A stretch of 64,000 nucleotides of DNA from Rheinheimera texasensis DSM 17496 (lineage in GTDB: Bacteria > Pseudomonadota > Gammaproteobacteria > Enterobacterales > Alteromonadaceae): positions 620,001 to 684,000 of the forward strand of contig NZ_JONU01000007.1 of NCBI RefSeq assembly GCF_000711985.1. The letters are read 5' to 3'. Below the pieces are notes generated by a model. It was given only the letters and a program-made list of their open reading frames with translations, was not told the origin of the DNA and made no database searches. Both the position numbers and the translations under genes were made by a program. Every line of letters starts with the position of its first letter. Position 1 is the first letter of the stretch. Shown here in pieces: positions 1 through 64,000 of the stretch.

Positions 1-512
1 TCGGCGAATAAAATCGCAGGCTGGGTAATAAAAGCGCGGGCTATGGCGACCCGCTGCTGCTCGCCCCCAGATAACTGCGCCGGGAAAAAGTGCATGCGTT
101 CGCTGAGCCCAACTAACTCCAGCAATTGTTTACCGCGAGCGGTGGCGTCGCGCTGCCCCGCCAGCTCGGCCGGTAAAGTGACATTTTCCAGCGCAGACAA
201 TGCCGGCAATAATAAAAATGACTGAAAAACAAAGCCGACATGCTGCGCCCTGAGTTCAGCCCGGGCATCGTCATTCAAGGTGTCAATCCGCTGCCCAGCC
301 AGCACAACTTCACCGCTGCTTGGTACATCCAAACCGGCTAAAAGTCCCAGCAATGTAGACTTGCCTGAGCCCGAAGCACCGACGATAGCCACACTGTCAC
401 CGCGGTTGATTGTCAGATTGATATCCGTCAGGATATTCAGCGTATTACCCGGTAACGCGACTTGTTTACAAAGTTGGCGGGTCTGAATAAACAACTCAGG
501 TGTAACTGACAT
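1..512 (-). CDS. ybbA: ABC transporter ATP-binding protein, YbbA/LolD type (partial)
   Basis: The minus strand reads as an ABC ATPase whose 3' end lies outside the window. The first about 170 residues include a Walker A motif GASGSGKST, a Q-loop (FVFQSF) and the ABC signature LSGGEQQRVAIARA. This order fits the MacB/LolD/YbbA ATPases, which power lipoprotein or substrate extraction from the inner membrane with a permease partner such as YbbP. The start ATG (512-510) overlaps the tesA start on the other strand within a CATG. The ybbA-tesA divergent pair is known from enterics and supports the name. The permease is not visible here. Confidence 0.88.
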   Translation of the reverse strand, partial: MSVTPELFIQTRQLCKQVALPGNTLNILTDINLTINRGDSVAIVGASGSGKSTLLGLLAGLDVPSSGEVVLAGQRIDTLNDDARAELRAQHVGFVFQSFLLLPALSALENVTLPAELAGQRDATARGKQLLELVGLSERMHFFPAQLSGGEQQRVAIARAFITQPAILFA

Positions 513-1119
513 GCGATTGTTCTTCCTATTTTTTGTACTGTTGATATCTGCTGTGCAGCCGGCATTTGCCGCCGCCACAAAAACATTACTCATTGTTGGC
601 GATAGCCTGAGCGCCGGATACGGATTGCCACAACAACAAAGCTGGCCGGTGTTATTGCAGCAACGCCTCGTTGATAAAAAATCCCCGTGGCGTATTCAGA
701 ATGCCAGCATCAGCGGCGAAACCAGTGGCGGTGCGTTAGCCCGTTTACCTGCGCTGTTACAGCAACATCAACCGGCCGTTGTACTAATCGAAATCGGCGG
801 TAATGACGGCTTACGCGGTTTCCCAGTGCCACGCCTGCGGCAAAACCTGGAGCAGTTGATCAAGCTCAGCCAGAACGCCGGTGCTACGCCGGTGCTGATG
901 CAGATACGCATTCCACCGAATTACGGACCACGTTACACTGAACAGTTTGTCGGCGTGTATGCTGACATTGCGCAAAAGCATCAAATCAAACTCTGGCCGT
1001 TCTTTATGGACAAGATTGCCGTACAGCCAGAGTTGATGCAAGCCGACGGCATTCATCCCAACGCTAAAGCTCAGGGCATTATCCGCGATTTGATGCTGCC
1101 GTATATCGAAGAAATGTAA
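511..1119 (+). CDS. tesA: Arylesterase / lysophospholipase L1 (TesA-like SGNH hydrolase)
   Basis: A 202-residue protein with a signal peptide (hydrophobic residues 3-18, likely cleavage after PAFA at 20) and the full set of SGNH hydrolase blocks: GDSLSAGY with nucleophile Ser32, a Gly in ISGETSGG, Asn98 in GGND, and the Asp179/His182 pair in DGIHPN. TesA is a periplasmic thioesterase, protease I and lysophospholipase acting on acyl esters. The length matches the family. It is divergent from ybbA, and the two start codons share bases 511-512. Confidence 0.93.
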   Translation: MRLFFLFFVLLISAVQPAFAAATKTLLIVGDSLSAGYGLPQQQSWPVLLQQRLVDKKSPWRIQNASISGETSGGALARLPALLQQHQPAVVLIEIGGNDGLRGFPVPRLRQNLEQLIKLSQNAGATPVLMQIRIPPNYGPRYTEQFVGVYADIAQKHQIKLWPFFMDKIAVQPELMQADGIHPNAKAQGIIRDLMLPYIEEM

Positions 1120-1276
1120 TGAGATATTGGCAGAATTGACAAAACCCTGACACTGCATCACACCGATGTGGCGGCAGGGAAGTGAAATTTTGGTTTCAGA
1201 AAAGATATCGAAAAATCGCGCCAAATACATTTATGCGCATCAGTACACTGTAGGAGAATAAACTGCTGATTTGATT

Positions 1277-1352
<76 letters not shown>

Positions 1353-1377
1353 ATCCGCTGAACTGACGTTCAAAAGA

Positions 1378-1453
1378 TGGCGTCCCTTAGGGGATTCGAA
1401 CCCCTGTTACCGCCGTGAAAGGGCGGTGTCCTAGGCCTCTAGACGAAAGGGAC
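1378..1453 (-). tRNA. tRNA-Glu (TTC), copy 3 in transcription order
   Basis: A 76-nt minus-strand cloverleaf starts GTCCCTTTCGTCTAGAGG, has anticodon loop CTTTCAC (anticodon TTC), T-loop GTTCGAATC and encoded GCCA end. It is identical to the two other Glu copies upstream. Confidence 0.96.
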
Positions 1454-1478
1454 ATCTGGAAATAACGGTGACAATCTG

Positions 1479-1554
1479 TGGCGTCCCTTAGGGGATTCGA
1501 ACCCCTGTTACCGCCGTGAAAGGGCGGTGTCCTAGGCCTCTAGACGAAAGGGAC
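1479..1554 (-). tRNA. tRNA-Glu (TTC), copy 2 in transcription order
   Basis: This is the same 76-nt sequence as the flanking Glu copies (anticodon TTC, CCA encoded). It is separated from them by spacers of about 25 nt that differ in sequence, so this is a gene triplication whose spacers have diverged. Confidence 0.96.
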
Positions 1555-1578
1555 ACAGTAGACTGTCGAGCATATCAT

Positions 1579-1654
1579 TGGCGTCCCTTAGGGGATTCGA
1601 ACCCCTGTTACCGCCGTGAAAGGGCGGTGTCCTAGGCCTCTAGACGAAAGGGAC
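1579..1654 (-). tRNA. tRNA-Glu (TTC), copy 1 in transcription order
   Basis: This is the first of three identical tRNA-Glu genes on the minus strand, with anticodon TTC and encoded CCA. It lies 14 nt downstream of the promoter-proximal tRNA-Ala. Confidence 0.96.
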
Positions 1655-1668
1655 ACATACAGAAATCT

Positions 1669-1744
<76 letters not shown>

Positions 1745-1792
1745 ACATCAACAACGCTGGCTGTATAAGCTTTGCGTTACAGAACGAGGCGC

Positions 1793-1821
1793 ATTCTATG
1801 GGGCAGCCCCAGGAGTGTCAA
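1793..1821 (-). promoter_or_regulatory. Sigma-70 promoter of the tRNA operon
   Basis: On the minus strand a perfect -35 TTGACA (1821-1816) is followed after exactly 17 nt by -10 TAGAAT (1798-1793). A GC-rich discriminator GCGCCTCG follows, the feature associated with stringent (ppGpp) control of stable-RNA promoters. It points straight at the tRNA-Ala at 1744. Confidence 0.9.
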
Positions 1822-1933
1822 CATTTTTTTCGGCACTGTGTTTCAATCGGGCAAAAATTAATCTTGATGCGCAAAAACAACACAATACAGTGCTATTTAT
1901 CGAAAAAACAATGAGCTAGCGAAGGCACATTAT

Positions 1934-1945
1934 CAGGTTAACCTG
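1934..1945. promoter_or_regulatory. Perfect 12-bp palindrome, candidate operator
   Basis: CAGGTTAACCTG is a perfect palindrome about 90 nt upstream of the secretion ATPase gene, in the divergent gap between the tRNA promoter and that gene. It has operator-like symmetry. No factor can be named from sequence, and no clear -35/-10 pair was found for the downstream gene. Confidence 0.3.
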
Positions 1946-2031
1946 GTGGCTATACCCTGAGAAGTCTCGTTATGCTACCCTAGCCTCTAATTCGCATGTA
2001 CTGCCGGTTTTAGCATTCAGGATCAGATGTT

Positions 2032-3093
2032 ATGTATGAAGCTTATTATGGATTAAAAGAACGGCCGTTCCAGCTGACGCCGAATCCGCAATGTTTTTTT
2101 GCCAGCAAACTGCACAAACGCGCCTTAGCTTATTTGCAATATGGTCTGAGTCAGGGTGAAGGTTTTATTGTGATCACCGGTGATGTCGGCACAGGCAAAA
2201 CGACCATTGCCAACCAGCTGCTGGCGAAGTTAGACCCGCATCAGATTGTCGCCCGGCAGATTGTCACCTCCAAACTGGAGCCAGACGACTTGCTACGGAT
2301 GATTTGTTCAGTGTTCCAACTGCAGGTTAAAGAACATAATAAAGCCACTTATCTGGAAGCCATTTCAGCCTACCTGCAATTGTTAGCTCAGCAGAAAAAA
2401 CGTGCCCTACTGTTAGTCGATGAAGCACAAAATTTGCCACTGGAATCCATCGAAGAGCTGCGGATGCTGTCTAATTTTCAGTTGGCTGGCCGGCCACTGT
2501 TACAGAGCTTTTTACTGGGTCAGAATGAACTCAATGCCATCATTCAGTCCCCGCACATGGAACAGTTCCGTCAGCGCATCATCGCATCTTCAAACCTGTC
2601 GGCACTGAATGTGGAAGATTGCCAGGCCTATATTGAATACCGCATTCAGTCTGCCGGTGGCGCTGCCGGTTTACTGGACAACAGCTGTTTTACGCTCATT
2701 CATCAGTTCAGCTCAGGCATTCCGAGAAAAATTAATACATTAATGGATCGGGTATTGTTGTACGGTTTCCTGGAAGAGGTGAAGACTTTTACTACTGAAG
2801 ATATTCGTCAGGTCATTCAGGAGATTAGTGGCGAAGTCGCCAACCACACGCCAGTGCCTGTTGAAGCTACACCTGCGGCTCCGGTAAAGCAGGCCGACAC
2901 GCCTGCGGCAGTTCAAAGTGACACGACCAACCCCTACCACGCTATGCTGTCTGAGTTGTCCGGCCTGCTGGATAACTCGCTGCAGCATAAAATTCGCATG
3001 GCGCAGCAACTGGATGAATTATTGACACACCAGCAACAGCAAGTCTTGCGTCAGGGTAAACCATCTGATGACAACGATGATAGTCCGGTGTAA
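2032..3093 (+). CDS. XrtA-associated AAA ATPase (GspA/ExeA-like, TIGR03015 type)
   Basis: A 353-residue cytoplasmic ATPase opening MYEAYYGLKERPF, the usual start of ExeA/GspA-like AAA_22 proteins. Walker A GDVGTGKTT is at about 50-58, Walker B ALLLVDEA at about 125-132, and an arginine-rich sensor region follows. The C-terminal about 80 residues are Pro/Ala/Gln-rich and variable. The family is known as the putative secretion ATPase of PEP-CTERM/exosortase loci and is expected to energise assembly of the export apparatus. It converges on the chain-length/export operon with a shared terminator. Start ATG has AGGA 9 nt upstream. Confidence 0.88.
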   Translation: MYEAYYGLKERPFQLTPNPQCFFASKLHKRALAYLQYGLSQGEGFIVITGDVGTGKTTIANQLLAKLDPHQIVARQIVTSKLEPDDLLRMICSVFQLQVKEHNKATYLEAISAYLQLLAQQKKRALLLVDEAQNLPLESIEELRMLSNFQLAGRPLLQSFLLGQNELNAIIQSPHMEQFRQRIIASSNLSALNVEDCQAYIEYRIQSAGGAAGLLDNSCFTLIHQFSSGIPRKINTLMDRVLLYGFLEEVKTFTTEDIRQVIQEISGEVANHTPVPVEATPAAPVKQADTPAAVQSDTTNPYHAMLSELSGLLDNSLQHKIRMAQQLDELLTHQQQQVLRQGKPSDDNDDSPV

Positions 3094-3112
3094 CGTCGGA
3101 AGCGTTACACAT

Positions 3113-3140
3113 AAAAAAACCGCCTTACGGCGGTTTTTTT
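3113..3140. terminator. Bidirectional rho-independent terminator
   Basis: ACCGCC TTAC GGCGGT is flanked by seven A on the left and seven T on the right, so it works as an intrinsic terminator for both the ATPase gene (plus) and the beta-barrel gene (minus), which converge here. Confidence 0.93.
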
Positions 3141-3144
3141 AATG

Positions 3145-4797
3145 CTAAAACTTGTACTCGACACCAATCCAGGCGCGATTTTCCTGATAATCCCGAGAAT
3201 CTGAGCCGTAATCAACGTTAATCCGTTTCAAATTTGCATTAGCCGTCAGGCTTTTGTTAATTTTACGGGTGAAGGTCAGGGTCATCGATTTGACGATACC
3301 AGTCAAATCGCTGAAGCTGTTAACGCCATCCACCTGATAGACCAAATCAGAGTAATCGGTCGATAAAGTTACACTGTTGCGTGCGTTCAATTGCCAGTTT
3401 GCAGACAAATTGACAAATTTATCATCGCGTACCGAATTACGTTCTATTAACTGATCCTTACGCTGACCGAATCTGGCGGCTAATTTTAACCGGTTAAAAT
3501 CATAGCCAAGCAAATAGGATACATTACGTCGTACTACCAAAAACTCGCTCAAATCTGAAGTAGGATTTGAGACATTGTAATACCGCTCACCGGCTGCAGG
3601 CAGATAATTTGCGGTCGGCGGTTGAAAACAGCTGTCTAAGCCGGGAGTGACCCCTGGTGGACAAACAAACAGATTCGTTTCCAAATCTCCTTCATTCAGA
3701 CCCAGTAACGACCCTACGGTGTCGCTGACATTCAACTCCATACGCAGGTGCTTTAGCTTATATGAACCTTTTGCCTGAGCGGTACGACCAAAAAAGCGTT
3801 TATCCAAAGAGCCGGAGATTTTAGTCCGTTTCGACGGCACCAATTCAAACGCGGTGCCCAGATATTCTTTGTCGTCCTTGGCATTATTTACTTTATTGTA
3901 AGTTACGTTCCACCAGGATCGGTCGGTTATTTTCCATTCCAGTCCACCACCAATAGACCGATGATTACGATATTGACTGAATACTGAAGAACCACCATCA
4001 ATATTACTGTTATTCTCGACCGAACCAGTCGCAATCATGGAAACGCGCCAAAAGAATGGTACGCCAATGACCCCTTGAGCTCTGCGGTTATATTGCGATT
4101 CACGGATGTCACGATCAGTTTTTGTAGCCTGACCATTAAATCCCCAGAAGAATTTGCGATTCCGGTCTTGAGTTTTTAGTTCAAAAGCACCAGCTACGGC
4201 ACTATTTTCGAGCCCTAACCCTTCCCCTGAGTCATTATCGAACTCAGACAAGCTAAGATCGGAAGTCGAACGTGAAGCGCTGATACTGAAGTCCATAATG
4301 GCCCAGTCAAACCGGTCATGACTGTAAACAAGTGAGGCCGATTGGGACTCCACTTTGGCTAAGTCGCTGGTAGAGCTTATCTGGTCCTGATACCGCGCCG
4401 TAGAACCAGAAGCCCTTCTGTTATTTTGCTGAGCACCTAGCTGCAAATCTAAAGCATCATTCAAAAAGCTGGCGTTTCCAGACCAACGGTAACTAAACAA
4501 ACTCTGATTGTCCCGTTGTGCGTCATCAAAACTTAAATTTTGGCTTTGCAGATTGAGTGAACTACTCAACCAACTGCCGGTATAGGTAAGATTCAGCTCC
4601 GGCACCAGCTCGTAAGCCATTCCCTTGTCAGCATCAACAGTTTGGTCTTTAATACCGTACGCATAGACAGCACTGCTAACCGAAGGGCTAATTTTCACTT
4701 CCGCCGTAGCAAGGATTGGCACCATCGCAAGCCACAGCGGTGCAAGACGCATTACTGGAAAATTATTACTCCGCATAATAACCATATCCGTATCCAT
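3145..4797 (-). CDS. XrtA-associated outer-membrane beta-barrel protein (TIGR03016 type)
   Basis: A 550-residue protein with an N-terminal signal peptide (hydrophobic stretch around MRLAPLWLAMVPILATA, cleavage before EVKISPSV). The rest is alternating polar/hydrophobic strands rich in Tyr, Ser, Asn and Arg, ending in the C-terminal aromatic signature EYKF typical of outer-membrane barrels. Position after the tyrosine autokinase fits the uncharacterised PEP-CTERM-system barrel proposed as exopolysaccharide outer-membrane component. The first ATG overlaps the kinase stop by 32 bp; internal ATGs at 4785 or 4776 are also possible starts. Family placement rests on context and overall look, as the sequence itself is poorly conserved. 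Confidence 0.8.
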   Translation of the reverse strand: MDTDMVIMRSNNFPVMRLAPLWLAMVPILATAEVKISPSVSSAVYAYGIKDQTVDADKGMAYELVPELNLTYTGSWLSSSLNLQSQNLSFDDAQRDNQSLFSYRWSGNASFLNDALDLQLGAQQNNRRASGSTARYQDQISSTSDLAKVESQSASLVYSHDRFDWAIMDFSISASRSTSDLSLSEFDNDSGEGLGLENSAVAGAFELKTQDRNRKFFWGFNGQATKTDRDIRESQYNRRAQGVIGVPFFWRVSMIATGSVENNSNIDGGSSVFSQYRNHRSIGGGLEWKITDRSWWNVTYNKVNNAKDDKEYLGTAFELVPSKRTKISGSLDKRFFGRTAQAKGSYKLKHLRMELNVSDTVGSLLGLNEGDLETNLFVCPPGVTPGLDSCFQPPTANYLPAAGERYYNVSNPTSDLSEFLVVRRNVSYLLGYDFNRLKLAARFGQRKDQLIERNSVRDDKFVNLSANWQLNARNSVTLSTDYSDLVYQVDGVNSFSDLTGIVKSMTLTFTRKINKSLTANANLKRINVDYGSDSRDYQENRAWIGVEYKF

Positions 4798-5641
4798 AAC
4801 CTTTATCCCTGCTGTAATGCGCTTTGTTAATCACAAAACCTGTAGCCAAATCGGGAGGCAACAAGCTAATAGCTTTTTCCAGCTCATTCAGTTTGGTTTT
4901 GTTTTCTTCCAGCACAATCACGGCCTGACCGCACATCGCTGCAAGCACCGAAGTTTCGTTGACACCCAGCAGAGGGGGCGCGTCAAAAATAACAATCCGG
5001 TCCGGATAACGCGATGCAAACTCATTCACCAAAGCCGCCATTTTATCGCTCGCTAAAAGCTCGGTTGACAAATGATGTGGTTTACCGGCAGCGATCAGTT
5101 TCAGCCGCTCGACATTGGTGCTGTACATAATGTCGGTCACGTCGACTGAGTCAGAACTCAAATAATCGGTCAGTCCACGCGGCACGCTGATTTCCAGCGT
5201 TCTGGACACGTTTGGCCGAAGCACATCTGCGTCGACTAACAACACTGTCTTATCCTGCTCCAGTGCGATACTCAACGCTAAATTTACCGAAGTGAAGGTT
5301 TTACCTTCACCCGGCCGGCTACTGGACACCAGAATCAGATTCGGGTTTTTCAGACTGGAACTAAGCGGGCCAAAAGCGTTGTTAATAAGCTTCCGCTTGA
5401 TCACCCGATATTCTTCATAAATCAACTTACGTTCTGTTGCCTTAGCAACAAAATTACGTTTCGATAAACTGTCTAAATCGATATCAATAAACTGACTGGC
5501 AGTTTTGCTTTCGGACAGAGTCGCCTGAGCATTAACCAGCTTATCAGCTGGTTCTGCTGGCGGAATTGCAGGAACTGGCTCAGCGACTGCAGCCTGGCCT
5601 AACTTATCCAGTGCTTTTTCAATAGTGCTCATATCAGCCAT
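4766..5641 (-). CDS. PEP-CTERM/XrtA tyrosine autokinase (BY-kinase, CpsD/CapB-like)
   Basis: A 291-residue stand-alone BY-kinase catalytic domain. Walker A SSSRPGEGKT is at about 107-115, Walker A' TVLLVDADVLRP at about 132-143, a later Walker B region holds VIFDAPP, and a C-terminal tyrosine cluster (five Tyr in the last 10 residues) serves as autophosphorylation tail. It pairs with the chain-length protein encoded just upstream (13-bp overlap) to control polymer length and export at the inner membrane. A low-complexity Pro/Ala segment (20-35) precedes the kinase domain. It corresponds to the TIGR03018 class. Confidence 0.92.
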   Translation of the reverse strand: MADMSTIEKALDKLGQAAVAEPVPAIPPAEPADKLVNAQATLSESKTASQFIDIDLDSLSKRNFVAKATERKLIYEEYRVIKRKLINNAFGPLSSSLKNPNLILVSSSRPGEGKTFTSVNLALSIALEQDKTVLLVDADVLRPNVSRTLEISVPRGLTDYLSSDSVDVTDIMYSTNVERLKLIAAGKPHHLSTELLASDKMAALVNEFASRYPDRIVIFDAPPLLGVNETSVLAAMCGQAVIVLEENKTKLNELEKAISLLPPDLATGFVINKAHYSRDKGYGYGYGYYAE

Positions 5642-7215
5642 CCTAAAATCTGTTTCGCTGTGATACCAAATACCAACTCATTGGTGATCAGCAAGGTATA
5701 ACAAACCAGCAAAGCTCCGGAGAGCGCCAGGAAATACAACAGATGTTTTTTACTCTGACGCAACAACACATCTTTTGCGGTGTGCGAGACCAAACCAAAC
5801 ACCGGGAAATCCGAAATAGTTTTTAACTGCAGCGCAGAAGTAACTACAGGTTGCAGCTGACTTCTGACCAGCGCCATAGTTAAACCTGCTATCACACCAG
5901 CAAGCAGCACCAATGTATAAAAAGCAATGCGAGGCGGACCAGAAGGTTTCATTGGGACGCGAGGAGGTTCGATTTCACGGAACTGCACATCCTGTTGCGA
6001 CTCATCGGCTTTCTGGCTCAGACTAAGCGCATCACGACGGCTCAGCAACTCTTCGTACTTCGATTTGGTCAGCTCATAATCGCGGTTCAAACCGGCGAAT
6101 CTGGCTTCGATATCGGGAATGACGTTCCGTTGCCGCTCCAGAGTTTCCAGCTTTTCTTCAAAGCTGCGAACCCGGACCTTGGCGGACTCCACTTCATTTT
6201 CCAGATTCGAAGTGATGATCTTCAGGTTCTGATAAACCTCATTCACCGAACCTGAGCTGGCGCTTGGGTTACCGCGTGCAGCCGCCTGCATACCGGCAAT
6301 TTCCTGCTTACGCATTTCCTGTAGAGATGCTAATAAACGTTTGGTTTCTGCCACATCCGGATGTTGGTCGGTATAGCGGATTAACAAAGCATCCAGCTGA
6401 TTTTGCAGCAGCTTAATCCGCTCATCATACACAGTAGTCAGGCCAGCTGAGCCTGCGGCCGGATCAGCAGATAACGGATCTTCACCCTTCAGCTGACGAC
6501 GTGACGAATCGAGTTTGCTCTGCAGCTCTTTTAAGGTAAGCCGCGCTTCTTCCAACCGCTCTTTTTCTGATTCAATCCGGCCATAGAAATTGCTGTCCGA
6601 CATTGGACCAAGTGCAATTTGTTCTTTCTTGAATTCAGATAATCGGCGCTCTGCCTCAACCAGCCGATTTTCATAATCAGCAATCTGGGTATCAAGGAAT
6701 TCAGAGGCCTTTTTTGAACTTGCGACTGAGTCACCCACCCGGTTTTCAATAAAGGTGTTCAGCGTTTCCTGCACGACCTTTAAAGCCATTTTGGGCGTGG
6801 CGTTTGAATAAGAAATGACGTAGATGTTTTCCCGGCCGGAAGAACTGAGCTTGATGTCACTTTTCAGCGAATCGATCAGTCTTTCATATGCTGCGCTGTC
6901 CGACGCATAGATATCCAGATCTGTCGCTTTGGCGATTTTTTCCAGATTCGGCCGGCTTAACAGCGTTCTTGCCATCAGCTCTATTTCTTGTTGCGGATTA
7001 TCCCTGATGGTCAGTCCCTGTAATACAGGGGCCAACACAGAGCGGGTTTCAACAAATAGCTTCGCCTCCGCCTGATAGGTCGGAGGCATATTAAAGACAA
7101 ACAACCAACCGATAGGGCAAATCAGCCAGGCCGTTAAAATCACATAACGGCGTCTGAGCCAGATCCCTTGCAGATAAACCAGCAACATCTCCAGCGCAAG
7201 GTTTAATTCCTTCAT
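5629..7215 (-). CDS. XrtA polysaccharide chain-length determinant (Wzz-like, TIGR03007 type)
   Basis: A 528-residue inner-membrane co-polymerase. It has a TM helix at about 24-44, a Wzz N-terminal domain, a long coiled coil (about 165-400, heptads rich in Glu/Lys/Leu), then a Pro-rich PPRVPMKPSGPP element before the second TM (about 433-455). A third hydrophobic segment lies near the C-terminus (about 488-510). The periplasmic coiled coil sets polymer length and docks to the outer-membrane export protein. It lies between the export lipoprotein (24-bp gap) and the autokinase (13-bp overlap), so the three are one operon. Confidence 0.92.
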   Translation of the reverse strand: MKELNLALEMLLVYLQGIWLRRRYVILTAWLICPIGWLFVFNMPPTYQAEAKLFVETRSVLAPVLQGLTIRDNPQQEIELMARTLLSRPNLEKIAKATDLDIYASDSAAYERLIDSLKSDIKLSSSGRENIYVISYSNATPKMALKVVQETLNTFIENRVGDSVASSKKASEFLDTQIADYENRLVEAERRLSEFKKEQIALGPMSDSNFYGRIESEKERLEEARLTLKELQSKLDSSRRQLKGEDPLSADPAAGSAGLTTVYDERIKLLQNQLDALLIRYTDQHPDVAETKRLLASLQEMRKQEIAGMQAAARGNPSASSGSVNEVYQNLKIITSNLENEVESAKVRVRSFEEKLETLERQRNVIPDIEARFAGLNRDYELTKSKYEELLSRRDALSLSQKADESQQDVQFREIEPPRVPMKPSGPPRIAFYTLVLLAGVIAGLTMALVRSQLQPVVTSALQLKTISDFPVFGLVSHTAKDVLLRQSKKHLLYFLALSGALLVCYTLLITNELVFGITAKQILGWLI

Positions 7216-7239
7216 CTAACTACTCCGATGATGCGTCTA

Positions 7240-7869
7240 TCAGAACCAAGCTTCTGGGATAATAACGATGTCACCAGGTAGAATATCAACGTTTGCTGAA
7301 ATATCGCCCTCGCGAACTAAGTCATCGAGGCGTACGTCGTAAGTCATCTGTTTACCATTTTTTACCCGGACTAGCTTGGCACCGTTACCATTGGCAAAAT
7401 CGGTTAAACCGCCTGATGCAATCATCAGATCGAGGACAGTCATATACTGTCGGTAAGGGTAGGATTGTGGTTTTGCTGCGGCACCTATCACGCGAACCTG
7501 TTCACTGAACGGGCCGACAAAACCTGAAACTGAAACAGTAACAACCGGGTCGCGGATGTATTTCGCCAGGATTTTTTCCATATCGCGGGCGAACTGAGTG
7601 GGCGTTCTGCCCGCCACAGGTACGTCTTCAACCAGCGAAGTACTGATTTTGCCGTCCGGACGAACAATAAATGAGCCTGATAATTCAGGGTTGCGCCAGA
7701 CAAAGATAGTGACAGAATCATTGGGGCCAATCAGGTAGCTGTATTGATCAACAGCTGTGGTTCGGGCAGGTTGTACTGTGGCGCCTGGTAATTCGTTGGT
7801 GCTGCATGCTTGCAAACCAAGCAGCATCACGGATCCAACGATTGAGGCAATAGCAGATCTTGCTTTCAT
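7240..7869 (-). CDS. Polysaccharide export lipoprotein (Wza-like, XrtA type)
   Basis: A 209-residue lipoprotein with signal peptide and lipobox LQAC (Cys22). A Poly_export domain opens with YLIGPNDSVTIFVWRNPELSG, split here as YLIGPND and FVWRNPELSG, and a SLBB domain follows (about 130-205). Shorter than Wza, it matches the PEP-CTERM export proteins (TIGR03027). It is the first gene of the minus-strand operon. The 188-bp gap to the divergent sugar transferase must hold promoters for both directions, but no convincing consensus was found. Confidence 0.92.
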   Translation of the reverse strand: MKARSAIASIVGSVMLLGLQACSTNELPGATVQPARTTAVDQYSYLIGPNDSVTIFVWRNPELSGSFIVRPDGKISTSLVEDVPVAGRTPTQFARDMEKILAKYIRDPVVTVSVSGFVGPFSEQVRVIGAAAKPQSYPYRQYMTVLDLMIASGGLTDFANGNGAKLVRVKNGKQMTYDVRLDDLVREGDISANVDILPGDIVIIPEAWF

Positions 7870-8057
7870 TTCTTATACGTCCTTTGTTACTGATGCGATT
7901 TTAATATAACTGAATTTTACATAGCTGTGACGGCTATCATAAAAATTTAATTCCAGTTTTCCGACCACCGGCGTATACTTCTGCCTCTGCTTAACTATGT
8001 CAAGATCGCTGTGCTGAAATTTGCACTTAATTCAGGTTGTTCCGGGAAGATGTACCA

Positions 8058-9464
8058 ATGAATAAGGCTGTTCGTTACGGGGGAAATACACTGGCAGAGA
8101 AGCTCTTTCTGCTGGGCGAAATGCTGCTGCTTTTAGCCTCGAGCTTTGCAGCATCTTTTATCCTTTCTTTTTATCAACCGATAGATCAGGAACTGGCTGC
8201 GATTAACGCAGTTCTTTACACCGGTTGTGTGATGCTATGTGCATTGTCTGTCGGTTTGTATGATCAAAAGCTGCGTGAGGACACCGGAGGTGTGTTGAAG
8301 CGCGTGTTGATCACTCTTTTCCTTGCAGGCATCTTGTTAGAAGTATTCATCTTCAGTCTGATCCCTTCACTGCATCTGGGGTTCCTGTTTAATTTGGTTG
8401 CCTCGTTTATATCGCTGGTCACTCTGACCTCATTCCGGATGCTGTTCCACTATCATGACATCACTAAGATCAGCAGACGCCGCGTATTAATTCTCGGGTC
8501 CGGTGAACGCGCTTCAATTATTGAACGCCGAATGCGTCGTAACGTAGACCGCAAAAACTTTGAAATTCATGGTTTTGTTAAAATAGACGGTGACCAGGAA
8601 GACCACATTCCGGATTCTAAAATCATCCAGTTCGACTACAAGACCAATCTCTACGAGTATGCTGTTGAACATGAAATTGAGCAGCTGGTTATTGCCTGTG
8701 ACGAACGACGTAATATGTTGCCAGTTGAGCATCTGTTTAAATGCAAAACCCGTGGCATTGATGTTATTGAAATTCTTGATTTTATTGAACAAGAAACCGG
8801 CCAAATCGCCGTTAATCTGATTTATCCGAGCTGGGTCATTTATTCGAACGGTTTTGAGATGAACCACAGGTTCAAAACCAGCCTGGATCACAGATTAAAT
8901 GCGATTCTGGCGCTGCTCGTCCTTGCTGCAGTGTGGCCTATTATGCTGATCACCGCGCTGGTCATTTATTTTGACGATGGCCGCCGCACCGGTGCTTCAG
9001 TGTTTTACCGCCAAATCCGTATCGGTATCGATGGCAAGCCATTCCAAATTCTGAAGTTCCGCAGTATGCGCCCGGATGCCGAAGCAGGCGGTGCGCAGTG
9101 GGCTACTAAAAACGACTCGCGCGTTACGAAAATTGGTGGCTTTATCCGCAAATACCGTGTCGATGAATTACCGCAGTTATTCAACATTATCAAAGGCGAC
9201 ATGGGTTTTGTTGGCCCACGCCCTGAGCGCCCGGAGTTTGTCGAAAAGCTGGTCAAGGAAATTCCTTATTACAATCAGCGTCATAACGTGAAGCCAGGCC
9301 TGACCGGGTGGGCACAGTTAAAATATCCGTATGGCTCGACGACCGAAGATGCGCAGGAAAAACTCAAGTTTGATCTGTATTACATAAAACACCGCACTTT
9401 GCTGCTGGATCTGATTATCCTGATCCGCACTGTCGAAATTGTGATTTTTGGCAAGGGCCGGTAA
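8058..9464 (+). CDS. XrtA-system initiating sugar transferase (polyprenyl-phosphate, EpsB_2/TIGR03013)
   Basis: A 468-residue membrane protein. About four N-terminal TM helices lead to a Rossmann-like CoA-binding region (RRVLILGSGERA), then a fifth TM and the C-terminal bacterial sugar transferase domain with KFRSMRPDA, RKYRVDELPQL and GPRPERPEF. It loads the first sugar-1-phosphate on undecaprenyl phosphate, starting repeat-unit synthesis on the inner leaflet. I chose ATG 8058, with GGGAAG 9 nt upstream, over an in-frame TTG at 8037. It is the first gene of the core operon; the deacetylase follows after 5 bp. Confidence 0.93.
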   Translation: MNKAVRYGGNTLAEKLFLLGEMLLLLASSFAASFILSFYQPIDQELAAINAVLYTGCVMLCALSVGLYDQKLREDTGGVLKRVLITLFLAGILLEVFIFSLIPSLHLGFLFNLVASFISLVTLTSFRMLFHYHDITKISRRRVLILGSGERASIIERRMRRNVDRKNFEIHGFVKIDGDQEDHIPDSKIIQFDYKTNLYEYAVEHEIEQLVIACDERRNMLPVEHLFKCKTRGIDVIEILDFIEQETGQIAVNLIYPSWVIYSNGFEMNHRFKTSLDHRLNAILALLVLAAVWPIMLITALVIYFDDGRRTGASVFYRQIRIGIDGKPFQILKFRSMRPDAEAGGAQWATKNDSRVTKIGGFIRKYRVDELPQLFNIIKGDMGFVGPRPERPEFVEKLVKEIPYYNQRHNVKPGLTGWAQLKYPYGSTTEDAQEKLKFDLYYIKHRTLLLDLIILIRTVEIVIFGKGR

Positions 9465-9469
9465 TAACG

Positions 9470-10327
9470 ATGTCAGTGGCTTTGCAGAAACTAAATGCAA
9501 TGACAGTAGACGTGGAAGATTACTTTCACGTTGCTGCTTTTGAGAGACAAATCCAGCCTGGTGACTGGGATAGTCTGATCCCGCGGGTAGATTTAAACAC
9601 CCGCCGCCTACTGGACTTATTTGACCAGCATCAGGCGAAATCAACCTTTTTCTTTCTCGGCTGGGTCGCTGAGAAGTTTCCCGATCTGGTGAAAGAAGTG
9701 CAGCGTCGCGGCCATGAAGTGGCCAGCCATGGTTATGCCCACACCAAAGTTCACCAGCAAACGCCGGCGGAGTTTCGCGCCGATGCGAGCAAAGCAAAAG
9801 ACATGCTGGAACAGCTGACTGGTCAGCCAGTTGTCGGTTATCGTGCACCCAGTTTTTCTATCAACAAACAAAGCGAATGGGCCTTTGAGATCCTCAAAGA
9901 GCTGGGCCACGGCTACAGCTCCAGCACCTATCCGGTCAAACATGACTTATATGGTGTTCCAGACTGGCCACAACAGCCTTATATGCGACCGGAAGGGTTA
10001 TTAGAGATACCGATGCCCACGCTAGTGATGCATGGCAAACAACTGCCAATCGCTGGCGGTGGTTATTTCAGGTTAATGCCTTATTGGCTCAGCAGCAGGT
10101 TGATCGCAAAATTCCTGCAGGAAGACAAGATGCCTTATATGTTCTATTTCCACCCGTGGGAGATAGATCCGGCACAACCCCGGGTACAAGGAGCTGGCCT
10201 GAAATCCCGCTTCCGTCATTACGTCAATCTGAACCGGATGGAAAATAAACTGGCAGCATTGCTGACCCAGTTTAACTGGGGTAGTCTGGAACAGGTTTAC
10301 CAGAGCGAACTGCAAAACTCTCAATAA
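9470..10327 (+). CDS. XrtA-system polysaccharide deacetylase (DUF3473)
   Basis: A 285-residue cytoplasmic NodB-fold deacetylase. The catalytic/metal Asp lies in TVDVEDYFHV (about 13-16), the metal His pair in EVASHGYAHT, and a RAPSFSI motif follows. The C-terminal third (FYFHPWEIDPAQPR onward) is the DUF3473 region that marks PEP-CTERM-locus deacetylases (TIGR03006). The predicted role is removal of N-acetyl groups from the exopolysaccharide or its lipid-linked precursor. Confidence 0.93.
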   Translation: MSVALQKLNAMTVDVEDYFHVAAFERQIQPGDWDSLIPRVDLNTRRLLDLFDQHQAKSTFFFLGWVAEKFPDLVKEVQRRGHEVASHGYAHTKVHQQTPAEFRADASKAKDMLEQLTGQPVVGYRAPSFSINKQSEWAFEILKELGHGYSSSTYPVKHDLYGVPDWPQQPYMRPEGLLEIPMPTLVMHGKQLPIAGGGYFRLMPYWLSSRLIAKFLQEDKMPYMFYFHPWEIDPAQPRVQGAGLKSRFRHYVNLNRMENKLAALLTQFNWGSLEQVYQSELQNSQ

Positions 10328-10351
10328 AACAATAACAACTAAGGGAACTAG

Positions 10352-11383
10352 ATGTACAGTATTGCCACCTTAGCGCTGCAGGACTCCAGAAGGCCGGAGT
10401 GGGATCAGTTTGTTAAAGATCAGGAAGACGGCACCTTTTTTCATCTGTCTGGCTGGCAGAATGTGCTGTGGCACAGTTTCCGCCACCAACCACACTTTTT
10501 ATACGCCCTGCAGGACAATCAAATTGTCGGTGTTCTGCCGCTGGCTGAAGTAAAAAGTGCCTTATTCGGTTATGCCCTGGTCTCAACCCCTTTTTGCGTC
10601 TATGGCGGTGCTTTAGGGCCTGCTGAGGTGCGTCGTGCGCTTGAGCAGGCTGCGCTGGAAATTGGCCAGCGCCTGGGCGTGAACCACGTCGAACTGCGCT
10701 ATAAAAATGCGCAGGACAATGATTGGATCACCCGTAGCCAACATGCCACTTTTGGCTGCACTTTGGCCGAAGACGATGCAGCTATTCTCGCTGGTATTAA
10801 AAAGAACCAACGGGCACTCATTCGCAAAGCGCTGCAAACTGACCTGAGCTGGCATCTCGAGCAAAACAACGATGATTTCTACCAGATTTACTCGGAAAGT
10901 CTGCGTAATCTTGGTACCCCGGTCTTTAGCAAAAAACTGCTGGACGAATTGCAGCGTGAGTTTGCTGACAGCACCGAAATCCTGACTATCCGCCATCAGG
11001 GACAGCCGGTATCTTCGGTATTTAATTTTTATTTCCGCAACGAAGTCCTGCCTTACTACGGTGGCGGTAAACCTGTTGCGCGAGAATTAAAAAGTAATGA
11101 CCTGATGTATTACCAGTTGATGTGTCATGCGAAAAGAGACAAAGCCTGTACTTTCTATGATTTCGGTCGCAGTAAACTCGATTCGGGCGCTTACAGTTAT
11201 AAAAAACACTGGGGCATGCAGGACAGCTTATTGCATTATCAGTTTAAGCTGGTCAAAGCAGAAAAGTTATCCAATTTAAGTCCGAACAACCCGAAGTACC
11301 AATTATTCATCCGGATGTGGCAAAAGTTACCTTTATCAGTAAGTCGTTTGCTTGGTCCACTCTTAGCCAAGTATCTGGGGTAA
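10352..11383 (+). CDS. FemAB-like GNAT protein of the XrtA system (TIGR03019)
   Basis: A 343-residue protein of the FemAB/Acetyltransf_6 fold, with the characteristic late block DFGRSKLDSGAYSYKKHWGM (about 271-290). Such proteins transfer an aminoacyl or acyl group, here probably to a sugar of the exopolysaccharide; the true substrate is unknown. ATG has AAGGGA 6-7 nt upstream. The stop is 3 bp before the next start, so it is part of the core operon. Confidence 0.9.
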   Translation: MYSIATLALQDSRRPEWDQFVKDQEDGTFFHLSGWQNVLWHSFRHQPHFLYALQDNQIVGVLPLAEVKSALFGYALVSTPFCVYGGALGPAEVRRALEQAALEIGQRLGVNHVELRYKNAQDNDWITRSQHATFGCTLAEDDAAILAGIKKNQRALIRKALQTDLSWHLEQNNDDFYQIYSESLRNLGTPVFSKKLLDELQREFADSTEILTIRHQGQPVSSVFNFYFRNEVLPYYGGGKPVARELKSNDLMYYQLMCHAKRDKACTFYDFGRSKLDSGAYSYKKHWGMQDSLLHYQFKLVKAEKLSNLSPNNPKYQLFIRMWQKLPLSVSRLLGPLLAKYLG

Positions 11384-11386
11384 TGT

Positions 11387-12598
11387 ATGGCAAAGCCTAA
11401 ATTATTGTACCTGTGCCATCGCATTCCGTACCCGCCGAATAAAGGCGACAAGATCAGATCTTTTAATTTGTTAAAGGCGCTGTCGGCGCAATATGAAGTG
11501 TATCTCGGCTGTTTTGTCGACGATGAATATGATTTTCAGTACATCGACAAATTGGCGGATTGGTGTGTCGAATATAAATTCCGGCGCCTGCGTAAATCCT
11601 TTGCCAAATTACGGGGCCTAAGCGCTTTTCTGACCGGCAAGCCCATTACACTGCCCTACTATGCTGATCATGAATTACAGCATTGGGTCCATCAGACCAT
11701 TGCTAAACATCAGATTGATACTGTGATGGTGTTTTCGTCTTCGATGGCGCAATACGTTGATTTTCCACAATACAGCCACCTGCATCGCGTCATCGATTTC
11801 GTTGACGTTGATTCTGATAAATGGCGCCAGTATGCCGACAATCAACGGGGCGTGATGAGCTGGGTGTACCGCCGGGAGTTCCGTCAACTGCAACGACTGG
11901 AGCAACATTATTGCTCAGCTTTTAATTACAGCTTGTTTGTTTCACCAGACGAAGCAGCCCTGTTTCGACAGTTGATGCCCGCGACACTTTCCAACAAAAT
12001 CCAGCCGCTACTGAACGGTGTGGATGTGCAGTTTTTTGACCCTGCCGCAGCTATGAAAGAGCCGGAATATCCGTTGCAACAGCCTTATCTGGTGTTTACC
12101 GGCGCAATGGATTATTGGGCCAATGTCGATGCGGTGTTGTGGTTCTGTCAACAAGTCTGGCCACAACTTCGTGCCCAGCGGCCGGATTTGCATTTTTATA
12201 TCGTTGGCGGAAATCCAACCAGCGAAGTGCTGGCATTGCATGGCCAACAGCAAGTGCGTGTCACTGGACGTGTCGACGACGTCCGGCCTTATATTAGCGA
12301 GGCTGCACTGGTAGTTGCCCCACTGCGAATCGCCCGCGGCATTCAAAATAAAGTACTGGAGGCGATGGCACTAAATAAAAAGGTCGTCGCCAGTGATATG
12401 GCCATGGAAGGTATTAATGCGCCAGCTTCGCTCTATCTGGCACAATCCGACGACGCGGCAGAGTTTCTGCAACTCTGTTTGACCATGCTGCAACAGGAAG
12501 ATGCACTTTGCACCAACAGAGAGTGGGTACAACAGCATTTTACCTGGCCAGCGACCCTAACGCCTTTGCCTGGTTATTTGCAACATGCTGAAAAATAA
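11387..12598 (+). CDS. XrtA-system glycosyltransferase 1 (GT4-like, Stp1)
   Basis: A 403-residue GT-B fold glycosyltransferase. The N-terminal acceptor domain opens with LYLCHRIPYPPNKGDKIRS, and the C-terminal nucleotide-sugar site shows VFTGAMDYWANVDAV and the GT4-like APLRIARGIQNKVLEAMA block with the Glu-x7-Glu region. It matches the stp1 family found only in exosortase A loci (TIGR03087). It overlaps the exosortase start by 14 bp, suggesting coupled translation. Confidence 0.92.
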   Translation: MAKPKLLYLCHRIPYPPNKGDKIRSFNLLKALSAQYEVYLGCFVDDEYDFQYIDKLADWCVEYKFRRLRKSFAKLRGLSAFLTGKPITLPYYADHELQHWVHQTIAKHQIDTVMVFSSSMAQYVDFPQYSHLHRVIDFVDVDSDKWRQYADNQRGVMSWVYRREFRQLQRLEQHYCSAFNYSLFVSPDEAALFRQLMPATLSNKIQPLLNGVDVQFFDPAAAMKEPEYPLQQPYLVFTGAMDYWANVDAVLWFCQQVWPQLRAQRPDLHFYIVGGNPTSEVLALHGQQQVRVTGRVDDVRPYISEAALVVAPLRIARGIQNKVLEAMALNKKVVASDMAMEGINAPASLYLAQSDDAAEFLQLCLTMLQQEDALCTNREWVQQHFTWPATLTPLPGYLQHAEK

Positions 12599-14009
12599 CT
12601 ATCTGCCGACCCTGTCTCTGTTTGGATTATTGTGCGTTGTTTGGGCATTGGTATTCTGGCCAACCTTGCAGAATATGGAAGCAGTCTGGCGCAGCTCCGA
12701 TACTTATACCCATTGCTATATCATTCCGCTGATTGCAGCCTGGTTGCTGTATGACCAGCGCCAGTACATCAACGCACCGGCAAAGCCAACGTTGTTGCCA
12801 GTACTGGCAGCCCTGGTCTGCGCTTTTGTTTGGCTCGTCGGTTACGCCGCTGACGTCAACAGCCTGACTCACTTCAGTGCTATCTTTGTGTTACAGCTGC
12901 TGACCCTCAGCCTGATCGGCTGGCAACTCGGCCGTCAGGTGGCTTTTCCATTGATTTACCTTATTTTTATGGTGCCATTTGGCGACGCACTGAATCTGCC
13001 TTTGCAGGATTTAACTGCCACTGTCAGTGTGTTTATGCTAAATCTAACCGGAATTCCTGTACTGCGCGAAGGCTTGTACCTAACTACACCTGTTGGTCAG
13101 TTTGAAGTTGCTGAGGCCTGCTCGGGTCTGCGTTTTTTGATTGCCTCTATTGCCATCGGAACTTTGTATTCGTTTTTAACTTACCGGGTCTGGTGGAAAC
13201 ATCTGCTGTTTATTAGCGCTATTTTACTGTTTTCAGTGCTAGCGAACTGTTTGCGCGCCTTTTTCCTGATTTGGATCGGTGAAACGTCCAATATGCAATA
13301 CGGTTTTGGTGCTGATCATTTTGTCTATGGCTGGCTATTTTTCGCACTGGTGATGTTCAGTATGTTTTGGATTGGTGGTCGTTTTGCCGACAAAGCACCA
13401 CTGCTGGAGACCAGCACTGCGACTCCCGCCACTGGCCAATTTTGGCGGCCAGTTGCCTGTGCTTTGTTAGTGCTGGGTGCAACGCTGGCGTTACGCAGCC
13501 AAATTACCGAGATTGCAGCGCCGGCAGAGGCAGAGCAACTGGCCACCCCGGCAGGTTTTAGCGCTGAGCTGGCCCGCCCGTGGAAACCAGGCTTCAACGA
13601 CGGTCTTGCACGTTTACAGATTTGGGATAGCGAAGGCCGTGGTTATTTACTGGCGCGTTATGGCCATAAACAACAAAAAGGCGAGCTGATCAGTTGGAAT
13701 AACCGTTTGTACCAACGCAAATACTGGTCGGAAACCTCCCAACATTCCGTCACTTTGGCTGGAGAATCTTATCAAGTCATAGAACTACGCAGCGGATCCG
13801 GCGAACAGCAAGTTCTGCTTTATCAGTACAAAATAGCTGACTACCGGACAACATCAGCGTCAAAAGCCAAACTTTATCAGGTGCTGGCATTACTGAGCGG
13901 CGACCAGGGCTATTCCGAAGTCCGGGCGGCCAATCTACCCGGCACTTTATTAGATATTCAGCCGCAGCAACTGGAGCAGGTTGCTAAGCGCCTGCAGGCA
14001 TTGCCCTGA
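12585..14009 (+). CDS. xrtA: Exosortase A fused to EpsI domain (XrtA)
   Basis: A 474-residue polytopic inner-membrane transpeptidase-like protein, predicted to cleave PEP-CTERM tails and move the protein onto the exopolysaccharide. About eight TM helices fill residues 10-265. The exosortase triad is visible: Cys179 in EACSGLRF, Arg224 in NCLRAFF, His245 in GADHFVYGW. From about 285 a further TM leads into a periplasmic EpsI/DUF3485-like domain (to 474). In many other loci EpsI is a separate gene, while in exosortase A it is commonly fused as here. It sits between stp1 and stp2 glycosyltransferases, the classical XrtA context. Confidence 0.95.
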   Translation: MLKNNYLPTLSLFGLLCVVWALVFWPTLQNMEAVWRSSDTYTHCYIIPLIAAWLLYDQRQYINAPAKPTLLPVLAALVCAFVWLVGYAADVNSLTHFSAIFVLQLLTLSLIGWQLGRQVAFPLIYLIFMVPFGDALNLPLQDLTATVSVFMLNLTGIPVLREGLYLTTPVGQFEVAEACSGLRFLIASIAIGTLYSFLTYRVWWKHLLFISAILLFSVLANCLRAFFLIWIGETSNMQYGFGADHFVYGWLFFALVMFSMFWIGGRFADKAPLLETSTATPATGQFWRPVACALLVLGATLALRSQITEIAAPAEAEQLATPAGFSAELARPWKPGFNDGLARLQIWDSEGRGYLLARYGHKQQKGELISWNNRLYQRKYWSETSQHSVTLAGESYQVIELRSGSGEQQVLLYQYKIADYRTTSASKAKLYQVLALLSGDQGYSEVRAANLPGTLLDIQPQQLEQVAKRLQALP

Positions 14010-14014
14010 ACAAG

Positions 14015-15103
14015 ATGAAAAAGCCTTTAATCGCCCATTTAATTTATTGTCTGGATACCGGTGGCCTCGAGCGGGTCATGCTTAATTGCATTCGCCAAAT
14101 GCAAGGGCAGGATTATCAGCATGTGGTGATTAGCCTGACTTATGCCACAGAATTTGCCGCGCAGTTACCGGCAGATGTTGCTGTGTATTGTCTGCATAAA
14201 AAACCAGGCGCAGATCTAGCTGTGCACTGGCGATTATGGCGCTTACTGCGCGAGATCCGGCCAGATATTCTGCACAGCTATAATCTGGCTACACTGGAAT
14301 ACCACCCGGTGGCCTGGCTTGCCGGCGTTACCGGCCATTTGCACGCCGAACATGGCCGTGATATCTCCGACCCAAAAGGCGAAAACAAAAAATATCAGTG
14401 GCTGCGCCGGCTGATGAGCCCGTTCTTACATTGTTATGTCGCTGTCAGCGGCGAACTGCATGAGTGGCTCGGCGCTGTAGTCAACATCAACGCGCGCAAA
14501 AACCGGCTGATTTATAACGGCATTAATCTGGAGCGTTTTTCTCCGCAGCAACAAAAAGCTGAGCCTTATACTTTTATCCACGTTGCGCGGCTTGCCACAG
14601 TGAAAGACCAGCATACGCTGCTGCATGCCATCGCTATACTTCGCGCCCAAACCACACTGCCATTTCAATGCTGGTTAGTCGGTGATGGTCCTGAGCGCCA
14701 GCGTTTACAGCAAACGGCCACCGACTTAGGTTTAGCTGCACCAGAGCTGCAGTGGCTTGGCGAGCGCCAGGATATCGCCGAATTGATGGCGCAAAGTCAG
14801 GCTTTTGTGTTGTCGTCAGTCGCCGAAGGTATTCCGATGACAGTACTGGAAGCGATGGCCTCTGGCCTCGCTATTATTGCAACTGATGTCGGTGGCTTGC
14901 CTGAACTGATTAGTCCGGCGCAAGGTCAGTTGGTACCAGAGCGCGACGCACAGGCACTGGCCGACGCCATGCTGTTTTTTTTAGCGGATCAGGCGGCAAC
15001 CACAGCTGCCGGTACCCAATGCCGGGAAAGAGTTTGCCGGCAGTTCAGTGAACAGGCTATGGTAGCGCAATACCTCGCGCTTTATCGCGAAATTAACCAA
15101 TAG
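14015..15103 (+). CDS. XrtA-system glycosyltransferase 2 (GT4, Stp2)
   Basis: A 362-residue GT-B retaining glycosyltransferase. The N-terminal HLIYCLDTGGLERVMLNC glycine loop and the C-terminal VLSSVAEGIPMTVLEAMASG block (E-x7-E) place it in GT4. It corresponds to the stp2 family of exosortase A loci (TIGR03088). It starts 5 bp after the exosortase stop and ends 9 bp before the amidotransferase. Confidence 0.93.
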   Translation: MKKPLIAHLIYCLDTGGLERVMLNCIRQMQGQDYQHVVISLTYATEFAAQLPADVAVYCLHKKPGADLAVHWRLWRLLREIRPDILHSYNLATLEYHPVAWLAGVTGHLHAEHGRDISDPKGENKKYQWLRRLMSPFLHCYVAVSGELHEWLGAVVNINARKNRLIYNGINLERFSPQQQKAEPYTFIHVARLATVKDQHTLLHAIAILRAQTTLPFQCWLVGDGPERQRLQQTATDLGLAAPELQWLGERQDIAELMAQSQAFVLSSVAEGIPMTVLEAMASGLAIIATDVGGLPELISPAQGQLVPERDAQALADAMLFFLADQAATTAAGTQCRERVCRQFSEQAMVAQYLALYREINQ

Positions 15104-15112
15104 GAAGTTGTT

Positions 15113-16999
15113 ATGTGTGGCATCGTTGGCATGTTCCGGCTCAAGCAGGGACGCCCGGTAGACGCAGCGTTGTTGGCGTCTATGAATCAGGCGCAGTTCC
15201 ACCGCGGACCGGATGAAGGTGACCAGTATATTGATGAGCAGGTTGGCCTTGGTCATCGCCGCTTGTCGATCATCGACCTCGCCAGTGGTCAGCAACCGAT
15301 GTCCGACGAAACAGACCGTTATGTGCTGATTTTTAACGGTGAGATATACAACTTCATGCAGCTTCGCGCTGACCTTGAAACACTCGGGCATCAGTTTAAG
15401 ACCCACTGCGACACTGAAGTCATCTTGCGCGGCCACATCGAATGGGGTGACGCCTGCGTTGAAAAGCTACAGGGGATGTTCGCCTACGCCTTTTGGGATA
15501 AACAACAACAACGCTTGTTATTGGCCCGCGACCGGCTTGGTATCAAGCCGCTGTTCTACACCCTACTTGATGACTCGATATATTTCGCATCTGAGCTGAA
15601 AAGTCTGAAATTACTACCGGGCCTCGATAAAACCATCAATGCCAAAGCCATTGAACAGTATTTTGCCCTTGGTTATGTCGCAGAACCGGACACAATCTAC
15701 AGCGCAGTGAAAAAACTCTGCCCGGCGCAAACGCTGGTGCTGTCCACTGCCGAGCCAACTCCAAAGCTTAATACGTATTGGCACCTGAGTTACCGCGAGC
15801 AAGTGGAACTGTCAGATCAGGATTATCAGCAGCAGTTGGTTGAGCAGCTCAACACTGCCATCAACAGCCATCTGGTTACCGAAGTGCCGCTTGGGTCGTT
15901 TTTATCTGGCGGTGTTGATTCCAGTGCCGTAGTGGCCCTTATCGCCGGTATGTCAGACCAGCCGGTCAAAACCTGCTCGATCGGCTTTGATGTCGCCGCT
16001 TACGACGAAACCAGTTATGCGCAGCAAGTTGCGACTCGTTATCACACGCTGCACGACAGCAAAATCGTTAAAGCCGACGATTTTGAGCTTATTCCGAAGC
16101 TTGCCCATTTTTATGACGAGCCGTATGCCGACTCGTCAGCGCTTGCCACCTACCGCGTCTGTGAACTGGCGCGCAGTAAAGTCACGGTCTGTATGTCCGG
16201 CGATGGCGCCGATGAACTATTAGCCGGTTACCGGCGCTACAAGCTATTGATGGCTGAGCAGCAGGTGCGCGACAAGTTACCGCAGTGGCTGCGCAGCGCG
16301 GTATTCAAACCACTTGGCAAAATTTACCCGAAACTGGACTGGGCACCGCGTTTTTTACGCGCCAAAACCACTTTCCAGTCCCTGGCAATGGATTTAGTCG
16401 AAGGTTATTTACACGGTATTTCACTGCTGAAACAGCAACAACGTGACGAGTTATTCTCCGACAAACTCAAAGCTCAGTTGCAGGGCTATAACACGCTTGA
16501 ATTGTTCCGCGAAGTTGCCGCTGATTTTGATGGCACAGAACCCTTGGCGTTACTGCAATACATTGATATCCGTACTTATTTGGTCGGCGACATCCTGACC
16601 AAAGTCGACCGCGCCAGTATGGCCAACAGCCTCGAAGTGCGGGTGCCGTTTTTGGACCATAAATTTGTTGAGTGGAGCGCCAAGGTACCCACAGCGCAAA
16701 AACTGCGCGCCGGTGAAGGCAAATATGTGCTGAAAAAAGCGATGGAACCTTATCTGCCTGCCGACATTCTGTACCGGCCAAAAATGGGTTTCCGGGTGCC
16801 GCTGGCCGAATGGTTCCGTGGCCCTTTACAGCAGCAGGTCCGTGCAGCACTGCTGAGCGACGTGATAAAAGACAGCGGCCTGTTCCGGATGGACACTATC
16901 AGCCGCTGGCTGGATCAGCATCAAAGCGGCCAACGCGACCACAGCACGGCTTTGTGGACCCTGCTGATGTTTGAAAATTTCCTGCGCCAATCGAACTAA
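15113..16999 (+). CDS. XrtA-system amidotransferase (asparagine-synthase-like)
   Basis: A 628-residue class II glutamine amidotransferase. MCGIVG gives the N-terminal Cys2 nucleophile, RRLSIID and FNGEIYN complete the glutaminase domain (1-about 210), and the PP-loop SGGVDSS is at about 264-270 in the AsnB-like synthetase domain, with a later SGDGADELLAGY. The family (TIGR03108) is exosortase A specific. It probably amidates a uronic acid or peptide-like group of the polymer rather than free aspartate; this is inferred from context. SD AGGAAG precedes the ATG. Confidence 0.94.
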   Translation: MCGIVGMFRLKQGRPVDAALLASMNQAQFHRGPDEGDQYIDEQVGLGHRRLSIIDLASGQQPMSDETDRYVLIFNGEIYNFMQLRADLETLGHQFKTHCDTEVILRGHIEWGDACVEKLQGMFAYAFWDKQQQRLLLARDRLGIKPLFYTLLDDSIYFASELKSLKLLPGLDKTINAKAIEQYFALGYVAEPDTIYSAVKKLCPAQTLVLSTAEPTPKLNTYWHLSYREQVELSDQDYQQQLVEQLNTAINSHLVTEVPLGSFLSGGVDSSAVVALIAGMSDQPVKTCSIGFDVAAYDETSYAQQVATRYHTLHDSKIVKADDFELIPKLAHFYDEPYADSSALATYRVCELARSKVTVCMSGDGADELLAGYRRYKLLMAEQQVRDKLPQWLRSAVFKPLGKIYPKLDWAPRFLRAKTTFQSLAMDLVEGYLHGISLLKQQQRDELFSDKLKAQLQGYNTLELFREVAADFDGTEPLALLQYIDIRTYLVGDILTKVDRASMANSLEVRVPFLDHKFVEWSAKVPTAQKLRAGEGKYVLKKAMEPYLPADILYRPKMGFRVPLAEWFRGPLQQQVRAALLSDVIKDSGLFRMDTISRWLDQHQSGQRDHSTALWTLLMFENFLRQSN

Positions 17000-17011
17000 A
17001 GGAACTCAGTT

Positions 17012-18220
17012 GTGAAGGTTTTGCATATTTTTGACCATTCAATTCCGCTGCACAGTGGTTATACCTTTCGCAGCCGTTCGATTTTAAAAGAGCAGCGCGC
17101 GCTTGGCATTGAAACCTGTCATGTCACCAGCCCAAAGCAAGGTAATGCCACAGAGTCGGTTGATACTGTCGACGGCTTGACCTTTTACCGTTCGGCACAG
17201 CCAAAGGGTTTACTCAGTAAAATCCCTGGCCTCAATCAGCTGGCGTTGGTTGGCCCTATGACAGAGCGTATTCTCGCCGCCATCGACGCGGAAAAACCGG
17301 ATGTTCTGCATGCGCACTCGCCGGCATTGAATGGCCTTGCTGCATTGCGCGCCGCCAAAATCAGCGGGTTGCCGGTGGTTTATGAAATTCGCGCTTTCTG
17401 GGAAGACGCCGCCGTCGATCACGGCACCTGCAAAGAAGGTGATTTACGTTACACCTTAACCCGGCAACTGGAAAACTATGTGGTCAGCCGGGCCGATGCA
17501 GTGACCACTATTTGTGAAGGTCTGCGCTCAGATTTGGTCTCTCGCGGTTATGCCGCAGATAAATTCACCGTGATCCCAAATGCTGTCAATATTGAACAGT
17601 TTCAGCTCTGCGGCCCAAAAGACGCGGCACTGGAAGCCGAACTGGGCCTTGCCGGCTGTGAAGTGCTGGGCTTTCTTGGTTCTTTTTATGCCTACGAAGG
17701 CCTGGACCTGGCGGTGCGCGCTCTGGCAAAAGTGCATCAGCAGGCGCCACAGCTGCGGTTATTGTTAGTCGGCGGCGGTCCGCAGGAGCAGCAACTGAAA
17801 CAACTGGTAGAGCAGCTTGGCCTCAAAGACAAAGTGATTTTTACCGGTCGGGTGCCGCATGCCGATGTGGACCGTTATTACAGTCTGGTCGATTTGTTGT
17901 TGTATCCGCGTAAGTCAATGCGCCTGACGGATCTTGTCACCCCACTGAAGCCGCTGGAAGCCATGGCGCAGGGCAAGCTGGTATTGGCCTCCGACGTCGG
18001 TGGTCACAAAGAACTTATTCGCGATGGCGACAATGGTTATTTGTTTCCGGCCGATGATGTCGACGCGCTCGCAGCGAAGATGCTGCAGCTGTTAGCCGAC
18101 CGCGAGCAATGGCCACAAGTGCTGCAACGCGGCCGCGAGTACGTTGAAAACGTACGCAACTGGCGGGTCAGCGTCAGTCACTATCTGCCGTTGTATCTGC
18201 GGTTAACGGAGCGAAAATGA
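17012..18220 (+). CDS. XrtA-system glycosyltransferase 3 (GT4, TIGR04063)
   Basis: A 402-residue GT4 enzyme starting at GTG 17012 with AAGGA about 9 nt upstream. The N-terminal HIFDHSIPLHSGYTFRSRSI is the diagnostic opening of the third exosortase A glycosyltransferase. The C-terminal GRVPHADVDRYYSLVDLL and TPLKPLEAMAQGKLVLASDV form the sugar-nucleotide site. The stop overlaps the next ATG (ATGA). Confidence 0.92.
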   Translation: MKVLHIFDHSIPLHSGYTFRSRSILKEQRALGIETCHVTSPKQGNATESVDTVDGLTFYRSAQPKGLLSKIPGLNQLALVGPMTERILAAIDAEKPDVLHAHSPALNGLAALRAAKISGLPVVYEIRAFWEDAAVDHGTCKEGDLRYTLTRQLENYVVSRADAVTTICEGLRSDLVSRGYAADKFTVIPNAVNIEQFQLCGPKDAALEAELGLAGCEVLGFLGSFYAYEGLDLAVRALAKVHQQAPQLRLLLVGGGPQEQQLKQLVEQLGLKDKVIFTGRVPHADVDRYYSLVDLLLYPRKSMRLTDLVTPLKPLEAMAQGKLVLASDVGGHKELIRDGDNGYLFPADDVDALAAKMLQLLADREQWPQVLQRGREYVENVRNWRVSVSHYLPLYLRLTERK

Positions 18221-19305
18221 GCCTGAAGCAGCTGACAATTGTTGGGCCGCTGCCGCCACCTGCCGGCGGTATGGCCAATCAAACTGCCAAGCTGGCTGAA
18301 CTGCTGCGCGGTGAAGGCCTACAGGTTAACGTGATCCAGACCAACCCGCCTTACCAGCCGGCCTGGGTGGGTAAATTGCCGGTGCTGCGCGCCGGTGTAC
18401 GGTTATGGCAGTTCTTTCGCACACTGCAACGTGAGTTAACCCCACAGGTGCAGCTGATCCATTTGATGGCGAACTCCGGCTGGTCCTGGCATCTGTTTGC
18501 GGCTCCGGTGATCTGGGTGGCGCGACGCAAAAATATTCCGGTGGTGCTGAACTACCGGGGTGGTTATGCCGAAGCGTTTTTTGCAAAGTCCTGGTCTCGG
18601 GTCGAAGCATCCCTGCGCCACTGTGCGGTAATTTTGGTGCCCTCGACCTTTTTGCAGCAGGTGTTTGCCCGCTATGGCAAAGACAGCGTCATCGTGCAAA
18701 ACGTGCTGGATACTGAGCTGTTTGTGCCCGTAGCTACGACCGGCCGCGACACTGACGGTCCCCATGTTGTCGTCACGCGCAATCTGGAAGCCATTTATGA
18801 TGTCGCCAGCTGTATCCGCGCTTTTGCCGTCATTCAGCAGCAGTTTCCGGCTGCGCGGCTTAGCGTCGCAGGCACAGGCCCTGAGCTTGCTGCGCTGCAG
18901 CAGCTAGTCAGCGAATTACAGCTGAAAAACATAAACTTTGTTGGTCGTTTAACACCGCAGCAGGTTGCGGCACTCTATCAAGATGCCGATTTAATGTTAA
19001 ACGGCAGTCTGGTCGACAATACGCCCAATTCTTTAATCGAAGCCATGGCCAGTGGTGTTCCGGTGGTGTCAACTGACAGCGGCGGCATTCCTCAGCTGGT
19101 CACACACCAGAAAGATGCTTTGCTTGTTCCGGCCGGCCAGCCTGCTCAGCTCGCCAGCGCGGCATTAGCGGTGTTGCAGGATGCTGCGCTTAGGCAAAGT
19201 TTAATTGAAGCCGGTCTTGCCAACGCAGCCCGTTTCAGTTGGCATAAGGTCTGGGAATTGTTACAACAACAATATTCGCAAGTTTTGGCTCGGAGCACAC
19301 ACTGA
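18217..19305 (+). CDS. Glycosyltransferase family 4 protein
   Basis: A 362-residue GT-B enzyme. The N-terminal Gly/Pro loop VGPLPPPAGGMANQTAKL and C-terminal NGSLVDNTPNSLIEAMASG (GT4 E-x7-E region) are clear. It overlaps the previous stop (ATGA) and the next start (TGATG), so it is translated within the core operon. Donor and acceptor sugars cannot be told from sequence. Confidence 0.9.
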   Translation: MSLKQLTIVGPLPPPAGGMANQTAKLAELLRGEGLQVNVIQTNPPYQPAWVGKLPVLRAGVRLWQFFRTLQRELTPQVQLIHLMANSGWSWHLFAAPVIWVARRKNIPVVLNYRGGYAEAFFAKSWSRVEASLRHCAVILVPSTFLQQVFARYGKDSVIVQNVLDTELFVPVATTGRDTDGPHVVVTRNLEAIYDVASCIRAFAVIQQQFPAARLSVAGTGPELAALQQLVSELQLKNINFVGRLTPQQVAALYQDADLMLNGSLVDNTPNSLIEAMASGVPVVSTDSGGIPQLVTHQKDALLVPAGQPAQLASAALAVLQDAALRQSLIEAGLANAARFSWHKVWELLQQQYSQVLARSTH

Positions 19306-20660
19306 TGGCGAGTTCCTGGTACACCTGGCTGGTCAGCCGCTGCTTGTTTCCGCTGCATGAGCGGCTGAAAAAACATGACACTGTGGCCATTTTCCGCCAG
19401 CTTGAACAAAGTCAGTGGCAAAACCCACAGCAGATTGAAGCCGCACAGCAACAGCGTTTGCAGGCTTTTTTCCGCCGCATCAGCGCAGAAGTGCCCTACT
19501 ACCGTGATTTATTAACACGCCTTGGGCTGAAAGCTTCGGACATTCAAAGCCGTGCAGATTTGGTCAAGTTGCCGTTTTTAGACAAAGCGACTATCCGCGC
19601 CCACAGCGAAAGCCTGAAAAATCCGAAGGCAACTTTAGTGCGACCTTTTACCACCGGCGGCTCCAGCGGCACACCGCTGACGTTTTTGCTTGGCAACGAG
19701 CGCATCAGCCACGATGTGGCCGAAAAATGGCGTGCTACCCGCTGGTGGGGTGTCGATATCGGCGACAAAGAAATCGTCGCCTGGGGCTCACCGATTGAGC
19801 TGAATAAACAAGACAAAGTAAAAATCTGGCGCGACAAACTGTTCCGCTCGCATTTAATCCCAGCTTTTGACTTAACCGAAGCGAAAATTCTAGGGTTTAT
19901 TGACCAAATCCGTGCCATTCAGCCGGCCATGTTATTTGGTTATCCGTCGGTATTTCACCTGATTGCCAAAACGGCGCAGCAGCATCACATCGACCTGACC
20001 GGTCTTGGTATTAAAGTAGTGTTTGTCACTTCAGAGCGCTTATACCCCTATCAGCGTGAACTGATAGAACAAGTGTTCCGCGCACCAGTGGCCAATGGTT
20101 ATGGCGGCCGCGATGCCGGCTTTATCGCCCATCAGTGTCCGGCCGGCAGTATGCACCTGAGCGCCGAAGATATTATTGTCGAAATCATAGACCGCGATGG
20201 TAACCCGCTGCCACCAGGGCAAAGCGGTGAAATTGTTGTAACGCACCTCGCGACTTCCGATTTTCCATTTGTGCGCTACCGCACCGGCGATATCGCTGCG
20301 CTGTCAGACAAAGTCTGCAGCTGTGGCCGGGGCCTGCCGGTGCTGGAAAATATCGAAGGCCGCAGCACCGATTTTGTCGTGGCCAGCAACGGCACTATGA
20401 TGCATGGCCTGGCGCTGATTTATGTTATCCGCGAGCTGCATGGCATCAGCAACTTTAAGATTGTGCAGGAAAGTCTGACTCATACCCGGGTACAACTGGT
20501 GCTGGAAAACGGCGACGCGCCGGCGCTGGCTGATAAAGTCCGCCTCGGTTTAACTGCGCGTTTAGGTACCGATGTTGAGATTGAAATTGAATGGGTCGAC
20601 CAGATAGCCGCCGAGGCTTCAGGTAAATACCGCTATGTGATCAGTAAGGTAACTGCTTAA
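19305..20660 (+). CDS. Phenylacetate-CoA ligase / CapK-like adenylate-forming protein
   Basis: A 451-residue member of the PaaK/CapK branch of adenylate-forming enzymes. It shows the Ser/Gly-rich AMP loop TTGGSSGTPLTF (about 117-128), a Tyr-Gly-x-Arg-Asp region (NGYGGRDAGF), FVRYRTGDIAAL and a Cys-x-Cys-Gly-Arg-Gly zinc-like site. In capsule loci such proteins are thought to activate an acid for attachment to the sugar chain. The substrate is unknown. It overlaps its neighbours by 1 bp at both ends. Confidence 0.88.
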   Translation: MASSWYTWLVSRCLFPLHERLKKHDTVAIFRQLEQSQWQNPQQIEAAQQQRLQAFFRRISAEVPYYRDLLTRLGLKASDIQSRADLVKLPFLDKATIRAHSESLKNPKATLVRPFTTGGSSGTPLTFLLGNERISHDVAEKWRATRWWGVDIGDKEIVAWGSPIELNKQDKVKIWRDKLFRSHLIPAFDLTEAKILGFIDQIRAIQPAMLFGYPSVFHLIAKTAQQHHIDLTGLGIKVVFVTSERLYPYQRELIEQVFRAPVANGYGGRDAGFIAHQCPAGSMHLSAEDIIVEIIDRDGNPLPPGQSGEIVVTHLATSDFPFVRYRTGDIAALSDKVCSCGRGLPVLENIEGRSTDFVVASNGTMMHGLALIYVIRELHGISNFKIVQESLTHTRVQLVLENGDAPALADKVRLGLTARLGTDVEIEIEWVDQIAAEASGKYRYVISKVTA

Positions 20661-20776
20661 TGGAAAGCGCATTATTTGCCCTGGATCTGATTGCTGTCGT
20701 CGCTATGTGTTACTTCGCGATGAAGCAGGACGACAAAGAACAGGCAACGACTCAGGAGTCAAAAGACGATGCGTGA
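20660..20776 (+). CDS. Small single-pass membrane protein, 38 aa, unknown function
   Basis: An ATG overlaps the stop of the CapK-like gene by 1 nt (TAATG) and the reading frame runs 38 codons to a TGA lying inside the polymerase start (8-bp overlap). The product begins MESALFALDLIAVVAMCYFA (hydrophobic residues 4-20), followed by a highly charged tail rich in Asp, Glu, Lys and Gln. An N-out single TM helix with a cytoplasmic charged tail is likely. Tight coupling on both sides argues it is translated, perhaps as a small partner of the polymerase. I recognise no family. Confidence 0.55.
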   Translation: MESALFALDLIAVVAMCYFAMKQDDKEQATTQESKDDA

Positions 20777-22112
20777 CGCGTTTTTTCTGCTGATTTTTCC
20801 GGCGCTGCTGTATTTTTGCTTTAAAAAACCCTTTATAGGGGTGAGTTTGTGGTTATGGGTTGCCTTGTTTTATCCCAAAGGCTGGGTCTACGGTTTTGCC
20901 AGCGGCATCCGCTATAACCTGCTCATCGTCGCGGCGACAATTCTGTCGTACTTTTTGATGAAAAACAAACCACAAACCAAATGGGACGGCCTGAGCTGGC
21001 TCATCATGCTGTTCCTGTTCTGGACCTTTATTACCAGCGTGTTCACCATTTCTATTCCAGATATCGTCTGGACCGAGTGGGTTGAATTCCTGAAGATTTG
21101 TTTATTGTATTTCTTTGCCATCGCCATTATCCGCACAGAAACCCATATTAATGTGTTGTTGTGGGGCGTAGTGTTTTCACTTGGGTTCTACAGCGTGGTC
21201 GAAGGTCTGAAATATATCAGCTCAGGCGGTGGTCACATACTTAATGGCATGGGCGGTCATGTGCTTGGCGATCGCAATGATTTGGCTGTAGCCATTATCA
21301 TGATGATCCCACTGGTGGCCTACCTGAGTAGTATCACTGAGCAAAAATACTTAAAACTCGGGCTTGGTGTCGTGATTCTGATGGCCGTGGTCTGTGTGCT
21401 TGGCTCCAATTCCCGCGGTGGATTTGTCGGTATCACGGTGCTTGGTGCCTATTTCTGGTTCCACTCCCGGCATAAATTTATCTATCTGCTGGTAGTGCCC
21501 GTCATTGTTTATTTTGGTTTGGAGTTCATGCCACAAAGCTGGCACGACCGGATGGCGACGCTTGAAAACGCCGAAGAAGACTTATCTTTCCTTGGCCGGA
21601 TCATGGCCTGGAAGCAGGCGATTTTAATGGCGATGGATAATATTACCGGTGGCGGTTTTAAAGCAGGTCAAAGCAACGCTATTTGGTTCTACTATGACCC
21701 TCAGCATAATCTGAACTGGCTGTTTGACACTTCAACTGTGTATTTTGACGGTGCAAAAGCAGCACATAGTATCTATTTTCAGGTACTGGGCGATCATGGT
21801 TTCATTGGTCTGCTGCTGTTTTTATTGATTTTATTTGTCGCTTTTTCTCAGGCGAGACTGGTCGCCAAACGTCTGAAGAAACAACAAGGCATGGAAAATC
21901 TCTACAAGCTCAGTTCTATGTTGCGAGTGTCGTTATTTGCTTATGCCATTGCCGGCGCTGCGGTGAGTCTGGCCTATTTTGATTTGTTATTTGCCATTTT
22001 TGCCATTACTCATGTGATGAACCGGATCAGTCTGGAACACCGTGCTAAACATTCTCTTCACGTTCAACCGGTTGCAAGGAAAGCTGTCCATGATCACCGC
22101 CACCATGCTTGA
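20769..22112 (+). CDS. O-antigen ligase/polymerase-like protein of the XrtA system (Wzy/WaaL type)
   Basis: A 447-residue polytopic protein with about ten TM helices and a large periplasmic loop between the late helices (about 265-345) holding the Wzy_C region (GRIMAWKQAILMAMDN, later AAHSIYFQVLGDHGF with the conserved His). It matches the exosortase A O-antigen-ligase-like family (TIGR03097), which polymerises or ligates the lipid-linked repeat in the periplasm. The start lies 8 bp inside the preceding 38-residue ORF. Confidence 0.92.
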   Translation: MRDAFFLLIFPALLYFCFKKPFIGVSLWLWVALFYPKGWVYGFASGIRYNLLIVAATILSYFLMKNKPQTKWDGLSWLIMLFLFWTFITSVFTISIPDIVWTEWVEFLKICLLYFFAIAIIRTETHINVLLWGVVFSLGFYSVVEGLKYISSGGGHILNGMGGHVLGDRNDLAVAIIMMIPLVAYLSSITEQKYLKLGLGVVILMAVVCVLGSNSRGGFVGITVLGAYFWFHSRHKFIYLLVVPVIVYFGLEFMPQSWHDRMATLENAEEDLSFLGRIMAWKQAILMAMDNITGGGFKAGQSNAIWFYYDPQHNLNWLFDTSTVYFDGAKAAHSIYFQVLGDHGFIGLLLFLLILFVAFSQARLVAKRLKKQQGMENLYKLSSMLRVSLFAYAIAGAAVSLAYFDLLFAIFAITHVMNRISLEHRAKHSLHVQPVARKAVHDHRHHA

Positions 22113-23100
22113 ACTGTCGGTTCGCTGTCTCAACCTGTTCGGTTCGCGCCAGAGTTTTTCGGTGTTGAATTACCACAGGGTCATGCCAAATACCGATCTC
22201 TGTTCCGAGTTGGCATTACCGCCACAGTTGTTTGCTGAGCAGTTACGTCATTTAAAGCAACATTTTCAGGTGTTGTCGCTGCCGGACGCATTTGCTTTAT
22301 CACAACGCCAGCAGTTGCCAAAAAATTCGGTGGTGATCACCATCGATGACGGCTTTGCCGATTGTTTTGATTATGTGTTTCCGCTGCTGCAACAACATGG
22401 CCTGACCGCAACCTTTTTTATCAGCACAGCCGGTCTCAACGAAGGGTATTTGTGGGAAAACCAGATCTCTCAGGCCATTCAACAAGCACCGGCCCAGACC
22501 CGACGTATCGAGATCCAGGGTCAGCTATACCCAATTGACACAGCAGATGCCCGTCGTTCTGCCATAGCTGCACTGACCGAACAGATAAAATACCAGCCGG
22601 TTGCAATCCGTCGCGCCAGCATTGAAAAGTTATTGGAGCAAACCGGTCAGCCAACCATGGTTCATCAGTTTGTCAATCATGACCAACTAAGACAGATGCA
22701 TCAGGCCGGCATGACCATTGGAGCACACACAGTGAATCACCCTATTCTGGCGCTGGAAAAACCAGAGCTGGCATGGCAGGAAATAGCCCAGAGCAAAACC
22801 GAACTGGAACAGATCATCGGCGCTCCAATCGAGTTTTTTGCCTACCCTAACGGCAAGTATCAAACCGATTTTACCGATTCCCATATCGAAATGGTGCGGG
22901 AGCTTGGCTTCACCGCTGCTTTCAGTACCGACTGGGGCGTTGCGGAATCCCGTGCCGACCAGCTGTTTCGCTTAAAGCGCTTCACGCCCTGGGACAGAGA
23001 CCCGGCGCGTTTTTGCCTGCGACTGGCGCTGAATAATCTGGCGGACCGCTCTCATTTTAAAATTTTTCAAAGTCGGGTAAGACAACATGTCAGCTCTTAA
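22090..23100 (+). CDS. Polysaccharide deacetylase family protein (NodB fold)
   Basis: A 336-residue NodB-domain protein. NYHRVMP opens the domain, VVITIDDGFADCFD gives the catalytic Asp pair, GAHTVNHPIL the metal His residues, and FFAYPNGKY a late motif. I chose ATG 22090 (AAGGAAAG upstream) instead of the in-frame upstream TTG at 22042 that would lengthen the overlap with the polymerase to 71 bp. It is the second of three deacetylases in this operon. The family member found in XrtA loci often flanks ATP-grasp genes as here. Confidence 0.9.
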   Translation: MITATMLELSVRCLNLFGSRQSFSVLNYHRVMPNTDLCSELALPPQLFAEQLRHLKQHFQVLSLPDAFALSQRQQLPKNSVVITIDDGFADCFDYVFPLLQQHGLTATFFISTAGLNEGYLWENQISQAIQQAPAQTRRIEIQGQLYPIDTADARRSAIAALTEQIKYQPVAIRRASIEKLLEQTGQPTMVHQFVNHDQLRQMHQAGMTIGAHTVNHPILALEKPELAWQEIAQSKTELEQIIGAPIEFFAYPNGKYQTDFTDSHIEMVRELGFTAAFSTDWGVAESRADQLFRLKRFTPWDRDPARFCLRLALNNLADRSHFKIFQSRVRQHVSS

Positions 23101-24340
23101 TTCATCCCCGGTATACGCGGGTGCAGCACTGGTTAAAGGCAAAGCCGCAGTTTTAGTGCCGCAGGCTGATTCAATGGGCGCCATCGGCGTGATCCGGTCC
23201 TTAGGCCAACATGGTTATGCCGTGCATGCAGCCTCAAACAAACCCGGTGCGCTTGGCTGTCAGTCGGCCTTTGCCACAGCCAGTTATCAGTGCCCGTCTT
23301 ATGACGACAGCGATTATTTGCCGTGGCTGCGCGATATTATTCGCACACAGCAGATAGCTGCGATTGTTCCGAGTGAAGGCTTTTTACTGGCGATACGTCA
23401 TTGTTTTGCCGAGTTCAGCCCGCTAATGGCTATTCCGGCCGATGCGGAACTGGTCTACGGCTGTTTGTCTAAAGTTTGGGTATTTGACAAATTTCTGCAA
23501 AGTGACGACGCCAGACTACGCCGGCACATCTCACGCACTGCCGTGCTGAATCAACCGGCTGAACTCGATGCAGTGGATTTCAGTCAGTGGCGTTTACCGT
23601 TTTTTGTCAAAGGCGATGGTTTTTACGCCAAACAAGGCGATCAGGCGCTGGTTCGTAAAGTTCGTTCTGTGGAAGAAGCACGCCAGGCTGTGCTGGAGGC
23701 TTTTGCCGATTTCGACAAAGTTCTGCTGCAGGATTGCAGCAGCGGCGTCAAAGCGACCGTCAACCTGTTGATGCAGGATGGCAAAATCCTGGCCGAATCG
23801 ATGGCGGTGGCCAGCCATGAAAACCCACATAGCGGCGGATTAACTTCACTACGCAGCAGCTGGTGGTATCAGCCGATGTATGAAGACGCGGTACTGCGGA
23901 TGCGTGCGCTGAACTGGAATGGCCCGGCGATGGTTGAGTATAAATGGGATGCAGCCAGTCAAACTTTTGATTTTATTGAGCTGAATTCGCGTTACTGGGC
24001 TGCGCTGAATCTGGATATCCACGCCGGGCTGCATTTTCCGGTGATCCAGCTGCAGTCGTTTTTACAGGGGCAAACTCCGGACACCGCGCAAAGGCTGACA
24101 AAAATCATCACGGTACGCCATGCCTTCCCGGCCGACTTTGGTTATTTGTTATCCAAGCTGAAAGATCCGCAGGTTACAGCAATGGCTAAGCTGAAAAGTT
24201 TACTCGGGTTTTTCCTGTACTTTATCCATCCGGGGGTTCGTTCAGATTTGAATTATCCGGGTGACAGGCGGCTGGCCTGGCTCAATACCAAGGCATTTTT
24301 GACAGAATTGGGACAAGCATGTCTAAAAAAATTAAGTTAA
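23087..24340 (+). CDS. ATP-grasp domain protein (carboxylate-amine ligase-like)
   Basis: A 417-residue protein with a PylC/CarB-like layout. A Rossmann pre-ATP-grasp domain starts VLVPQADSMGAIGVIRSLGQ, followed by an ATP-grasp core with LPFFVKGDGFYAKQGDQA (lysine contacting ATP) and FDFIELNSRYWAALNLD (metal-binding Glu/Asn). It likely forms an amide between a carboxylate and an amine, for instance on the polymer. It overlaps the deacetylases on either side (14 and 22 bp). Substrate is unknown. Confidence 0.85.
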   Translation: MSALNSSPVYAGAALVKGKAAVLVPQADSMGAIGVIRSLGQHGYAVHAASNKPGALGCQSAFATASYQCPSYDDSDYLPWLRDIIRTQQIAAIVPSEGFLLAIRHCFAEFSPLMAIPADAELVYGCLSKVWVFDKFLQSDDARLRRHISRTAVLNQPAELDAVDFSQWRLPFFVKGDGFYAKQGDQALVRKVRSVEEARQAVLEAFADFDKVLLQDCSSGVKATVNLLMQDGKILAESMAVASHENPHSGGLTSLRSSWWYQPMYEDAVLRMRALNWNGPAMVEYKWDAASQTFDFIELNSRYWAALNLDIHAGLHFPVIQLQSFLQGQTPDTAQRLTKIITVRHAFPADFGYLLSKLKDPQVTAMAKLKSLLGFFLYFIHPGVRSDLNYPGDRRLAWLNTKAFLTELGQACLKKLS

Positions 24341-25335
24341 CTCTGCTGAAACTGGCTGAACTTTGCGGCATTTTTGCCCTGTGTCGCTATTGGTACCGCC
24401 ATCACCTGCGGGTGCTGTGTTATCACGGCTTTGCCTATGCCGATGAGCATCAGTTCAGGCCCAAACTCTTTATGACGCCGCAGACCTTTGCGGCGCGGCT
24501 ACAATATCTGGCAAACAGTCCCTATCAGATTGTGTCATTAAGCGAAGGCCTGGCTCATCCAGACCGGCCGCTACAACTTGCGCTGACGATGGACGACGGT
24601 TGGTCCGGTACATCAGAGTTAGTTGGTGATGCGCTGGCAAAACATAAATTTCCGCTGATGTTGTATGTCACCAGTTATTATGCCGACAAACAAATTCCGG
24701 TGCTCAATGTCGCTGTGTCTTATCTTTTGTGGAAAACCAGTGCCAGCGCCTTACATCTGCAGGTGCCGGGAGTTGCAGACTCCATTGACGTCAGCCTACC
24801 CTCACCAAACACTGCGGTATTGGTTAAACAGATTTGTCAGTTGATTGACCAGTTGCCGGAGGCTGCAGCTCGCGCCGAGGTACTTTATCAGCTGGCGGAT
24901 CAGTTGCAGGTGTCCTTACATCAGCAAGGTCGCCCGCTGTTCCGCCTGCTCGATGCTGACGAGCTGCGTGGCTTGCAGCAGGCCAATGTTGAACTGCAGC
25001 TGCATACCCATCGCCATTGCAGTCCGCTCGATGCTGAGGCTTTAGCGACAGAAATTAGTCAGAACCGCCAGTGGCTGGCTCAATTTATACCAAAAGAACA
25101 ACTGGTGCATTTCTGTTACCCCAGTGGCGAATATCAGCAGGCGCATCTGCCTTTGTTACAACAGAATGGCGTATTGACCGCTACGACTACTCATATTGGC
25201 CTACACAAGCAAGGTTCTGATGTGCTGCAAATTCGCCGTATTCTCGATGGTGAAGACGTGCACTGGCTGGAGTTGGAAGCTGAATTATCCGGTTTCAGTA
25301 ACCTGGTGCGGCAGGTGCTTGGGGTCGCGAACTGA
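24319..25335 (+). CDS. Polysaccharide deacetylase family protein (third copy)
   Basis: A 338-residue NodB-fold protein divergent from the deacetylase at 22090. CYHGFAY opens the domain, LTMDDGWSGT holds the Asp pair, LQLHTHRHCSPLD the metal His pair, and FCYPSGEY a late motif. A short N-terminal hydrophobic segment (about 8-22) could be a membrane anchor or simply part of the fold. It overlaps the ATP-grasp gene by 22 bp and the following glycosyltransferase by 1 bp. Confidence 0.88.
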   Translation: MSKKIKLTLLKLAELCGIFALCRYWYRHHLRVLCYHGFAYADEHQFRPKLFMTPQTFAARLQYLANSPYQIVSLSEGLAHPDRPLQLALTMDDGWSGTSELVGDALAKHKFPLMLYVTSYYADKQIPVLNVAVSYLLWKTSASALHLQVPGVADSIDVSLPSPNTAVLVKQICQLIDQLPEAAARAEVLYQLADQLQVSLHQQGRPLFRLLDADELRGLQQANVELQLHTHRHCSPLDAEALATEISQNRQWLAQFIPKEQLVHFCYPSGEYQQAHLPLLQQNGVLTATTTHIGLHKQGSDVLQIRRILDGEDVHWLELEAELSGFSNLVRQVLGVAN

Positions 25336-26552
25336 TGGGCAAACCGCTGAAAATTTTATTGATAGCTTTTGAGATGCCACCTGCACGCAGTGCGGGCGTG
25401 CAGCGGCCTTACCGCTTCGCCGAGTATCTGGCAGAAATGGGCGCGGAGCCTTATGTGTTGACGGCGAGCGCAGATATTTATCAGCGCTTTGACCACGAAC
25501 TGCAGATTTCGCCGTTACTGCAAGACCGGATCTTTCGCAGTAAAGCCACAGACGCCAGTAAGCTCTTTTCGCTGTTTGGCCGCTCACCGGCCTTTGCCGC
25601 CGTACCAGACCGCTACTGGCCCTGGTATTTCAGCGCCGTCGCACTTGGACAGCAGCTGATACGTGAACATGATATCGATCTAATCTGGTCCACCTACCCG
25701 GTGCTGACCAGCCATTTAATTGGCCGCAGCCTCAGTAAAAAAACCGGTAAACCGTGGGTAGCCGATTTCCGTGACCCGCTGCAATGCCATTACAATCCGG
25801 CCTATCAGCACTTTAATGGACTGATGCGTTATCTCGAACGCAAGGTCGTGGCGCAGGCGAGCGCCGTGGTCACTACCAGTCAGGCTGCAGCTGATTTATA
25901 CCGCAACCTCTATCCGGCCAAACCGCCAGCTAAGTTTCAGGTAATTGAAAATGGCTTTGTGCCGCTGGATTTACCGCCAGCGACGACGCCGGACAAATTC
26001 ACCCTGCTGTACAGCGGCGCTTTGTATGGCAATGGCCGTGATATCAGCGGCATCTTCCGCGCTATCGCCGAGCTACAGCAACAAGGACTAATTAGTGCAG
26101 ACAATTTTGTACTGAAATTTCGCGGCAGTGGTAAGCCAGAGCAATTTGCCGCCACGCTGACGCAGTTTGGCATCAGCGCTTTAGTCGAGTTTCTGCCGGC
26201 AGTGCCTTTTATGCAGGCGCAAGCCGAGATGATGCAATGCTCGGCCAATTTATTAATTCAGGATCAGATTTTTCAATATCAGATCCCGGGAAAACTGTAC
26301 GACTACATTCAAAGTGGCAAACCGCTGCTGGCGATATGTCCGCCTGGCAGCGCCACAGCAGAGGCCAGCCGGGTCATGCCGAATGCGGTGCAAGCATGGC
26401 AGCAGGCTGAATTGACCACGGCGCTGCAGCGACTTATCACTGCGCCGCCACAACCTGGCTTAAGCCCGGCGCAAGCCCAGCCGTTCAGTCGACGCCAGCG
26501 CACAGTGGAACTTATGGCGCTTTGCCAACAACTGCTGACCCAACAACTTTAA
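25335..26552 (+). CDS. Glycosyltransferase, GT-B fold (GT4-like)
   Basis: A 405-residue protein with the opening ILLIAFEMPPARSAGVQRPY, typical of GT-B enzymes that recognise lipid-linked acceptors. A nucleotide-sugar half carries TLLYSGALYGNGRDISG and the late block YQIPGKLYDYIQSGKPLLAI, where a Pro-Gly-Lys-Leu-Tyr-Asp-Tyr motif replaces the usual GT4 E-x7-E. It is coupled to the deacetylase before it by TGATG. Sugar specificity cannot be read. Confidence 0.87.
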   Translation: MGKPLKILLIAFEMPPARSAGVQRPYRFAEYLAEMGAEPYVLTASADIYQRFDHELQISPLLQDRIFRSKATDASKLFSLFGRSPAFAAVPDRYWPWYFSAVALGQQLIREHDIDLIWSTYPVLTSHLIGRSLSKKTGKPWVADFRDPLQCHYNPAYQHFNGLMRYLERKVVAQASAVVTTSQAAADLYRNLYPAKPPAKFQVIENGFVPLDLPPATTPDKFTLLYSGALYGNGRDISGIFRAIAELQQQGLISADNFVLKFRGSGKPEQFAATLTQFGISALVEFLPAVPFMQAQAEMMQCSANLLIQDQIFQYQIPGKLYDYIQSGKPLLAICPPGSATAEASRVMPNAVQAWQQAELTTALQRLITAPPQPGLSPAQAQPFSRRQRTVELMALCQQLLTQQL

Positions 26553-26567
26553 ATTTGCGGAACCACT

Positions 26568-28073
26568 GTGGACCAACTGAAAAATAAAACGCTGCAAGGC
26601 CTGATGTATCTGGGTCTTGGTAAAGGCGCAGCCAAACTGATTTCTTTCGTCAATACGCTGTTGCTGGCGCGGCTGTTAACCCCGGAAGACTACGGCTTGA
26701 TGGCGCTGGTCATGGTTGTGGTCGGTTTTATCGGCTTTTTTAACGAAATTGGCCTTGGCAGTGCGATTAAACACCGGCTGGATATCAGCCAGGCTGAGCT
26801 TAACGGCGCGTTTTCACTGGCGATCCTCATCAGTGCCTCACTCTATGCAGGCCTGTATGGCGCCAGCCCGTTTTTAGCGAGTTATTTTGGTTACCCGATC
26901 CTCAGTGACATGCTGCAGGTGGTGGCACTCAGTTTTATTATCGGCGCTATTGCCACGGTGCCGGATGCGCTGATCGCGCGGGATATGCGCTTTAAATTGT
27001 ATGCCGGCATCGATTTTGCGATGATTTTGCTGCAGTGCGTGGTGACTTTATCGCTGGCTTGGTTTGGTTTTAAAGCCTGGGCGTTGGTGTGGGGCTTTTT
27101 AGCCTCGCAAATTTTTAAAACCTGCAGTATTTTCTGGTTCAGCCAGTGGCGGCCAAGCCGCATCGGCGATTTACGTGCCGCTCGCGCCCTGATGAAATTT
27201 GGCGTCACTGTCACCTATTCCCGCCTGACCTGGTATTTCTACAATAACGCTAAAACTGTGATTATTAGTAAGGTCTTGAGCGCACAGCAAATGGGGATTT
27301 ATTCGATGGCGGCGACGCTGTCGTCACTGCCAACCCAGTACATCACCAGCCTGGTGATCCAAATCGCTGCCCCACTGTTTTCACGCATGCAAACCGACCT
27401 GACCCGTCTTGATAACGCACTGCGCCGGTTGACTTCAGGTATTGCGCTGATGGGCTTTCCGATCATGGCCGGTATGGGCCTTACCGCCGCCGAGCTGGTG
27501 CCGGTGCTACTCGGTGATAACTGGCTGGATGTGGTGTTTATCCTGCAAATTCTCTGTCTGCTTGGGCTGGTGAAGTCAGTCGACCCGTTGATCACTCAGG
27601 CCTTTATTTCAATTGGCAAACCCAATATTACAGCGAAATACACCACATTGTGCGCTGTGACTATTCCACTCAGTGTTTACATCGGCGCAGTATTTGGCGG
27701 CTTGCCTGGCGTGGCGCTGGCGATGGTTATCGCCTACCCGCTATCGTCGATTTATTTGTTTTATCAGGCCCGCCGCGTACTGGATTTCTCATTCCGTCGT
27801 TACCTGCGCGCGCTGCAAACGCCGATTGAAGCCTGTCTGTTTATGGCGGCTGTGGTCTGGCTGACCCAGCTCGGTTGTTATCATTATCTGCCGCAACAGC
27901 TATTGCTGACGCTGATATTAAAAACGGTTGCCGGCATTGCCGCATATGGTTTTTATCTGGTCTATGTGCGCCAGAGCGGGCTGCGGGATTGCTATGAAGT
28001 ACTGACGGAATTAGGTGTGAAACCGGCCAAGCTGCAGCGCTGGCCTTTTACCCGGTTAAAGGAAACTGTGTGA
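26568..28073 (+). CDS. Lipopolysaccharide/repeat-unit flippase (Wzx-like, MOP superfamily)
   Basis: A 501-residue inner-membrane protein with about 12-14 TM helices. The opening GLGKGAAKLISFVNTLLLARLLTPEDYGLM is characteristic of the PST/MOP exporters (two key blocks: LLARLLTPEDYGLM and FNEIGLGSAI). It moves the undecaprenyl-linked repeat unit to the periplasmic face for polymerisation. Start is GTG 26568 with GCGGAA about 7 nt upstream. It ends in TGATG overlap with the next gene. Confidence 0.92.
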   Translation: MDQLKNKTLQGLMYLGLGKGAAKLISFVNTLLLARLLTPEDYGLMALVMVVVGFIGFFNEIGLGSAIKHRLDISQAELNGAFSLAILISASLYAGLYGASPFLASYFGYPILSDMLQVVALSFIIGAIATVPDALIARDMRFKLYAGIDFAMILLQCVVTLSLAWFGFKAWALVWGFLASQIFKTCSIFWFSQWRPSRIGDLRAARALMKFGVTVTYSRLTWYFYNNAKTVIISKVLSAQQMGIYSMAATLSSLPTQYITSLVIQIAAPLFSRMQTDLTRLDNALRRLTSGIALMGFPIMAGMGLTAAELVPVLLGDNWLDVVFILQILCLLGLVKSVDPLITQAFISIGKPNITAKYTTLCAVTIPLSVYIGAVFGGLPGVALAMVIAYPLSSIYLFYQARRVLDFSFRRYLRALQTPIEACLFMAAVVWLTQLGCYHYLPQQLLLTLILKTVAGIAAYGFYLVYVRQSGLRDCYEVLTELGVKPAKLQRWPFTRLKETV

Positions 28074-29209
28074 TGGCGCAAATTCAGGTGGTGGTGGTTG
28101 GTGGCAGTGCCAATGCTTTAGGTGTGTTGCGTTCATTGCCGCATTGTCAGTTGACTCTGTTATGTGACTCTCAAAGCGCGCCGGCCTGGCACAGCCGCTT
28201 TGGCCAGAAAAAGCTGGTGGCAGATACCAAAGCGCCCGGCATAGTACAGGATTTGTTTGCGCTGGCTCCGACCTTTGCCGGCGTTAAACCGGTTTTATTG
28301 CTGACTGAAGAAAAAACCGTGTTGCATGTCAGCGCGGCGCGCGACGCCCTCGCGCCTTTTTATCAGTTTTTATTTTGCCCGCACCCGCAACTGGTGGCGC
28401 TGCAATCAAAAGAAGGTTTTGCCGAAGCGGCACAACAAGCCGGCAGCCCGGTGCCGCAAGGTGTGGTGTTGCACAGCGCAGCAGATTTAGCCGCGATTGA
28501 AGCGCTGCAATATCCTTGTGTGTTTAAGCCGCTGGAACAAAACGAAGCCTATAGCCGAAAGTTTAAAAAGGCTTACAAAGTACAATCAGCGGCAGAAGTC
28601 ACCACTTTGTATCAGCAAATTGAGCCGGTACTCAGTGAAATGATTGTGCAGGAATGGCTGGAAGGCCCGGACAGCGCCATTTATTTTTGTCTGGCGTTTT
28701 ACGACCAAAACAGCAAGCTGGTGCAAAGTTTCACCGGCCGTAAATTACGCTCCTGGCCATTACAGGTCGGTGGCACGGCCGCCTGTACCAGCGCGCCGGA
28801 AGCGGCGGCAGAACTTGAAGCCCTGACCACGCAATTTGTCCGCGCCATTGGTTATACCGGCCTGATTGGCATGGAATTTAAGTTTGATGCCAACCGCGGC
28901 GGTTATTACATGATTGAGCCGACAGTTGGCCGCACAGATTATCAGCATGAAATCGCGACCTTGTCCGGCACCAATTTACTAGCGGCTATTGTGGCTTTTT
29001 TTGCAGGAGAGCCGGCTCCAGCGGTACGTGCAAAGCACAACGTGGTCTGGTTTGATGAAATTGCTGATGCCAATGCCCTGGCGCATGGCGCGCCTGCCGA
29101 TCAGTGCCCTGGTTATAATCAGGTTGCCGCAGTACGCCGGCTGACCGACCCGCTGCCGGGCATTCAGGCCTTGCTGCAGCGGGTAAAACGCCGGTTTAAG
29201 CGTCGGTAA
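28073..29209 (+). CDS. ATP-grasp domain protein
   Basis: A 378-residue ATP-grasp enzyme. The Rossmann-like start VVVVGGSANALGVLRSLPHC precedes the ATP-grasp core with YPCVFKPLEQNEAYSRKFKK (ATP-contacting lysine), MIVQEWLEGPDSAIYF and GLIGMEFKFD / YMIEPTVGRTDY (metal-ligand Glu). It resembles the ATP-grasp at 23087 in domain order but is diverged. I chose ATG 28073, which overlaps the flippase stop in TGATG, over GTG 28070. It is the last gene of the tightly packed core operon. Confidence 0.86.
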   Translation: MAQIQVVVVGGSANALGVLRSLPHCQLTLLCDSQSAPAWHSRFGQKKLVADTKAPGIVQDLFALAPTFAGVKPVLLLTEEKTVLHVSAARDALAPFYQFLFCPHPQLVALQSKEGFAEAAQQAGSPVPQGVVLHSAADLAAIEALQYPCVFKPLEQNEAYSRKFKKAYKVQSAAEVTTLYQQIEPVLSEMIVQEWLEGPDSAIYFCLAFYDQNSKLVQSFTGRKLRSWPLQVGGTAACTSAPEAAAELEALTTQFVRAIGYTGLIGMEFKFDANRGGYYMIEPTVGRTDYQHEIATLSGTNLLAAIVAFFAGEPAPAVRAKHNVVWFDEIADANALAHGAPADQCPGYNQVAAVRRLTDPLPGIQALLQRVKRRFKRR

Positions 29210-29218
29210 CAAATTAAG

Positions 29219-29235
29219 CAGACGCCCGGCGTCTG
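29219..29235. terminator. Perfect hairpin at end of core operon
   Basis: CAGACGC CCG GCGTCTG forms a 7-bp stem with a 3-nt loop 10 nt after the ATP-grasp stop. No T-run follows, so it is at best a weak terminator or an mRNA-stabilising hairpin between the core operon and the acyltransferase gene. Confidence 0.35.
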
Positions 29236-29269
29236 AAAGTGAAGTTGGTGCTGTTAATAAGGAAAATGA

Positions 29270-30388
29270 ATGGATAAGCAGTTTTCACTGTATCTGGATC
29301 TGTGCCGTTTTATAGCGGCTGTTGTGGTGGTCCTTACCCATCTCATTGATTTTAATATTCTGGCGCCGCAATTCAGTTATCTGATCCCAACTAACGGCCG
29401 AGACGCAGTGATTGTGTTTTTTGTGTTGTCGGGACTGGTGATTTTTTACACCGCTAATAAAGCGCCGATCACATTGTCAGAGTACATCACAGCGCGTGCC
29501 ACACGGATTTATTCAGTCGCAGTGCCAGTGTTGTTACTGGCGGTTTGTGTCGACCTGATTGGCCTGCAGTTTAATCCGGATAATTACAGCGGCCTGTATC
29601 AATACGCCAAGCTATATATTTATGTGCCCTTTCACCTGGCCTTTTTAGGCGAGATTTGGACTCTCTCCGAACAGCCTTTTACTGTACCGCCTTATTGGTC
29701 TTTGGGTTATGAGGTGTGGTATTACGCCTTGTTTGCCTTGCTGTTTTTTTATCGTGGGTTAAAACGGGTGATTTTGTTCACTGTGTTATTGCTGGCGGTG
29801 GGCTACAAACTCTGGTTATTGTTCCCGATTTGGCTCGCCGGTGTGTTATTGCTGTGGCTGATAGAAAACACAACTCCGAAACAATGGCTGTCCTGGTTGC
29901 TGTTTTTAGCACCGCTGGTGCTATATCCGCTGTACAAATTTACTGAAACCGACAAAGTGATGATCGCACTTGGCGAGCAAATCTGGCCATTTGCGCAGTT
30001 GTCGCTTGGCAGCGCCGCCAAATATGGCTCGGATTATCTGGTGTGTGTGCTGTTTTTCAGCCACTTGTATGGCGCCCGTTTTGTCCGGCTGAACTGGCTG
30101 ATGCAGTTCCAGCGTCCAATCACGCTGCTGGCGTCTTACACTTTCACGCTGTATCTGGTGCACGCGCCGGTGATGAAAACCATTGAGCACAATATGACAA
30201 TTGATGCCAACAGCATCAGCACCTCATTGGCGGTATTGGCGCTGGTGGCGATGGTCACTTACGGCCTTGGTACTTTGACCGAGCAGCGCAAACATCTGTT
30301 TAAACCGGCGGTGAAACGCGGTGTGCTGGCACTGAAACAGCTGGTGTTGCTGTTACGGCTGGGGCCATTGCTGCGGCCAAACCGCTAA
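29270..30388 (+). CDS. Acyltransferase 3 family protein (OafA-like)
   Basis: A 372-residue polytopic protein with about ten TM helices and the family opening FIAAVVVVLTHLIDFN (conserved His). Acyltransferase-3 proteins move acetyl or other acyl groups across the inner membrane onto periplasmic sugars, here probably O-acylating the exopolysaccharide. GGAAA precedes the ATG. It is co-directional with the core operon after a 60-bp gap that contains a hairpin. Base composition is like that of the core genes, unlike the second acyltransferase at 30919. Confidence 0.9.
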   Translation: MDKQFSLYLDLCRFIAAVVVVLTHLIDFNILAPQFSYLIPTNGRDAVIVFFVLSGLVIFYTANKAPITLSEYITARATRIYSVAVPVLLLAVCVDLIGLQFNPDNYSGLYQYAKLYIYVPFHLAFLGEIWTLSEQPFTVPPYWSLGYEVWYYALFALLFFYRGLKRVILFTVLLLAVGYKLWLLFPIWLAGVLLLWLIENTTPKQWLSWLLFLAPLVLYPLYKFTETDKVMIALGEQIWPFAQLSLGSAAKYGSDYLVCVLFFSHLYGARFVRLNWLMQFQRPITLLASYTFTLYLVHAPVMKTIEHNMTIDANSISTSLAVLALVAMVTYGLGTLTEQRKHLFKPAVKRGVLALKQLVLLLRLGPLLRPNR

Positions 30389-30435
30389 AACTTTGCAGCA
30401 GTTGCCTCCTGTGCCGTTTGGTCTGTTCTAGGCCG

Positions 30436-30621
30436 ACATGGTTTGTAGCCAGACACTGCGTTCATTGCCGCATCCACCGTATCACCGACTTGTTGCAATA
30501 ACACAGGTGCTCGGCCGCTGCGCCACTCGCTTTGAGCTCCACTTTGTACTGCTGATTCATCGCCTCAGCAGGTGCGTTTTTGCCGGCATCCATGCTTTAC
30601 TCGATGCGTATGGTGTCATCC
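30436..30621 (-). pseudogene. Decayed fragment of a paralogue of the beta-propeller gene at 32032-33159
   Basis: This stretch aligns by eye, in the same orientation, with 32267-32460. Shared blocks include TGGTTTGTAGCCAGACACTG, TGTTGCAATAACAC, CGCCTCAGC and CCGGCATCCATGC. On the minus strand the aligned frame has an in-frame stop where the intact gene has Trp (TGG to TAA) before MDAGK, plus a small deletion and a frameshift after the Gly-Ala-Ala-Ala segment. It therefore cannot encode a functional protein. The plus-strand ORF of 144 codons here is an accident of this remnant. Confidence 0.8.
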
Positions 30622-30918
30622 CCCTACGCGAAAGTCCCATGGCTATCAGCGGAAAGCTATTGTGCTATTTTCGTGAATTAAACAATTCAACCGTAGTTGG
30701 TGCAGCGGTTACGGGAAAGGTGTTGCCATTCTGGTCTTGGATGTTTTTGGGAGTGACAAATCGTAGAAAATCGGCGAGCATTCGTTGCATATGCACGACT
30801 GAGCCCAAGGTAGTGTTTAGTTCTGACGAGCGATGCGGAGCCGCCATGAATGCTCTCAGGTTAACTATTTGACTTAAATAATTTATTTTTGGGAATTCTT
30901 CAGAAAAAGGACGTACCA
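30622..30918. other. Gene-poor stretch between remnant and AT-rich acyltransferase
   Basis: No homology to the beta-propeller gene continues here. A minus-strand frame (30847-30665, about 60 codons from an ATG) reads without stops and encodes a peptide containing LRFVTPKNIQDQNG; I recognise no family, and it may be the tail of another lost gene. The last about 50 bp are very AT-rich and hold the Shine-Dalgarno (AAAAAGGA) for the gene at 30919. Confidence 0.4.
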
Positions 30919-31917
30919 ATGGTATCCAAGCTTAATTACATACACTATTTTCGCGCCGTAGCTATTTTATTTATCGTTGCAGGACACAGTATTGATATCT
31001 TCAGCTGGCCAGACCAAGATAACCTGGAGAGGTGGCTTAGAATATTTATTTCAAATGGCAGCGCGCTCTTTGTATTTATTGCCGGCTACCTCTTTCAGCA
31101 CTTAATCAAAAAGTTTGACGCCAAAAAATATTATAAAAATAAGATTACCAATGTAATCTTGCCATATATTATTGTTTCCACACCAGCAATTATATTGTTT
31201 GTGTTTTTCATGCAACGCCCGGATATGCCAGAAACCTTCTACCAGCAAAGCATTCCACAACAAATTATTAGCTTTATTATCACCGGTTCACATCTGGCGC
31301 CGTTTTGGTTTGTTCCTATGATCACACTCTTCTATCTGATCGCGGTGCCACTGAAAATACTGGATAATCAACGTAAATTCTATCTATTGATCCCGGCCTT
31401 TATGGTTGTGTCCTGCCTGATACCGCGCGGCCTGCCTTACCAGAGTTTCATACACTTCTTTGCGATTTATGTTTTGGGGATGTTTTGTAGCCATTATAAA
31501 GATAGCGTAAATAGTCTGATTTCTAAGCCTGCTGCGTTGGTCGCCACAGGAACAGCTGTAATTGCCTTTGCTGCTGCTGAATTTATTTATATGACCGGAA
31601 CGATGACCTGGATTAATTTTCTGCAGAAATGTTGTATGAGTGTGTTTTTTCTCGGCCTTCTATTTAGATTTAATCATAAGCTAAATTCAGCCTTAGTTAG
31701 TAAAGTCGCTGACTATAGCTTCGGTGTCTTTTTTATCCATTCGTATATAATATCTTCAGGTAAACTTCTATACGCAAAAATGTTTGGAGTTCCTGCCACC
31801 TTTAATGTTTTGCTATATATCACATGCATTGTTCTTACATTCGCCGTTTGTCTTGGCATAGTTGAACTAGTAAAATATGTATTGAAGGATAAAAGTAAAT
31901 ATTTGGTGGGGTCATAA
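30919..31917 (+). CDS. Acyltransferase 3 family protein, AT-rich (probably acquired)
   Basis: A 332-residue polytopic protein. It opens YIHYFRAVAILFIVAGHSID, with the Arg and His of the acyltransferase-3 active site, and has about ten TM helices. ATG 30919 has AAAAAGGA 7 nt upstream and is preferred over the upstream in-frame start at 30889. The gene is clearly richer in A and T than its neighbours (long runs such as AAAAAATATTATAAAAATAAG in the first 250 bp) and is bracketed by a decayed and an intact copy of the same beta-propeller gene. Both point to recent horizontal acquisition by recombination. The likely task is O-acylation of the polymer. Confidence 0.88.
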   Translation: MVSKLNYIHYFRAVAILFIVAGHSIDIFSWPDQDNLERWLRIFISNGSALFVFIAGYLFQHLIKKFDAKKYYKNKITNVILPYIIVSTPAIILFVFFMQRPDMPETFYQQSIPQQIISFIITGSHLAPFWFVPMITLFYLIAVPLKILDNQRKFYLLIPAFMVVSCLIPRGLPYQSFIHFFAIYVLGMFCSHYKDSVNSLISKPAALVATGTAVIAFAAAEFIYMTGTMTWINFLQKCCMSVFFLGLLFRFNHKLNSALVSKVADYSFGVFFIHSYIISSGKLLYAKMFGVPATFNVLLYITCIVLTFAVCLGIVELVKYVLKDKSKYLVGS

Positions 31918-32031
31918 CCACCAATTCTACAAAAAATCAGTTCGAAATTTGCGGACCCTATCTATAAAAGCATAGTTTTAATTTCTGATTTGCAAATACT
32001 ATCTGGCATTCTTGATTGTTAACTGGATTTT

Positions 32032-33159
32032 TTAATACGTCAGTAAATACAGTCCATAATGGCCCTGCTGACAATTCACCGGCGAATACAGTAACTTGCC
32101 CGCCGGAGCTGTGCCTTTAGGCAACAGCAGATAACCATATTTGCTGACACCACGCCGCGGCTGATGCTGGTAATCCAGACTCAGCAGCTGCTGCCAGCTG
32201 CTGTCGGCCGTGCGATGCCATAACGCTGCCGCTTCCGGCGTGGACTGCAAGCGGCCCGGCTCAAAAGTGGTTTGTAGCCAGACACTGCCATCTGCAACGG
32301 TAAGCGCGGCATACACCGGATTACCAACCTGTTGCAATAACACTGGCTCTCCTGCCGCTGCGCCGTTCGCGTCAAGCTCCACTCTGTATAGCTGGTTCAG
32401 CGCCTCAGCCGGTGCGTCTTTACCGGCATCCATGCCCCACTCAATGCCTGTGTCGTCAAACCACAGTGCAATAGCGCGCCACTTTTGACTACCACGGCCC
32501 AGGCAATACAAAGTGTTAAATTCATCGTCGGTGTAATAAATCGCCGACTCCGCATCGGTGTCACCGCTGCATAACCACAGCCGGTTACGGAATGGGTCGT
32601 AATGAATGGCGTGCACATGTTTGATTTCACTGCGGCTGAATTGCCAGCAGACCTTTTGCTGCTGCGTCGCCGGGTCAAAGCAGATGACGCGGATATCTCT
32701 GCTGTGGCCATTGAGGTATTCGCCGTAATACAACTTGCCACTGACGCCGTGTTCGGCAATTCCCCCCCGCAGCGGTGCCGCCGCCTTGGGTGTCAACATG
32801 CTGACCTGGGCATGGGCCATCATGCTGTTTTGCCCCGCAGGATACAGATAAATTCGATCATAGATAATGACTATATCGCCGCCGCGGGTCTGATGCACAT
32901 GACCAAGCCCTGCCGTTGGTCGCAGCCATTGCAGCAGAGAGCTTCGCGCCAATGCGTCTTTTAAGCGGCCGCTGAAGCTGGGCTGCTGCGGTGGTATGCG
33001 ACAAACTTTACTTAACGTGCCGGTTTGGTAGTGATAACGATATACCCAGTGATCGCGTACACAAAGTGCCGAATTCGGATCAGTCCAATGCACCAGCATC
33101 TCAGGCTCAATCAGCTTGCTGCTGTATTGTCCATCCACATTGTGTTGTTGTTCCGTCAC
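32032..33159 (-). CDS. Predicted beta-propeller (BNR/WD-like) protein of unknown function
   Basis: A 375-residue protein without signal peptide or TM segment. Repeating units of about 45-50 residues with strand-turn patterns such as HVHAIHYDPFRNRLWLCSGD, IYYTDDEFNTLYCLG and PVYAALTVADGSVWLQT suggest a six- or seven-bladed propeller. It lies 44 bp downstream of the lyase-like lipoprotein gene on the same strand, so the two are probably co-transcribed. A sugar-binding or scaffold role is possible but not shown. A broken second copy lies at 30436-30621. Confidence 0.65.
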   Translation of the reverse strand: MTEQQHNVDGQYSSKLIEPEMLVHWTDPNSALCVRDHWVYRYHYQTGTLSKVCRIPPQQPSFSGRLKDALARSSLLQWLRPTAGLGHVHQTRGGDIVIIYDRIYLYPAGQNSMMAHAQVSMLTPKAAAPLRGGIAEHGVSGKLYYGEYLNGHSRDIRVICFDPATQQQKVCWQFSRSEIKHVHAIHYDPFRNRLWLCSGDTDAESAIYYTDDEFNTLYCLGRGSQKWRAIALWFDDTGIEWGMDAGKDAPAEALNQLYRVELDANGAAAGEPVLLQQVGNPVYAALTVADGSVWLQTTFEPGRLQSTPEAAALWHRTADSSWQQLLSLDYQHQPRRGVSKYGYLLLPKGTAPAGKLLYSPVNCQQGHYGLYLLTY

Positions 33160-33203
33160 CTACTTATCCTTTTTCAACATTCATCTCATTGACCTGCAAG
33201 CAG

Positions 33204-36182
33204 TTATTTTTTCCGAGGTCGAATCGCCCATTTCGGACTACTGTTGAAACCAGTATTACTTTTAAGCTTATCATCATAATACGACCAAACTTTTTCTCCG
33301 CCGGGTAGGTCATGCAAATAAGATGAAGTTCCCCAGACAACTGAGTCGTAACCAAATTCTTCATCAATTACTGTCGGAGATTTATATCTTGCTATGGTCT
33401 CATCACGAAATGCCGGCAGATAGGCGTCCTGCACTTGTAGCCAGCTGTCAAACCATAAGCCATCCGGTTGGCGGATTGCTGGTTGCCGGTAAGCAGATAA
33501 TAGTTCGAGTGCAAAATCCGGCTCGGCAGCAGGCCCGGTCAGCATCCGTCCCACATAAGCTTTCATCGGCCCCGCCGGATAGCCCAGCTCTTCAGCACGA
33601 CCCAGCGCCAGAATCACCAGATGTGCCATCCAGGGCGAGGAACCAGCCGCCGCTTTGCTGTAATCGTAAAATTCATCCGTATAAGTTGAGCTGCGCAAAG
33701 TTCCGTGTCCCCATTGTCCCAGCGGCGAGGGCACACCTTTGCTATACGGGAACTCTTTTGGCGCTATAGTGTTACGGGCAAAATTCCACAGATCCGGATA
33801 GGTTTGATTGGGATTTTGCACGTTAAACAAACCTTCCCATATCGCCAGCGCTTTGTGCGTCAAAGTCTCAAAATACAGCCGTTCCGGCAGTCCATCAGGT
33901 GTGACAGATGCTGTGTGCACCCGGGTTCTAAATGCCCATGCTTGTGCCCGCGATTCATTTGAATACAAGGCACCCTCGCTGCCGGTTGGGCCCCTTCCCA
34001 GCGTACTGCTTTTGGCCGTGGCATTGTTGTCCATTGAAGTAAACGCAGCAGAGAACCAGCTTTGCTCGAGGAAATAATAGTCACCAGTCAGCAGGTATTG
34101 CGCAGAGCTCATATCCGGATGGTGTCCTACATCGGGGTTCCAGCGCGTAGAACCCAGCGTTGCTACCGGAATGATTTTGTCTTTGGCGACAATTTCGTGC
34201 CAGTCAATCCGTGTCAGCCAGGCTGTTGGCCGGCCCCCTTGATTAATCGATAAAATACGGCCAAGCCCGGAAACCGTGTTGGCTTCATCAAAAGTCCGCT
34301 CCGGGTCGCCTTCGCGCACATGATAGGGCCAGCCGCCGCTCATTTCCGCGTGGCGCATTGCAATCTCGGTCAAACGCCAATCCCCGCTGTACAACCAACG
34401 TACAGTCCAGGCCGGATACATGCCAATTTCCTGACGTCCGCCAGCTGTTGCCATAGCTTTTTGCCAATGGCCGCCGCCGTATAAGCTACTGTCCGTCGTT
34501 TGCCAGGATTTGTATCGGGCAATGATTGTGGACTCCGGAATTATCCGGCTGGTGTCAAAATTTGGGATCAGTTTTGTGCGTGCCAGATAACCCAGCTGAT
34601 GATTCAGTGACACCACTGGTACCGCGGTGCCCAGCCAGAATTGGCGGGTCCAGCGTGTCATCGCCTGATGCGGCACGGCAGTTTGTTGATATAACTGCTG
34701 CGGGTTTTTCCAGCCGCCGGACAGCGTTAAATCGTAACTTTGGTCCTGCAAAGCCTGTGTATTGGTGATTTCACCGATAAAACGCACTTGCACTTTTTTG
34801 ATAGATGGCCAGAAAGTGGCGTAAAACATCGGTCGCACGGACCTGTGGGCATCACTGCCAAAATCAGCAGTGCGCTCTACGCTGTGGTCGGCAATCAACA
34901 CAGTGGTGGCGACGGGGCCTTGCACCCAATAGCTGAACTTGCCCTTGCTCAGCATGTCGCGCGCCGAGCGTGTTTGGATCTGATTCTCGGCAAAGGTTGC
35001 TTTGATTTGGGCGTCAAAATCAAACTCATCTGCCAGCATTTGTTCAGGAGTCAAACCGGATTGGTTGGATAATGGCGCCTGATTGACAACCTGCAACCTG
35101 ACACTACCGCTGGCAGGGATTTGCGGTACTACCACACTGATGATGGCGTGGCGCACGCTGCCATCGGCATGACGCTGTTTAACATCGGCCTGCGTAGTTA
35201 ACAGTTGTTCGCCAAGTTTGAGCTGCGGCAATTGGGTGATTTCGCCTTCGACAAAAGGCCGGGCAAACTGCAATGGCAGATTCGTAATAGCTTGTTCGGT
35301 CGGATTGCTGATCACAATATAGTTGGCACTGTCAGCTGTTTGGTCAGCGACAAAACCGGCACTCAAGGTTTTGTTGGCATCCATAGTCAGTTTGCAGGGC
35401 GTAGCCGTAGAACATGGCTCGCTGAATCCACTGAAACTTTGGCCGGCATCCGCAACTGCGTTTAATTCAACCTCGCTGCCGGCATTGACTTTGGCAGTAC
35501 AATCGCCACGGCACGGCGCTGCCAGCGCAGCACTGCCAACTTCACCTTGTCCAGTGACGACAATTCGCAAATCAACCTGCTGGTTCACAAATTTTGCTGT
35601 GAGACTGACAGGCTCACGAACAACAATCTCACAGCTTGCTGTATTCGCAGTACTGCTGCAGACATTCACCCAGCCAGCGAAGTCATGATAGGTTGTTGAT
35701 TTAGCTTGCAAAAGCACTGTTGCACCATAAGGAATGGTTGCTGTGCAGCTGTCACTGCAAGAACCCCGGATAGTACCACTGCTGTAATCAATGCTGCCCC
35801 CGGCCTGAGAGTTCAGCCGGATATCAATATTGCGAGGGACAAAGCTGGCAACTACTTTGGCTGAGGTCGCTGTCGTTAAATCCAGGCGGCAACTGCCTGT
35901 GCCGGTGCAATCTTGCTGCCAGCTGTCAAACTGACTGGCTTCGGCGGCCTGTGGCGTCAATTCTAGACTGGTACTACTGACCGTTAAGGTACAACTTTGC
36001 TGACAAGTCTGGCCGTCACTGATACGGACTGTTCCTGTGCCATTAATGGTCAGCTGCACCGTTTTGTTAGTAACCACCGGAGTTGGTGCCGGTGTTGACT
36101 CCGCGCCACCACCGCCACCACAGCCAGCCAACAACGTCAGCGCGAGCAGTAGCTGTCCAATATTCAGTAATAGCCTTGTCAT
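33204..36182 (-). CDS. Secreted lipoprotein with InlB-like repeats and a polysaccharide-lyase-like catalytic region
   Basis: A 992-residue protein with signal peptide and lipobox LAGC (Cys21), followed by a Gly/Pro linker. Three divergent InlB B-repeat-like units (about 42-115, 117-200, 203-277) each carry paired Cys and a GW/GF-type ending before the Lys/Ala-x-Phe strand. At about 285-365 a RIFT-barrel-like segment (NLPLQFARPFVEGE, DGSVRHAIISVVV) resembles the N-terminal domain of YetA/PcRGLX exo-rhamnogalacturonan lyases. The long Trp/His-rich remainder would be the helical barrel. An anchored lyase that trims or releases the exopolysaccharide is the best guess. Family assignment is from motif impression only. 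Confidence 0.65.
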   Translation of the reverse strand: MTRLLLNIGQLLLALTLLAGCGGGGGAESTPAPTPVVTNKTVQLTINGTGTVRISDGQTCQQSCTLTVSSTSLELTPQAAEASQFDSWQQDCTGTGSCRLDLTTATSAKVVASFVPRNIDIRLNSQAGGSIDYSSGTIRGSCSDSCTATIPYGATVLLQAKSTTYHDFAGWVNVCSSTANTASCEIVVREPVSLTAKFVNQQVDLRIVVTGQGEVGSAALAAPCRGDCTAKVNAGSEVELNAVADAGQSFSGFSEPCSTATPCKLTMDANKTLSAGFVADQTADSANYIVISNPTEQAITNLPLQFARPFVEGEITQLPQLKLGEQLLTTQADVKQRHADGSVRHAIISVVVPQIPASGSVRLQVVNQAPLSNQSGLTPEQMLADEFDFDAQIKATFAENQIQTRSARDMLSKGKFSYWVQGPVATTVLIADHSVERTADFGSDAHRSVRPMFYATFWPSIKKVQVRFIGEITNTQALQDQSYDLTLSGGWKNPQQLYQQTAVPHQAMTRWTRQFWLGTAVPVVSLNHQLGYLARTKLIPNFDTSRIIPESTIIARYKSWQTTDSSLYGGGHWQKAMATAGGRQEIGMYPAWTVRWLYSGDWRLTEIAMRHAEMSGGWPYHVREGDPERTFDEANTVSGLGRILSINQGGRPTAWLTRIDWHEIVAKDKIIPVATLGSTRWNPDVGHHPDMSSAQYLLTGDYYFLEQSWFSAAFTSMDNNATAKSSTLGRGPTGSEGALYSNESRAQAWAFRTRVHTASVTPDGLPERLYFETLTHKALAIWEGLFNVQNPNQTYPDLWNFARNTIAPKEFPYSKGVPSPLGQWGHGTLRSSTYTDEFYDYSKAAAGSSPWMAHLVILALGRAEELGYPAGPMKAYVGRMLTGPAAEPDFALELLSAYRQPAIRQPDGLWFDSWLQVQDAYLPAFRDETIARYKSPTVIDEEFGYDSVVWGTSSYLHDLPGGEKVWSYYDDKLKSNTGFNSSPKWAIRPRKK

Positions 36183-36375
36183 CCTTCCCTCCGATGCTTG
36201 ATTCCAGTCTTATTATGCCACAGCGTTAGGGGTATTGACCCGATCGTCATCGATTAAGTTTAGTCAGGCGATCACTTAATGACACCCTATCGTGCACGAC
36301 CGCATGCTGCCTGTTCAATTTCCTTCACTTCAGTTAATATCGCAGATCAATGTGCTGTGCTTACAAGGAACTGTT

Positions 36376-37455
36376 TTGACAAAAGTTATCCATGATATCC
36401 GTCGCTGCTGGCAGGCATTGGACCTACTGAAAGAACCACAGTTACCCAAGTGGCGTCAGTTGCTGGAGATGAGCCTATTGTTGGCCATCCGGGGGATAGG
36501 CCCGGGCTCGTATTTGCAAAGCCGGTTTTGGCGGCCGGAGATTGCGTTTGCGGACAAATGGGAACATGCTAACCGCAAAGAATACAACGCCTTGATTGAC
36601 CGCTGGAACGCTTTGCCTTATCAGAAAACCTCTCAGCACAAGGTCGTTGAGAAGGCAGTTCTGACACTGCAACAAGTCCCCACACCTGAATTTATTGCGT
36701 TTTTACATCAACAGTCCGGCGTTTGCGCGTCAGGCTCGCCGCTAAGAAGCTATGCCGATTTCCGCCAGCTTTGTTTGTTATTATCTGGTCATAAAATTTG
36801 TTTGAAACCGGTCGAAGGCTTTGGTGGTGCCGGCTTTTCTGCCTTTAAAGTCTGCGCTGACGCAGACGACGTCTGGTTTGAACATCCGTTCAGCGGCGCT
36901 GTCACCACGCTACAGCACTGGTGGGACCAAGCGCGGCAGAACCCGGACGGTTACATTATTGAACATTATCTGGAACAACACCCGGTCGTTGCCCAGTTTC
37001 ATCCGCAGTCGGTCAACACACTGCGCATTTGGGTTTATCAGCTACCGGATCGCACAGAAGTTGCCTGCGCCTTTTTACGCGTCGGTCAAAAAGGCAGCCT
37101 GGTTGACAACACAAGTAGTGGCGGCCTGTCCTGCCCGGTCGATCTTGCCACGGGTCGGTTAGAATTTGGTTTTAACAAACAAGAACCCTGGCGTTTGCTG
37201 CAGCAACATCCGGACTCTGGTGCGCAAATCGCCGGCGTGCAGCTGCCTTATTGGCAGGAATGTCTGCAGTTGGCCGGTCAGGCGCTGCGGGCTTTTCCGC
37301 ATGTGCATCTTGCGGGCGTTGATGTCGCAATTGCGATTGATGGCCCAAAAATGATTGAACTGAATGTCCGGCCGGATCAGATTGGCCCGACCCGGATGAA
37401 TGTGCCACTAAAACGACTGGACCGTAAATTGCGAGAGGCCTATGGCAAAGCCTGA
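36376..37455 (+). CDS. Sugar-transfer-associated ATP-grasp protein (ATPgrasp_ST type)
   Basis: A protein of about 359 residues with ATP-grasp features: KICLKPVEGFGGAGFSAFKV (ATP lysine plus Gly loop), GYIIEHYLEQHP, NTLRIWVYQLP, and MIELNVRPDQIGPTRMN (metal ligands Glu/Asn). The C-terminal pattern matches the ATP-grasp family found beside sugar transferases. I prefer TTG 36376, with AAGGAA 5 nt upstream, because the longer frame from GTG 36292 or ATG 36304 has no good ribosome site. It overlaps the next gene by 14 bp. Probable role: ligation of an amino or carboxy group to the polysaccharide. Confidence 0.83.
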   Translation: MTKVIHDIRRCWQALDLLKEPQLPKWRQLLEMSLLLAIRGIGPGSYLQSRFWRPEIAFADKWEHANRKEYNALIDRWNALPYQKTSQHKVVEKAVLTLQQVPTPEFIAFLHQQSGVCASGSPLRSYADFRQLCLLLSGHKICLKPVEGFGGAGFSAFKVCADADDVWFEHPFSGAVTTLQHWWDQARQNPDGYIIEHYLEQHPVVAQFHPQSVNTLRIWVYQLPDRTEVACAFLRVGQKGSLVDNTSSGGLSCPVDLATGRLEFGFNKQEPWRLLQQHPDSGAQIAGVQLPYWQECLQLAGQALRAFPHVHLAGVDVAIAIDGPKMIELNVRPDQIGPTRMNVPLKRLDRKLREAYGKA

Positions 37456-38446
37456 GGCTGTGCTTCAGCAGCAAGCTGAGACCAGCCAAGTCAGGACCCC
37501 GCAGCAGCCATGGCAGCAACGGGGCCTTTGGTATCAGGCGCTGGCGCGGTTTATTGGGCTTACAGAACGCGATTTTTTTTATCTGGGATCAGGCGCAGAC
37601 GCCCCCGGCCAGTGGCAACTGGCACTGTATTCAGACGTCCACGGTCAACAAACCAAAAGCCTCAGTAACTATTACAGCTGTGCCTTAGGACCAACACCGC
37701 CGGCAAATGCAGCACAGTGGCGGCAATGTTTTCAGCAGCTGACGGCACATTTGCCCAAATGCCGGCAACTGCAGCTGGAACCGGTCAACGCCTCAGAGCT
37801 TGCGCTGTTGCGGGCCGCCAGACTTCCGGGCTGGGGCCTGATTGCGTTGCCAATCAGTCAAAACTGGCAGGCATCGACGACAGATTATTGGCCAAAACGC
37901 AGTTCGCAGTTGCGCCATACCATTGCACGAAAAAAGAAAAAACTTGACCAGCTTGGCGCCACGATCAGCATTACTACGCAGATTAATGCATCTTTGCTTC
38001 AGGCTTACTGGCAAGTCTACCAACGCAGTTGGAAGCCTGCCGAACCAACACCGGATTTTATAAATCACTTGCTACAGCAGGGCTCAGATGAAGGTACGCT
38101 GCGCTTGGGCGTCTTGTATATCGCGGAACAGCCGATCGCAGTGCAATGCTGGCTGGTTGCTGACGGCGTTGCTGCTATTTACAAACTGGCACAGGATCAG
38201 CAGTTTGACGCCCTTTCACCCGGCACTGTGCTCACCGCGGCGCTGGCAGATTATGTGATGAATCAGGACCAGGTGCACACTCTGGACTTTCTGACCGGCG
38301 ATGATGACTATAAAGCGCAGTGGATGGACAGCTGCAGCCCGCTGTATCGGGTGACTGCTTTCAGACTGAATAATCCTGTTAGCTTGCTGCATTATGTCGC
38401 GCTGTGTCTCAAAACCCGGCTACAACGGCTTCGGAGCAAACTTTGA
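37442..38446 (+). CDS. GNAT / FemAB-like acetyltransferase (Acetyltransf_6)
   Basis: A 334-residue protein. The first about 120 residues are variable, then SSQLRHTIARKKKKLDQLG and the GNAT-like core (LRLGVLYIAEQPIAVQCWLV, IYKLAQDQQFDALSPGTVL) end in LDFLTGDDDYKAQWMD, the hallmark of the BioF2/CelD-like Acetyltransf_6 fold. Such proteins occur in exopolysaccharide loci and may acylate sugars or amines. It overlaps the ATP-grasp gene by 14 bp and its stop TGA overlaps the next TTG start, forming one translational unit with the hydrolase fusion. Confidence 0.85.
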   Translation: MAKPEAVLQQQAETSQVRTPQQPWQQRGLWYQALARFIGLTERDFFYLGSGADAPGQWQLALYSDVHGQQTKSLSNYYSCALGPTPPANAAQWRQCFQQLTAHLPKCRQLQLEPVNASELALLRAARLPGWGLIALPISQNWQASTTDYWPKRSSQLRHTIARKKKKLDQLGATISITTQINASLLQAYWQVYQRSWKPAEPTPDFINHLLQQGSDEGTLRLGVLYIAEQPIAVQCWLVADGVAAIYKLAQDQQFDALSPGTVLTAALADYVMNQDQVHTLDFLTGDDDYKAQWMDSCSPLYRVTAFRLNNPVSLLHYVALCLKTRLQRLRSKL

Positions 38447-40245
38447 CCCCAAATCAGCAAAGTGCCATGACGTCAAGGTTCACGCTGGATGCCGAATACA
38501 TCCAGGGTGGACAAGGGCTGTGGTTGCTGACGCACTGGCGTGCAGCGAACAACAGTACGGCGCTGTTGATATTGCCGCCTTTTGCGGAGGAAATGAATTG
38601 TTGTCGTCGGGTGTTTGCCACCCTCGCCACCATGCTTGTCACGACAGATACTGCTGCAACCTCCGGTAAAGGCATCGACTGTTTTTTGCCAGATTTTTAC
38701 GGCACCGGCGATAGCGAAGGTGATTTTCATAACATTTCGCTACAACAATGGCGGCAGGATGTGCTGAGCTTTTTGCCACAGCTGGCCGGATATCAGCAGG
38801 TGCATGTGTTGGGTTGCCGCTTTGGCGCGGCGCTCCTACTGGACTGGCTGAGTGACATCAGACAGATCCTGCCATTTGGGCAGGTCATGCTCTGGCAGCC
38901 ACAACTGGATGCCAGGCGCTTCTGGCAACAATTACAGCGTCTGCAACAATTCGGCGAGCCTGGCGGCCAGGCTGACGCGTCGGCTGCAAACACAGCTACC
39001 ATCCCGGCAGAGACTTTGTATGTCGCAGGCTATGAGATCCCGCTGTCGCTGCAGTCAGAAGCTCTGGCACTAAACAGTCAGCTACCGGCCGATGTCAGTC
39101 AGTTGTATTGGTTTGAATCCACGCTGAGCGGACAACTCTCACCGGCCAGTCTCAAACTGCAACAAAATCATCCCGAATTGTTGATGCAGGCTTTGAACGG
39201 TCAACCCTATTGGCTGAGTCAGGAACCGGTTGATAATCAGGCTTTGCTGGATGCAACTGTCGCAGTGCTCAGGGGCTTCGCGGCAAAAAGCAGCCCTACA
39301 AGCAAAGCGAAAAGTGTCACGCCTGCAATCACTCGAAGCATCGCAACAGTCATTACGGCAAATATTACTGCACCCCAAATCATTCCGCTGCAATTGTGTG
39401 GCAAACAAAGCCTGGGCATTTACCTTGCGGCGGCGTCGGATTTGCTGATTGTGATGGTGAACGGCGGCGCGCAGACCAAGGCTGGTAGTCACCGCATGCA
39501 GCAGCAACTGGCGTGGCACTGGCAACAAGCAGGCTTCGCCAGCCTGCGCTTTGATTTTCCGGGTTTTGGCGATGCCGAAGGCTCTGCCGGCGACTTTATC
39601 GACCACGCCCGTTATCTGACGGCGCTACCGGCTGAACTGCAACGCGTGTTTGGCAAACGCCGGCCTGTTGTTTTGTTTGGTTTATGTGATGGCGCAACAG
39701 CGGCTTTATTGGCAAGCCATGTACTGCAGCCTGACGCCTTGTTGTTGCTCAATCCCTGGTGCCGGTTGCAGCAAAACCATGCCCGCACTATGTTGAAGTT
39801 TTATTATTTACAGCGACTTGTTAGCAAAGAGTTCTGGCAAAAACTACTGACAGGCAGGCTCAAGCTCACAACCAGTATTGCTTCACTGCAACGCTTTTTG
39901 CAGGCCAGTGCTGCTGAGCACCATTTCGACCAACAAACAACTGAAAAGCTTGCAGAGCCGGATTCGAAACCGCATGGCTTGCCAGCGCTCAGCCCGGATC
40001 AGGCAGTACTGCAAGCTATTGAGCGTTGGCAGAGCATGTCAGTACCGGTGCATCTTACCCTCAGCAGTGCTGATTTAACCGCGGCTGAGTGTGCTGAACT
40101 ACTCAAACGTGCAGACCTTCAGCACCTCAGAGAGCAAGCTGACTGTCTGGAGATTGCTGGTGCCAATCACACTCTCAGCGGCGAAGGTCATTTGGCTGTG
40201 CTGATGCAGGCATCAGTTAACTTTCTGCGCCGGCTGGCAGCCTGA
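38443..40245 (+). CDS. Fused XrtA-associated hydrolases 2 and 1 (two alpha/beta-hydrolase domains)
   Basis: An about 600-residue protein with two alpha/beta-hydrolase domains joined by a Ser/Thr/Ala linker (about 290-325). The N-terminal domain shows LPPFAEEMN and LPDFYGTGDSEG, the pattern of exosortase A hydrolase 2 (TIGR03101). Its elbow reads GCRFG, with Arg where Ser is usual. The C-terminal domain shows VNGGAQTKAGSHR, LRFDFPGFGDAEGS and elbow GLCDG (about 413-417), the pattern of hydrolase 1 (TIGR03100), with a Cys nucleophile position. These are normally two adjacent genes. Start TTG 38443 (GGAG 6 nt upstream, overlapping the previous TGA) is preferred; GTG 38404 and ATG 38467 are alternatives. 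Confidence 0.85.
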   Translation: MTPNQQSAMTSRFTLDAEYIQGGQGLWLLTHWRAANNSTALLILPPFAEEMNCCRRVFATLATMLVTTDTAATSGKGIDCFLPDFYGTGDSEGDFHNISLQQWRQDVLSFLPQLAGYQQVHVLGCRFGAALLLDWLSDIRQILPFGQVMLWQPQLDARRFWQQLQRLQQFGEPGGQADASAANTATIPAETLYVAGYEIPLSLQSEALALNSQLPADVSQLYWFESTLSGQLSPASLKLQQNHPELLMQALNGQPYWLSQEPVDNQALLDATVAVLRGFAAKSSPTSKAKSVTPAITRSIATVITANITAPQIIPLQLCGKQSLGIYLAAASDLLIVMVNGGAQTKAGSHRMQQQLAWHWQQAGFASLRFDFPGFGDAEGSAGDFIDHARYLTALPAELQRVFGKRRPVVLFGLCDGATAALLASHVLQPDALLLLNPWCRLQQNHARTMLKFYYLQRLVSKEFWQKLLTGRLKLTTSIASLQRFLQASAAEHHFDQQTTEKLAEPDSKPHGLPALSPDQAVLQAIERWQSMSVPVHLTLSSADLTAAECAELLKRADLQHLREQADCLEIAGANHTLSGEGHLAVLMQASVNFLRRLAA

Positions 40246-40302
40246 ATCAGCAGACTGACGCCTGCGCATTCGCCGACAGCCGCAGCTGTGCACGCAGGGC
40301 TG

Positions 40303-41745
40303 TCAGGGGTTCTTAGCAGACTTGTGGCAAAACTCTTCACCGGCAAAAGCGCCTAAGTATGGTTTTTGCACTATGGCGCCACAAAAATCACTGATGTTGC
40401 CATCGGCATTGCGCTGCGCTGCCGGTTGCTCCGGATAGGCTTGCGTCCAGCTGAAATCCATTAAATCCGGTGCAGCAAAAAAGTCTTTGAGCTCATCGCG
40501 GCCGGTGAAAAACCCGCGCGCCACAATCAGGTTGCTATCCAGCTGATGTTGGCCGCCCTCACGGTTATTAACTCGGCCGCTAATCACGTTATTGACAAGC
40601 TTTGCGCTGCTTTGGCTGTAACGCACATCCACACCGACCGTGTTATACACGATATTATTTTCCAGCAGGCTGTCTTTGGCTTTGTTCAGATAAATGCCGA
40701 CATCATTCGGGCAATGCAGAATAATATTGTTACGCATGACACCACCGGTGGTTTCAGTGCCAGTGACACCATCGCGATTGTAAGCCGCGCCAGTACCGCC
40801 GCCGCCAAATGACAAACCAAGGGCATTATGGCGGCCGCCTTTTAAATTGGCTTCACACATCACCAGATTGCGTTCAAACACACCGCCACTGGCATTACCT
40901 TTGATAAAGCCTGCGTAACTGACTTCATCACCAGCGCTTTTCTGGATATCAAAGATAAAGTTGGCGCGCACGACCCAATTGTTCGCGGCGACAATATCAA
41001 CAGGCGTGGCCGGGCCTTTGGTTTTGCGTGGGCTGGTGTTGTAAATCGTGTTATTGACCAGCAGGCCTCGGTCCGGATAATTCCCCTTCAGGCCGTTGAC
41101 CTTGATGGCGGAGTTAAAATCGCGAAAGCTGTTATTGCGGATCAGCACATCGCTGGCTCTGCCGCTGATATGCAGCGCATGTTGACAGCTGTCATGAGTG
41201 TCGCAATTGCCGATAAAACTGATGTTTTCAAACTGCCAGTGCGGAGCCAATAACAACAGCCCCTCGCCTTTGAGCAACAACTGCACCTGATGCATCCGCC
41301 GGCCGGTCAGCCGGATAGGTGCTTCCGCCGTGCCAGCCTGACGCATTTCAAAGGTACGTTCAAAAGCATAGACACCGGGTTCCAGCATAATTTGCTGACC
41401 CGGTTTGGCACTGCTCAGGGCTTTTTTCAGACTATCGGTGTCGGACACAACAACAAGCTCGCCTTGCTGCGCTGGCGTAAAATCCGGATGCGCACCGGCA
41501 CCGTGCCACTTGGTAGGGTTCAGTTCGCGGAAGTAATAGTTTTTTTGCTCAAAACTGCCGAAAAAATCAAACAATGGCGCGACAAAAGCCACACTCGGAT
41601 AATTGACTCTAAGGTCTGCCGCCACTTTTTGACTATACAGCGGCAATGGCAAGCCGAGCCAATAAATACTGCGCGCCCAAATCAGAAAAACTCCAAGAAA
41701 AGCGAGATTAGCAAGAACTCCGCACCAATAAAAATACTTACGCAT
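40303..41745 (-). CDS. Membrane-anchored right-handed beta-helix protein (polysaccharide lyase-like)
   Basis: A 480-residue protein with a single N-terminal TM anchor (about 8-25) and a predicted right-handed parallel beta-helix. It starts at the pectate-lyase/chondroitinase-B-like N-cap IMLEPGVYAFERTFEMRQAG and runs through ladder repeats such as VLIRNNSFRDFNSAI, GVMRNNIILHCPND and SLLENNIVYNTVGVDVR (asparagine ladders). A periplasmic lyase or epimerase acting on the polymer is plausible. No specific PL family is claimed. ATG 41745 has GGAGT 5 nt upstream and is preferred to the start 33 bp further up. It lies 45 bp after the PLP decarboxylase gene. Confidence 0.8.
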   Translation of the reverse strand: MRKYFYWCGVLANLAFLGVFLIWARSIYWLGLPLPLYSQKVAADLRVNYPSVAFVAPLFDFFGSFEQKNYYFRELNPTKWHGAGAHPDFTPAQQGELVVVSDTDSLKKALSSAKPGQQIMLEPGVYAFERTFEMRQAGTAEAPIRLTGRRMHQVQLLLKGEGLLLLAPHWQFENISFIGNCDTHDSCQHALHISGRASDVLIRNNSFRDFNSAIKVNGLKGNYPDRGLLVNNTIYNTSPRKTKGPATPVDIVAANNWVVRANFIFDIQKSAGDEVSYAGFIKGNASGGVFERNLVMCEANLKGGRHNALGLSFGGGGTGAAYNRDGVTGTETTGGVMRNNIILHCPNDVGIYLNKAKDSLLENNIVYNTVGVDVRYSQSSAKLVNNVISGRVNNREGGQHQLDSNLIVARGFFTGRDELKDFFAAPDLMDFSWTQAYPEQPAAQRNADGNISDFCGAIVQKPYLGAFAGEEFCHKSAKNP

Positions 41746-41790
41746 CAAGGACTCCGCTGCAGCCGACCACCAAACCATCTGCCCAGTGTT

Positions 41791-43056
41791 TCATAATAAT
41801 ATTTCAGCCACAGCACCGTGACTTAAAAAACCTTGTGGGCTGGCGCTGGCACCATAAGCCCCCGATTGCAGCACCGCAAACCAATCGCCGATATCAGGCT
41901 CAGGCAGCAACACTTTGTCCGCCAACACATCGAGCGGCGTACACAGTGGCCCCACCACCTGCAGCGGCCCGGCTACCGGCTGATTGAGTTTATTGGCCAG
42001 CAGCACCGGGTAATTACGCCGCACCACCTGACCAAAATTGCCGGAATTAGCCAGATGATGATGCAGACCGCCATTAGTCACGACAAAAGTACTGCCATGC
42101 GATGTTTTGATATCAATGACACGACTCAGATAAACGCCGGCATCAGCCACCAGATAACGCCCCAGTTCCAGCACAATCTCCAGGCCCGCGATGGTCGCGG
42201 CGAACTCATTGAGTAGGCCGTGCATGCCGGCACCGACCGCATCGAGATCTAATGGCTTATCGGCCGGGAAATACGGCACGCCAAAACCACCGCCCAGATT
42301 AAAAAAGCGTAGATCAGGGCATAAAGGCCGCAATTGCGTCAGCAACTGCAGGCTTTGCCGCTGACTTTGCAAAATGGCATCGGCGTGCAGATTCTGTGAG
42401 CCGCAATACAAATGAAAGCCGATGAGCTGCAAGGGGCCTTGCTGAACTTCATCAAGCAGCGCAAATACCTGGCTTTGATCAATGCCAAAAGCTTTCGCAC
42501 CGCCGGCCATTTTCATGCCAGAACCTTTCAGTTCAAATTCCGGATTGATACGAAGCGCAACCTGCGCCGTCGTATTTGCGGTGAGACAAAGCCGCTGCAG
42601 GCGGCGCATTTCAGTAGCTGATTCCAGATGCACCACACAACCGGCGGCAATCGCAGCTGCAAGTTCAGAATCGGTTTTACCAGGGCCGGCAAAACTGATG
42701 TGCGAAGCCGGCATGCCACTTTGTAACGCCAGCAGCAGTTCACGTCGGGACGCCACGTCCATGCCATCAACCAGACTTGCCATTTGCCGCACCACAGGCC
42801 CATACGGATTGGCCTTCACCGCATAATGCAGCTTCACTGTGGCCGGCAGCATATGCCGAAGACGTTGAACTTTGCACTGCAGAGCTTCTCGGTCGTAAGC
42901 GTAAAACACTTCGGCATCGAGCATTGCCGAGATTTGTGCCGGGGTTTTGCCACCAATACAGAGCATGCCATCCACACAGGAAAAAGCACTAAGCGCTGCG
43001 CCCAACTGCGGCTGAGCACTGAGCTGACTGTTGTCTACTTTGTCACTCACCGGCAC
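41791..43056 (-). CDS. PLP-dependent decarboxylase, exosortase A associated (TIGR03099 type)
   Basis: A 421-residue fold-type III PLP enzyme related to diaminopimelate and ornithine decarboxylases. The PLP lysine lies in LHYAVKANPYG, the Gly-rich phosphate site in FNLGGGFGVPYF, the substrate-side Cys in VVGPLCTPLDVL, and the closing motif is LQSGAYGASASP. It should decarboxylate an amino acid to give an amine for the small-molecule module with ligase and carrier protein. It overlaps the ligase gene by 14 bp. Confidence 0.93.
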   Translation of the reverse strand: MPVSDKVDNSQLSAQPQLGAALSAFSCVDGMLCIGGKTPAQISAMLDAEVFYAYDREALQCKVQRLRHMLPATVKLHYAVKANPYGPVVRQMASLVDGMDVASRRELLLALQSGMPASHISFAGPGKTDSELAAAIAAGCVVHLESATEMRRLQRLCLTANTTAQVALRINPEFELKGSGMKMAGGAKAFGIDQSQVFALLDEVQQGPLQLIGFHLYCGSQNLHADAILQSQRQSLQLLTQLRPLCPDLRFFNLGGGFGVPYFPADKPLDLDAVGAGMHGLLNEFAATIAGLEIVLELGRYLVADAGVYLSRVIDIKTSHGSTFVVTNGGLHHHLANSGNFGQVVRRNYPVLLANKLNQPVAGPLQVVGPLCTPLDVLADKVLLPEPDIGDWFAVLQSGAYGASASPQGFLSHGAVAEILL

Positions 43057-44584
43057 TGAAATATTCCTTATAAGTGAGACTTAACTGCTTACGGTCGAGT
43101 TTACCATTGACGGTTTTTGGCAATTGTTCGAGTTGTAATATCGCTTTGGGCTGCATATAAACCGGCAACGCTTGCTTCAGTGCAGCCATAATGGCCGTGC
43201 AGTCTTGTACAACCATAGAGCTGAATAACAACAGCACCGCATTATCTGCGTTGGCAAGCGGCACCGCTATTGCGGCCGCATCTGTCACATTCTGCACTAA
43301 CGCATAAAACTGCTGTTCAATCTCAGTCGGACTGATGCGGATCCCGGAACATTTAAGCATTTCATCTAAACGGCCAATATAAAACAGGTCGCCCTCGGCA
43401 TCACGGCGGACTTGGTCGCCAGACCACACAGCAGCAGGTCTTTGCAGCACCTCAGACGGCAATAAAGGGTCTGGCTTAAAGCGCTCTGCTGTCACATCGG
43501 GTCGGCCCCAGTAGCCAAGACTGACCAGCGGCCCACGGTGCACCAACTCACCGGGTTCATCAACGTCACATTCACTGCCATCAGGCCGTAGCACCCGCAC
43601 ATCAGCAAATGGGATCGCCTGACCGATAGAATCAGGCTTACTTGCCAATTTTTCAGGCGCAAGGTAAGTAGAGCGAAACGCCTCGGTCAGGCCGTACATC
43701 AGGTAAGGACGCGCCTGGCGAAACAGCTGTTGTAAGCGATTTAATAGCACTGTTGGCATAGCGCCGCCGGAGTTCGTCCATAACCGCAGACTGTCAGCAC
43801 TGTTATCCGGCCATTTCGCCTGTGCCAGAGCTGACCACAGCGGCGGAACTGCCGCCAAAACCGTAACCTGGTGCTGACGCACCAGTCGCACCACATCCTG
43901 CGCCAACAAATAATCAGTCAGCACCACTGTCGCACCAACAGCCCAGGCACTTAATAGCTGATTAAGACCATAGTCAAAACTAAATGGCAGCAGTGCCAGC
44001 ACCACATCTTGTTGCTGCAACTGGAGATACTGACTGACTGACATCGCACCTAACAATAAATTCAGCTGCGTCACCACTACGCCTTTGGCAAGGCCTGTAC
44101 TGCCTGAGGTATATAAAATTGCAGCCGGCAAGCTGCTGCATCCGGAGCTATCTTGCAGCTGCTGATTTGTCAGGGGGTTGCCAGCTGTGTCTGGTTCAAA
44201 CCAGGCTGTACCTGTTGGTAACAATAAATCGGACGCCAGTTGCTGACGGCGCACCGGTGACATACTCAACAGTTTCGGCTGGCAGTCATCAACAATATGC
44301 TGCAGCTGCTGCAGCTTCAAGCCCTGATGTACCGGTACGGCGATAGCGCCGAGGCTCCACGTGGCAAAGAGGTCAATCACCAGTTCACGTTGTTTAGGCA
44401 ACAACAATAACAGCCGGTCCCCGGCTGCTAATCCTGCTTTCGCCAGTTGTTGCCGCCGTTGACCTACTTCGGCCAACACTTGCGCAAAGCTCAGGCTGCC
44501 GGTTAAATCTTCCAGCGCCGGATGATCTGGCCAGCGCTTAGCAGCCAGCATCAATAAGCCATGCAGAGAATCCGTTTGCACCAT
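43043..44584 (-). CDS. Acyl-CoA/AMP ligase, exosortase A associated (TIGR03098 type)
   Basis: A 513-residue adenylate-forming enzyme. The AMP loop ILYTSGSTGLAKGVV, MYGLTEAFRST, the YIGRLDEMLKCSGIRISPTE hinge and the C-terminal catalytic Lys in KTVNGKLDRKQL are all present. It would adenylate an acid and load it on the acyl carrier protein encoded divergently 143 bp away. ATG 44584 gives the family length; a TTG at 44617 is an alternative. It forms a two-gene unit with the decarboxylase, then the beta-helix gene. Confidence 0.93.
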   Translation of the reverse strand: MVQTDSLHGLLMLAAKRWPDHPALEDLTGSLSFAQVLAEVGQRRQQLAKAGLAAGDRLLLLLPKQRELVIDLFATWSLGAIAVPVHQGLKLQQLQHIVDDCQPKLLSMSPVRRQQLASDLLLPTGTAWFEPDTAGNPLTNQQLQDSSGCSSLPAAILYTSGSTGLAKGVVVTQLNLLLGAMSVSQYLQLQQQDVVLALLPFSFDYGLNQLLSAWAVGATVVLTDYLLAQDVVRLVRQHQVTVLAAVPPLWSALAQAKWPDNSADSLRLWTNSGGAMPTVLLNRLQQLFRQARPYLMYGLTEAFRSTYLAPEKLASKPDSIGQAIPFADVRVLRPDGSECDVDEPGELVHRGPLVSLGYWGRPDVTAERFKPDPLLPSEVLQRPAAVWSGDQVRRDAEGDLFYIGRLDEMLKCSGIRISPTEIEQQFYALVQNVTDAAAIAVPLANADNAVLLLFSSMVVQDCTAIMAALKQALPVYMQPKAILQLEQLPKTVNGKLDRKQLSLTYKEYFSAGE

Positions 44585-44651
44585 GCCAAGTCCAGTTAGT
44601 TCACCACTCCGGAACAAGCCATTTCACTGATTAATGGCAAGATTTTTCCGG

Positions 44652-44669
44652 CGGCAAAACACTTTGCCG
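44652..44669. promoter_or_regulatory. Inverted repeat in the ligase/ACP divergent gap
   Basis: CGGCAAA ACAC TTTGCCG is a perfect inverted repeat with 7-bp arms and a 4-bp centre, midway between the divergent ligase and carrier-protein genes. It is placed like an operator controlling both. No T-run follows, so it is not a terminator. Confidence 0.4.
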
Positions 44670-44727
44670 TTAAATAATCTGTGGTAGAGTACATTGAGCA
44701 AATATCTGATGTCCATTGGAGTTGACA

Positions 44728-44982
44728 ATGAGGGACCAACAAACTCAGACCTGGCAGATGCTGGAACAAATTCTGCGCAGCGTCCTGGGGCCACACCAGC
44801 AAATCACCCCACAAACGCCATTGCTCGGGGCCATCCCTGAATTCGATTCCAGCAGTATTATGACCATTCTGACCTTGCTGGAAGACCAGTTTGACATCGT
44901 GTTTGACGATGCCGAACTCAGCGCTGAGCTATTCAGCAGCACAGCTTCGCTGTACCAATTTTTACTGGAAAAATTAAATTAA
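44728..44982 (+). CDS. Acyl carrier protein of the XrtA system
   Basis: An 84-residue acidic helical protein with the phosphopantetheine site in PEFDSSSI (the serine after Asp is the attachment point) and the usual four-helix pattern. With the divergent ligase and decarboxylase it forms the carrier-based branch of the locus. ATG 44728 has GGAG 6 nt upstream; the in-frame TTG at 44716 is not needed. The next gene, prsT, follows after 73 bp. Confidence 0.9.
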   Translation: MRDQQTQTWQMLEQILRSVLGPHQQITPQTPLLGAIPEFDSSSIMTILTLLEDQFDIVFDDAELSAELFSSTASLYQFLLEKLN

Positions 44983-45055
44983 GCTTCGCCAATCTGACAA
45001 TTAACAACACGACCGGCATCTAAGTTCGGCCATCGCTGTATAAAGGATTAAACAA

Positions 45056-47812
45056 ATGAAAAAAACACTTCTGGTCAGCTGCATTCTGGCAGCATTAGTC
45101 ACACAAGGTTGTGGCAAAAAAGACGCTGCACAACATCTGCAAGACGCGCAGAATTTTATCAGTAAACAAGAATATCCGGCAGCAGTGATTGAACTGAAAT
45201 CGGCGCTGCAGCAGGAGCCGGAGAACGCCAAAGTCCGGCTGACATTAGGTCAGATTTATTTGCAAGTAGGTGACGGTCTGTCAGCCAGCAAAGAACTACA
45301 AAGAGCTAAAGAATTTGGCGCCGATTTGAACGAGCTGGCTCTACCAATGGCGCAGGCATTTTTTCTGGCCGGACAATTCCCCGAGTTGGCAAGTCTTGGC
45401 AAAGAAACCGGGCTGACCCCACTCAATCAGGATTACATCCGGTTGTATCAGGCACTATCAGCCATTGAAGCATCAGAAGCGGCCGACGCAAAAGCTGAAC
45501 TGCAATCCTTGTCGACAAATAATGATGCCGGTATCAAAGCTATGGCATCAGCACAACTGCAGATTATGGACCGTAAACACGATACTGCGCTGGTTGCACT
45601 AAACGACATTCCCTCAGATAACCCTTTGTTCCGCGAAGGTTTACTATTAAAAGCAAAACTACAAAATATTCTGGCGCAGTTTGATGCTTCAGTTGCCAGC
45701 TTTCAGCAATACCTCAAACTGAATCCGTCTGGCCACCAGGCTCGTCTGTTGTTAGCTCAGACTTTTGTCGCGCAGAACAAATTTCCTGAAGCCAGCGCTG
45801 AGCTCGATAAATTACTGAAACTTTTCCCGAAACAACCACTGGCTAACTATCTGAAGTCAGTCATTGCATTTGAGGCGAAAGATTTCCAAAAAGCGAAGGA
45901 ATACAGTGAAACAGCCATCAATTCAGGTCTTAGTTCGGTCAGCACCAGGGTGATGGCAGCGCTTGCAGCCTCCCAATTGGGTTTGTCCAATCAAGCGTTG
46001 AATCATTTGCAGGCAGTACGCGGTGAACTGCACAGTTACCCGCCGGCACAGAAACTATATATTGCGCTGCAGCTACAAAGCGGTAATACCGACGTCGCTC
46101 AGCAGCAAATCCTGAAAAATGAATCGGCTTCCAATGACGTGCAACTGGTGACAGCCACAGCATTTCAGTTATTGAAACAACGCGCCAATGGCGCCGCCGA
46201 AGAGCTGATAAATAAATACGAAGCAGGTGGAGAGGAAAAATCTGGACAAGACCTGATTGCCATTGGTTCTATCAAACTTGGGATCCCAGGTCAGGAAGCG
46301 CAGGGTCTGCAACTATTGGAGCAAGCTGCAAAGCTAGCGCCTAAAGAGCAACAACCCAAGTTACTACTGGCTTCAGCTTATCTGCAACAACGTAAATTCA
46401 AGGAAGCTGAAGCCCTAGCCAGTGAATGGTTAAATGACGAAGCGATGAAAGTTCAGGGTCTGAATATGCTGGCTTTCATTGCACTGCAACAAGAGCAAGA
46501 TGATAAAGCGCTGAAGTACATTGCAGATGCTGTAGCAGCGAACAGCGATTTACCATTTACCTATCTGTTGAAAGCGGTATCGGAGCAGGCCAAGCAAGAC
46601 TCTGCAGCAGCCAAGGCTACTTTGACGACACTGCTGGACAAACATCCGGCCTATTTGCCGGCATTAGAGCAGTTTTATTCCCTGACCCGCGAAGAGGCTG
46701 ACGGCCCTGCGCTTAAACGTACTGAAACTTTATACAAATCTGACACTTCAAATTACAACGTGGCGGTTTTGTTCGCCCGCATGCTGGTTGATCAGAAAAA
46801 ACAAGAACAAGCATTGCAGGTATTGGAAGAGGGCAAACAACCTGTTGCTGAACGTCATGCCTTGCACTGGGCCTTGTTGATTGAACATGAGCGGGTGACT
46901 AATAAAGATATTAAAAAGTCTTTGGCTGTCGCTGAGCAGTGGTACCAGCTGAACTCGGCAGAACGCGAATCTGTTTACAGCTATATCCGTTCGCTGATTT
47001 TGGATAAACAAATTGAAAAAGCTTTGGCTGTATCCACCGAAGAGTTAAAAAAATCGCCAGACGACAAAGTGTTGTTCGGCACTCAGGTACAGTTATTGGC
47101 AGAAAATGGTAAACACGCTGAAGCATTAAAGCTATTGGCAACCTTGCCAGCTGAAGACGCCGGTAAAGCCGATGTACAATTTATCAAAGGTCGCATTTTA
47201 TTGGCAGATAACAAGCCGAAAGAAGCTCTTGTTGCACTGAACGAAAGCTATCAGCAAAGCCAGTCTACGATGGCGGCCCTGATGATTGCCGATACTTACG
47301 AGCGCGCCGGGGACCTTGATAAAGCTAAGCAGTTTGTTGAACAGCACTTTACTACTAAACCGAATGACGGACCGTTACAGCTGTTCTATGCCAATTTATT
47401 ACTGAAAAGCGATAAGGAAAAGTCTATTGAGGTGTTCAGTCAGTTGCTGGCTAAAGAACCGGACAACGTGGCAGTACTAAATAATCTGGCCTGGACCTTA
47501 CTGGAAACTAATAAATTAACTGAAGCAACAACTCATATCGAAAAGGCCATGACACTGGCTCCACGTAATCCGGACGTATTGGATACTTATGGTGCCGTTC
47601 TGCTTGCATCAGGAAAAGTCGACCAGGCAATCCAACGTTTAGAGGATTCACTGAAAGTCCGGCCAGATCATCCATCAGTCTTACTGAATTACGCTGATGC
47701 CCTGATCAAAAAAGGTGAGAAAGACAAGGCAAAAGCCATTTTAGACAAGATCACTGGTGATAAGTCTATTTCGGCGGCACAAGTAAACGCATTGAAAGCC
47801 AAATTGAACTAA
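45056..47812 (+). CDS. prsT: PEP-CTERM system TPR-repeat lipoprotein
   Basis: A 918-residue lipoprotein. Its signal peptide ends in a lipobox-like TQGC (Cys19) and is followed by more than 15 TPR-type helical pairs, for example YPAAVIELKSALQQEPENAK near 40, and VAVLNNLAWTLLETNKLTEA followed by PRNPDVLDTYGAVLLASGKV near the C-terminus. It matches PrsT (TIGR02917), which co-occurs with PrsK/PrsR in XrtA genomes and is thought to scaffold export or sorting in the periplasm. Its length is usual for the family. A clear terminator follows. Confidence 0.94.
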   Translation: MKKTLLVSCILAALVTQGCGKKDAAQHLQDAQNFISKQEYPAAVIELKSALQQEPENAKVRLTLGQIYLQVGDGLSASKELQRAKEFGADLNELALPMAQAFFLAGQFPELASLGKETGLTPLNQDYIRLYQALSAIEASEAADAKAELQSLSTNNDAGIKAMASAQLQIMDRKHDTALVALNDIPSDNPLFREGLLLKAKLQNILAQFDASVASFQQYLKLNPSGHQARLLLAQTFVAQNKFPEASAELDKLLKLFPKQPLANYLKSVIAFEAKDFQKAKEYSETAINSGLSSVSTRVMAALAASQLGLSNQALNHLQAVRGELHSYPPAQKLYIALQLQSGNTDVAQQQILKNESASNDVQLVTATAFQLLKQRANGAAEELINKYEAGGEEKSGQDLIAIGSIKLGIPGQEAQGLQLLEQAAKLAPKEQQPKLLLASAYLQQRKFKEAEALASEWLNDEAMKVQGLNMLAFIALQQEQDDKALKYIADAVAANSDLPFTYLLKAVSEQAKQDSAAAKATLTTLLDKHPAYLPALEQFYSLTREEADGPALKRTETLYKSDTSNYNVAVLFARMLVDQKKQEQALQVLEEGKQPVAERHALHWALLIEHERVTNKDIKKSLAVAEQWYQLNSAERESVYSYIRSLILDKQIEKALAVSTEELKKSPDDKVLFGTQVQLLAENGKHAEALKLLATLPAEDAGKADVQFIKGRILLADNKPKEALVALNESYQQSQSTMAALMIADTYERAGDLDKAKQFVEQHFTTKPNDGPLQLFYANLLLKSDKEKSIEVFSQLLAKEPDNVAVLNNLAWTLLETNKLTEATTHIEKAMTLAPRNPDVLDTYGAVLLASGKVDQAIQRLEDSLKVRPDHPSVLLNYADALIKKGEKDKAKAILDKITGDKSISAAQVNALKAKLN

Positions 47813-47832
47813 CTCAGTAGTCTTTCAACATC

Positions 47833-47860
47833 AAAGGCTGCCAAGTGCAGCCTTTTTCTT
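47833..47860 (+). terminator. Rho-independent terminator after prsT
   Basis: GGCTGC CAAGT GCAGCC forms a 6-bp stem extended by AAA/TTT pairs and is followed by a T-run, 20 nt after the prsT stop. Confidence 0.88.
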
Positions 47861-48263
47861 TGGCAATGCTTGCGCTTACAGTCTTTAACACTTTTCTCTC
47901 TTAGTGGGGTATTTGTCAGGGCCTTTGTCGTATTAACCAAAACATCAAGTAATTTGATGAGCAGCCCCATTTACGTGTGCGCAGCTATACTTTTATTCAA
48001 ACATCTTGCCAACCTTCGCTATGCAGACATCTGACATGGCGCCACTCGCGTAGAGCAAAAACCTCTGGCCAGAAAAGACTGCAGGATTCTACGGGAGCAC
48101 TCATCCGTAGTGGTAAATCAGGCATGCAATTAAAACAGAGCGAAACCCCAAACACACTTTGCGGTGACACAACTCACCAATTGAAGCACGGCACAGGTGC
48201 AGGTGCAGGTGCAGGTGCAGGTGCAGGTGAAAAAGATTCCAGTAGACCTGAGATTTCAAACAT
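47861..48263. other. Non-coding gap between prsT and the PEP-CTERM gene
   Basis: I see no convincing gene here. The only long frame (47977-48318, plus) has no ribosome site, unusual composition and runs through the terminator of the opposite gene. Within the gap are a small inverted repeat CTACGG/CCGTAG (48089-48110) and a hexamer tandem repeat (48195-48229). It could be decayed sequence. Confidence 0.5.
48195..48229. repeat. Hexanucleotide tandem repeat (AGGTGC)n
   Basis: Five perfect AGGTGC units (48195-48224) are followed by a sixth imperfect one. It lies about 35 bp outside the terminator of the PEP-CTERM gene. Such short tandem tracts can change length by slippage. Confidence 0.9.
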
Positions 48264-48288
48264 AAAAAAACCGAGCGTTAGCCCGGTT
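48264..48288 (-). terminator. Rho-independent terminator of the PEP-CTERM gene
   Basis: On the minus strand ACCGGGC TAAC GCTCGGT forms a 7-bp stem with one G-U pair, followed by a run of T (seven A on the plus strand), 30 nt after the stop codon. Confidence 0.88.
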
Positions 48289-48318
48289 CTTTATATTCAC
48301 CACAGTGACTGCGGTTAA

Positions 48319-49146
48319 TTACTGTTTGTTGCGGCGACGCAAACCTAACATAATCAGTGACAGACCTAACATACCTACTGTAGCTGGCGCAGAAACTTTT
48401 GACATAGTCAGTTGTGCTAACAGTTCCAGCTGGTTAACTGTACCTTCGGTGGTAACCAGTACGATAGAACCATCTGGGTTTACGACTGACTGAGTTACAC
48501 CTGACAGTGGGTTCAGTTTGAAAGAGATAGTGTATTGTTCTTTGCCTTCTGGGCCTGCTACAACGAATTTAATCGCTGGCAGATTCAGTTTAATCAGGAA
48601 TGTATCATCACAACCAGTGCCAGACAGTTGTGGAATTGGGCAGTTCGCCGGGTTAGAAGTGTTTGGCGTTTCATTGAACTGAATGCCAACTGTCGCTGCT
48701 TTAGAACCAACTGGTGGGTTCACCAGTGTGAACAGAGTTTCCAGATCTAACTTATACAGTGAACGCGAACCAGCCAGAATTGTTTTGTTTGAGTGGGTGA
48801 TTAAACCGGTTTGAACCCAATCACCGTTAGTAACCAGAGTACCAGCCTGAGAAACGATATTTAAACCGCTTTTTGCGTTTGATGAGCCCCAGGTCACTGT
48901 ATCATAGGCGTTTGGCAGACCAGCCGCACCAGTGAAAGTTAAACCACAGCCGTTTGCAGCATCTGTCGTGCCAGCAGCACAGTCAAACACAGTGCCATTA
49001 GCTTGTTTGCTTGAAGAATTTACACCGTCAGCTAACCAGCCAGACTGAGTTGCAAAGTCCATTGCAGGGATGATTGCTGCTTGTGCAGAACCAATAAACG
49101 TCGCGATTGACAGAGCGCTTACTGATAAAAGAGTTTTGAATTTCAT
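48319..49146 (-). CDS. Secreted protein with variant PEP-CTERM sorting signal
   Basis: A 275-residue secreted protein. A Sec signal peptide occupies 1-23 (cleavage after SAQA) and the mature region is Thr/Asn/Gly/Ser-rich and beta-like, with two Cys pairs. The C-terminal tripartite tail is a short motif SAPAT (about 252-256) where most systems have VPEP, then a TM stretch VGMLGLSLIMLGL, then RRRNK. This layout is the exosortase substrate signal, and it is the only one in the window. It should be cut and anchored by the exosortase at 12585. AAGGTGG precedes the ATG and a sigma-54 promoter lies upstream. The biological role of the mature part is unknown. Confidence 0.88.
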   Translation of the reverse strand: MKFKTLLSVSALSIATFIGSAQAAIIPAMDFATQSGWLADGVNSSSKQANGTVFDCAAGTTDAANGCGLTFTGAAGLPNAYDTVTWGSSNAKSGLNIVSQAGTLVTNGDWVQTGLITHSNKTILAGSRSLYKLDLETLFTLVNPPVGSKAATVGIQFNETPNTSNPANCPIPQLSGTGCDDTFLIKLNLPAIKFVVAGPEGKEQYTISFKLNPLSGVTQSVVNPDGSIVLVTTEGTVNQLELLAQLTMSKVSAPATVGMLGLSLIMLGLRRRNKQ

Positions 49147-49219
49147 TTTACTACCACCTTGTATTATTAACTGCCTTACCAGTGACTGTCAGGCTAAAAC
49201 TACTACTGACAAATACAAA

Positions 49220-49234
49220 GCAAATCATGTGCCA
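49220..49234 (-). promoter_or_regulatory. Sigma-54 promoter (-24/-12) of the PEP-CTERM gene
   Basis: On the minus strand TGGCAC (49234-49229), a 5-nt spacer and TTGC (49223-49220) match the -24/-12 consensus, with GG and GC exactly 10 nt apart. Transcription would start near 49208, giving an about 60-nt leader before the ATG at 49146. The response regulator PrsR in this window is a sigma-54 activator and is the obvious candidate to act here. Confidence 0.88.
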
Positions 49235-49290
49235 ACTTTATTTTTAATTACTTATCAATGATTTACATGATATTCGACATCTAGCACACT

Positions 49291-50949
49291 TCACTCTGTA
49301 AATTTTTTTGACGGTTCCGCGATATAACGACCCGGTGACAAAATTCCTTTTGGATCTAACGCCTGTTTCAAATCGTCCAGAACACTCAGATAGGTGGTGT
49401 CACCAAAGCGAGTCATCTCTGCCATTTTGTTTACATCGGTACGATATGGATAGAAGCCTTTTTCAAACATTGTCTGATAAAGCTGGTCCCGGCATTGTAC
49501 CGCCTGCTCATCCCAGGATTTCCCATTTGGCGCTATCGCGGCCCTATCAAAGGAAATACTAACGACTGCGTCGATACAACGCTCATTTAGCAGAGTCAGA
49601 GTCACGGCGGGCTCAAAGCCATAAGCCGGCAGAACCTGCTCGACTATTTTCATCAACTCTCTGGCGTTGTGCGGGTCTGCCGGAGCGACAAAAGCGCTCC
49701 AGATTAAACCGACACCATCCTTATCCATATCAAACTGACCATCCGGCGCTTGCTTCATCCGCCAGTAAGAACTGGTTAGAAACTGCGCGCTAGGCTGCCC
49801 TTTCATCATGTCATGCACGGGTCTTAACACCTTCAACATGCCAGGCAGATCCATTCTGGTTACAAAGGCGATTGGCTTTTGAAAAATCTCAATGAACCGC
49901 AGGAGTTCATCGCTGATAAAGTTCAGGCGCGCACCTTTGACCTGTTTGAGCGCTTTGCGGACCTGTGTTCTGGCGTTAGCAACTTGTTCCTTGGTGCCAT
50001 ATAAAGCGCCCGAGACATTCCAGGTCCCGACTTGCCATTGTTTTTTAAGTTGTTCTGCGAACCCACCAGGTAAAGGATATTGAATTGCCCCAGAGCCAAA
50101 TAGCGGCCAGGGATACTGTTGCATCCCACCTAACACCCGGAAGGCATTGGCGATGTGAGGCAGACTGGTGATTACTCCGCTTCGCTTTAACGGCACCAGT
50201 GCCGCAACAATTTGTTCAAGAGCGTCTTCACTGGCGGCAGACAGGTAAAATGCCACAAACTTTTCAGGTTTCGGCATCAGCCAGAGAGTCATACTCAGCA
50301 CGATGCCAAGGTTCGATTGCAAAAACAGCTGATCCAGCGCCGGTCCCAGCCCCCACTTATACATGCCACTGGCTTTTGCCCCAGGGAAACGACCAAAACC
50401 AGTTTTGATGACCCTGCCGTCTGCCAGCAGAACCTCCATAGATCCGATAAAATTCGCGTGTTCGCCATAGGGAGTATGACCAAAGCCTCGCTCTACAGTA
50501 TTACCGACAATACTGCAATCCGGATGTGACCCTGTACAATCCATCCAGTCAATGTCGCCCTGCGCTTTGAGGAAGTCAGCGAGCTGGCGTTGAGTAACCC
50601 CGGCACCGACGGTGACCAGATGATGCGCCGGGTCGTAATCAGAGATCTCGCTCAGCCGCCGCAAGTCCAACAACACGGCGCTTTTTGAACTTGGCACGCG
50701 CGAGCCGTACCCCCAGTTTTTGCCCGAACTAATGGTGTAAAGCGGGATCCCATGTTCCCGGGCAAGAGCGACCGTCGCAGCGACCTGCTTTTTAGCTGGT
50801 CGTAATATAGCGAGGATAGACGAATGGGTGGGCAAAGTCGCAACACCAGCAAGATCCAGACTTTGCTTGTCGGTAACAACATATTCATCACCGAGTAAAA
50901 GCTGCCACTGTCTAATTGCGGCGCTGATATCAATCTGTTCTGCATTCAT
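49291..50949 (-). CDS. FAD-binding oxidoreductase (PCMH/vanillyl-alcohol oxidase-like)
   Basis: A 552-residue flavoenzyme with a PCMH FAD-binding domain in the N-terminal half (ILRPAKKQVAATVALAREHG, ISSGKNWGYGSRVP, SIVGNTVERGFGHTPYGEH) and a cap domain after it, as in 4-cresol dehydrogenase and vanillyl-alcohol oxidase. No signal peptide is seen. AAGGAG lies 6 nt before the ATG. An intrinsic terminator sits just upstream between this gene and the acyltransferase, so it needs read-through or its own promoter. In this locus it may oxidise an alcohol or phenol linked to the acyl product; that is inference. Confidence 0.86.
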   Translation of the reverse strand: MNAEQIDISAAIRQWQLLLGDEYVVTDKQSLDLAGVATLPTHSSILAILRPAKKQVAATVALAREHGIPLYTISSGKNWGYGSRVPSSKSAVLLDLRRLSEISDYDPAHHLVTVGAGVTQRQLADFLKAQGDIDWMDCTGSHPDCSIVGNTVERGFGHTPYGEHANFIGSMEVLLADGRVIKTGFGRFPGAKASGMYKWGLGPALDQLFLQSNLGIVLSMTLWLMPKPEKFVAFYLSAASEDALEQIVAALVPLKRSGVITSLPHIANAFRVLGGMQQYPWPLFGSGAIQYPLPGGFAEQLKKQWQVGTWNVSGALYGTKEQVANARTQVRKALKQVKGARLNFISDELLRFIEIFQKPIAFVTRMDLPGMLKVLRPVHDMMKGQPSAQFLTSSYWRMKQAPDGQFDMDKDGVGLIWSAFVAPADPHNARELMKIVEQVLPAYGFEPAVTLTLLNERCIDAVVSISFDRAAIAPNGKSWDEQAVQCRDQLYQTMFEKGFYPYRTDVNKMAEMTRFGDTTYLSVLDDLKQALDPKGILSPGRYIAEPSKKFTE

Positions 50950-50969
50950 CCTCTGCTCCTTGAATCAAT

Positions 50970-50995
50970 AAAAACGGCAGTCGTTGTGACTGCCG
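50970..50995 (-). terminator. Rho-independent terminator between acyltransferase and FAD genes
   Basis: On the minus strand CGGCAGTC ACAAC GACTGCCG is a perfect 8-bp stem with 5-nt loop followed by TTTTTA. It lies directly after the acyltransferase gene and about 20 nt before the FAD oxidoreductase start. Confidence 0.9.
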
Positions 50996-51016
50996 CTCTC
51001 TATCCCGCAACCTTGC

Positions 51017-51895
51017 TTAATGTTGCGCGGAAATAATTTTTGTCGTCTCTTTCACTGGTTCCAACGGACCATTGACAAATCCGTGCTCTTTCACTGAATT
51101 AGCCAATGATTTTTCAATTTCTCTCAGTAAGCGTTTAAAACCTGGTGAAAGACCGTCAAATAACATCGGTTTATTGATGTAGAACGGCGCTCGCCGGCCG
51201 TGATATTCGATTACCGGGCCGATCTGATGAAACTTGATACCGACAAACGCCAGGCTGCGGGCCAGGCGTGGTTCCATCATGACAAAAGCATGTTCTTTGT
51301 GAGCGTGGAATGCGGTCGATGCAGCAGCAAAGTACAGACAAATCGCGATATACGGGAAACAGCGCAGTTCATTTTCAGAATATGCTTCGACGTTAATCGC
51401 ACCAGTTGCTGCGCCTTTAAACTTATCTATTTCACGACGGCGGAATTGCTCAAGAACTGCTAATCGCGAGATTTCACAAATTTTATTGCGTGGAAAGGCT
51501 GCCGGACTGAACTCACGGTCAGTGATAGAATGCATACAGAATTTTTCGATAGGTAACAGCTCAGTATCGTTTGATGACGTAATCAAACGTACCGTTCCGG
51601 CCATGTTGCCGGAAGACATATGTTTGACAAAGCAGTGAATGGAATGAGCATCGAAATCATCCACCTCAACTCTGTCAGGTCGCTCTGCTTCAAACTTAAG
51701 CTCTTCACAATAGACCTGATGCCGCACATTGTAGACTTTTTGTTTCAACTCTTCGGTCAAAGCCAGCTGCGGCTGCAAAAACTGAGAAAAATGCTTGGAA
51801 ATGTTACTCGCGTTATTGCTGACCATCACTCCGATGGCCTTTTTTACCAGGTTCCCGACGATTGGCAGATCTTGTAATTTCTTTAAATGCTTCAT
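51017..51895 (-). CDS. PEP-CTERM/exosortase system-associated acyltransferase (TIGR03694 type)
   Basis: A 292-residue protein of the autoinducer-synthase-like GNAT fold. The core opens VYNVRHQVYCEELKFE, with DDFDAHSIHCFV and AGTVRLI following and KICEISRLAV as the later beta-strand. N-acyl amino acid synthases (FeeM) and LuxI proteins share this fold, so an N-acylated amine or amino acid using acyl-ACP is likely, but the product is not known. ATG 51895 (AGGT 6 nt upstream) is preferred to TTG 51925. It is preceded by a sigma-70-like promoter and followed by a terminator. Confidence 0.9.
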   Translation of the reverse strand: MKHLKKLQDLPIVGNLVKKAIGVMVSNNASNISKHFSQFLQPQLALTEELKQKVYNVRHQVYCEELKFEAERPDRVEVDDFDAHSIHCFVKHMSSGNMAGTVRLITSSNDTELLPIEKFCMHSITDREFSPAAFPRNKICEISRLAVLEQFRRREIDKFKGAATGAINVEAYSENELRCFPYIAICLYFAAASTAFHAHKEHAFVMMEPRLARSLAFVGIKFHQIGPVIEYHGRRAPFYINKPMLFDGLSPGFKRLLREIEKSLANSVKEHGFVNGPLEPVKETTKIISAQH

Positions 51896-52032
51896 AAAAA
51901 ACCTGGCAATATCCTCAATGTTCAACTGAGATTGTCACCCGCCATAGCGGCGCAACGCTCTTTCCTTATGCCTTAGCAGTCACTTGTGTCTTTGTTCCTG
52001 CACCTGTTACAACTGATACAAAATCCATTTCT

Positions 52033-52060
52033 AGTATAGAAAATGCAGACGCTATGACAA
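52033..52060 (-). promoter_or_regulatory. Candidate sigma-70 promoter of the acyltransferase gene
   Basis: TTGTCA (52060-52055) and TATACT (52038-52033) on the minus strand are 16 nt apart. They lie about 140 nt upstream of the acyltransferase start and overlap the last codons of the patatin-like gene. Confidence 0.5.
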
Positions 52061-52933
52061 TCCAAAACACCGTTCTCTTTGATTTGCACCAAGCTCTGTG
52101 CAAATCCAGCCGAGTTTGTGTGGAATCACCTGCATCGTTGTATCATAGCCTTGTCGCAAAAGTTCCTCTTTTTTCCCCACCGACAGCCCGAAATCCACCG
52201 ACGAAACATCGCCGGTGTTTATTAGCACCGTGTTATGCCAATATTGAGCATGTACGTACTCACGCGACATAGCGTTCATAAATGTTTGAATTAACATGAG
52301 AATATATGAAACTAACGGAAATAGTCTACGTCTGCTGATCGGTTTATCTTCACCTTCGCTTTTCAGCCGGAAGCAAACTACCGGCACATTGCGCCCGGAC
52401 CAATCCTGATGCAATGCATCTTCGGCCAGAATGACGCCATCAGCCATAACATGATTCTCGAAAGTCTTAAACGAAAAAAGTAACGGAATCGACATTGAAT
52501 ACCGTACTGCTTCAGACACCTTCATCTGAGGAGTCCGGGCTTTGTTAAACACAACCGGGCCACCGCCGTTAATATCAGTTGCCAGTACGTGTAAATCCAG
52601 TACCAAATCACAGAAGCGCGCGCCAGCCAGCTGATCGTCCATCCAGCGTTCGAAATTATCACCACTGGACAAGCCGCCTGTGCGAATTAAGTTCATCAAA
52701 GAGAAGCCACGAAACTGTTTAAAATCGGTGTGCAGCGCGAGGTCCTTCATTTGGTCAATCGATTTGCCGGCAGCAACCATGGCCGCAACAATACTGCCAC
52801 CAGACACCCCGACCAGACTGCGAAAATCCAGATTAAGGTCATTCAGAGCTTTTAGTATCCCGACATAACAAGGCAGTCTGGTCCCGCCGCCGGAAAAAAT
52901 CGGCACTATTTCATGTGATTGCAGTTGTGTCAT
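52052..52933 (-). CDS. Patatin-like phospholipase family protein
   Basis: A 293-residue patatin-domain protein. The oxyanion loop FSGGGTRLPCYVG is near the N-terminus, the nucleophile elbow GVSGGS (Ser) about 35 residues later, and the dyad Asp in VMADGVI. These are the catalytic Ser-Asp dyad and glycine-rich loop of patatins, so lipid acyl hydrolase activity is expected. The open frame extends far upstream on paper, but that part is antisense to the protease gene. ATG 52933 is the natural start; ATG 52957 is possible. It may feed acyl chains to the neighbouring acyltransferase. Confidence 0.88.
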   Translation of the reverse strand: MTQLQSHEIVPIFSGGGTRLPCYVGILKALNDLNLDFRSLVGVSGGSIVAAMVAAGKSIDQMKDLALHTDFKQFRGFSLMNLIRTGGLSSGDNFERWMDDQLAGARFCDLVLDLHVLATDINGGGPVVFNKARTPQMKVSEAVRYSMSIPLLFSFKTFENHVMADGVILAEDALHQDWSGRNVPVVCFRLKSEGEDKPISRRRLFPLVSYILMLIQTFMNAMSREYVHAQYWHNTVLINTGDVSSVDFGLSVGKKEELLRQGYDTTMQVIPHKLGWICTELGANQRERCFGLS

Positions 52934-53045
52934 ACTGGCCACCAAGACATCGCGCATCTGCCACTGAACTGAGAGTTTCAGTATGTACCAATTTGATAAA
53001 GATGCTAATTCGATTTTAGTCCAGTATGGATTGAGCCTGCCACTG

Positions 53046-53822
53046 ATGGAACTTTCAAAACACAGCCGTTGGGTTATATTAGTTAAACTATTGATACTAA
53101 ATATGTTTATACCAACCCACGCAGCAAACGACCTACCTGCTTTAATTGCTAAGGTAAAACCTTCTGTAGTCGCAATTGCTTTGTATAATCCAACCGCAGC
53201 CCCACGCTTAAAACTGCTGGGATCAGGTTTTGTTACTGGGCCCGGTAACTTAGTGGTGACGAATTTCCACGTGGTTAGTACCCCGGCAGACATTACCAAG
53301 AACGAAGCTTATGTTGTGTTATCGGGCCATGGTCAACAACCACGCATCCATCCGATTAAACAAACACGCACAGATGCCAGGCATGATCTGGCTGTGCTCG
53401 AAATTGATGAGAAGCTGCCACCAGTCAAATTAGCTGAGGCCGTATACATCGCCGAGGGAACCGAACTGGCATTTACCGGCTATCCGATCACCGGCGTCCT
53501 AGGACTATACCCTGCAACACACCGGGCGTTGCTAAGCGCTGTCACACCTATAGTCATCCCGGCGGATCATAGCCAGGCCTTGAGCGCAGCGAGCTTGCGT
53601 CAAATGCGGGATCCCTTTTTGATTTATCAGTTGGACGGCACCGCATATCCGGGTAACAGCGGTAGCATGTTGTATCGCCAGGACAATGGTGAAGTAGTTG
53701 GTATTATCAACATGGTGTTGATTAAAAAGTCAAAAGAAGCAGTGTTAAGTGATCCCAGTGGCATTTCATATGCGATCCCGGTAAAACACCTGCATCAGCT
53801 GTTGCAACAAATCCAACCTTAA
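53046..53822 (+). CDS. Periplasmic trypsin-like serine protease
   Basis: From ATG 53046 the product has about 258 residues, with a signal peptide (basic SKHSR, hydrophobic core, cleavage near THAA). The S1-type catalytic triad is visible as His in TNFHVV, Asp in RHDLAVL and Ser in YPGNSGS. A single protease domain without PDZ is seen, unlike DegP/DegS. The ATG at 52983 would add 21 residues in front of the signal peptide and is less likely. It lies 9 bp before prsK, so it is probably co-transcribed and may process or sense envelope proteins of the system. Confidence 0.87.
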   Translation: MELSKHSRWVILVKLLILNMFIPTHAANDLPALIAKVKPSVVAIALYNPTAAPRLKLLGSGFVTGPGNLVVTNFHVVSTPADITKNEAYVVLSGHGQQPRIHPIKQTRTDARHDLAVLEIDEKLPPVKLAEAVYIAEGTELAFTGYPITGVLGLYPATHRALLSAVTPIVIPADHSQALSAASLRQMRDPFLIYQLDGTAYPGNSGSMLYRQDNGEVVGIINMVLIKKSKEAVLSDPSGISYAIPVKHLHQLLQQIQP

Positions 53823-53831
53823 GGCCGTGTT

Positions 53832-55856
53832 ATGCTTATTGAATTGTCTCCGGGTCAAACCGGATTTCTACTCGCTGCGCTCGGTTATTTGCTGTTCTTT
53901 GCTCTGCAACTGACTGTTCGCAATAAGACCTCACAAAAATCGTTATTGTCGGCTTTTACGCTGTTTTCGGTATTTTGGGCAATTTTCAACGGTACTAGCC
54001 AACAACTGACCTTTGTGTCAGACACTTCTTTTGCTATTGAAACGATTCAAAAATCTTTTCTGCTGATGTTTCTGCTCTCTGCACTAAGCAAGACAGATAT
54101 TCCACTGCGCCAATGGTTTGCAGTTAAAAAAGTTCGCCTGACACTTGGCATTCTGCTCAGCTGGTTATTGTTTGGAAGTTTTGTGATTAATACAGCAGGA
54201 TTGCGTCTGATGGGGACTTTATTGCTGGTGATCACCATGCTGGCAATGGTCGAAACCTTGTACCGGCAATCCGGCGCGCAAAAGTGGCAGTTTAAACCGT
54301 TGATTATCGCTATCGGTATTTGCCTGCTGCTTGATTTCTACTTGCTCGCCGAGGCGGCTCTTCTGAGCAAAATTAACCAGCAAACTTGGCAAGCGCGTGG
54401 TTTTATCCATTTATTTATGCTGCCGTTTTTGGTGGTCGCGGTAAAACGGGTGAAGTCCTGGGGCATTAACGTCTATGTGTCCAGAGATATAGTTCTGCAA
54501 AGTTCTTTGGTATTGGCTGCAGGAATCTATCTTTGCTTGCTGGCGGTTGTTGGCTATTACCTGAGTTATATCGGCGGCAACTGGACAACTTTGTTGCAGG
54601 TGGTGTTTGTCGTAATTGGTTCCGCAGTGCTTGGTACTTTGTTTTTTTCCGATGGTTTGCGCCGCAAAGGCCGGGTCTTTATTGAAAAACACTTTTTTGC
54701 TAACACCTTTGATTATCGGGAAAAATGGGTTGAATTAACCCGCGAATTGAAACAAATTGAGTTTGCTCGGGAAAATACCGCGCAAGTCTGTCTGAATGCC
54801 TGGTGTCGCGCAATCGGCTACAGTCATGGTGTTCTGGTGAAATTACAACATGACCAGTTTCAACCATTGGCAAGCAAGGGCCAACTTACATTTGCTGAAA
54901 CCGAACAAAAGGCCTTGTCACTTGTGGCCGCTGAACAGAAAAACAAGCAGTGGCTGCTAGACTTCAGTGACAGAAAAGATCCTGTCGTCGCCAAACTCAG
55001 TAACGTGATGGAGAATCAAGTTCCTTCTTTTAGTATCTTGATCCCCATTCTGAAGAATAACCAGCTTTGGGGTTTTTGCCTGCTGCATTGCATGGTGAAT
55101 GAAAAATTACGGCTAAACTGGGAATTACGTGATTATCTCAATGCCGTTACCGAACAAATCGCCAGCTATCTGTTTATGGATGAAGCCAGTAAAGCGTTGT
55201 CTGAGAACGCGCAGTTTGTCGCGTTTAGCCGGATGTCTGCATTTGTCGTCCATGATTTAAAGAATGTAAAGGCGCAAATCGATATGCTGTTGAAAAATGC
55301 GCAAAAACACCGGCACAACCCCGAATTCGTCGACGATGCTTTTTCTACCATTGAAGCGATGCAGAGCCGATTACAAAATATGCTGGCGCAGCTCACCAAC
55401 AAACAAAGCGGTCAGGAACATATCAAAAAAACTGCCATCGCAGCGCTACTTGAAGCATTAATCAAAGAGCGTTGCAGCGGCACCCTGCCTAAGCCGGTAT
55501 TGGTGATAAATTCTGACTGCCAGCTGACAATAGATGCTGAGCGCTTTGCGAATGTATTGTACCACTTGATTGATAACGCCCAGCAGGCGACGGCGGACGA
55601 CGGCCGTGTTGAAGTCTCAGCGCATTGCGAGCAACAACATCTTTGTATCAAAATTACAGATACAGGCTGTGGCATGAGCCAGGAGTTTATCCAAAACCGC
55701 CTGTTTAAACCCTTTGATACGACAAAAGGCAATGCAGGCATGGGGATAGGCGCTTATGATGCACTGACTTTTGTCCAGCAGCTGCAAGGACAGTTGCTCG
55801 TCGATAGCGAGGTTGACCAAGGGACTACCTTTACTATTTTGCTTCCTTTACACTAA
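53832..55856 (+). CDS. prsK: PEP-CTERM system sensor histidine kinase
   Basis: A 674-residue membrane kinase. About seven to eight N-terminal TM helices (to about 280) are followed by a GAF-like cytosolic domain (about 300-450), an H-box with His474 in FVVHDLKN, and a HATPase domain with N-box DNAQQA, G1 DTGCGMS and G2 GMGIGAYDA. The His-Asp-Leu-Lys-Asn H-box and length fit PrsK (TIGR02916). The input is unknown. It should phosphorylate PrsR, encoded 28 bp downstream. Confidence 0.95.
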   Translation: MLIELSPGQTGFLLAALGYLLFFALQLTVRNKTSQKSLLSAFTLFSVFWAIFNGTSQQLTFVSDTSFAIETIQKSFLLMFLLSALSKTDIPLRQWFAVKKVRLTLGILLSWLLFGSFVINTAGLRLMGTLLLVITMLAMVETLYRQSGAQKWQFKPLIIAIGICLLLDFYLLAEAALLSKINQQTWQARGFIHLFMLPFLVVAVKRVKSWGINVYVSRDIVLQSSLVLAAGIYLCLLAVVGYYLSYIGGNWTTLLQVVFVVIGSAVLGTLFFSDGLRRKGRVFIEKHFFANTFDYREKWVELTRELKQIEFARENTAQVCLNAWCRAIGYSHGVLVKLQHDQFQPLASKGQLTFAETEQKALSLVAAEQKNKQWLLDFSDRKDPVVAKLSNVMENQVPSFSILIPILKNNQLWGFCLLHCMVNEKLRLNWELRDYLNAVTEQIASYLFMDEASKALSENAQFVAFSRMSAFVVHDLKNVKAQIDMLLKNAQKHRHNPEFVDDAFSTIEAMQSRLQNMLAQLTNKQSGQEHIKKTAIAALLEALIKERCSGTLPKPVLVINSDCQLTIDAERFANVLYHLIDNAQQATADDGRVEVSAHCEQQHLCIKITDTGCGMSQEFIQNRLFKPFDTTKGNAGMGIGAYDALTFVQQLQGQLLVDSEVDQGTTFTILLPLH

Positions 55857-55884
55857 TCCATCTTACTGATACACGGAATGTTGT

Positions 55885-57273
55885 ATGAAAACATTACTCG
55901 CGATTGATGACGACCTTGGCATACAGAAGCAGCTCAAATGGAGTCTGACTGATTATGAAGTAGTATTTGCTGAGGACCGCGCTTCGGCTTTACAGCAATT
56001 ACGTCGCTACGAACCAGCAGTGGTGACGCTTGATCTTGGTCTTCCGCCTGATCCAACCAATGCATCTGAGGGGTTAGCTTGCCTGACCGAGATCCTGCAG
56101 CATAACCCAAACACCAAAGTGATAGTGATCACTGGCAGCACTGACACTGAACACGCCTTACAGGCCATTTCACTCGGTGCCTACGACTACTATCAAAAAC
56201 CAATCGATGTTGACGTACTGAATGTGATTGTCGCCCGCGCATTCAAACTGAGCGACATTGAAACGGAAAATCGAGTACTCAAAGCCACCGCATATAAACA
56301 GCAAGACATTATCGGTAACAGTGAATCGATCCAAAAAGCCTGCCGGATGGTCGAAAAGATTGCGCCAACTGAAATTACCACGCTTTTGCTCGGTGAATCC
56401 GGCACCGGTAAAGAAGTGTTCGCCCGTGCTATTCATAAACAAAGCCCCCGTGCGGATAAACCTTTTGTCGCGATTAACTGTGCTTCAATCCCCGACAACC
56501 TGCTCGAAAGTGAGTTGTTCGGCTACGAAAAAGGCGCCTTTACTGGTGCGCATAAAACCACGTTAGGCAAAATCGAAACCGCAAATGGCGGTACGCTGAT
56601 GCTTGACGAGATAGGTGATATGCCGTTGGCGCTACAAGCCAAAATGCTACGGTTTCTGCAGGAGCGCGTCATTGAAAGAGTCGGCGGTCGTTCGGAGATT
56701 GAAGTTGATGTTCGCGTCATATGCGCCACGCACCGCAATCTGGCAGAAATGGTTGCAGAACAAAGCTTCCGCGAAGATTTGTTTTATCGGGTCAGTGAAA
56801 TCACACTTAACATCCCCCCGTTACGAAATCGGGGCCACGATATTGTGATTATCGCTAAGTCCTTGCTGCATCGGTTTAATGCCGAATTTAATACAAATAT
56901 TCAAGGTTTTACTGAAGATGCCATCAACGCAATGCTTGGGCATCGTTGGCCTGGCAACATCCGCGAGCTGCAAAACAAACTTAAGTCCGCTGTAATTCTT
57001 GCTGATACGAAATTTATCAGCGCAGAAGATCTTGGCCTTGTCGCATCGAATCAATCCAATACTTTGCCGACATTACGCAAAGTCCGTGAACAAGCTGAGA
57101 CACAAGCCATTCGTCATGCGTTTAACGTTGCAAACGGCAACTTGTCGAAAACTGCAGATTTACTCGGCGTGACACGTCCCACTCTCTACTCGTTGATAGA
57201 CAAGTACAAAATGCTGGATTTAAGGCCACAGGATAACGAACAGCCTGGAACTGCAATCGCAGAAGAACAGTGA
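55885..57273 (+). CDS. prsR: PEP-CTERM system sigma-54-dependent response regulator
   Basis: A 462-residue NtrC-type activator. The receiver domain has acidic Asp8-10, phospho-acceptor Asp50 in VVTLDLGLPPDP and Lys in YYQKPID. The AAA domain has Walker A GESGTGKE (about 170-177) and the sigma-54 contact loop GAFTGA (about 217-222). The C-terminal Fis-type HTH reads NLSKTADLLGVTRPTLY. It matches PrsR (TIGR02915), which works with PrsK to switch on sorted proteins and possibly polymer genes. The canonical -24/-12 promoter at 49220-49234 is a ready target in this window. Confidence 0.95.
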   Translation: MKTLLAIDDDLGIQKQLKWSLTDYEVVFAEDRASALQQLRRYEPAVVTLDLGLPPDPTNASEGLACLTEILQHNPNTKVIVITGSTDTEHALQAISLGAYDYYQKPIDVDVLNVIVARAFKLSDIETENRVLKATAYKQQDIIGNSESIQKACRMVEKIAPTEITTLLLGESGTGKEVFARAIHKQSPRADKPFVAINCASIPDNLLESELFGYEKGAFTGAHKTTLGKIETANGGTLMLDEIGDMPLALQAKMLRFLQERVIERVGGRSEIEVDVRVICATHRNLAEMVAEQSFREDLFYRVSEITLNIPPLRNRGHDIVIIAKSLLHRFNAEFNTNIQGFTEDAINAMLGHRWPGNIRELQNKLKSAVILADTKFISAEDLGLVASNQSNTLPTLRKVREQAETQAIRHAFNVANGNLSKTADLLGVTRPTLYSLIDKYKMLDLRPQDNEQPGTAIAEEQ

Positions 57274-57293
57274 CATAGTTCTGATACAAAAAC

Positions 57294-57320
57294 AGCCAGC
57301 ATTCAGTGCTGGCTTTTTTC
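57294..57320 (+). terminator. Rho-independent terminator after prsR
   Basis: AGCCAGCA TTCAG TGCTGGCT is a perfect 8-bp stem followed by a T-run, 20 nt after the stop codon of prsR. Confidence 0.93.
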
Positions 57321-57351
57321 TGCCAATAAATCAGCGCTGATCTGATGGCAT

Positions 57352-57375
57352 AAAAAAACCCGCCAAACGGCGGGT
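57352..57375 (-). terminator. Rho-independent terminator of the TonB2-type operon
   Basis: On the minus strand GACCCGCC GTTT GGCGGG is followed by seven T, 20 nt beyond the last gene (TPR protein) of the operon. Confidence 0.92.
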
Positions 57376-57393
57376 CTTTTAAAAGGTTTGAGC

Positions 57394-58650
57394 TTAGAGC
57401 TTGATGCCTTTCTTCTCAGCGCGTTCTTTCACGTATGGGCCCCATGAGTTAGCCATCTTTTCCTGTCCATGCTGGCGAGCCAGCAGTACATGTTGATAGG
57501 CTTCACGCATTTTGCCTTGATAGAAATAAGCACCGATCAGAGAAACGTGCACTTTACCTTTGTCTTTGGTACCGACTTCTAAAGCTTTTTGTAACGCGGT
57601 AGCTGCTTCAGCGTTTTTATTCGCCATCGCCAGTGCATCACCCTGACGACGATATGCATCACCGTCATTTTCTTTAGCACCTAACATACCGTAGAACTTA
57701 GCCGCTTTTTCGAATTCGCGGGCCGAAGAGTATGAACTGGCAATACTCATCAGGATGGCGCGGTCATTCTTCAACAAACCAGCAGTCAAGTGTTTTTCCA
57801 GCAGCGCAGCGGCTTTGTATGGCACGTTGTTGTTGTTGTACAGGTTAGCGAGCAGCTTGATCTCGTTTTCTGTCTTCAACAAACCCTGTTTGTAAGCCAT
57901 ATCGATAATCGCTAATGCTTTATCATATTGCTCATCCACAGAGTAAAACTGGCCTAACATCACCCAAGATTGCTTCTCATTTGGGAATATTGGCAACATA
58001 GTTTCCAATACTTCAATCGCTTTCTTGGTCTGCTTCAGCTCGTAGTATGAAGCGAACTTCATTTGGTACGGTTCTTTCTTCGGCGTCTTCGAGTGTTCGA
58101 TCGCACGATCAGCCGGTGCAATAACTTTGGCATACTGCTTCATTTCGTAGTACGCGTTAGCAATACGCAAATCAACGTTTGCGTCCGTCTCACCGGTGAA
58201 ATCTGACCACTTGTTGTAGTAAGTGATCGCCTGCTCGTACTTCTTCGCCATCAGACTTAAATCGCCGATGTTGCGCAGCAGAGTCGCCTGGTCAGTAAAA
58301 CCCAGCACATCAGGCTGAACCGCTTTAATCATATAACTCAATGACTTAGCTGGATCTTTCTCGATGTACAGCTGGCCGATAAATTTATCTAAATAAGCTT
58401 TATCGAAGGTATTTGACGCTTCGATTGGCTCCAATAATGCCAGTGCTTCACCGACTTTATTTTGGCCGTACAGCTCATAAGCTTTACCGATTGCTTTACC
58501 AACTTTTTCGCCGACAGCCTGCGATTTCCGAGCTTTACGCTCAGCAATCTTAGCCGCGTCCGGAGCTGCGAACGCTGAGCTCACCGGCAGAGCGGCGACG
58601 CCCACTGCAGCAAACACCATCAACGCAGATGTAAGTTTGTTAAATTTCAT
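57394..58650 (-). CDS. TPR protein of the TonB2-type operon
   Basis: A 418-residue periplasmic protein with signal peptide (cleavage near SAFAA) and about eight to ten TPR-like repeats, for instance EALALLEPIEASNTFDKAY, and KAIEVLETMLPIFPNEKQS near the middle. It is the last gene of the DUF3450-TtpC-ExbB-ExbD-TonB-TPR operon seen in Alteromonadales, and starts 2 bp after tonB. The role is probably support of energy transduction to outer-membrane receptors; it is not defined. Confidence 0.87.
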   Translation of the reverse strand: MKFNKLTSALMVFAAVGVAALPVSSAFAAPDAAKIAERKARKSQAVGEKVGKAIGKAYELYGQNKVGEALALLEPIEASNTFDKAYLDKFIGQLYIEKDPAKSLSYMIKAVQPDVLGFTDQATLLRNIGDLSLMAKKYEQAITYYNKWSDFTGETDANVDLRIANAYYEMKQYAKVIAPADRAIEHSKTPKKEPYQMKFASYYELKQTKKAIEVLETMLPIFPNEKQSWVMLGQFYSVDEQYDKALAIIDMAYKQGLLKTENEIKLLANLYNNNNVPYKAAALLEKHLTAGLLKNDRAILMSIASSYSSAREFEKAAKFYGMLGAKENDGDAYRRQGDALAMANKNAEAATALQKALEVGTKDKGKVHVSLIGAYFYQGKMREAYQHVLLARQHGQEKMANSWGPYVKERAEKKGIKL

Positions 58651-58652
58651 AC

Positions 58653-59273
58653 TTAACCTCCGGCATTATCAAGGTTGAAGTCTAACTGCACCATGATCCC
58701 GGTTTGCTTCAACGCCTGACCGTTTTCAATTTTTGGTGAGTACTTCCAACGTTTTAATGCACGAATTGCTTCGCGGTCAAACACCCGCTTCGGCTCAGCA
58801 TCAACAACTTCAATTTCATCTACAGAGCCATCCGGCATGATAGAGAAACGCATTTTTACCCAACCATTGATACCGTCACGAGCAGCCTGTACAGGATACT
58901 TCGGTTCGATACGAACGATTGGTGTTGCGTCACCATCACGCATCATGGCACCTGCCGGGTCACCGATACCACCGCTGACTCCGCCAACATCTACTGTCGG
59001 GGCGTTAAAGCCGATAGCACCTGTGTCCGTATTACTCGCTTCCTGAACCACTTGTTGCTTTGGTGGCTCTGGCGGCGGTGGTGGTGGCGGTGGCGGTACC
59101 CGAGTCCGGGTCTGAGCTTTAGACTCAGGCGGCGTCGAGTTTATCTCAATAACGATTTGTTCCTTTGCGACATTGGAGACAGCGTCATCGCTGTCTACCA
59201 GGAATGCCATCAATACAAACAGGAAAAACGTTATTACCGCACCAATTAAGAGTGAAAGTAATAACCGGGCCAT
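58653..59273 (-). CDS. tonB: Energy transducer TonB (TonB2 type)
   Basis: A 206-residue protein. An N-terminal TM anchor (ARLLLSLLIGAVITFFLF) precedes a periplasmic proline run of nine Pro followed by EPPKQQ, then the C-terminal TonB domain (WVKMRFSIMPDGSVDEIEV, EAIRALKRWKYSP). ATG 59273 follows the exbD stop after one base (TAATATG); the longer frame to 59306 adds an Arg-rich tail within exbD and is rejected. It carries ion-motive force to outer-membrane transporters. Confidence 0.94.
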   Translation of the reverse strand: MARLLLSLLIGAVITFFLFVLMAFLVDSDDAVSNVAKEQIVIEINSTPPESKAQTRTRVPPPPPPPPPEPPKQQVVQEASNTDTGAIGFNAPTVDVGGVSGGIGDPAGAMMRDGDATPIVRIEPKYPVQAARDGINGWVKMRFSIMPDGSVDEIEVVDAEPKRVFDREAIRALKRWKYSPKIENGQALKQTGIMVQLDFNLDNAGG

Positions 59274-59274
59274 A

Positions 59275-59673
59275 TTACTTCTCCGCCGCGATTGAGATCT
59301 TCTCAATACCAGCCAGCTTGATTTGATCCATTACAGATACAACCACGCCATGCTTAGCTTCTTTGTCCGCCTGCACAATAACTGTGTCAGTTGGAGATTC
59401 AGCCAGCAGTTTTTCGATAGTTGCGCCTACGCGCTCTACGTCAACTGCACGCTTGTCTAACCAGATTTCACCGTTTGCACGGACGGCTACGAAAATTGTT
59501 GCCGTTGGTTTCGACTGCGCTTTTGCTGCTTTTGGACGGTTAACATCGATACCAGCTTCTTTAACGAAAGAAGTTGTCACGATAAAGAAAATCAGCATGA
59601 TGAATACAACGTCGAGCATCGGCGTCAAGTCGATCGCTGCTTCTTCTGCTTCACGTCTAGTTTTACGTGCCAT
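59275..59673 (-). CDS. exbD: Biopolymer transport protein ExbD2
   Basis: A 132-residue protein with one TM helix containing the essential Asp in LTPMLDVVFIMLIFFIV and a periplasmic domain. The neighbours are ExbB2 (14 bp upstream) and TonB. Confidence 0.95.
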   Translation of the reverse strand: MARKTRREAEEAAIDLTPMLDVVFIMLIFFIVTTSFVKEAGIDVNRPKAAKAQSKPTATIFVAVRANGEIWLDKRAVDVERVGATIEKLLAESPTDTVIVQADKEAKHGVVVSVMDQIKLAGIEKISIAAEK

Positions 59674-59687
59674 AAATCACTCTCTAA

Positions 59688-60212
59688 TCAATGATGCGGC
59701 ATGCTATCTGCCAACTCGTGGACAGCAGCTTTTACCTTAGCTTCCAATTTGGACGTTACAAAAACTCCAGATAATGCAGCCACCATCCCCGCCATAGTCG
59801 GGATTGTTGCCATCGAAATACCTGACGCCATCAGACGCGGGTTACCCGTGCCGACTAACGCCATGATTTCGAATACCGCAATCATACCTGTTACAGTGCC
59901 GAGCAGACCAACCATCGGGCACACTGCAACCAGAGTCTTGATAACATTTATACGCTCATTCAGCTGGGTACTTGCTTGAGACACCCAGGCTTCACGGATT
60001 TTATGCGCATACCAAGAGGTCGTATCTGTCCGTGCGTGCCAGTCAGCAATGATTTTGTCACGCATTGCTGGATACTCACGGCTGATAAACCAAAAGCGCT
60101 CTATAATCAGAATCCACATGATGAAGAGCACCAGGGCGACGATATAAAGTACATCACCGCCGGTTGCGATAAAATCCCTGACAGATTCCCAAAGCTCTAT
60201 CAGGCTATGCAT
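59688..60212 (-). CDS. exbB: MotA/TolQ/ExbB family proton channel protein ExbB2
   Basis: A 174-residue protein with three TM helices. The conserved late block VCPMVGLLGTVTGMIAVFE and GISMATIPTMAG are the MotA/TolQ/ExbB signature. It forms the proton channel with ExbD for the TonB2-type complex. Its ATG overlaps the stop of the preceding TtpC-like gene. Confidence 0.95.
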   Translation of the reverse strand: MHSLIELWESVRDFIATGGDVLYIVALVLFIMWILIIERFWFISREYPAMRDKIIADWHARTDTTSWYAHKIREAWVSQASTQLNERINVIKTLVAVCPMVGLLGTVTGMIAVFEIMALVGTGNPRLMASGISMATIPTMAGMVAALSGVFVTSKLEAKVKAAVHELADSMPHH

Positions 60213-61576
60213 TATGAGCGCTCCTTCTCCGCATGAGCAGCGATGATACCAGCGCTTTGCTCATCCAGGATGTGCAGGATTGAGTTTGATTTAGACTGCA
60301 GTAAAGAGTGCAGGAACAACAGTGGCAGCGCACACAGCAGACCTTGTACAGTTGTAACCAGCGCCATAGAGATAGAACCAGCCATGATCTTCGGATCACC
60401 AGTACCGTGCAGTGTGATCATCTGGAACGCACCGATCATACCAACTACTGTACCTAACAGACCCAGCAGAGGACCAACTGCAGCGATCAGTTTCAGGATA
60501 CCGATACCTTTTTCGATAGCCGGAGTTTCGCGCATGATGGCTTCGTCCAGTTTCAGTTCCAGGTTTTCCACGTCAGCTTTTTTGTTGTCATGGTAAACTT
60601 TCAGGATGCGGCCTAAGGCGTTATCTGTAGAAGGATTGTTCAGGTTTTTCAGCTGAGCATTGATTTTTGAACCTGCAGAAGTTAACGCCAGGAAGCGTAC
60701 TGCTGAAATCAACAGACCGATGATTAACAGAACAGTGATCACATAACCTGGAGTACCACCTGAGTGGAACTGCTCTTCCAGCGTTGCTTCCTGAGTTTTC
60801 AGACGCAGTAAGTTACCGCCGGTTGGGTCAATGTAAACTGGTTTCAGTTCGCCGGCAGCTGAGTTTTTGAACGCAACTGAATCAGAAACTACATAAGACT
60901 CTGGTTGTTTAACCAGTGGCTGCATCTCTTTAGTATCAGCGTTGTATACCAGGAAGCCGTTGTCAGAGATCAGGTTGAAAGAACCAACACGAGTTACAGA
61001 AGCAGGAGCTTTTGCACCGTCCAGACCAGTCACTTCACCGTCAAACTTAGAAACTTTAGCCGACTCGGTCATCTCTGTTTGCAGAGCAATCCACAGTTCT
61101 TCCAGTTCAGCGATAGTTGGCAGCTCTTTAGCTACTGACAGTTTTTTCAGCAGATCTTCACGGCCTTTGTACTGAGCGCTGATGTTAGAAGTAGCGATAG
61201 CACCGATAGTTTCAGTTGCAGTACCACGAACGATACCAAACATCTCACCTAAAGTACCCTGAGCGTTTAACAGCTCTTGTTCTTTAGCAGCAATAGCGCC
61301 TTCGTTATCAGCGAACTGTTTAGTCAGAGACTTGCCGCGAGCTTCTTCAGCAGCGAAAGCAGCTTTTGCTTTGCTCAGCAGCGCTTGTTTGTCAGCGCGG
61401 TCAGACAGGAATTCCTGCTCACGGGCAGCATCCAGTTTGGCATCAGCAGCGCGGTTTTTCTTAACCTGTTCCAGTAACTGATCAAGTTGAGCTGTATTTG
61501 CTGCAGCATTTAAGCAAACGCCGGCAGACATAGTCACAGCAGCAGCAATCATTAAACCTTTAAACACTTTCTTCAT
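60212..61576 (-). CDS. ttpC: TtpC-like MotA/TolQ/ExbB protein with long periplasmic domain
   Basis: A 454-residue protein. A signal peptide (cleavage about AAAN) is followed by a coiled coil (30-110) and a beta-rich periplasmic region, then a TM helix (about 272-290) and an ExbB-like core with VGPLLGLLGTVVGMIGAFQ and GSISMALVTTVQG. Vibrio TonB2 systems use TtpC with the same build as a third component beside ExbB2/ExbD2. The gene follows DUF3450 after 6 bp and overlaps exbB2 by 1 bp. Confidence 0.9.
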   Translation of the reverse strand: MKKVFKGLMIAAAVTMSAGVCLNAAANTAQLDQLLEQVKKNRAADAKLDAAREQEFLSDRADKQALLSKAKAAFAAEEARGKSLTKQFADNEGAIAAKEQELLNAQGTLGEMFGIVRGTATETIGAIATSNISAQYKGREDLLKKLSVAKELPTIAELEELWIALQTEMTESAKVSKFDGEVTGLDGAKAPASVTRVGSFNLISDNGFLVYNADTKEMQPLVKQPESYVVSDSVAFKNSAAGELKPVYIDPTGGNLLRLKTQEATLEEQFHSGGTPGYVITVLLIIGLLISAVRFLALTSAGSKINAQLKNLNNPSTDNALGRILKVYHDNKKADVENLELKLDEAIMRETPAIEKGIGILKLIAAVGPLLGLLGTVVGMIGAFQMITLHGTGDPKIMAGSISMALVTTVQGLLCALPLLFLHSLLQSKSNSILHILDEQSAGIIAAHAEKERS

Positions 61577-61582
61577 TTATTC

Positions 61583-62353
61583 TTACTCCGCTGCTAACAC
61601 TGGAAGTTTTAATAATTGTGGAGGAGATTGTTTGCCAGCTACACGGATAGCTGTTTTGGTAGAATCCAGGTATTCAGCACCCAGCGCTTCCCACTGGTTA
61701 GTAGATTTGTTCCACATCCAGGCTTCTTTCTCATCCAGCGACATTGCTAACAGCGCAACACGGCCAACATAAACGAAGTTAACAGTCTTTTCGCCGCCAC
61801 CTACGTTCAGTTTGTCAGTGTAAGTAACCAGAGCTGTGCCCAGGTCTTTTTCGATTTGGTAAGCTTCGAGCACCATACGGTATTGCTCAGAAGTGTTGAC
61901 TGATGCATTGCCCATCAGGTCACGCAGACGCTGAACACGTTCCAGACGTTTAGCCTGGTCGATTGGCATGTCAGCTTTGATGAATGCTTCGAGTGTATCG
62001 ATCATTTTGTACATCAGAGGAACGATACCCTGCTTAGTTCCTTCGATAGTACCAATTTGCTTGTCAAATGAAGCAAGTTGCGCATTTTGGTCGTTAACCA
62101 GAGTGTTTACGTGGTCGTTGTAAACTTTCAGGTTTTCAGTCTGTTCAACCAGTGAGCGGTATTCCGCCAGCAGTTCCTGAGACTGATCATAAATGTTGTT
62201 AATTTTTTCCTGAGAAGCTGCAGATGCTTTAGCAGCCTGGACACCGGTATTGGTGACTTCTGCGAGAGTCGTTGCTTGAGCAACGCCACCGAACATGAAA
62301 GCACCAACGATTGCCGATGCGATCAGGTTTTTACGAATGTTATTGTTAGACAT
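61583..62353 (-). CDS. DUF3450 family periplasmic protein
   Basis: A 256-residue protein with signal peptide (cleavage after VAQA) and a long coiled coil (about 45-140). The family is encoded at the head of TonB2-type operons in Alteromonadales and Vibrionales and has no defined function. ATG 62353 has GGGA just upstream; a longer frame to 62509 is rejected because it reads through the promoter. Confidence 0.92.
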   Translation of the reverse strand: MSNNNIRKNLIASAIVGAFMFGGVAQATTLAEVTNTGVQAAKASAASQEKINNIYDQSQELLAEYRSLVEQTENLKVYNDHVNTLVNDQNAQLASFDKQIGTIEGTKQGIVPLMYKMIDTLEAFIKADMPIDQAKRLERVQRLRDLMGNASVNTSEQYRMVLEAYQIEKDLGTALVTYTDKLNVGGGEKTVNFVYVGRVALLAMSLDEKEAWMWNKSTNQWEALGAEYLDSTKTAIRVAGKQSPPQLLKLPVLAAE

Positions 62354-62447
62354 AGTTCCCAACCAATAATTGCTGATTAACGTAACCTGTATTTTGAAGG
62401 CCAAACTTGTAAAAAAGAATGACCTGGTTAGAGGGTAAACCGCCCGC

Positions 62448-62476
62448 ATCATTGCAGCAAAACCAGTGGTTGTCAA
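62448..62476 (-). promoter_or_regulatory. Sigma-70 promoter of the TonB2-type operon
   Basis: A perfect -35 TTGACA (62476-62471) and -10 AATGAT (62453-62448) on the minus strand are 17 nt apart, about 95 nt upstream of the DUF3450 start. No Fur-like box was recognised. Confidence 0.6.
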
Positions 62477-62592
62477 TATAACTACGACAGCCAGCCAGAC
62501 CTGTTTCACCGCAATTTCCGCTTACAAATTTACCCTGAATGTGCCGCTTAAATTTCTGTCTTGAAAATTTAATAGAACATTCATTTTTCTGC

Positions 62593-63657
62593 TTATTTAA
62601 TGTTCGGCGTTAATTTGCCCGAATCATATAACTTCACCATTTTCTCTAACGAAACGGCTTTGATTTTCGACCCCTGCCCGGCACAACCAAATGCCTGGTA
62701 GCGGTCTTTACAGATCTCCATCATTGCTTTGACAGATTCCTGTAAATACTTGCGTGGATCAAACTCGGCCGGGTGCTGCGCCATAAAACGGCGAATTGCA
62801 CCTGTCGACGCTAACCGCAAATCAGTATCAATGTTGATTTTGCGCACGCCAAATTTGATGCCTTGCTGAATTTGCTCGACCGGCACGCCATAAGTTTCCG
62901 GGATGGCGCCACCGTATTCATTGATCACCGCCAGCCAGTCTTGTGGCACTGAGCTTGAGCCATGCATCACCAGATGAGTATCCGGAATACGGGCGTGGAT
63001 CGCTTTAATCCGGTCAATTGCCAGGATGTCGTCCGTCGGCGGGCGGCTGAATTTGTAAGCACCATGCGAAGTACCACAGGCAATCGCCAGCGCGTCAACA
63101 CCTGTTGCTTTGACAAACTGAGCAGCTTCTTCCGGATCAGTCAGCATCTGGTCATGGCTTAAAACACAATCAGCGCCGATACCATCTTCTTCGCCGGCAG
63201 CACCAGTTTCCAGCGAACCCAGACAACCTAACTCACCTTCGACTGAAACACCGCAGGCATGCGCCATTTCAACAACACGACGGGTTACATCGACGTTATA
63301 GTCGTAATCGGCCGGCGTTTTGCCATCAGCACGTAATGAACCATCCATCATCACCGACGAAAAACCCAGTTGAATCGACTGCTGGCACACGGCCGGTGAA
63401 GTGCCGTGATCCTGATGCATCACCACCGGGATATGTGGAAACTCTTCTACCGCAGCCAGAATCAAATGGCGCAGGAATGGCGCGCCGGCATATTTGCGGG
63501 CACCGGCCGACGCCTGCACAATCACCGGGCTGTCGGTTGCATCGGCAGCCAGCATAATCGCGCGCATTTGTTCAAGATTGTTGACGTTGAATGCAGGGAC
63601 GCCGTAACCAAATTCTGCAGCGTGATCCAACATCTGACGTAACGAGATAAGAGCCAT
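62593..63657 (-). CDS. fba: Class II fructose-bisphosphate aldolase (Calvin-type subtype)
   Basis: A 354-residue zinc aldolase. The zinc-site His is in [11 protein letters not shown], the catalytic/metal region EGELGCLG follows, with VMHGSSSVP and [12 protein letters not shown] near the phosphate site. It cleaves fructose 1,6-bisphosphate to triose phosphates in glycolysis and gluconeogenesis. The length and motif order fit the FruBisAldo_II_B subtype. It is downstream of pgk on the same strand, the common pgk-fba order. Confidence 0.96.
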
Positions 63658-63702
63658 GAAATCCTCACTTTTTGTAGGGTAGGTTCAGAGCTGCCACCGA
63701 AC

Positions 63703-63720
63703 CCGGCGCTTTTGCGCCGG
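63703..63720. other. GC-rich hairpin between pgk and fba
   Basis: CCGGCGC TTTT GCGCCGG is a perfect 7-bp stem with 4-nt loop, followed by two more CCGGC-type half-sites (63724-63742). No T-run follows on the minus strand, so it looks like an mRNA processing or stabilising hairpin rather than a full terminator. Confidence 0.5.
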
Positions 63721-63788
63721 CTTTGCCGGTCAGAATCTGCCGGCTTATTAAGATGTTTCGGCGAACAGACTGTTTTATAACATCATTT

Positions 63789-64000
63789 TTACGCGGTTTT
63801 GCCGCGTTGTTCAAGAATTTCAACTGCTGGCAAGGTTTTTCCCTCTAAAAACTCAAGGAAAGCACCGCCACCGGTAGAAATATAGGAGATCTGGTCAGCA
63901 ACGTTATACTTATCAATTGCTGCCAGCGTATCGCCGCCACCGGCAATACTGAAGGCATCACTTTGCGCAATGGCTTCTGCAATGGCTTTGGTACCGGCTT
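63789..64000 (-). CDS. pgk: Phosphoglycerate kinase (C-terminal part only)
   Basis: The minus strand encodes the last about 70 residues of PGK with [33 protein letters not shown] and [10 protein letters not shown], the nucleotide-binding C-terminal lobe. The start lies beyond the window edge. It makes ATP and 3-phosphoglycerate from 1,3-bisphosphoglycerate. Confidence 0.96.

Follow-up and report, generated by a model that had tools for sequence, protein, structure and literature searches.

A THxN-family PEP-CTERM gene of Rheinheimera texasensis, its two-part control region and its predicted place in the exosortase A regulon

The gene, its control region and the surrounding locus

The 64-kb stretch of Rheinheimera texasensis DNA analysed here, referred to as the window, carries a large XrtA locus. 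Besides exosortase A, the window encodes an EpsB2-type transferase, a deacetylase, a FemAB-like protein, glycosyltransferases, an amidotransferase, an exosortase-associated acyltransferase, an XrtA-associated ATPase and an O-ligase. The features that concern the substrate gene are the following, in window positions.

12585-14009, plus strand: exosortase A (XrtA); TIGR03109, 314.9 bits, cut-off 208
45056-47812, plus strand: PrsT TPR lipoprotein, convergent with the substrate gene; TIGR02917, 445.8 bits, cut-off 312.2
48319-49146, minus strand: THxN-family PEP-CTERM protein gene; ORF of 275 aa with a T-H-S-N motif and a C-terminal sorting tail
48322-48396, minus strand: tail codons, tail VSAPATVGMLGLSLIMLGLRRRNKQ, V-S-A-P in V-P-E-P register
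49220-49234, minus strand: sigma-54 -24/-12 element, motif 2 in Haft 2006, reading TGGCACATGATTTGC; GG and GC 10 nt apart, distance to the ATG 73 nt
49297-49313, minus strand: PrsR-type box, motif 1 in Haft 2006, reading CGTCAAAAAAATTTACA; precedes motif 2 by 62 nt
49291-50949, minus strand: FAD-linked oxidase-like gene, upstream in tandem, whose 3' end holds the PrsR box; PF01565, 87.5 bits, cut-off 26.4
53832-55856, plus strand: PrsK sensor kinase; TIGR02916, 551.6 bits, cut-off 300
55885-57273, plus strand: PrsR, PEP-CTERM-box response regulator of the sigma-54 activator type; TIGR02915, 699.7 bits, cut-off 502.6

Over its whole length the protein encoded at 48319-49146 fits NF038125, the model for THxN-family PEP-CTERM proteins, with 162.9 bits against a cut-off of 85 and no marked difference from the family, and it also passes the choice-of-anchor K model (NF038131; 36 bits, cut-off 30). 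The N terminus, MKFKTLLSVSALSIATFIGSAQA, looks like a signal peptide when judged by eye. The C terminus consists of a sorting motif, a transmembrane segment and a basic cluster, and reaches 17.8 bits with the PEP-CTERM model TIGR02595, whose curated cut-off is 16; the Pfam PEP-CTERM model PF07589 stays under its cut-off (11.6 versus 20.7 bits). The product is predicted to be an ordinary matrix protein sorted to the surface, in a bacterium of the Rheinheimera type. Literature searches retrieved no work pairing PEP-CTERM with THxN and none on PEP-CTERM in Rheinheimera.

Cys, Arg and His are present in XrtA in the stretches EACSG, NCLRAF and DHFVYGW. It is the single TIGR04178 match in the genome and its sole exosortase match, and is therefore the likely enzyme for the VSAP tail; a second exosortase serving the variant tail is ruled out by the same count. 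RpoN is present in the genome. Between prsT and the substrate gene, CAGGTG stands in six perfect copies (48194-48229).

The sigma-54 element is the only exact match to TGGCAC-N5-TTGC within the window. Chance alone would supply 0.47 matches per window, with at least one in 38 of 100 shuffles, so the hexamers by themselves are weak evidence. When TTTACA is also required 46-76 nt upstream, the expectation falls to 0.01 per window (1 of 100 shuffles), for a pattern that was written after the site had been seen, from the published motif and spacing. In the part of the founding paper drawn on here (PMC1569441), motif 1 is 17 nt long, ends in TTTACA and precedes the sigma-54 motif 2 by a mean of 62.8 nt (SD 10.6); motif 2 in turn precedes the start codon by a mean of 71 nt (SD 38.5). 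The two-part element precedes 99 of 167 proteobacterial PEP-CTERM genes, and the abstract names PrsR as the activator matching it. At the present locus motif 1, with its TTTACA end, precedes motif 2 by 62 nt, within the range of 32-92 nt, and motif 2 lies 73 nt before the ATG; this comparison covers the TTTACA end and the spacing, with distances taken from a 15-nt core where the paper used the 17-nt motif. Since both spacings fit the published averages, the predicted regulation is of the textbook kind. The position of the box departs from that source, in whose portion used here additional sites are said never to lie within coding regions: here motif 1 falls within the final codons of the FAD-oxidase-like gene, directly ahead of its stop (49294-49313). 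At three further loci (L044, L045 and L047) the box also stands, by eye, at the end of apparently the same gene, overlapping the stop codon in L044 and L045.

Strong relatives of the substrate gene occur in three of the 21 other genomes of the genus, namely two copies in G018 (86 and 82%) and those in G013 and G004 (60%). In all four copies the box and the sigma-54 element are retained, 61-63 nt apart and with 1-3 mismatches in total, and a similar sigma-54 element lies 69-73 nt before the start in the orthologues.

A preliminary description of this DNA had reported the sigma-54 element, with 10 nt from GG to GC, about 75 bp before the ATG, a SAPAT tail with a transmembrane segment and RRR in place of VPEP, XrtA at 12585, and PrsK and PrsR. 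All of these stand, with the distance now 73 nt and the tail as VSAPATVGMLGLSLIMLGLRRRNKQ. The other half of the control region, the PrsR-type box, was missed. That PrsK/PrsR together with sigma-54 drive the gene, as was then proposed, is well supported by the box at the published spacing, its conservation in orthologues and the joint occurrence of PrsR and PEP-CTERM matches in 10 of 22 genomes. Such control had already been set out in general form in 2006, and the sequence comparison confirms the two-part promoter rule in Rheinheimera.

The sorting tail in the genus

Residues 251-274 of the protein align to positions 1-24 of the TIGR02595 profile. Since V251 falls on profile position 1, V-S-A-P stands on V-P-E-P, and this placement rules out a separate Ala-Pro-Ala motif. 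A literal Pro-Glu-Pro is typical, though not required by TIGR02595; this tail has Ser-Ala-Pro in its place, and the curated model accepts it. In an alignment of seven sequences, the orthologues show VSAP, VPAP or IPEP in the columns of V251-S252-A253-P254, and all seven share P254.

Across 22 genomes of the genus, TIGR02595 gives 73 matches at E<=0.3. Tails were counted in 72 of them, leaving out the match in G020:C597, which lies within a 1994-aa frame; some of these 72 rows are mutual orthologues and hence not independent events. At the same threshold the model finds matches in one of 14 control genomes. The commonest 4-mer is VSAP, with 17 rows spread over seven genomes, followed by VPAP (14), VPEP (11), VSEP (7), IPEP (4) and others. 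Ala occupies the third position in 37 of the 72 rows and Glu in 25, while the last Pro is kept in 69. Literal PEP occurs in 15 of the 72, a count that favours it because the rows were picked up by TIGR02595. Together with the exchange of VSAP, VPAP and IPEP among orthologues, these counts make the present tail a normal drifted PEP.

It follows that the preliminary description, largely right in what it observed, was mostly wrong in its framing. The tail is hardly the unusual variant it was taken for. The gene is not the sole PEP-CTERM substrate, as eight TIGR02595 matches exceed the cut-off in its genome. The absence of any other genomic protein with a SAPAT tail had been named as evidence against the proposal, but VSAPAT occurs in eight of the 72 rows from five genomes, two of them from the genome of the substrate gene, so this objection does not apply. 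The suggestion that XrtA accepts an Ala-Pro-Ala version of the motif is likely to be right as regards the enzyme, XrtA being the only exosortase match, and fails as regards the motif, which is V-S-A-P in register.

By these counts the PEP motif is loose in the genus, a point that can help annotators to find substrates missed by searches for literal PEP. The odds are about even that exosortase A in this genus reads V-[PS]-[EA]-P, that only the last proline is needed and that 'PEP' is not the recognition core. With 69 of 72 rows keeping the last Pro and 25 of 72 having Glu in third place, the last Pro is the suggested first target for mutation in exosortase assays.

Distribution of the promoter module

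Within the genome of the substrate gene, TIGR02595 gives eight matches over the cut-off. Relaxing the threshold to E<=10 yields 14, and 12 of these look plausible by eye in both start and tail; in control genomes the model gives matches at E<=10 in 12 of 14 and over the cut-off in two of 14. A genome-wide scan for TGGCAC-N5-TTGC returns 18 exact sites against five in a reversed control. Only two of them are found a short way ahead of PEP-CTERM genes, and the hexamers alone are not a specific marker. The composite TTTACA-N46-76-TGGC-N7-TTGC has seven sites in the genome against two in the control, and two of the seven are at PEP-CTERM genes. For the strict box YGTCA-N6-TTTACA the numbers are 12 and five: six of the 12 boxes lie upstream of ORFs with PEP-CTERM tails, at 95-167 nt from the start of the box to the first possible start codon, and the remaining six include sites within coding frames.

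With up to two mismatches allowed per part, parts 32-92 nt apart and gene starts taken as the first ATG, the two-part module is found upstream of 46 of the 72 PEP-CTERM matches of the genus and is absent from 26, the mean over 20 shuffled sets being 0.1 of 72. Because the box consensus was drawn from the genome under study, its own rows (5 of 8) are partly circular, which leaves 41 of 64 in the other genomes. Sorted by tail type, the module accompanies 13 of 17 SAP, 11 of 15 PEP, five of seven SEP and eight of 16 PAP rows. Among the 47 ORFs tested of the 51 listed for the window, only the gene at 48319-49146 has it. PrsR exceeds its cut-off in 10 of the 22 genomes, the same ten that have PEP-CTERM matches, and XrtA is found in eight of these ten.

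The promoter may also find substrates that the tail model misses. At L060 (G000:C5:963455-963471:+), one of the six boxes upstream of PEP-CTERM-tailed ORFs, a PrsR box is followed 62 nt on by a sigma-54 site with two mismatches, ahead of a protein ending in VSTPGSMSLFGIATLLLAGGIRSRQRQQR, a VSTP tail, which TIGR02595 at E<=10 did not report in this genome. Two other boxes have no sigma-54 site in range. One, at L058 (G000:C5:542158-542174:-), has a NAPAS-tailed gene on one side and, on the other, an S8 subtilase of 1071 aa with no PEP-type tail by eye. The other, on contig C6 of the same genome, precedes the gene at L067 954-4082(-), whose LTD/endonuclease product carries a dockerin at its C terminus (PF00404, 25.7 bits, cut-off 22.9). 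Downstream of it, a VPAP-tailed protein has a cohesin match below the cut-off (PF00963, 17.5 versus 24.1 bits), and the two are possibly a cohesin-dockerin pair held through the exosortase system.

Interpretation, alternatives and relatives with no exosortase match

The gene at 48319-49146 is best read, with a probability of roughly 0.9, as one more ordinary gene of the PEP-CTERM/exosortase A regulon. Its family, both promoter elements at the published spacing together with their conservation, the single exosortase match and the interchange of VSAP, VPAP and IPEP are the observations behind this reading. PrsK would phosphorylate PrsR, which would bind the box at 49297-49313 and activate the sigma-54 RNA polymerase at 49220-49234. 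After export of the product by Sec, its tail would anchor it in the inner membrane. XrtA would then cut this tail at or next to V-S-A-P, and the cut protein would either be set free into the exopolysaccharide matrix that the surrounding cluster produces or become attached to it.

Two published systems can be set beside it. With the PEP-CTERM/EpsH (XrtA) system of Haft 2006, as presented in the part used here (PMC1569441), the window shares exosortase A, the EPS cluster, PrsK, PrsR, PrsT, the order of motif, transmembrane segment and basic residues in the tail, motif 1 ending in TTTACA, the sigma-54 motif 2 and both spacings; the tail differs, V-P-E-P there and V-S-A-P here. Aquincola tertiaricarbonis RN12, a different host, likewise has a PEP-CTERM gene, pepA, adjoining prsT and preceded by an RpoN-type promoter, although prsT is downstream there and convergent here. 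According to the part of that study drawn on here (PMC9850573), pepA transcription requires RpoN1 and its start site has been mapped, with TGGCAC/CTGCTT as -24/-12, whereas regulation at the present locus is predicted. Floc formation in the Aquincola prsK mutant was not restored by plasmid-borne prsK or prsK-prsR in the same portion of that study, so the PrsR link there is unproved by experiment.

The tail might instead have drifted into a mere membrane anchor, with PrsR still switching the gene on and XrtA no longer cutting the product. The founding paper terms PEP highly conserved (PMC1569441, in the part drawn on here), the tail scores close to the model cut-off (17.8 versus 16), and the pair of copies in G018, one with VSAP and one with VPAP, indicates a loose constraint on the position. 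Against this, VSAP is the commonest 4-mer among the genus rows counted (17 of 72, seven genomes) and the module is as frequent at SAP genes (13 of 17) as at PEP genes (11 of 15), which makes decay unlikely. Less probable again is service of the sigma-54 site by an activator other than PrsR. With the PrsR model the genome does give eight hits at E<=1e-100, of which one, PrsR, passes the cut-off, so about seven related regulators exist, and its 18 exact TGGCAC-N5-TTGC sites exceed the five of the reversed control; but the motif 1 box lies at the published spacing and is conserved in orthologues, and PrsR over the cut-off and PEP-CTERM matches share the same ten of 22 genomes. A chance match at the sigma-54 site is very improbable: 0.47 exact matches are expected per window, yet only 0.01 for the composite, and the orthologues carry a similar element at nearly the same distance.

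Two relatives count against so simple a picture. G009 and G020 have PEP-CTERM matches and PrsR and show no exosortase by TIGR03109 or TIGR04178; these two suggest that the tail need not always be cut. A search of both with the XrtA protein at E<=10 also gave no match, an empty answer which, run without a positive control, shows nothing by itself. The cause is not visible in G020 because its PrsR contig is only 6.2 kb long. In G009 the cause is apparent: about 50.0 kb, the XrtA/EPS block with the substrate gene, is missing. Positions 1-2322 of the window align at 89% up to position 13520 of L145 (G009:C65:60000-79999, of which 11200-20000 were compared), and positions 52341-58825 align in two pieces, at 79-80%, from position 13520 onward; the junction cuts the ATPase (2032-3093) and patatin-like (52052-53299) genes. 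The gap is either a natural loss of exosortase with the regulon left in place or a misassembly. G009 retains PrsK/PrsR and six TIGR02595 matches at E<=0.3; a VSAPAT gene there (L094) has a mismatch-free box and sigma-54 site. As a natural deletion strain that has lost about 50 kb yet retains this regulator pair and its PEP-CTERM genes, it would be well suited to showing how substrates behave when they are left uncut. Window positions 1378-1657, where the XrtA block has its edge, hold 2.8 tandem copies of a 100-bp unit that is tRNA-Glu-like by eye.
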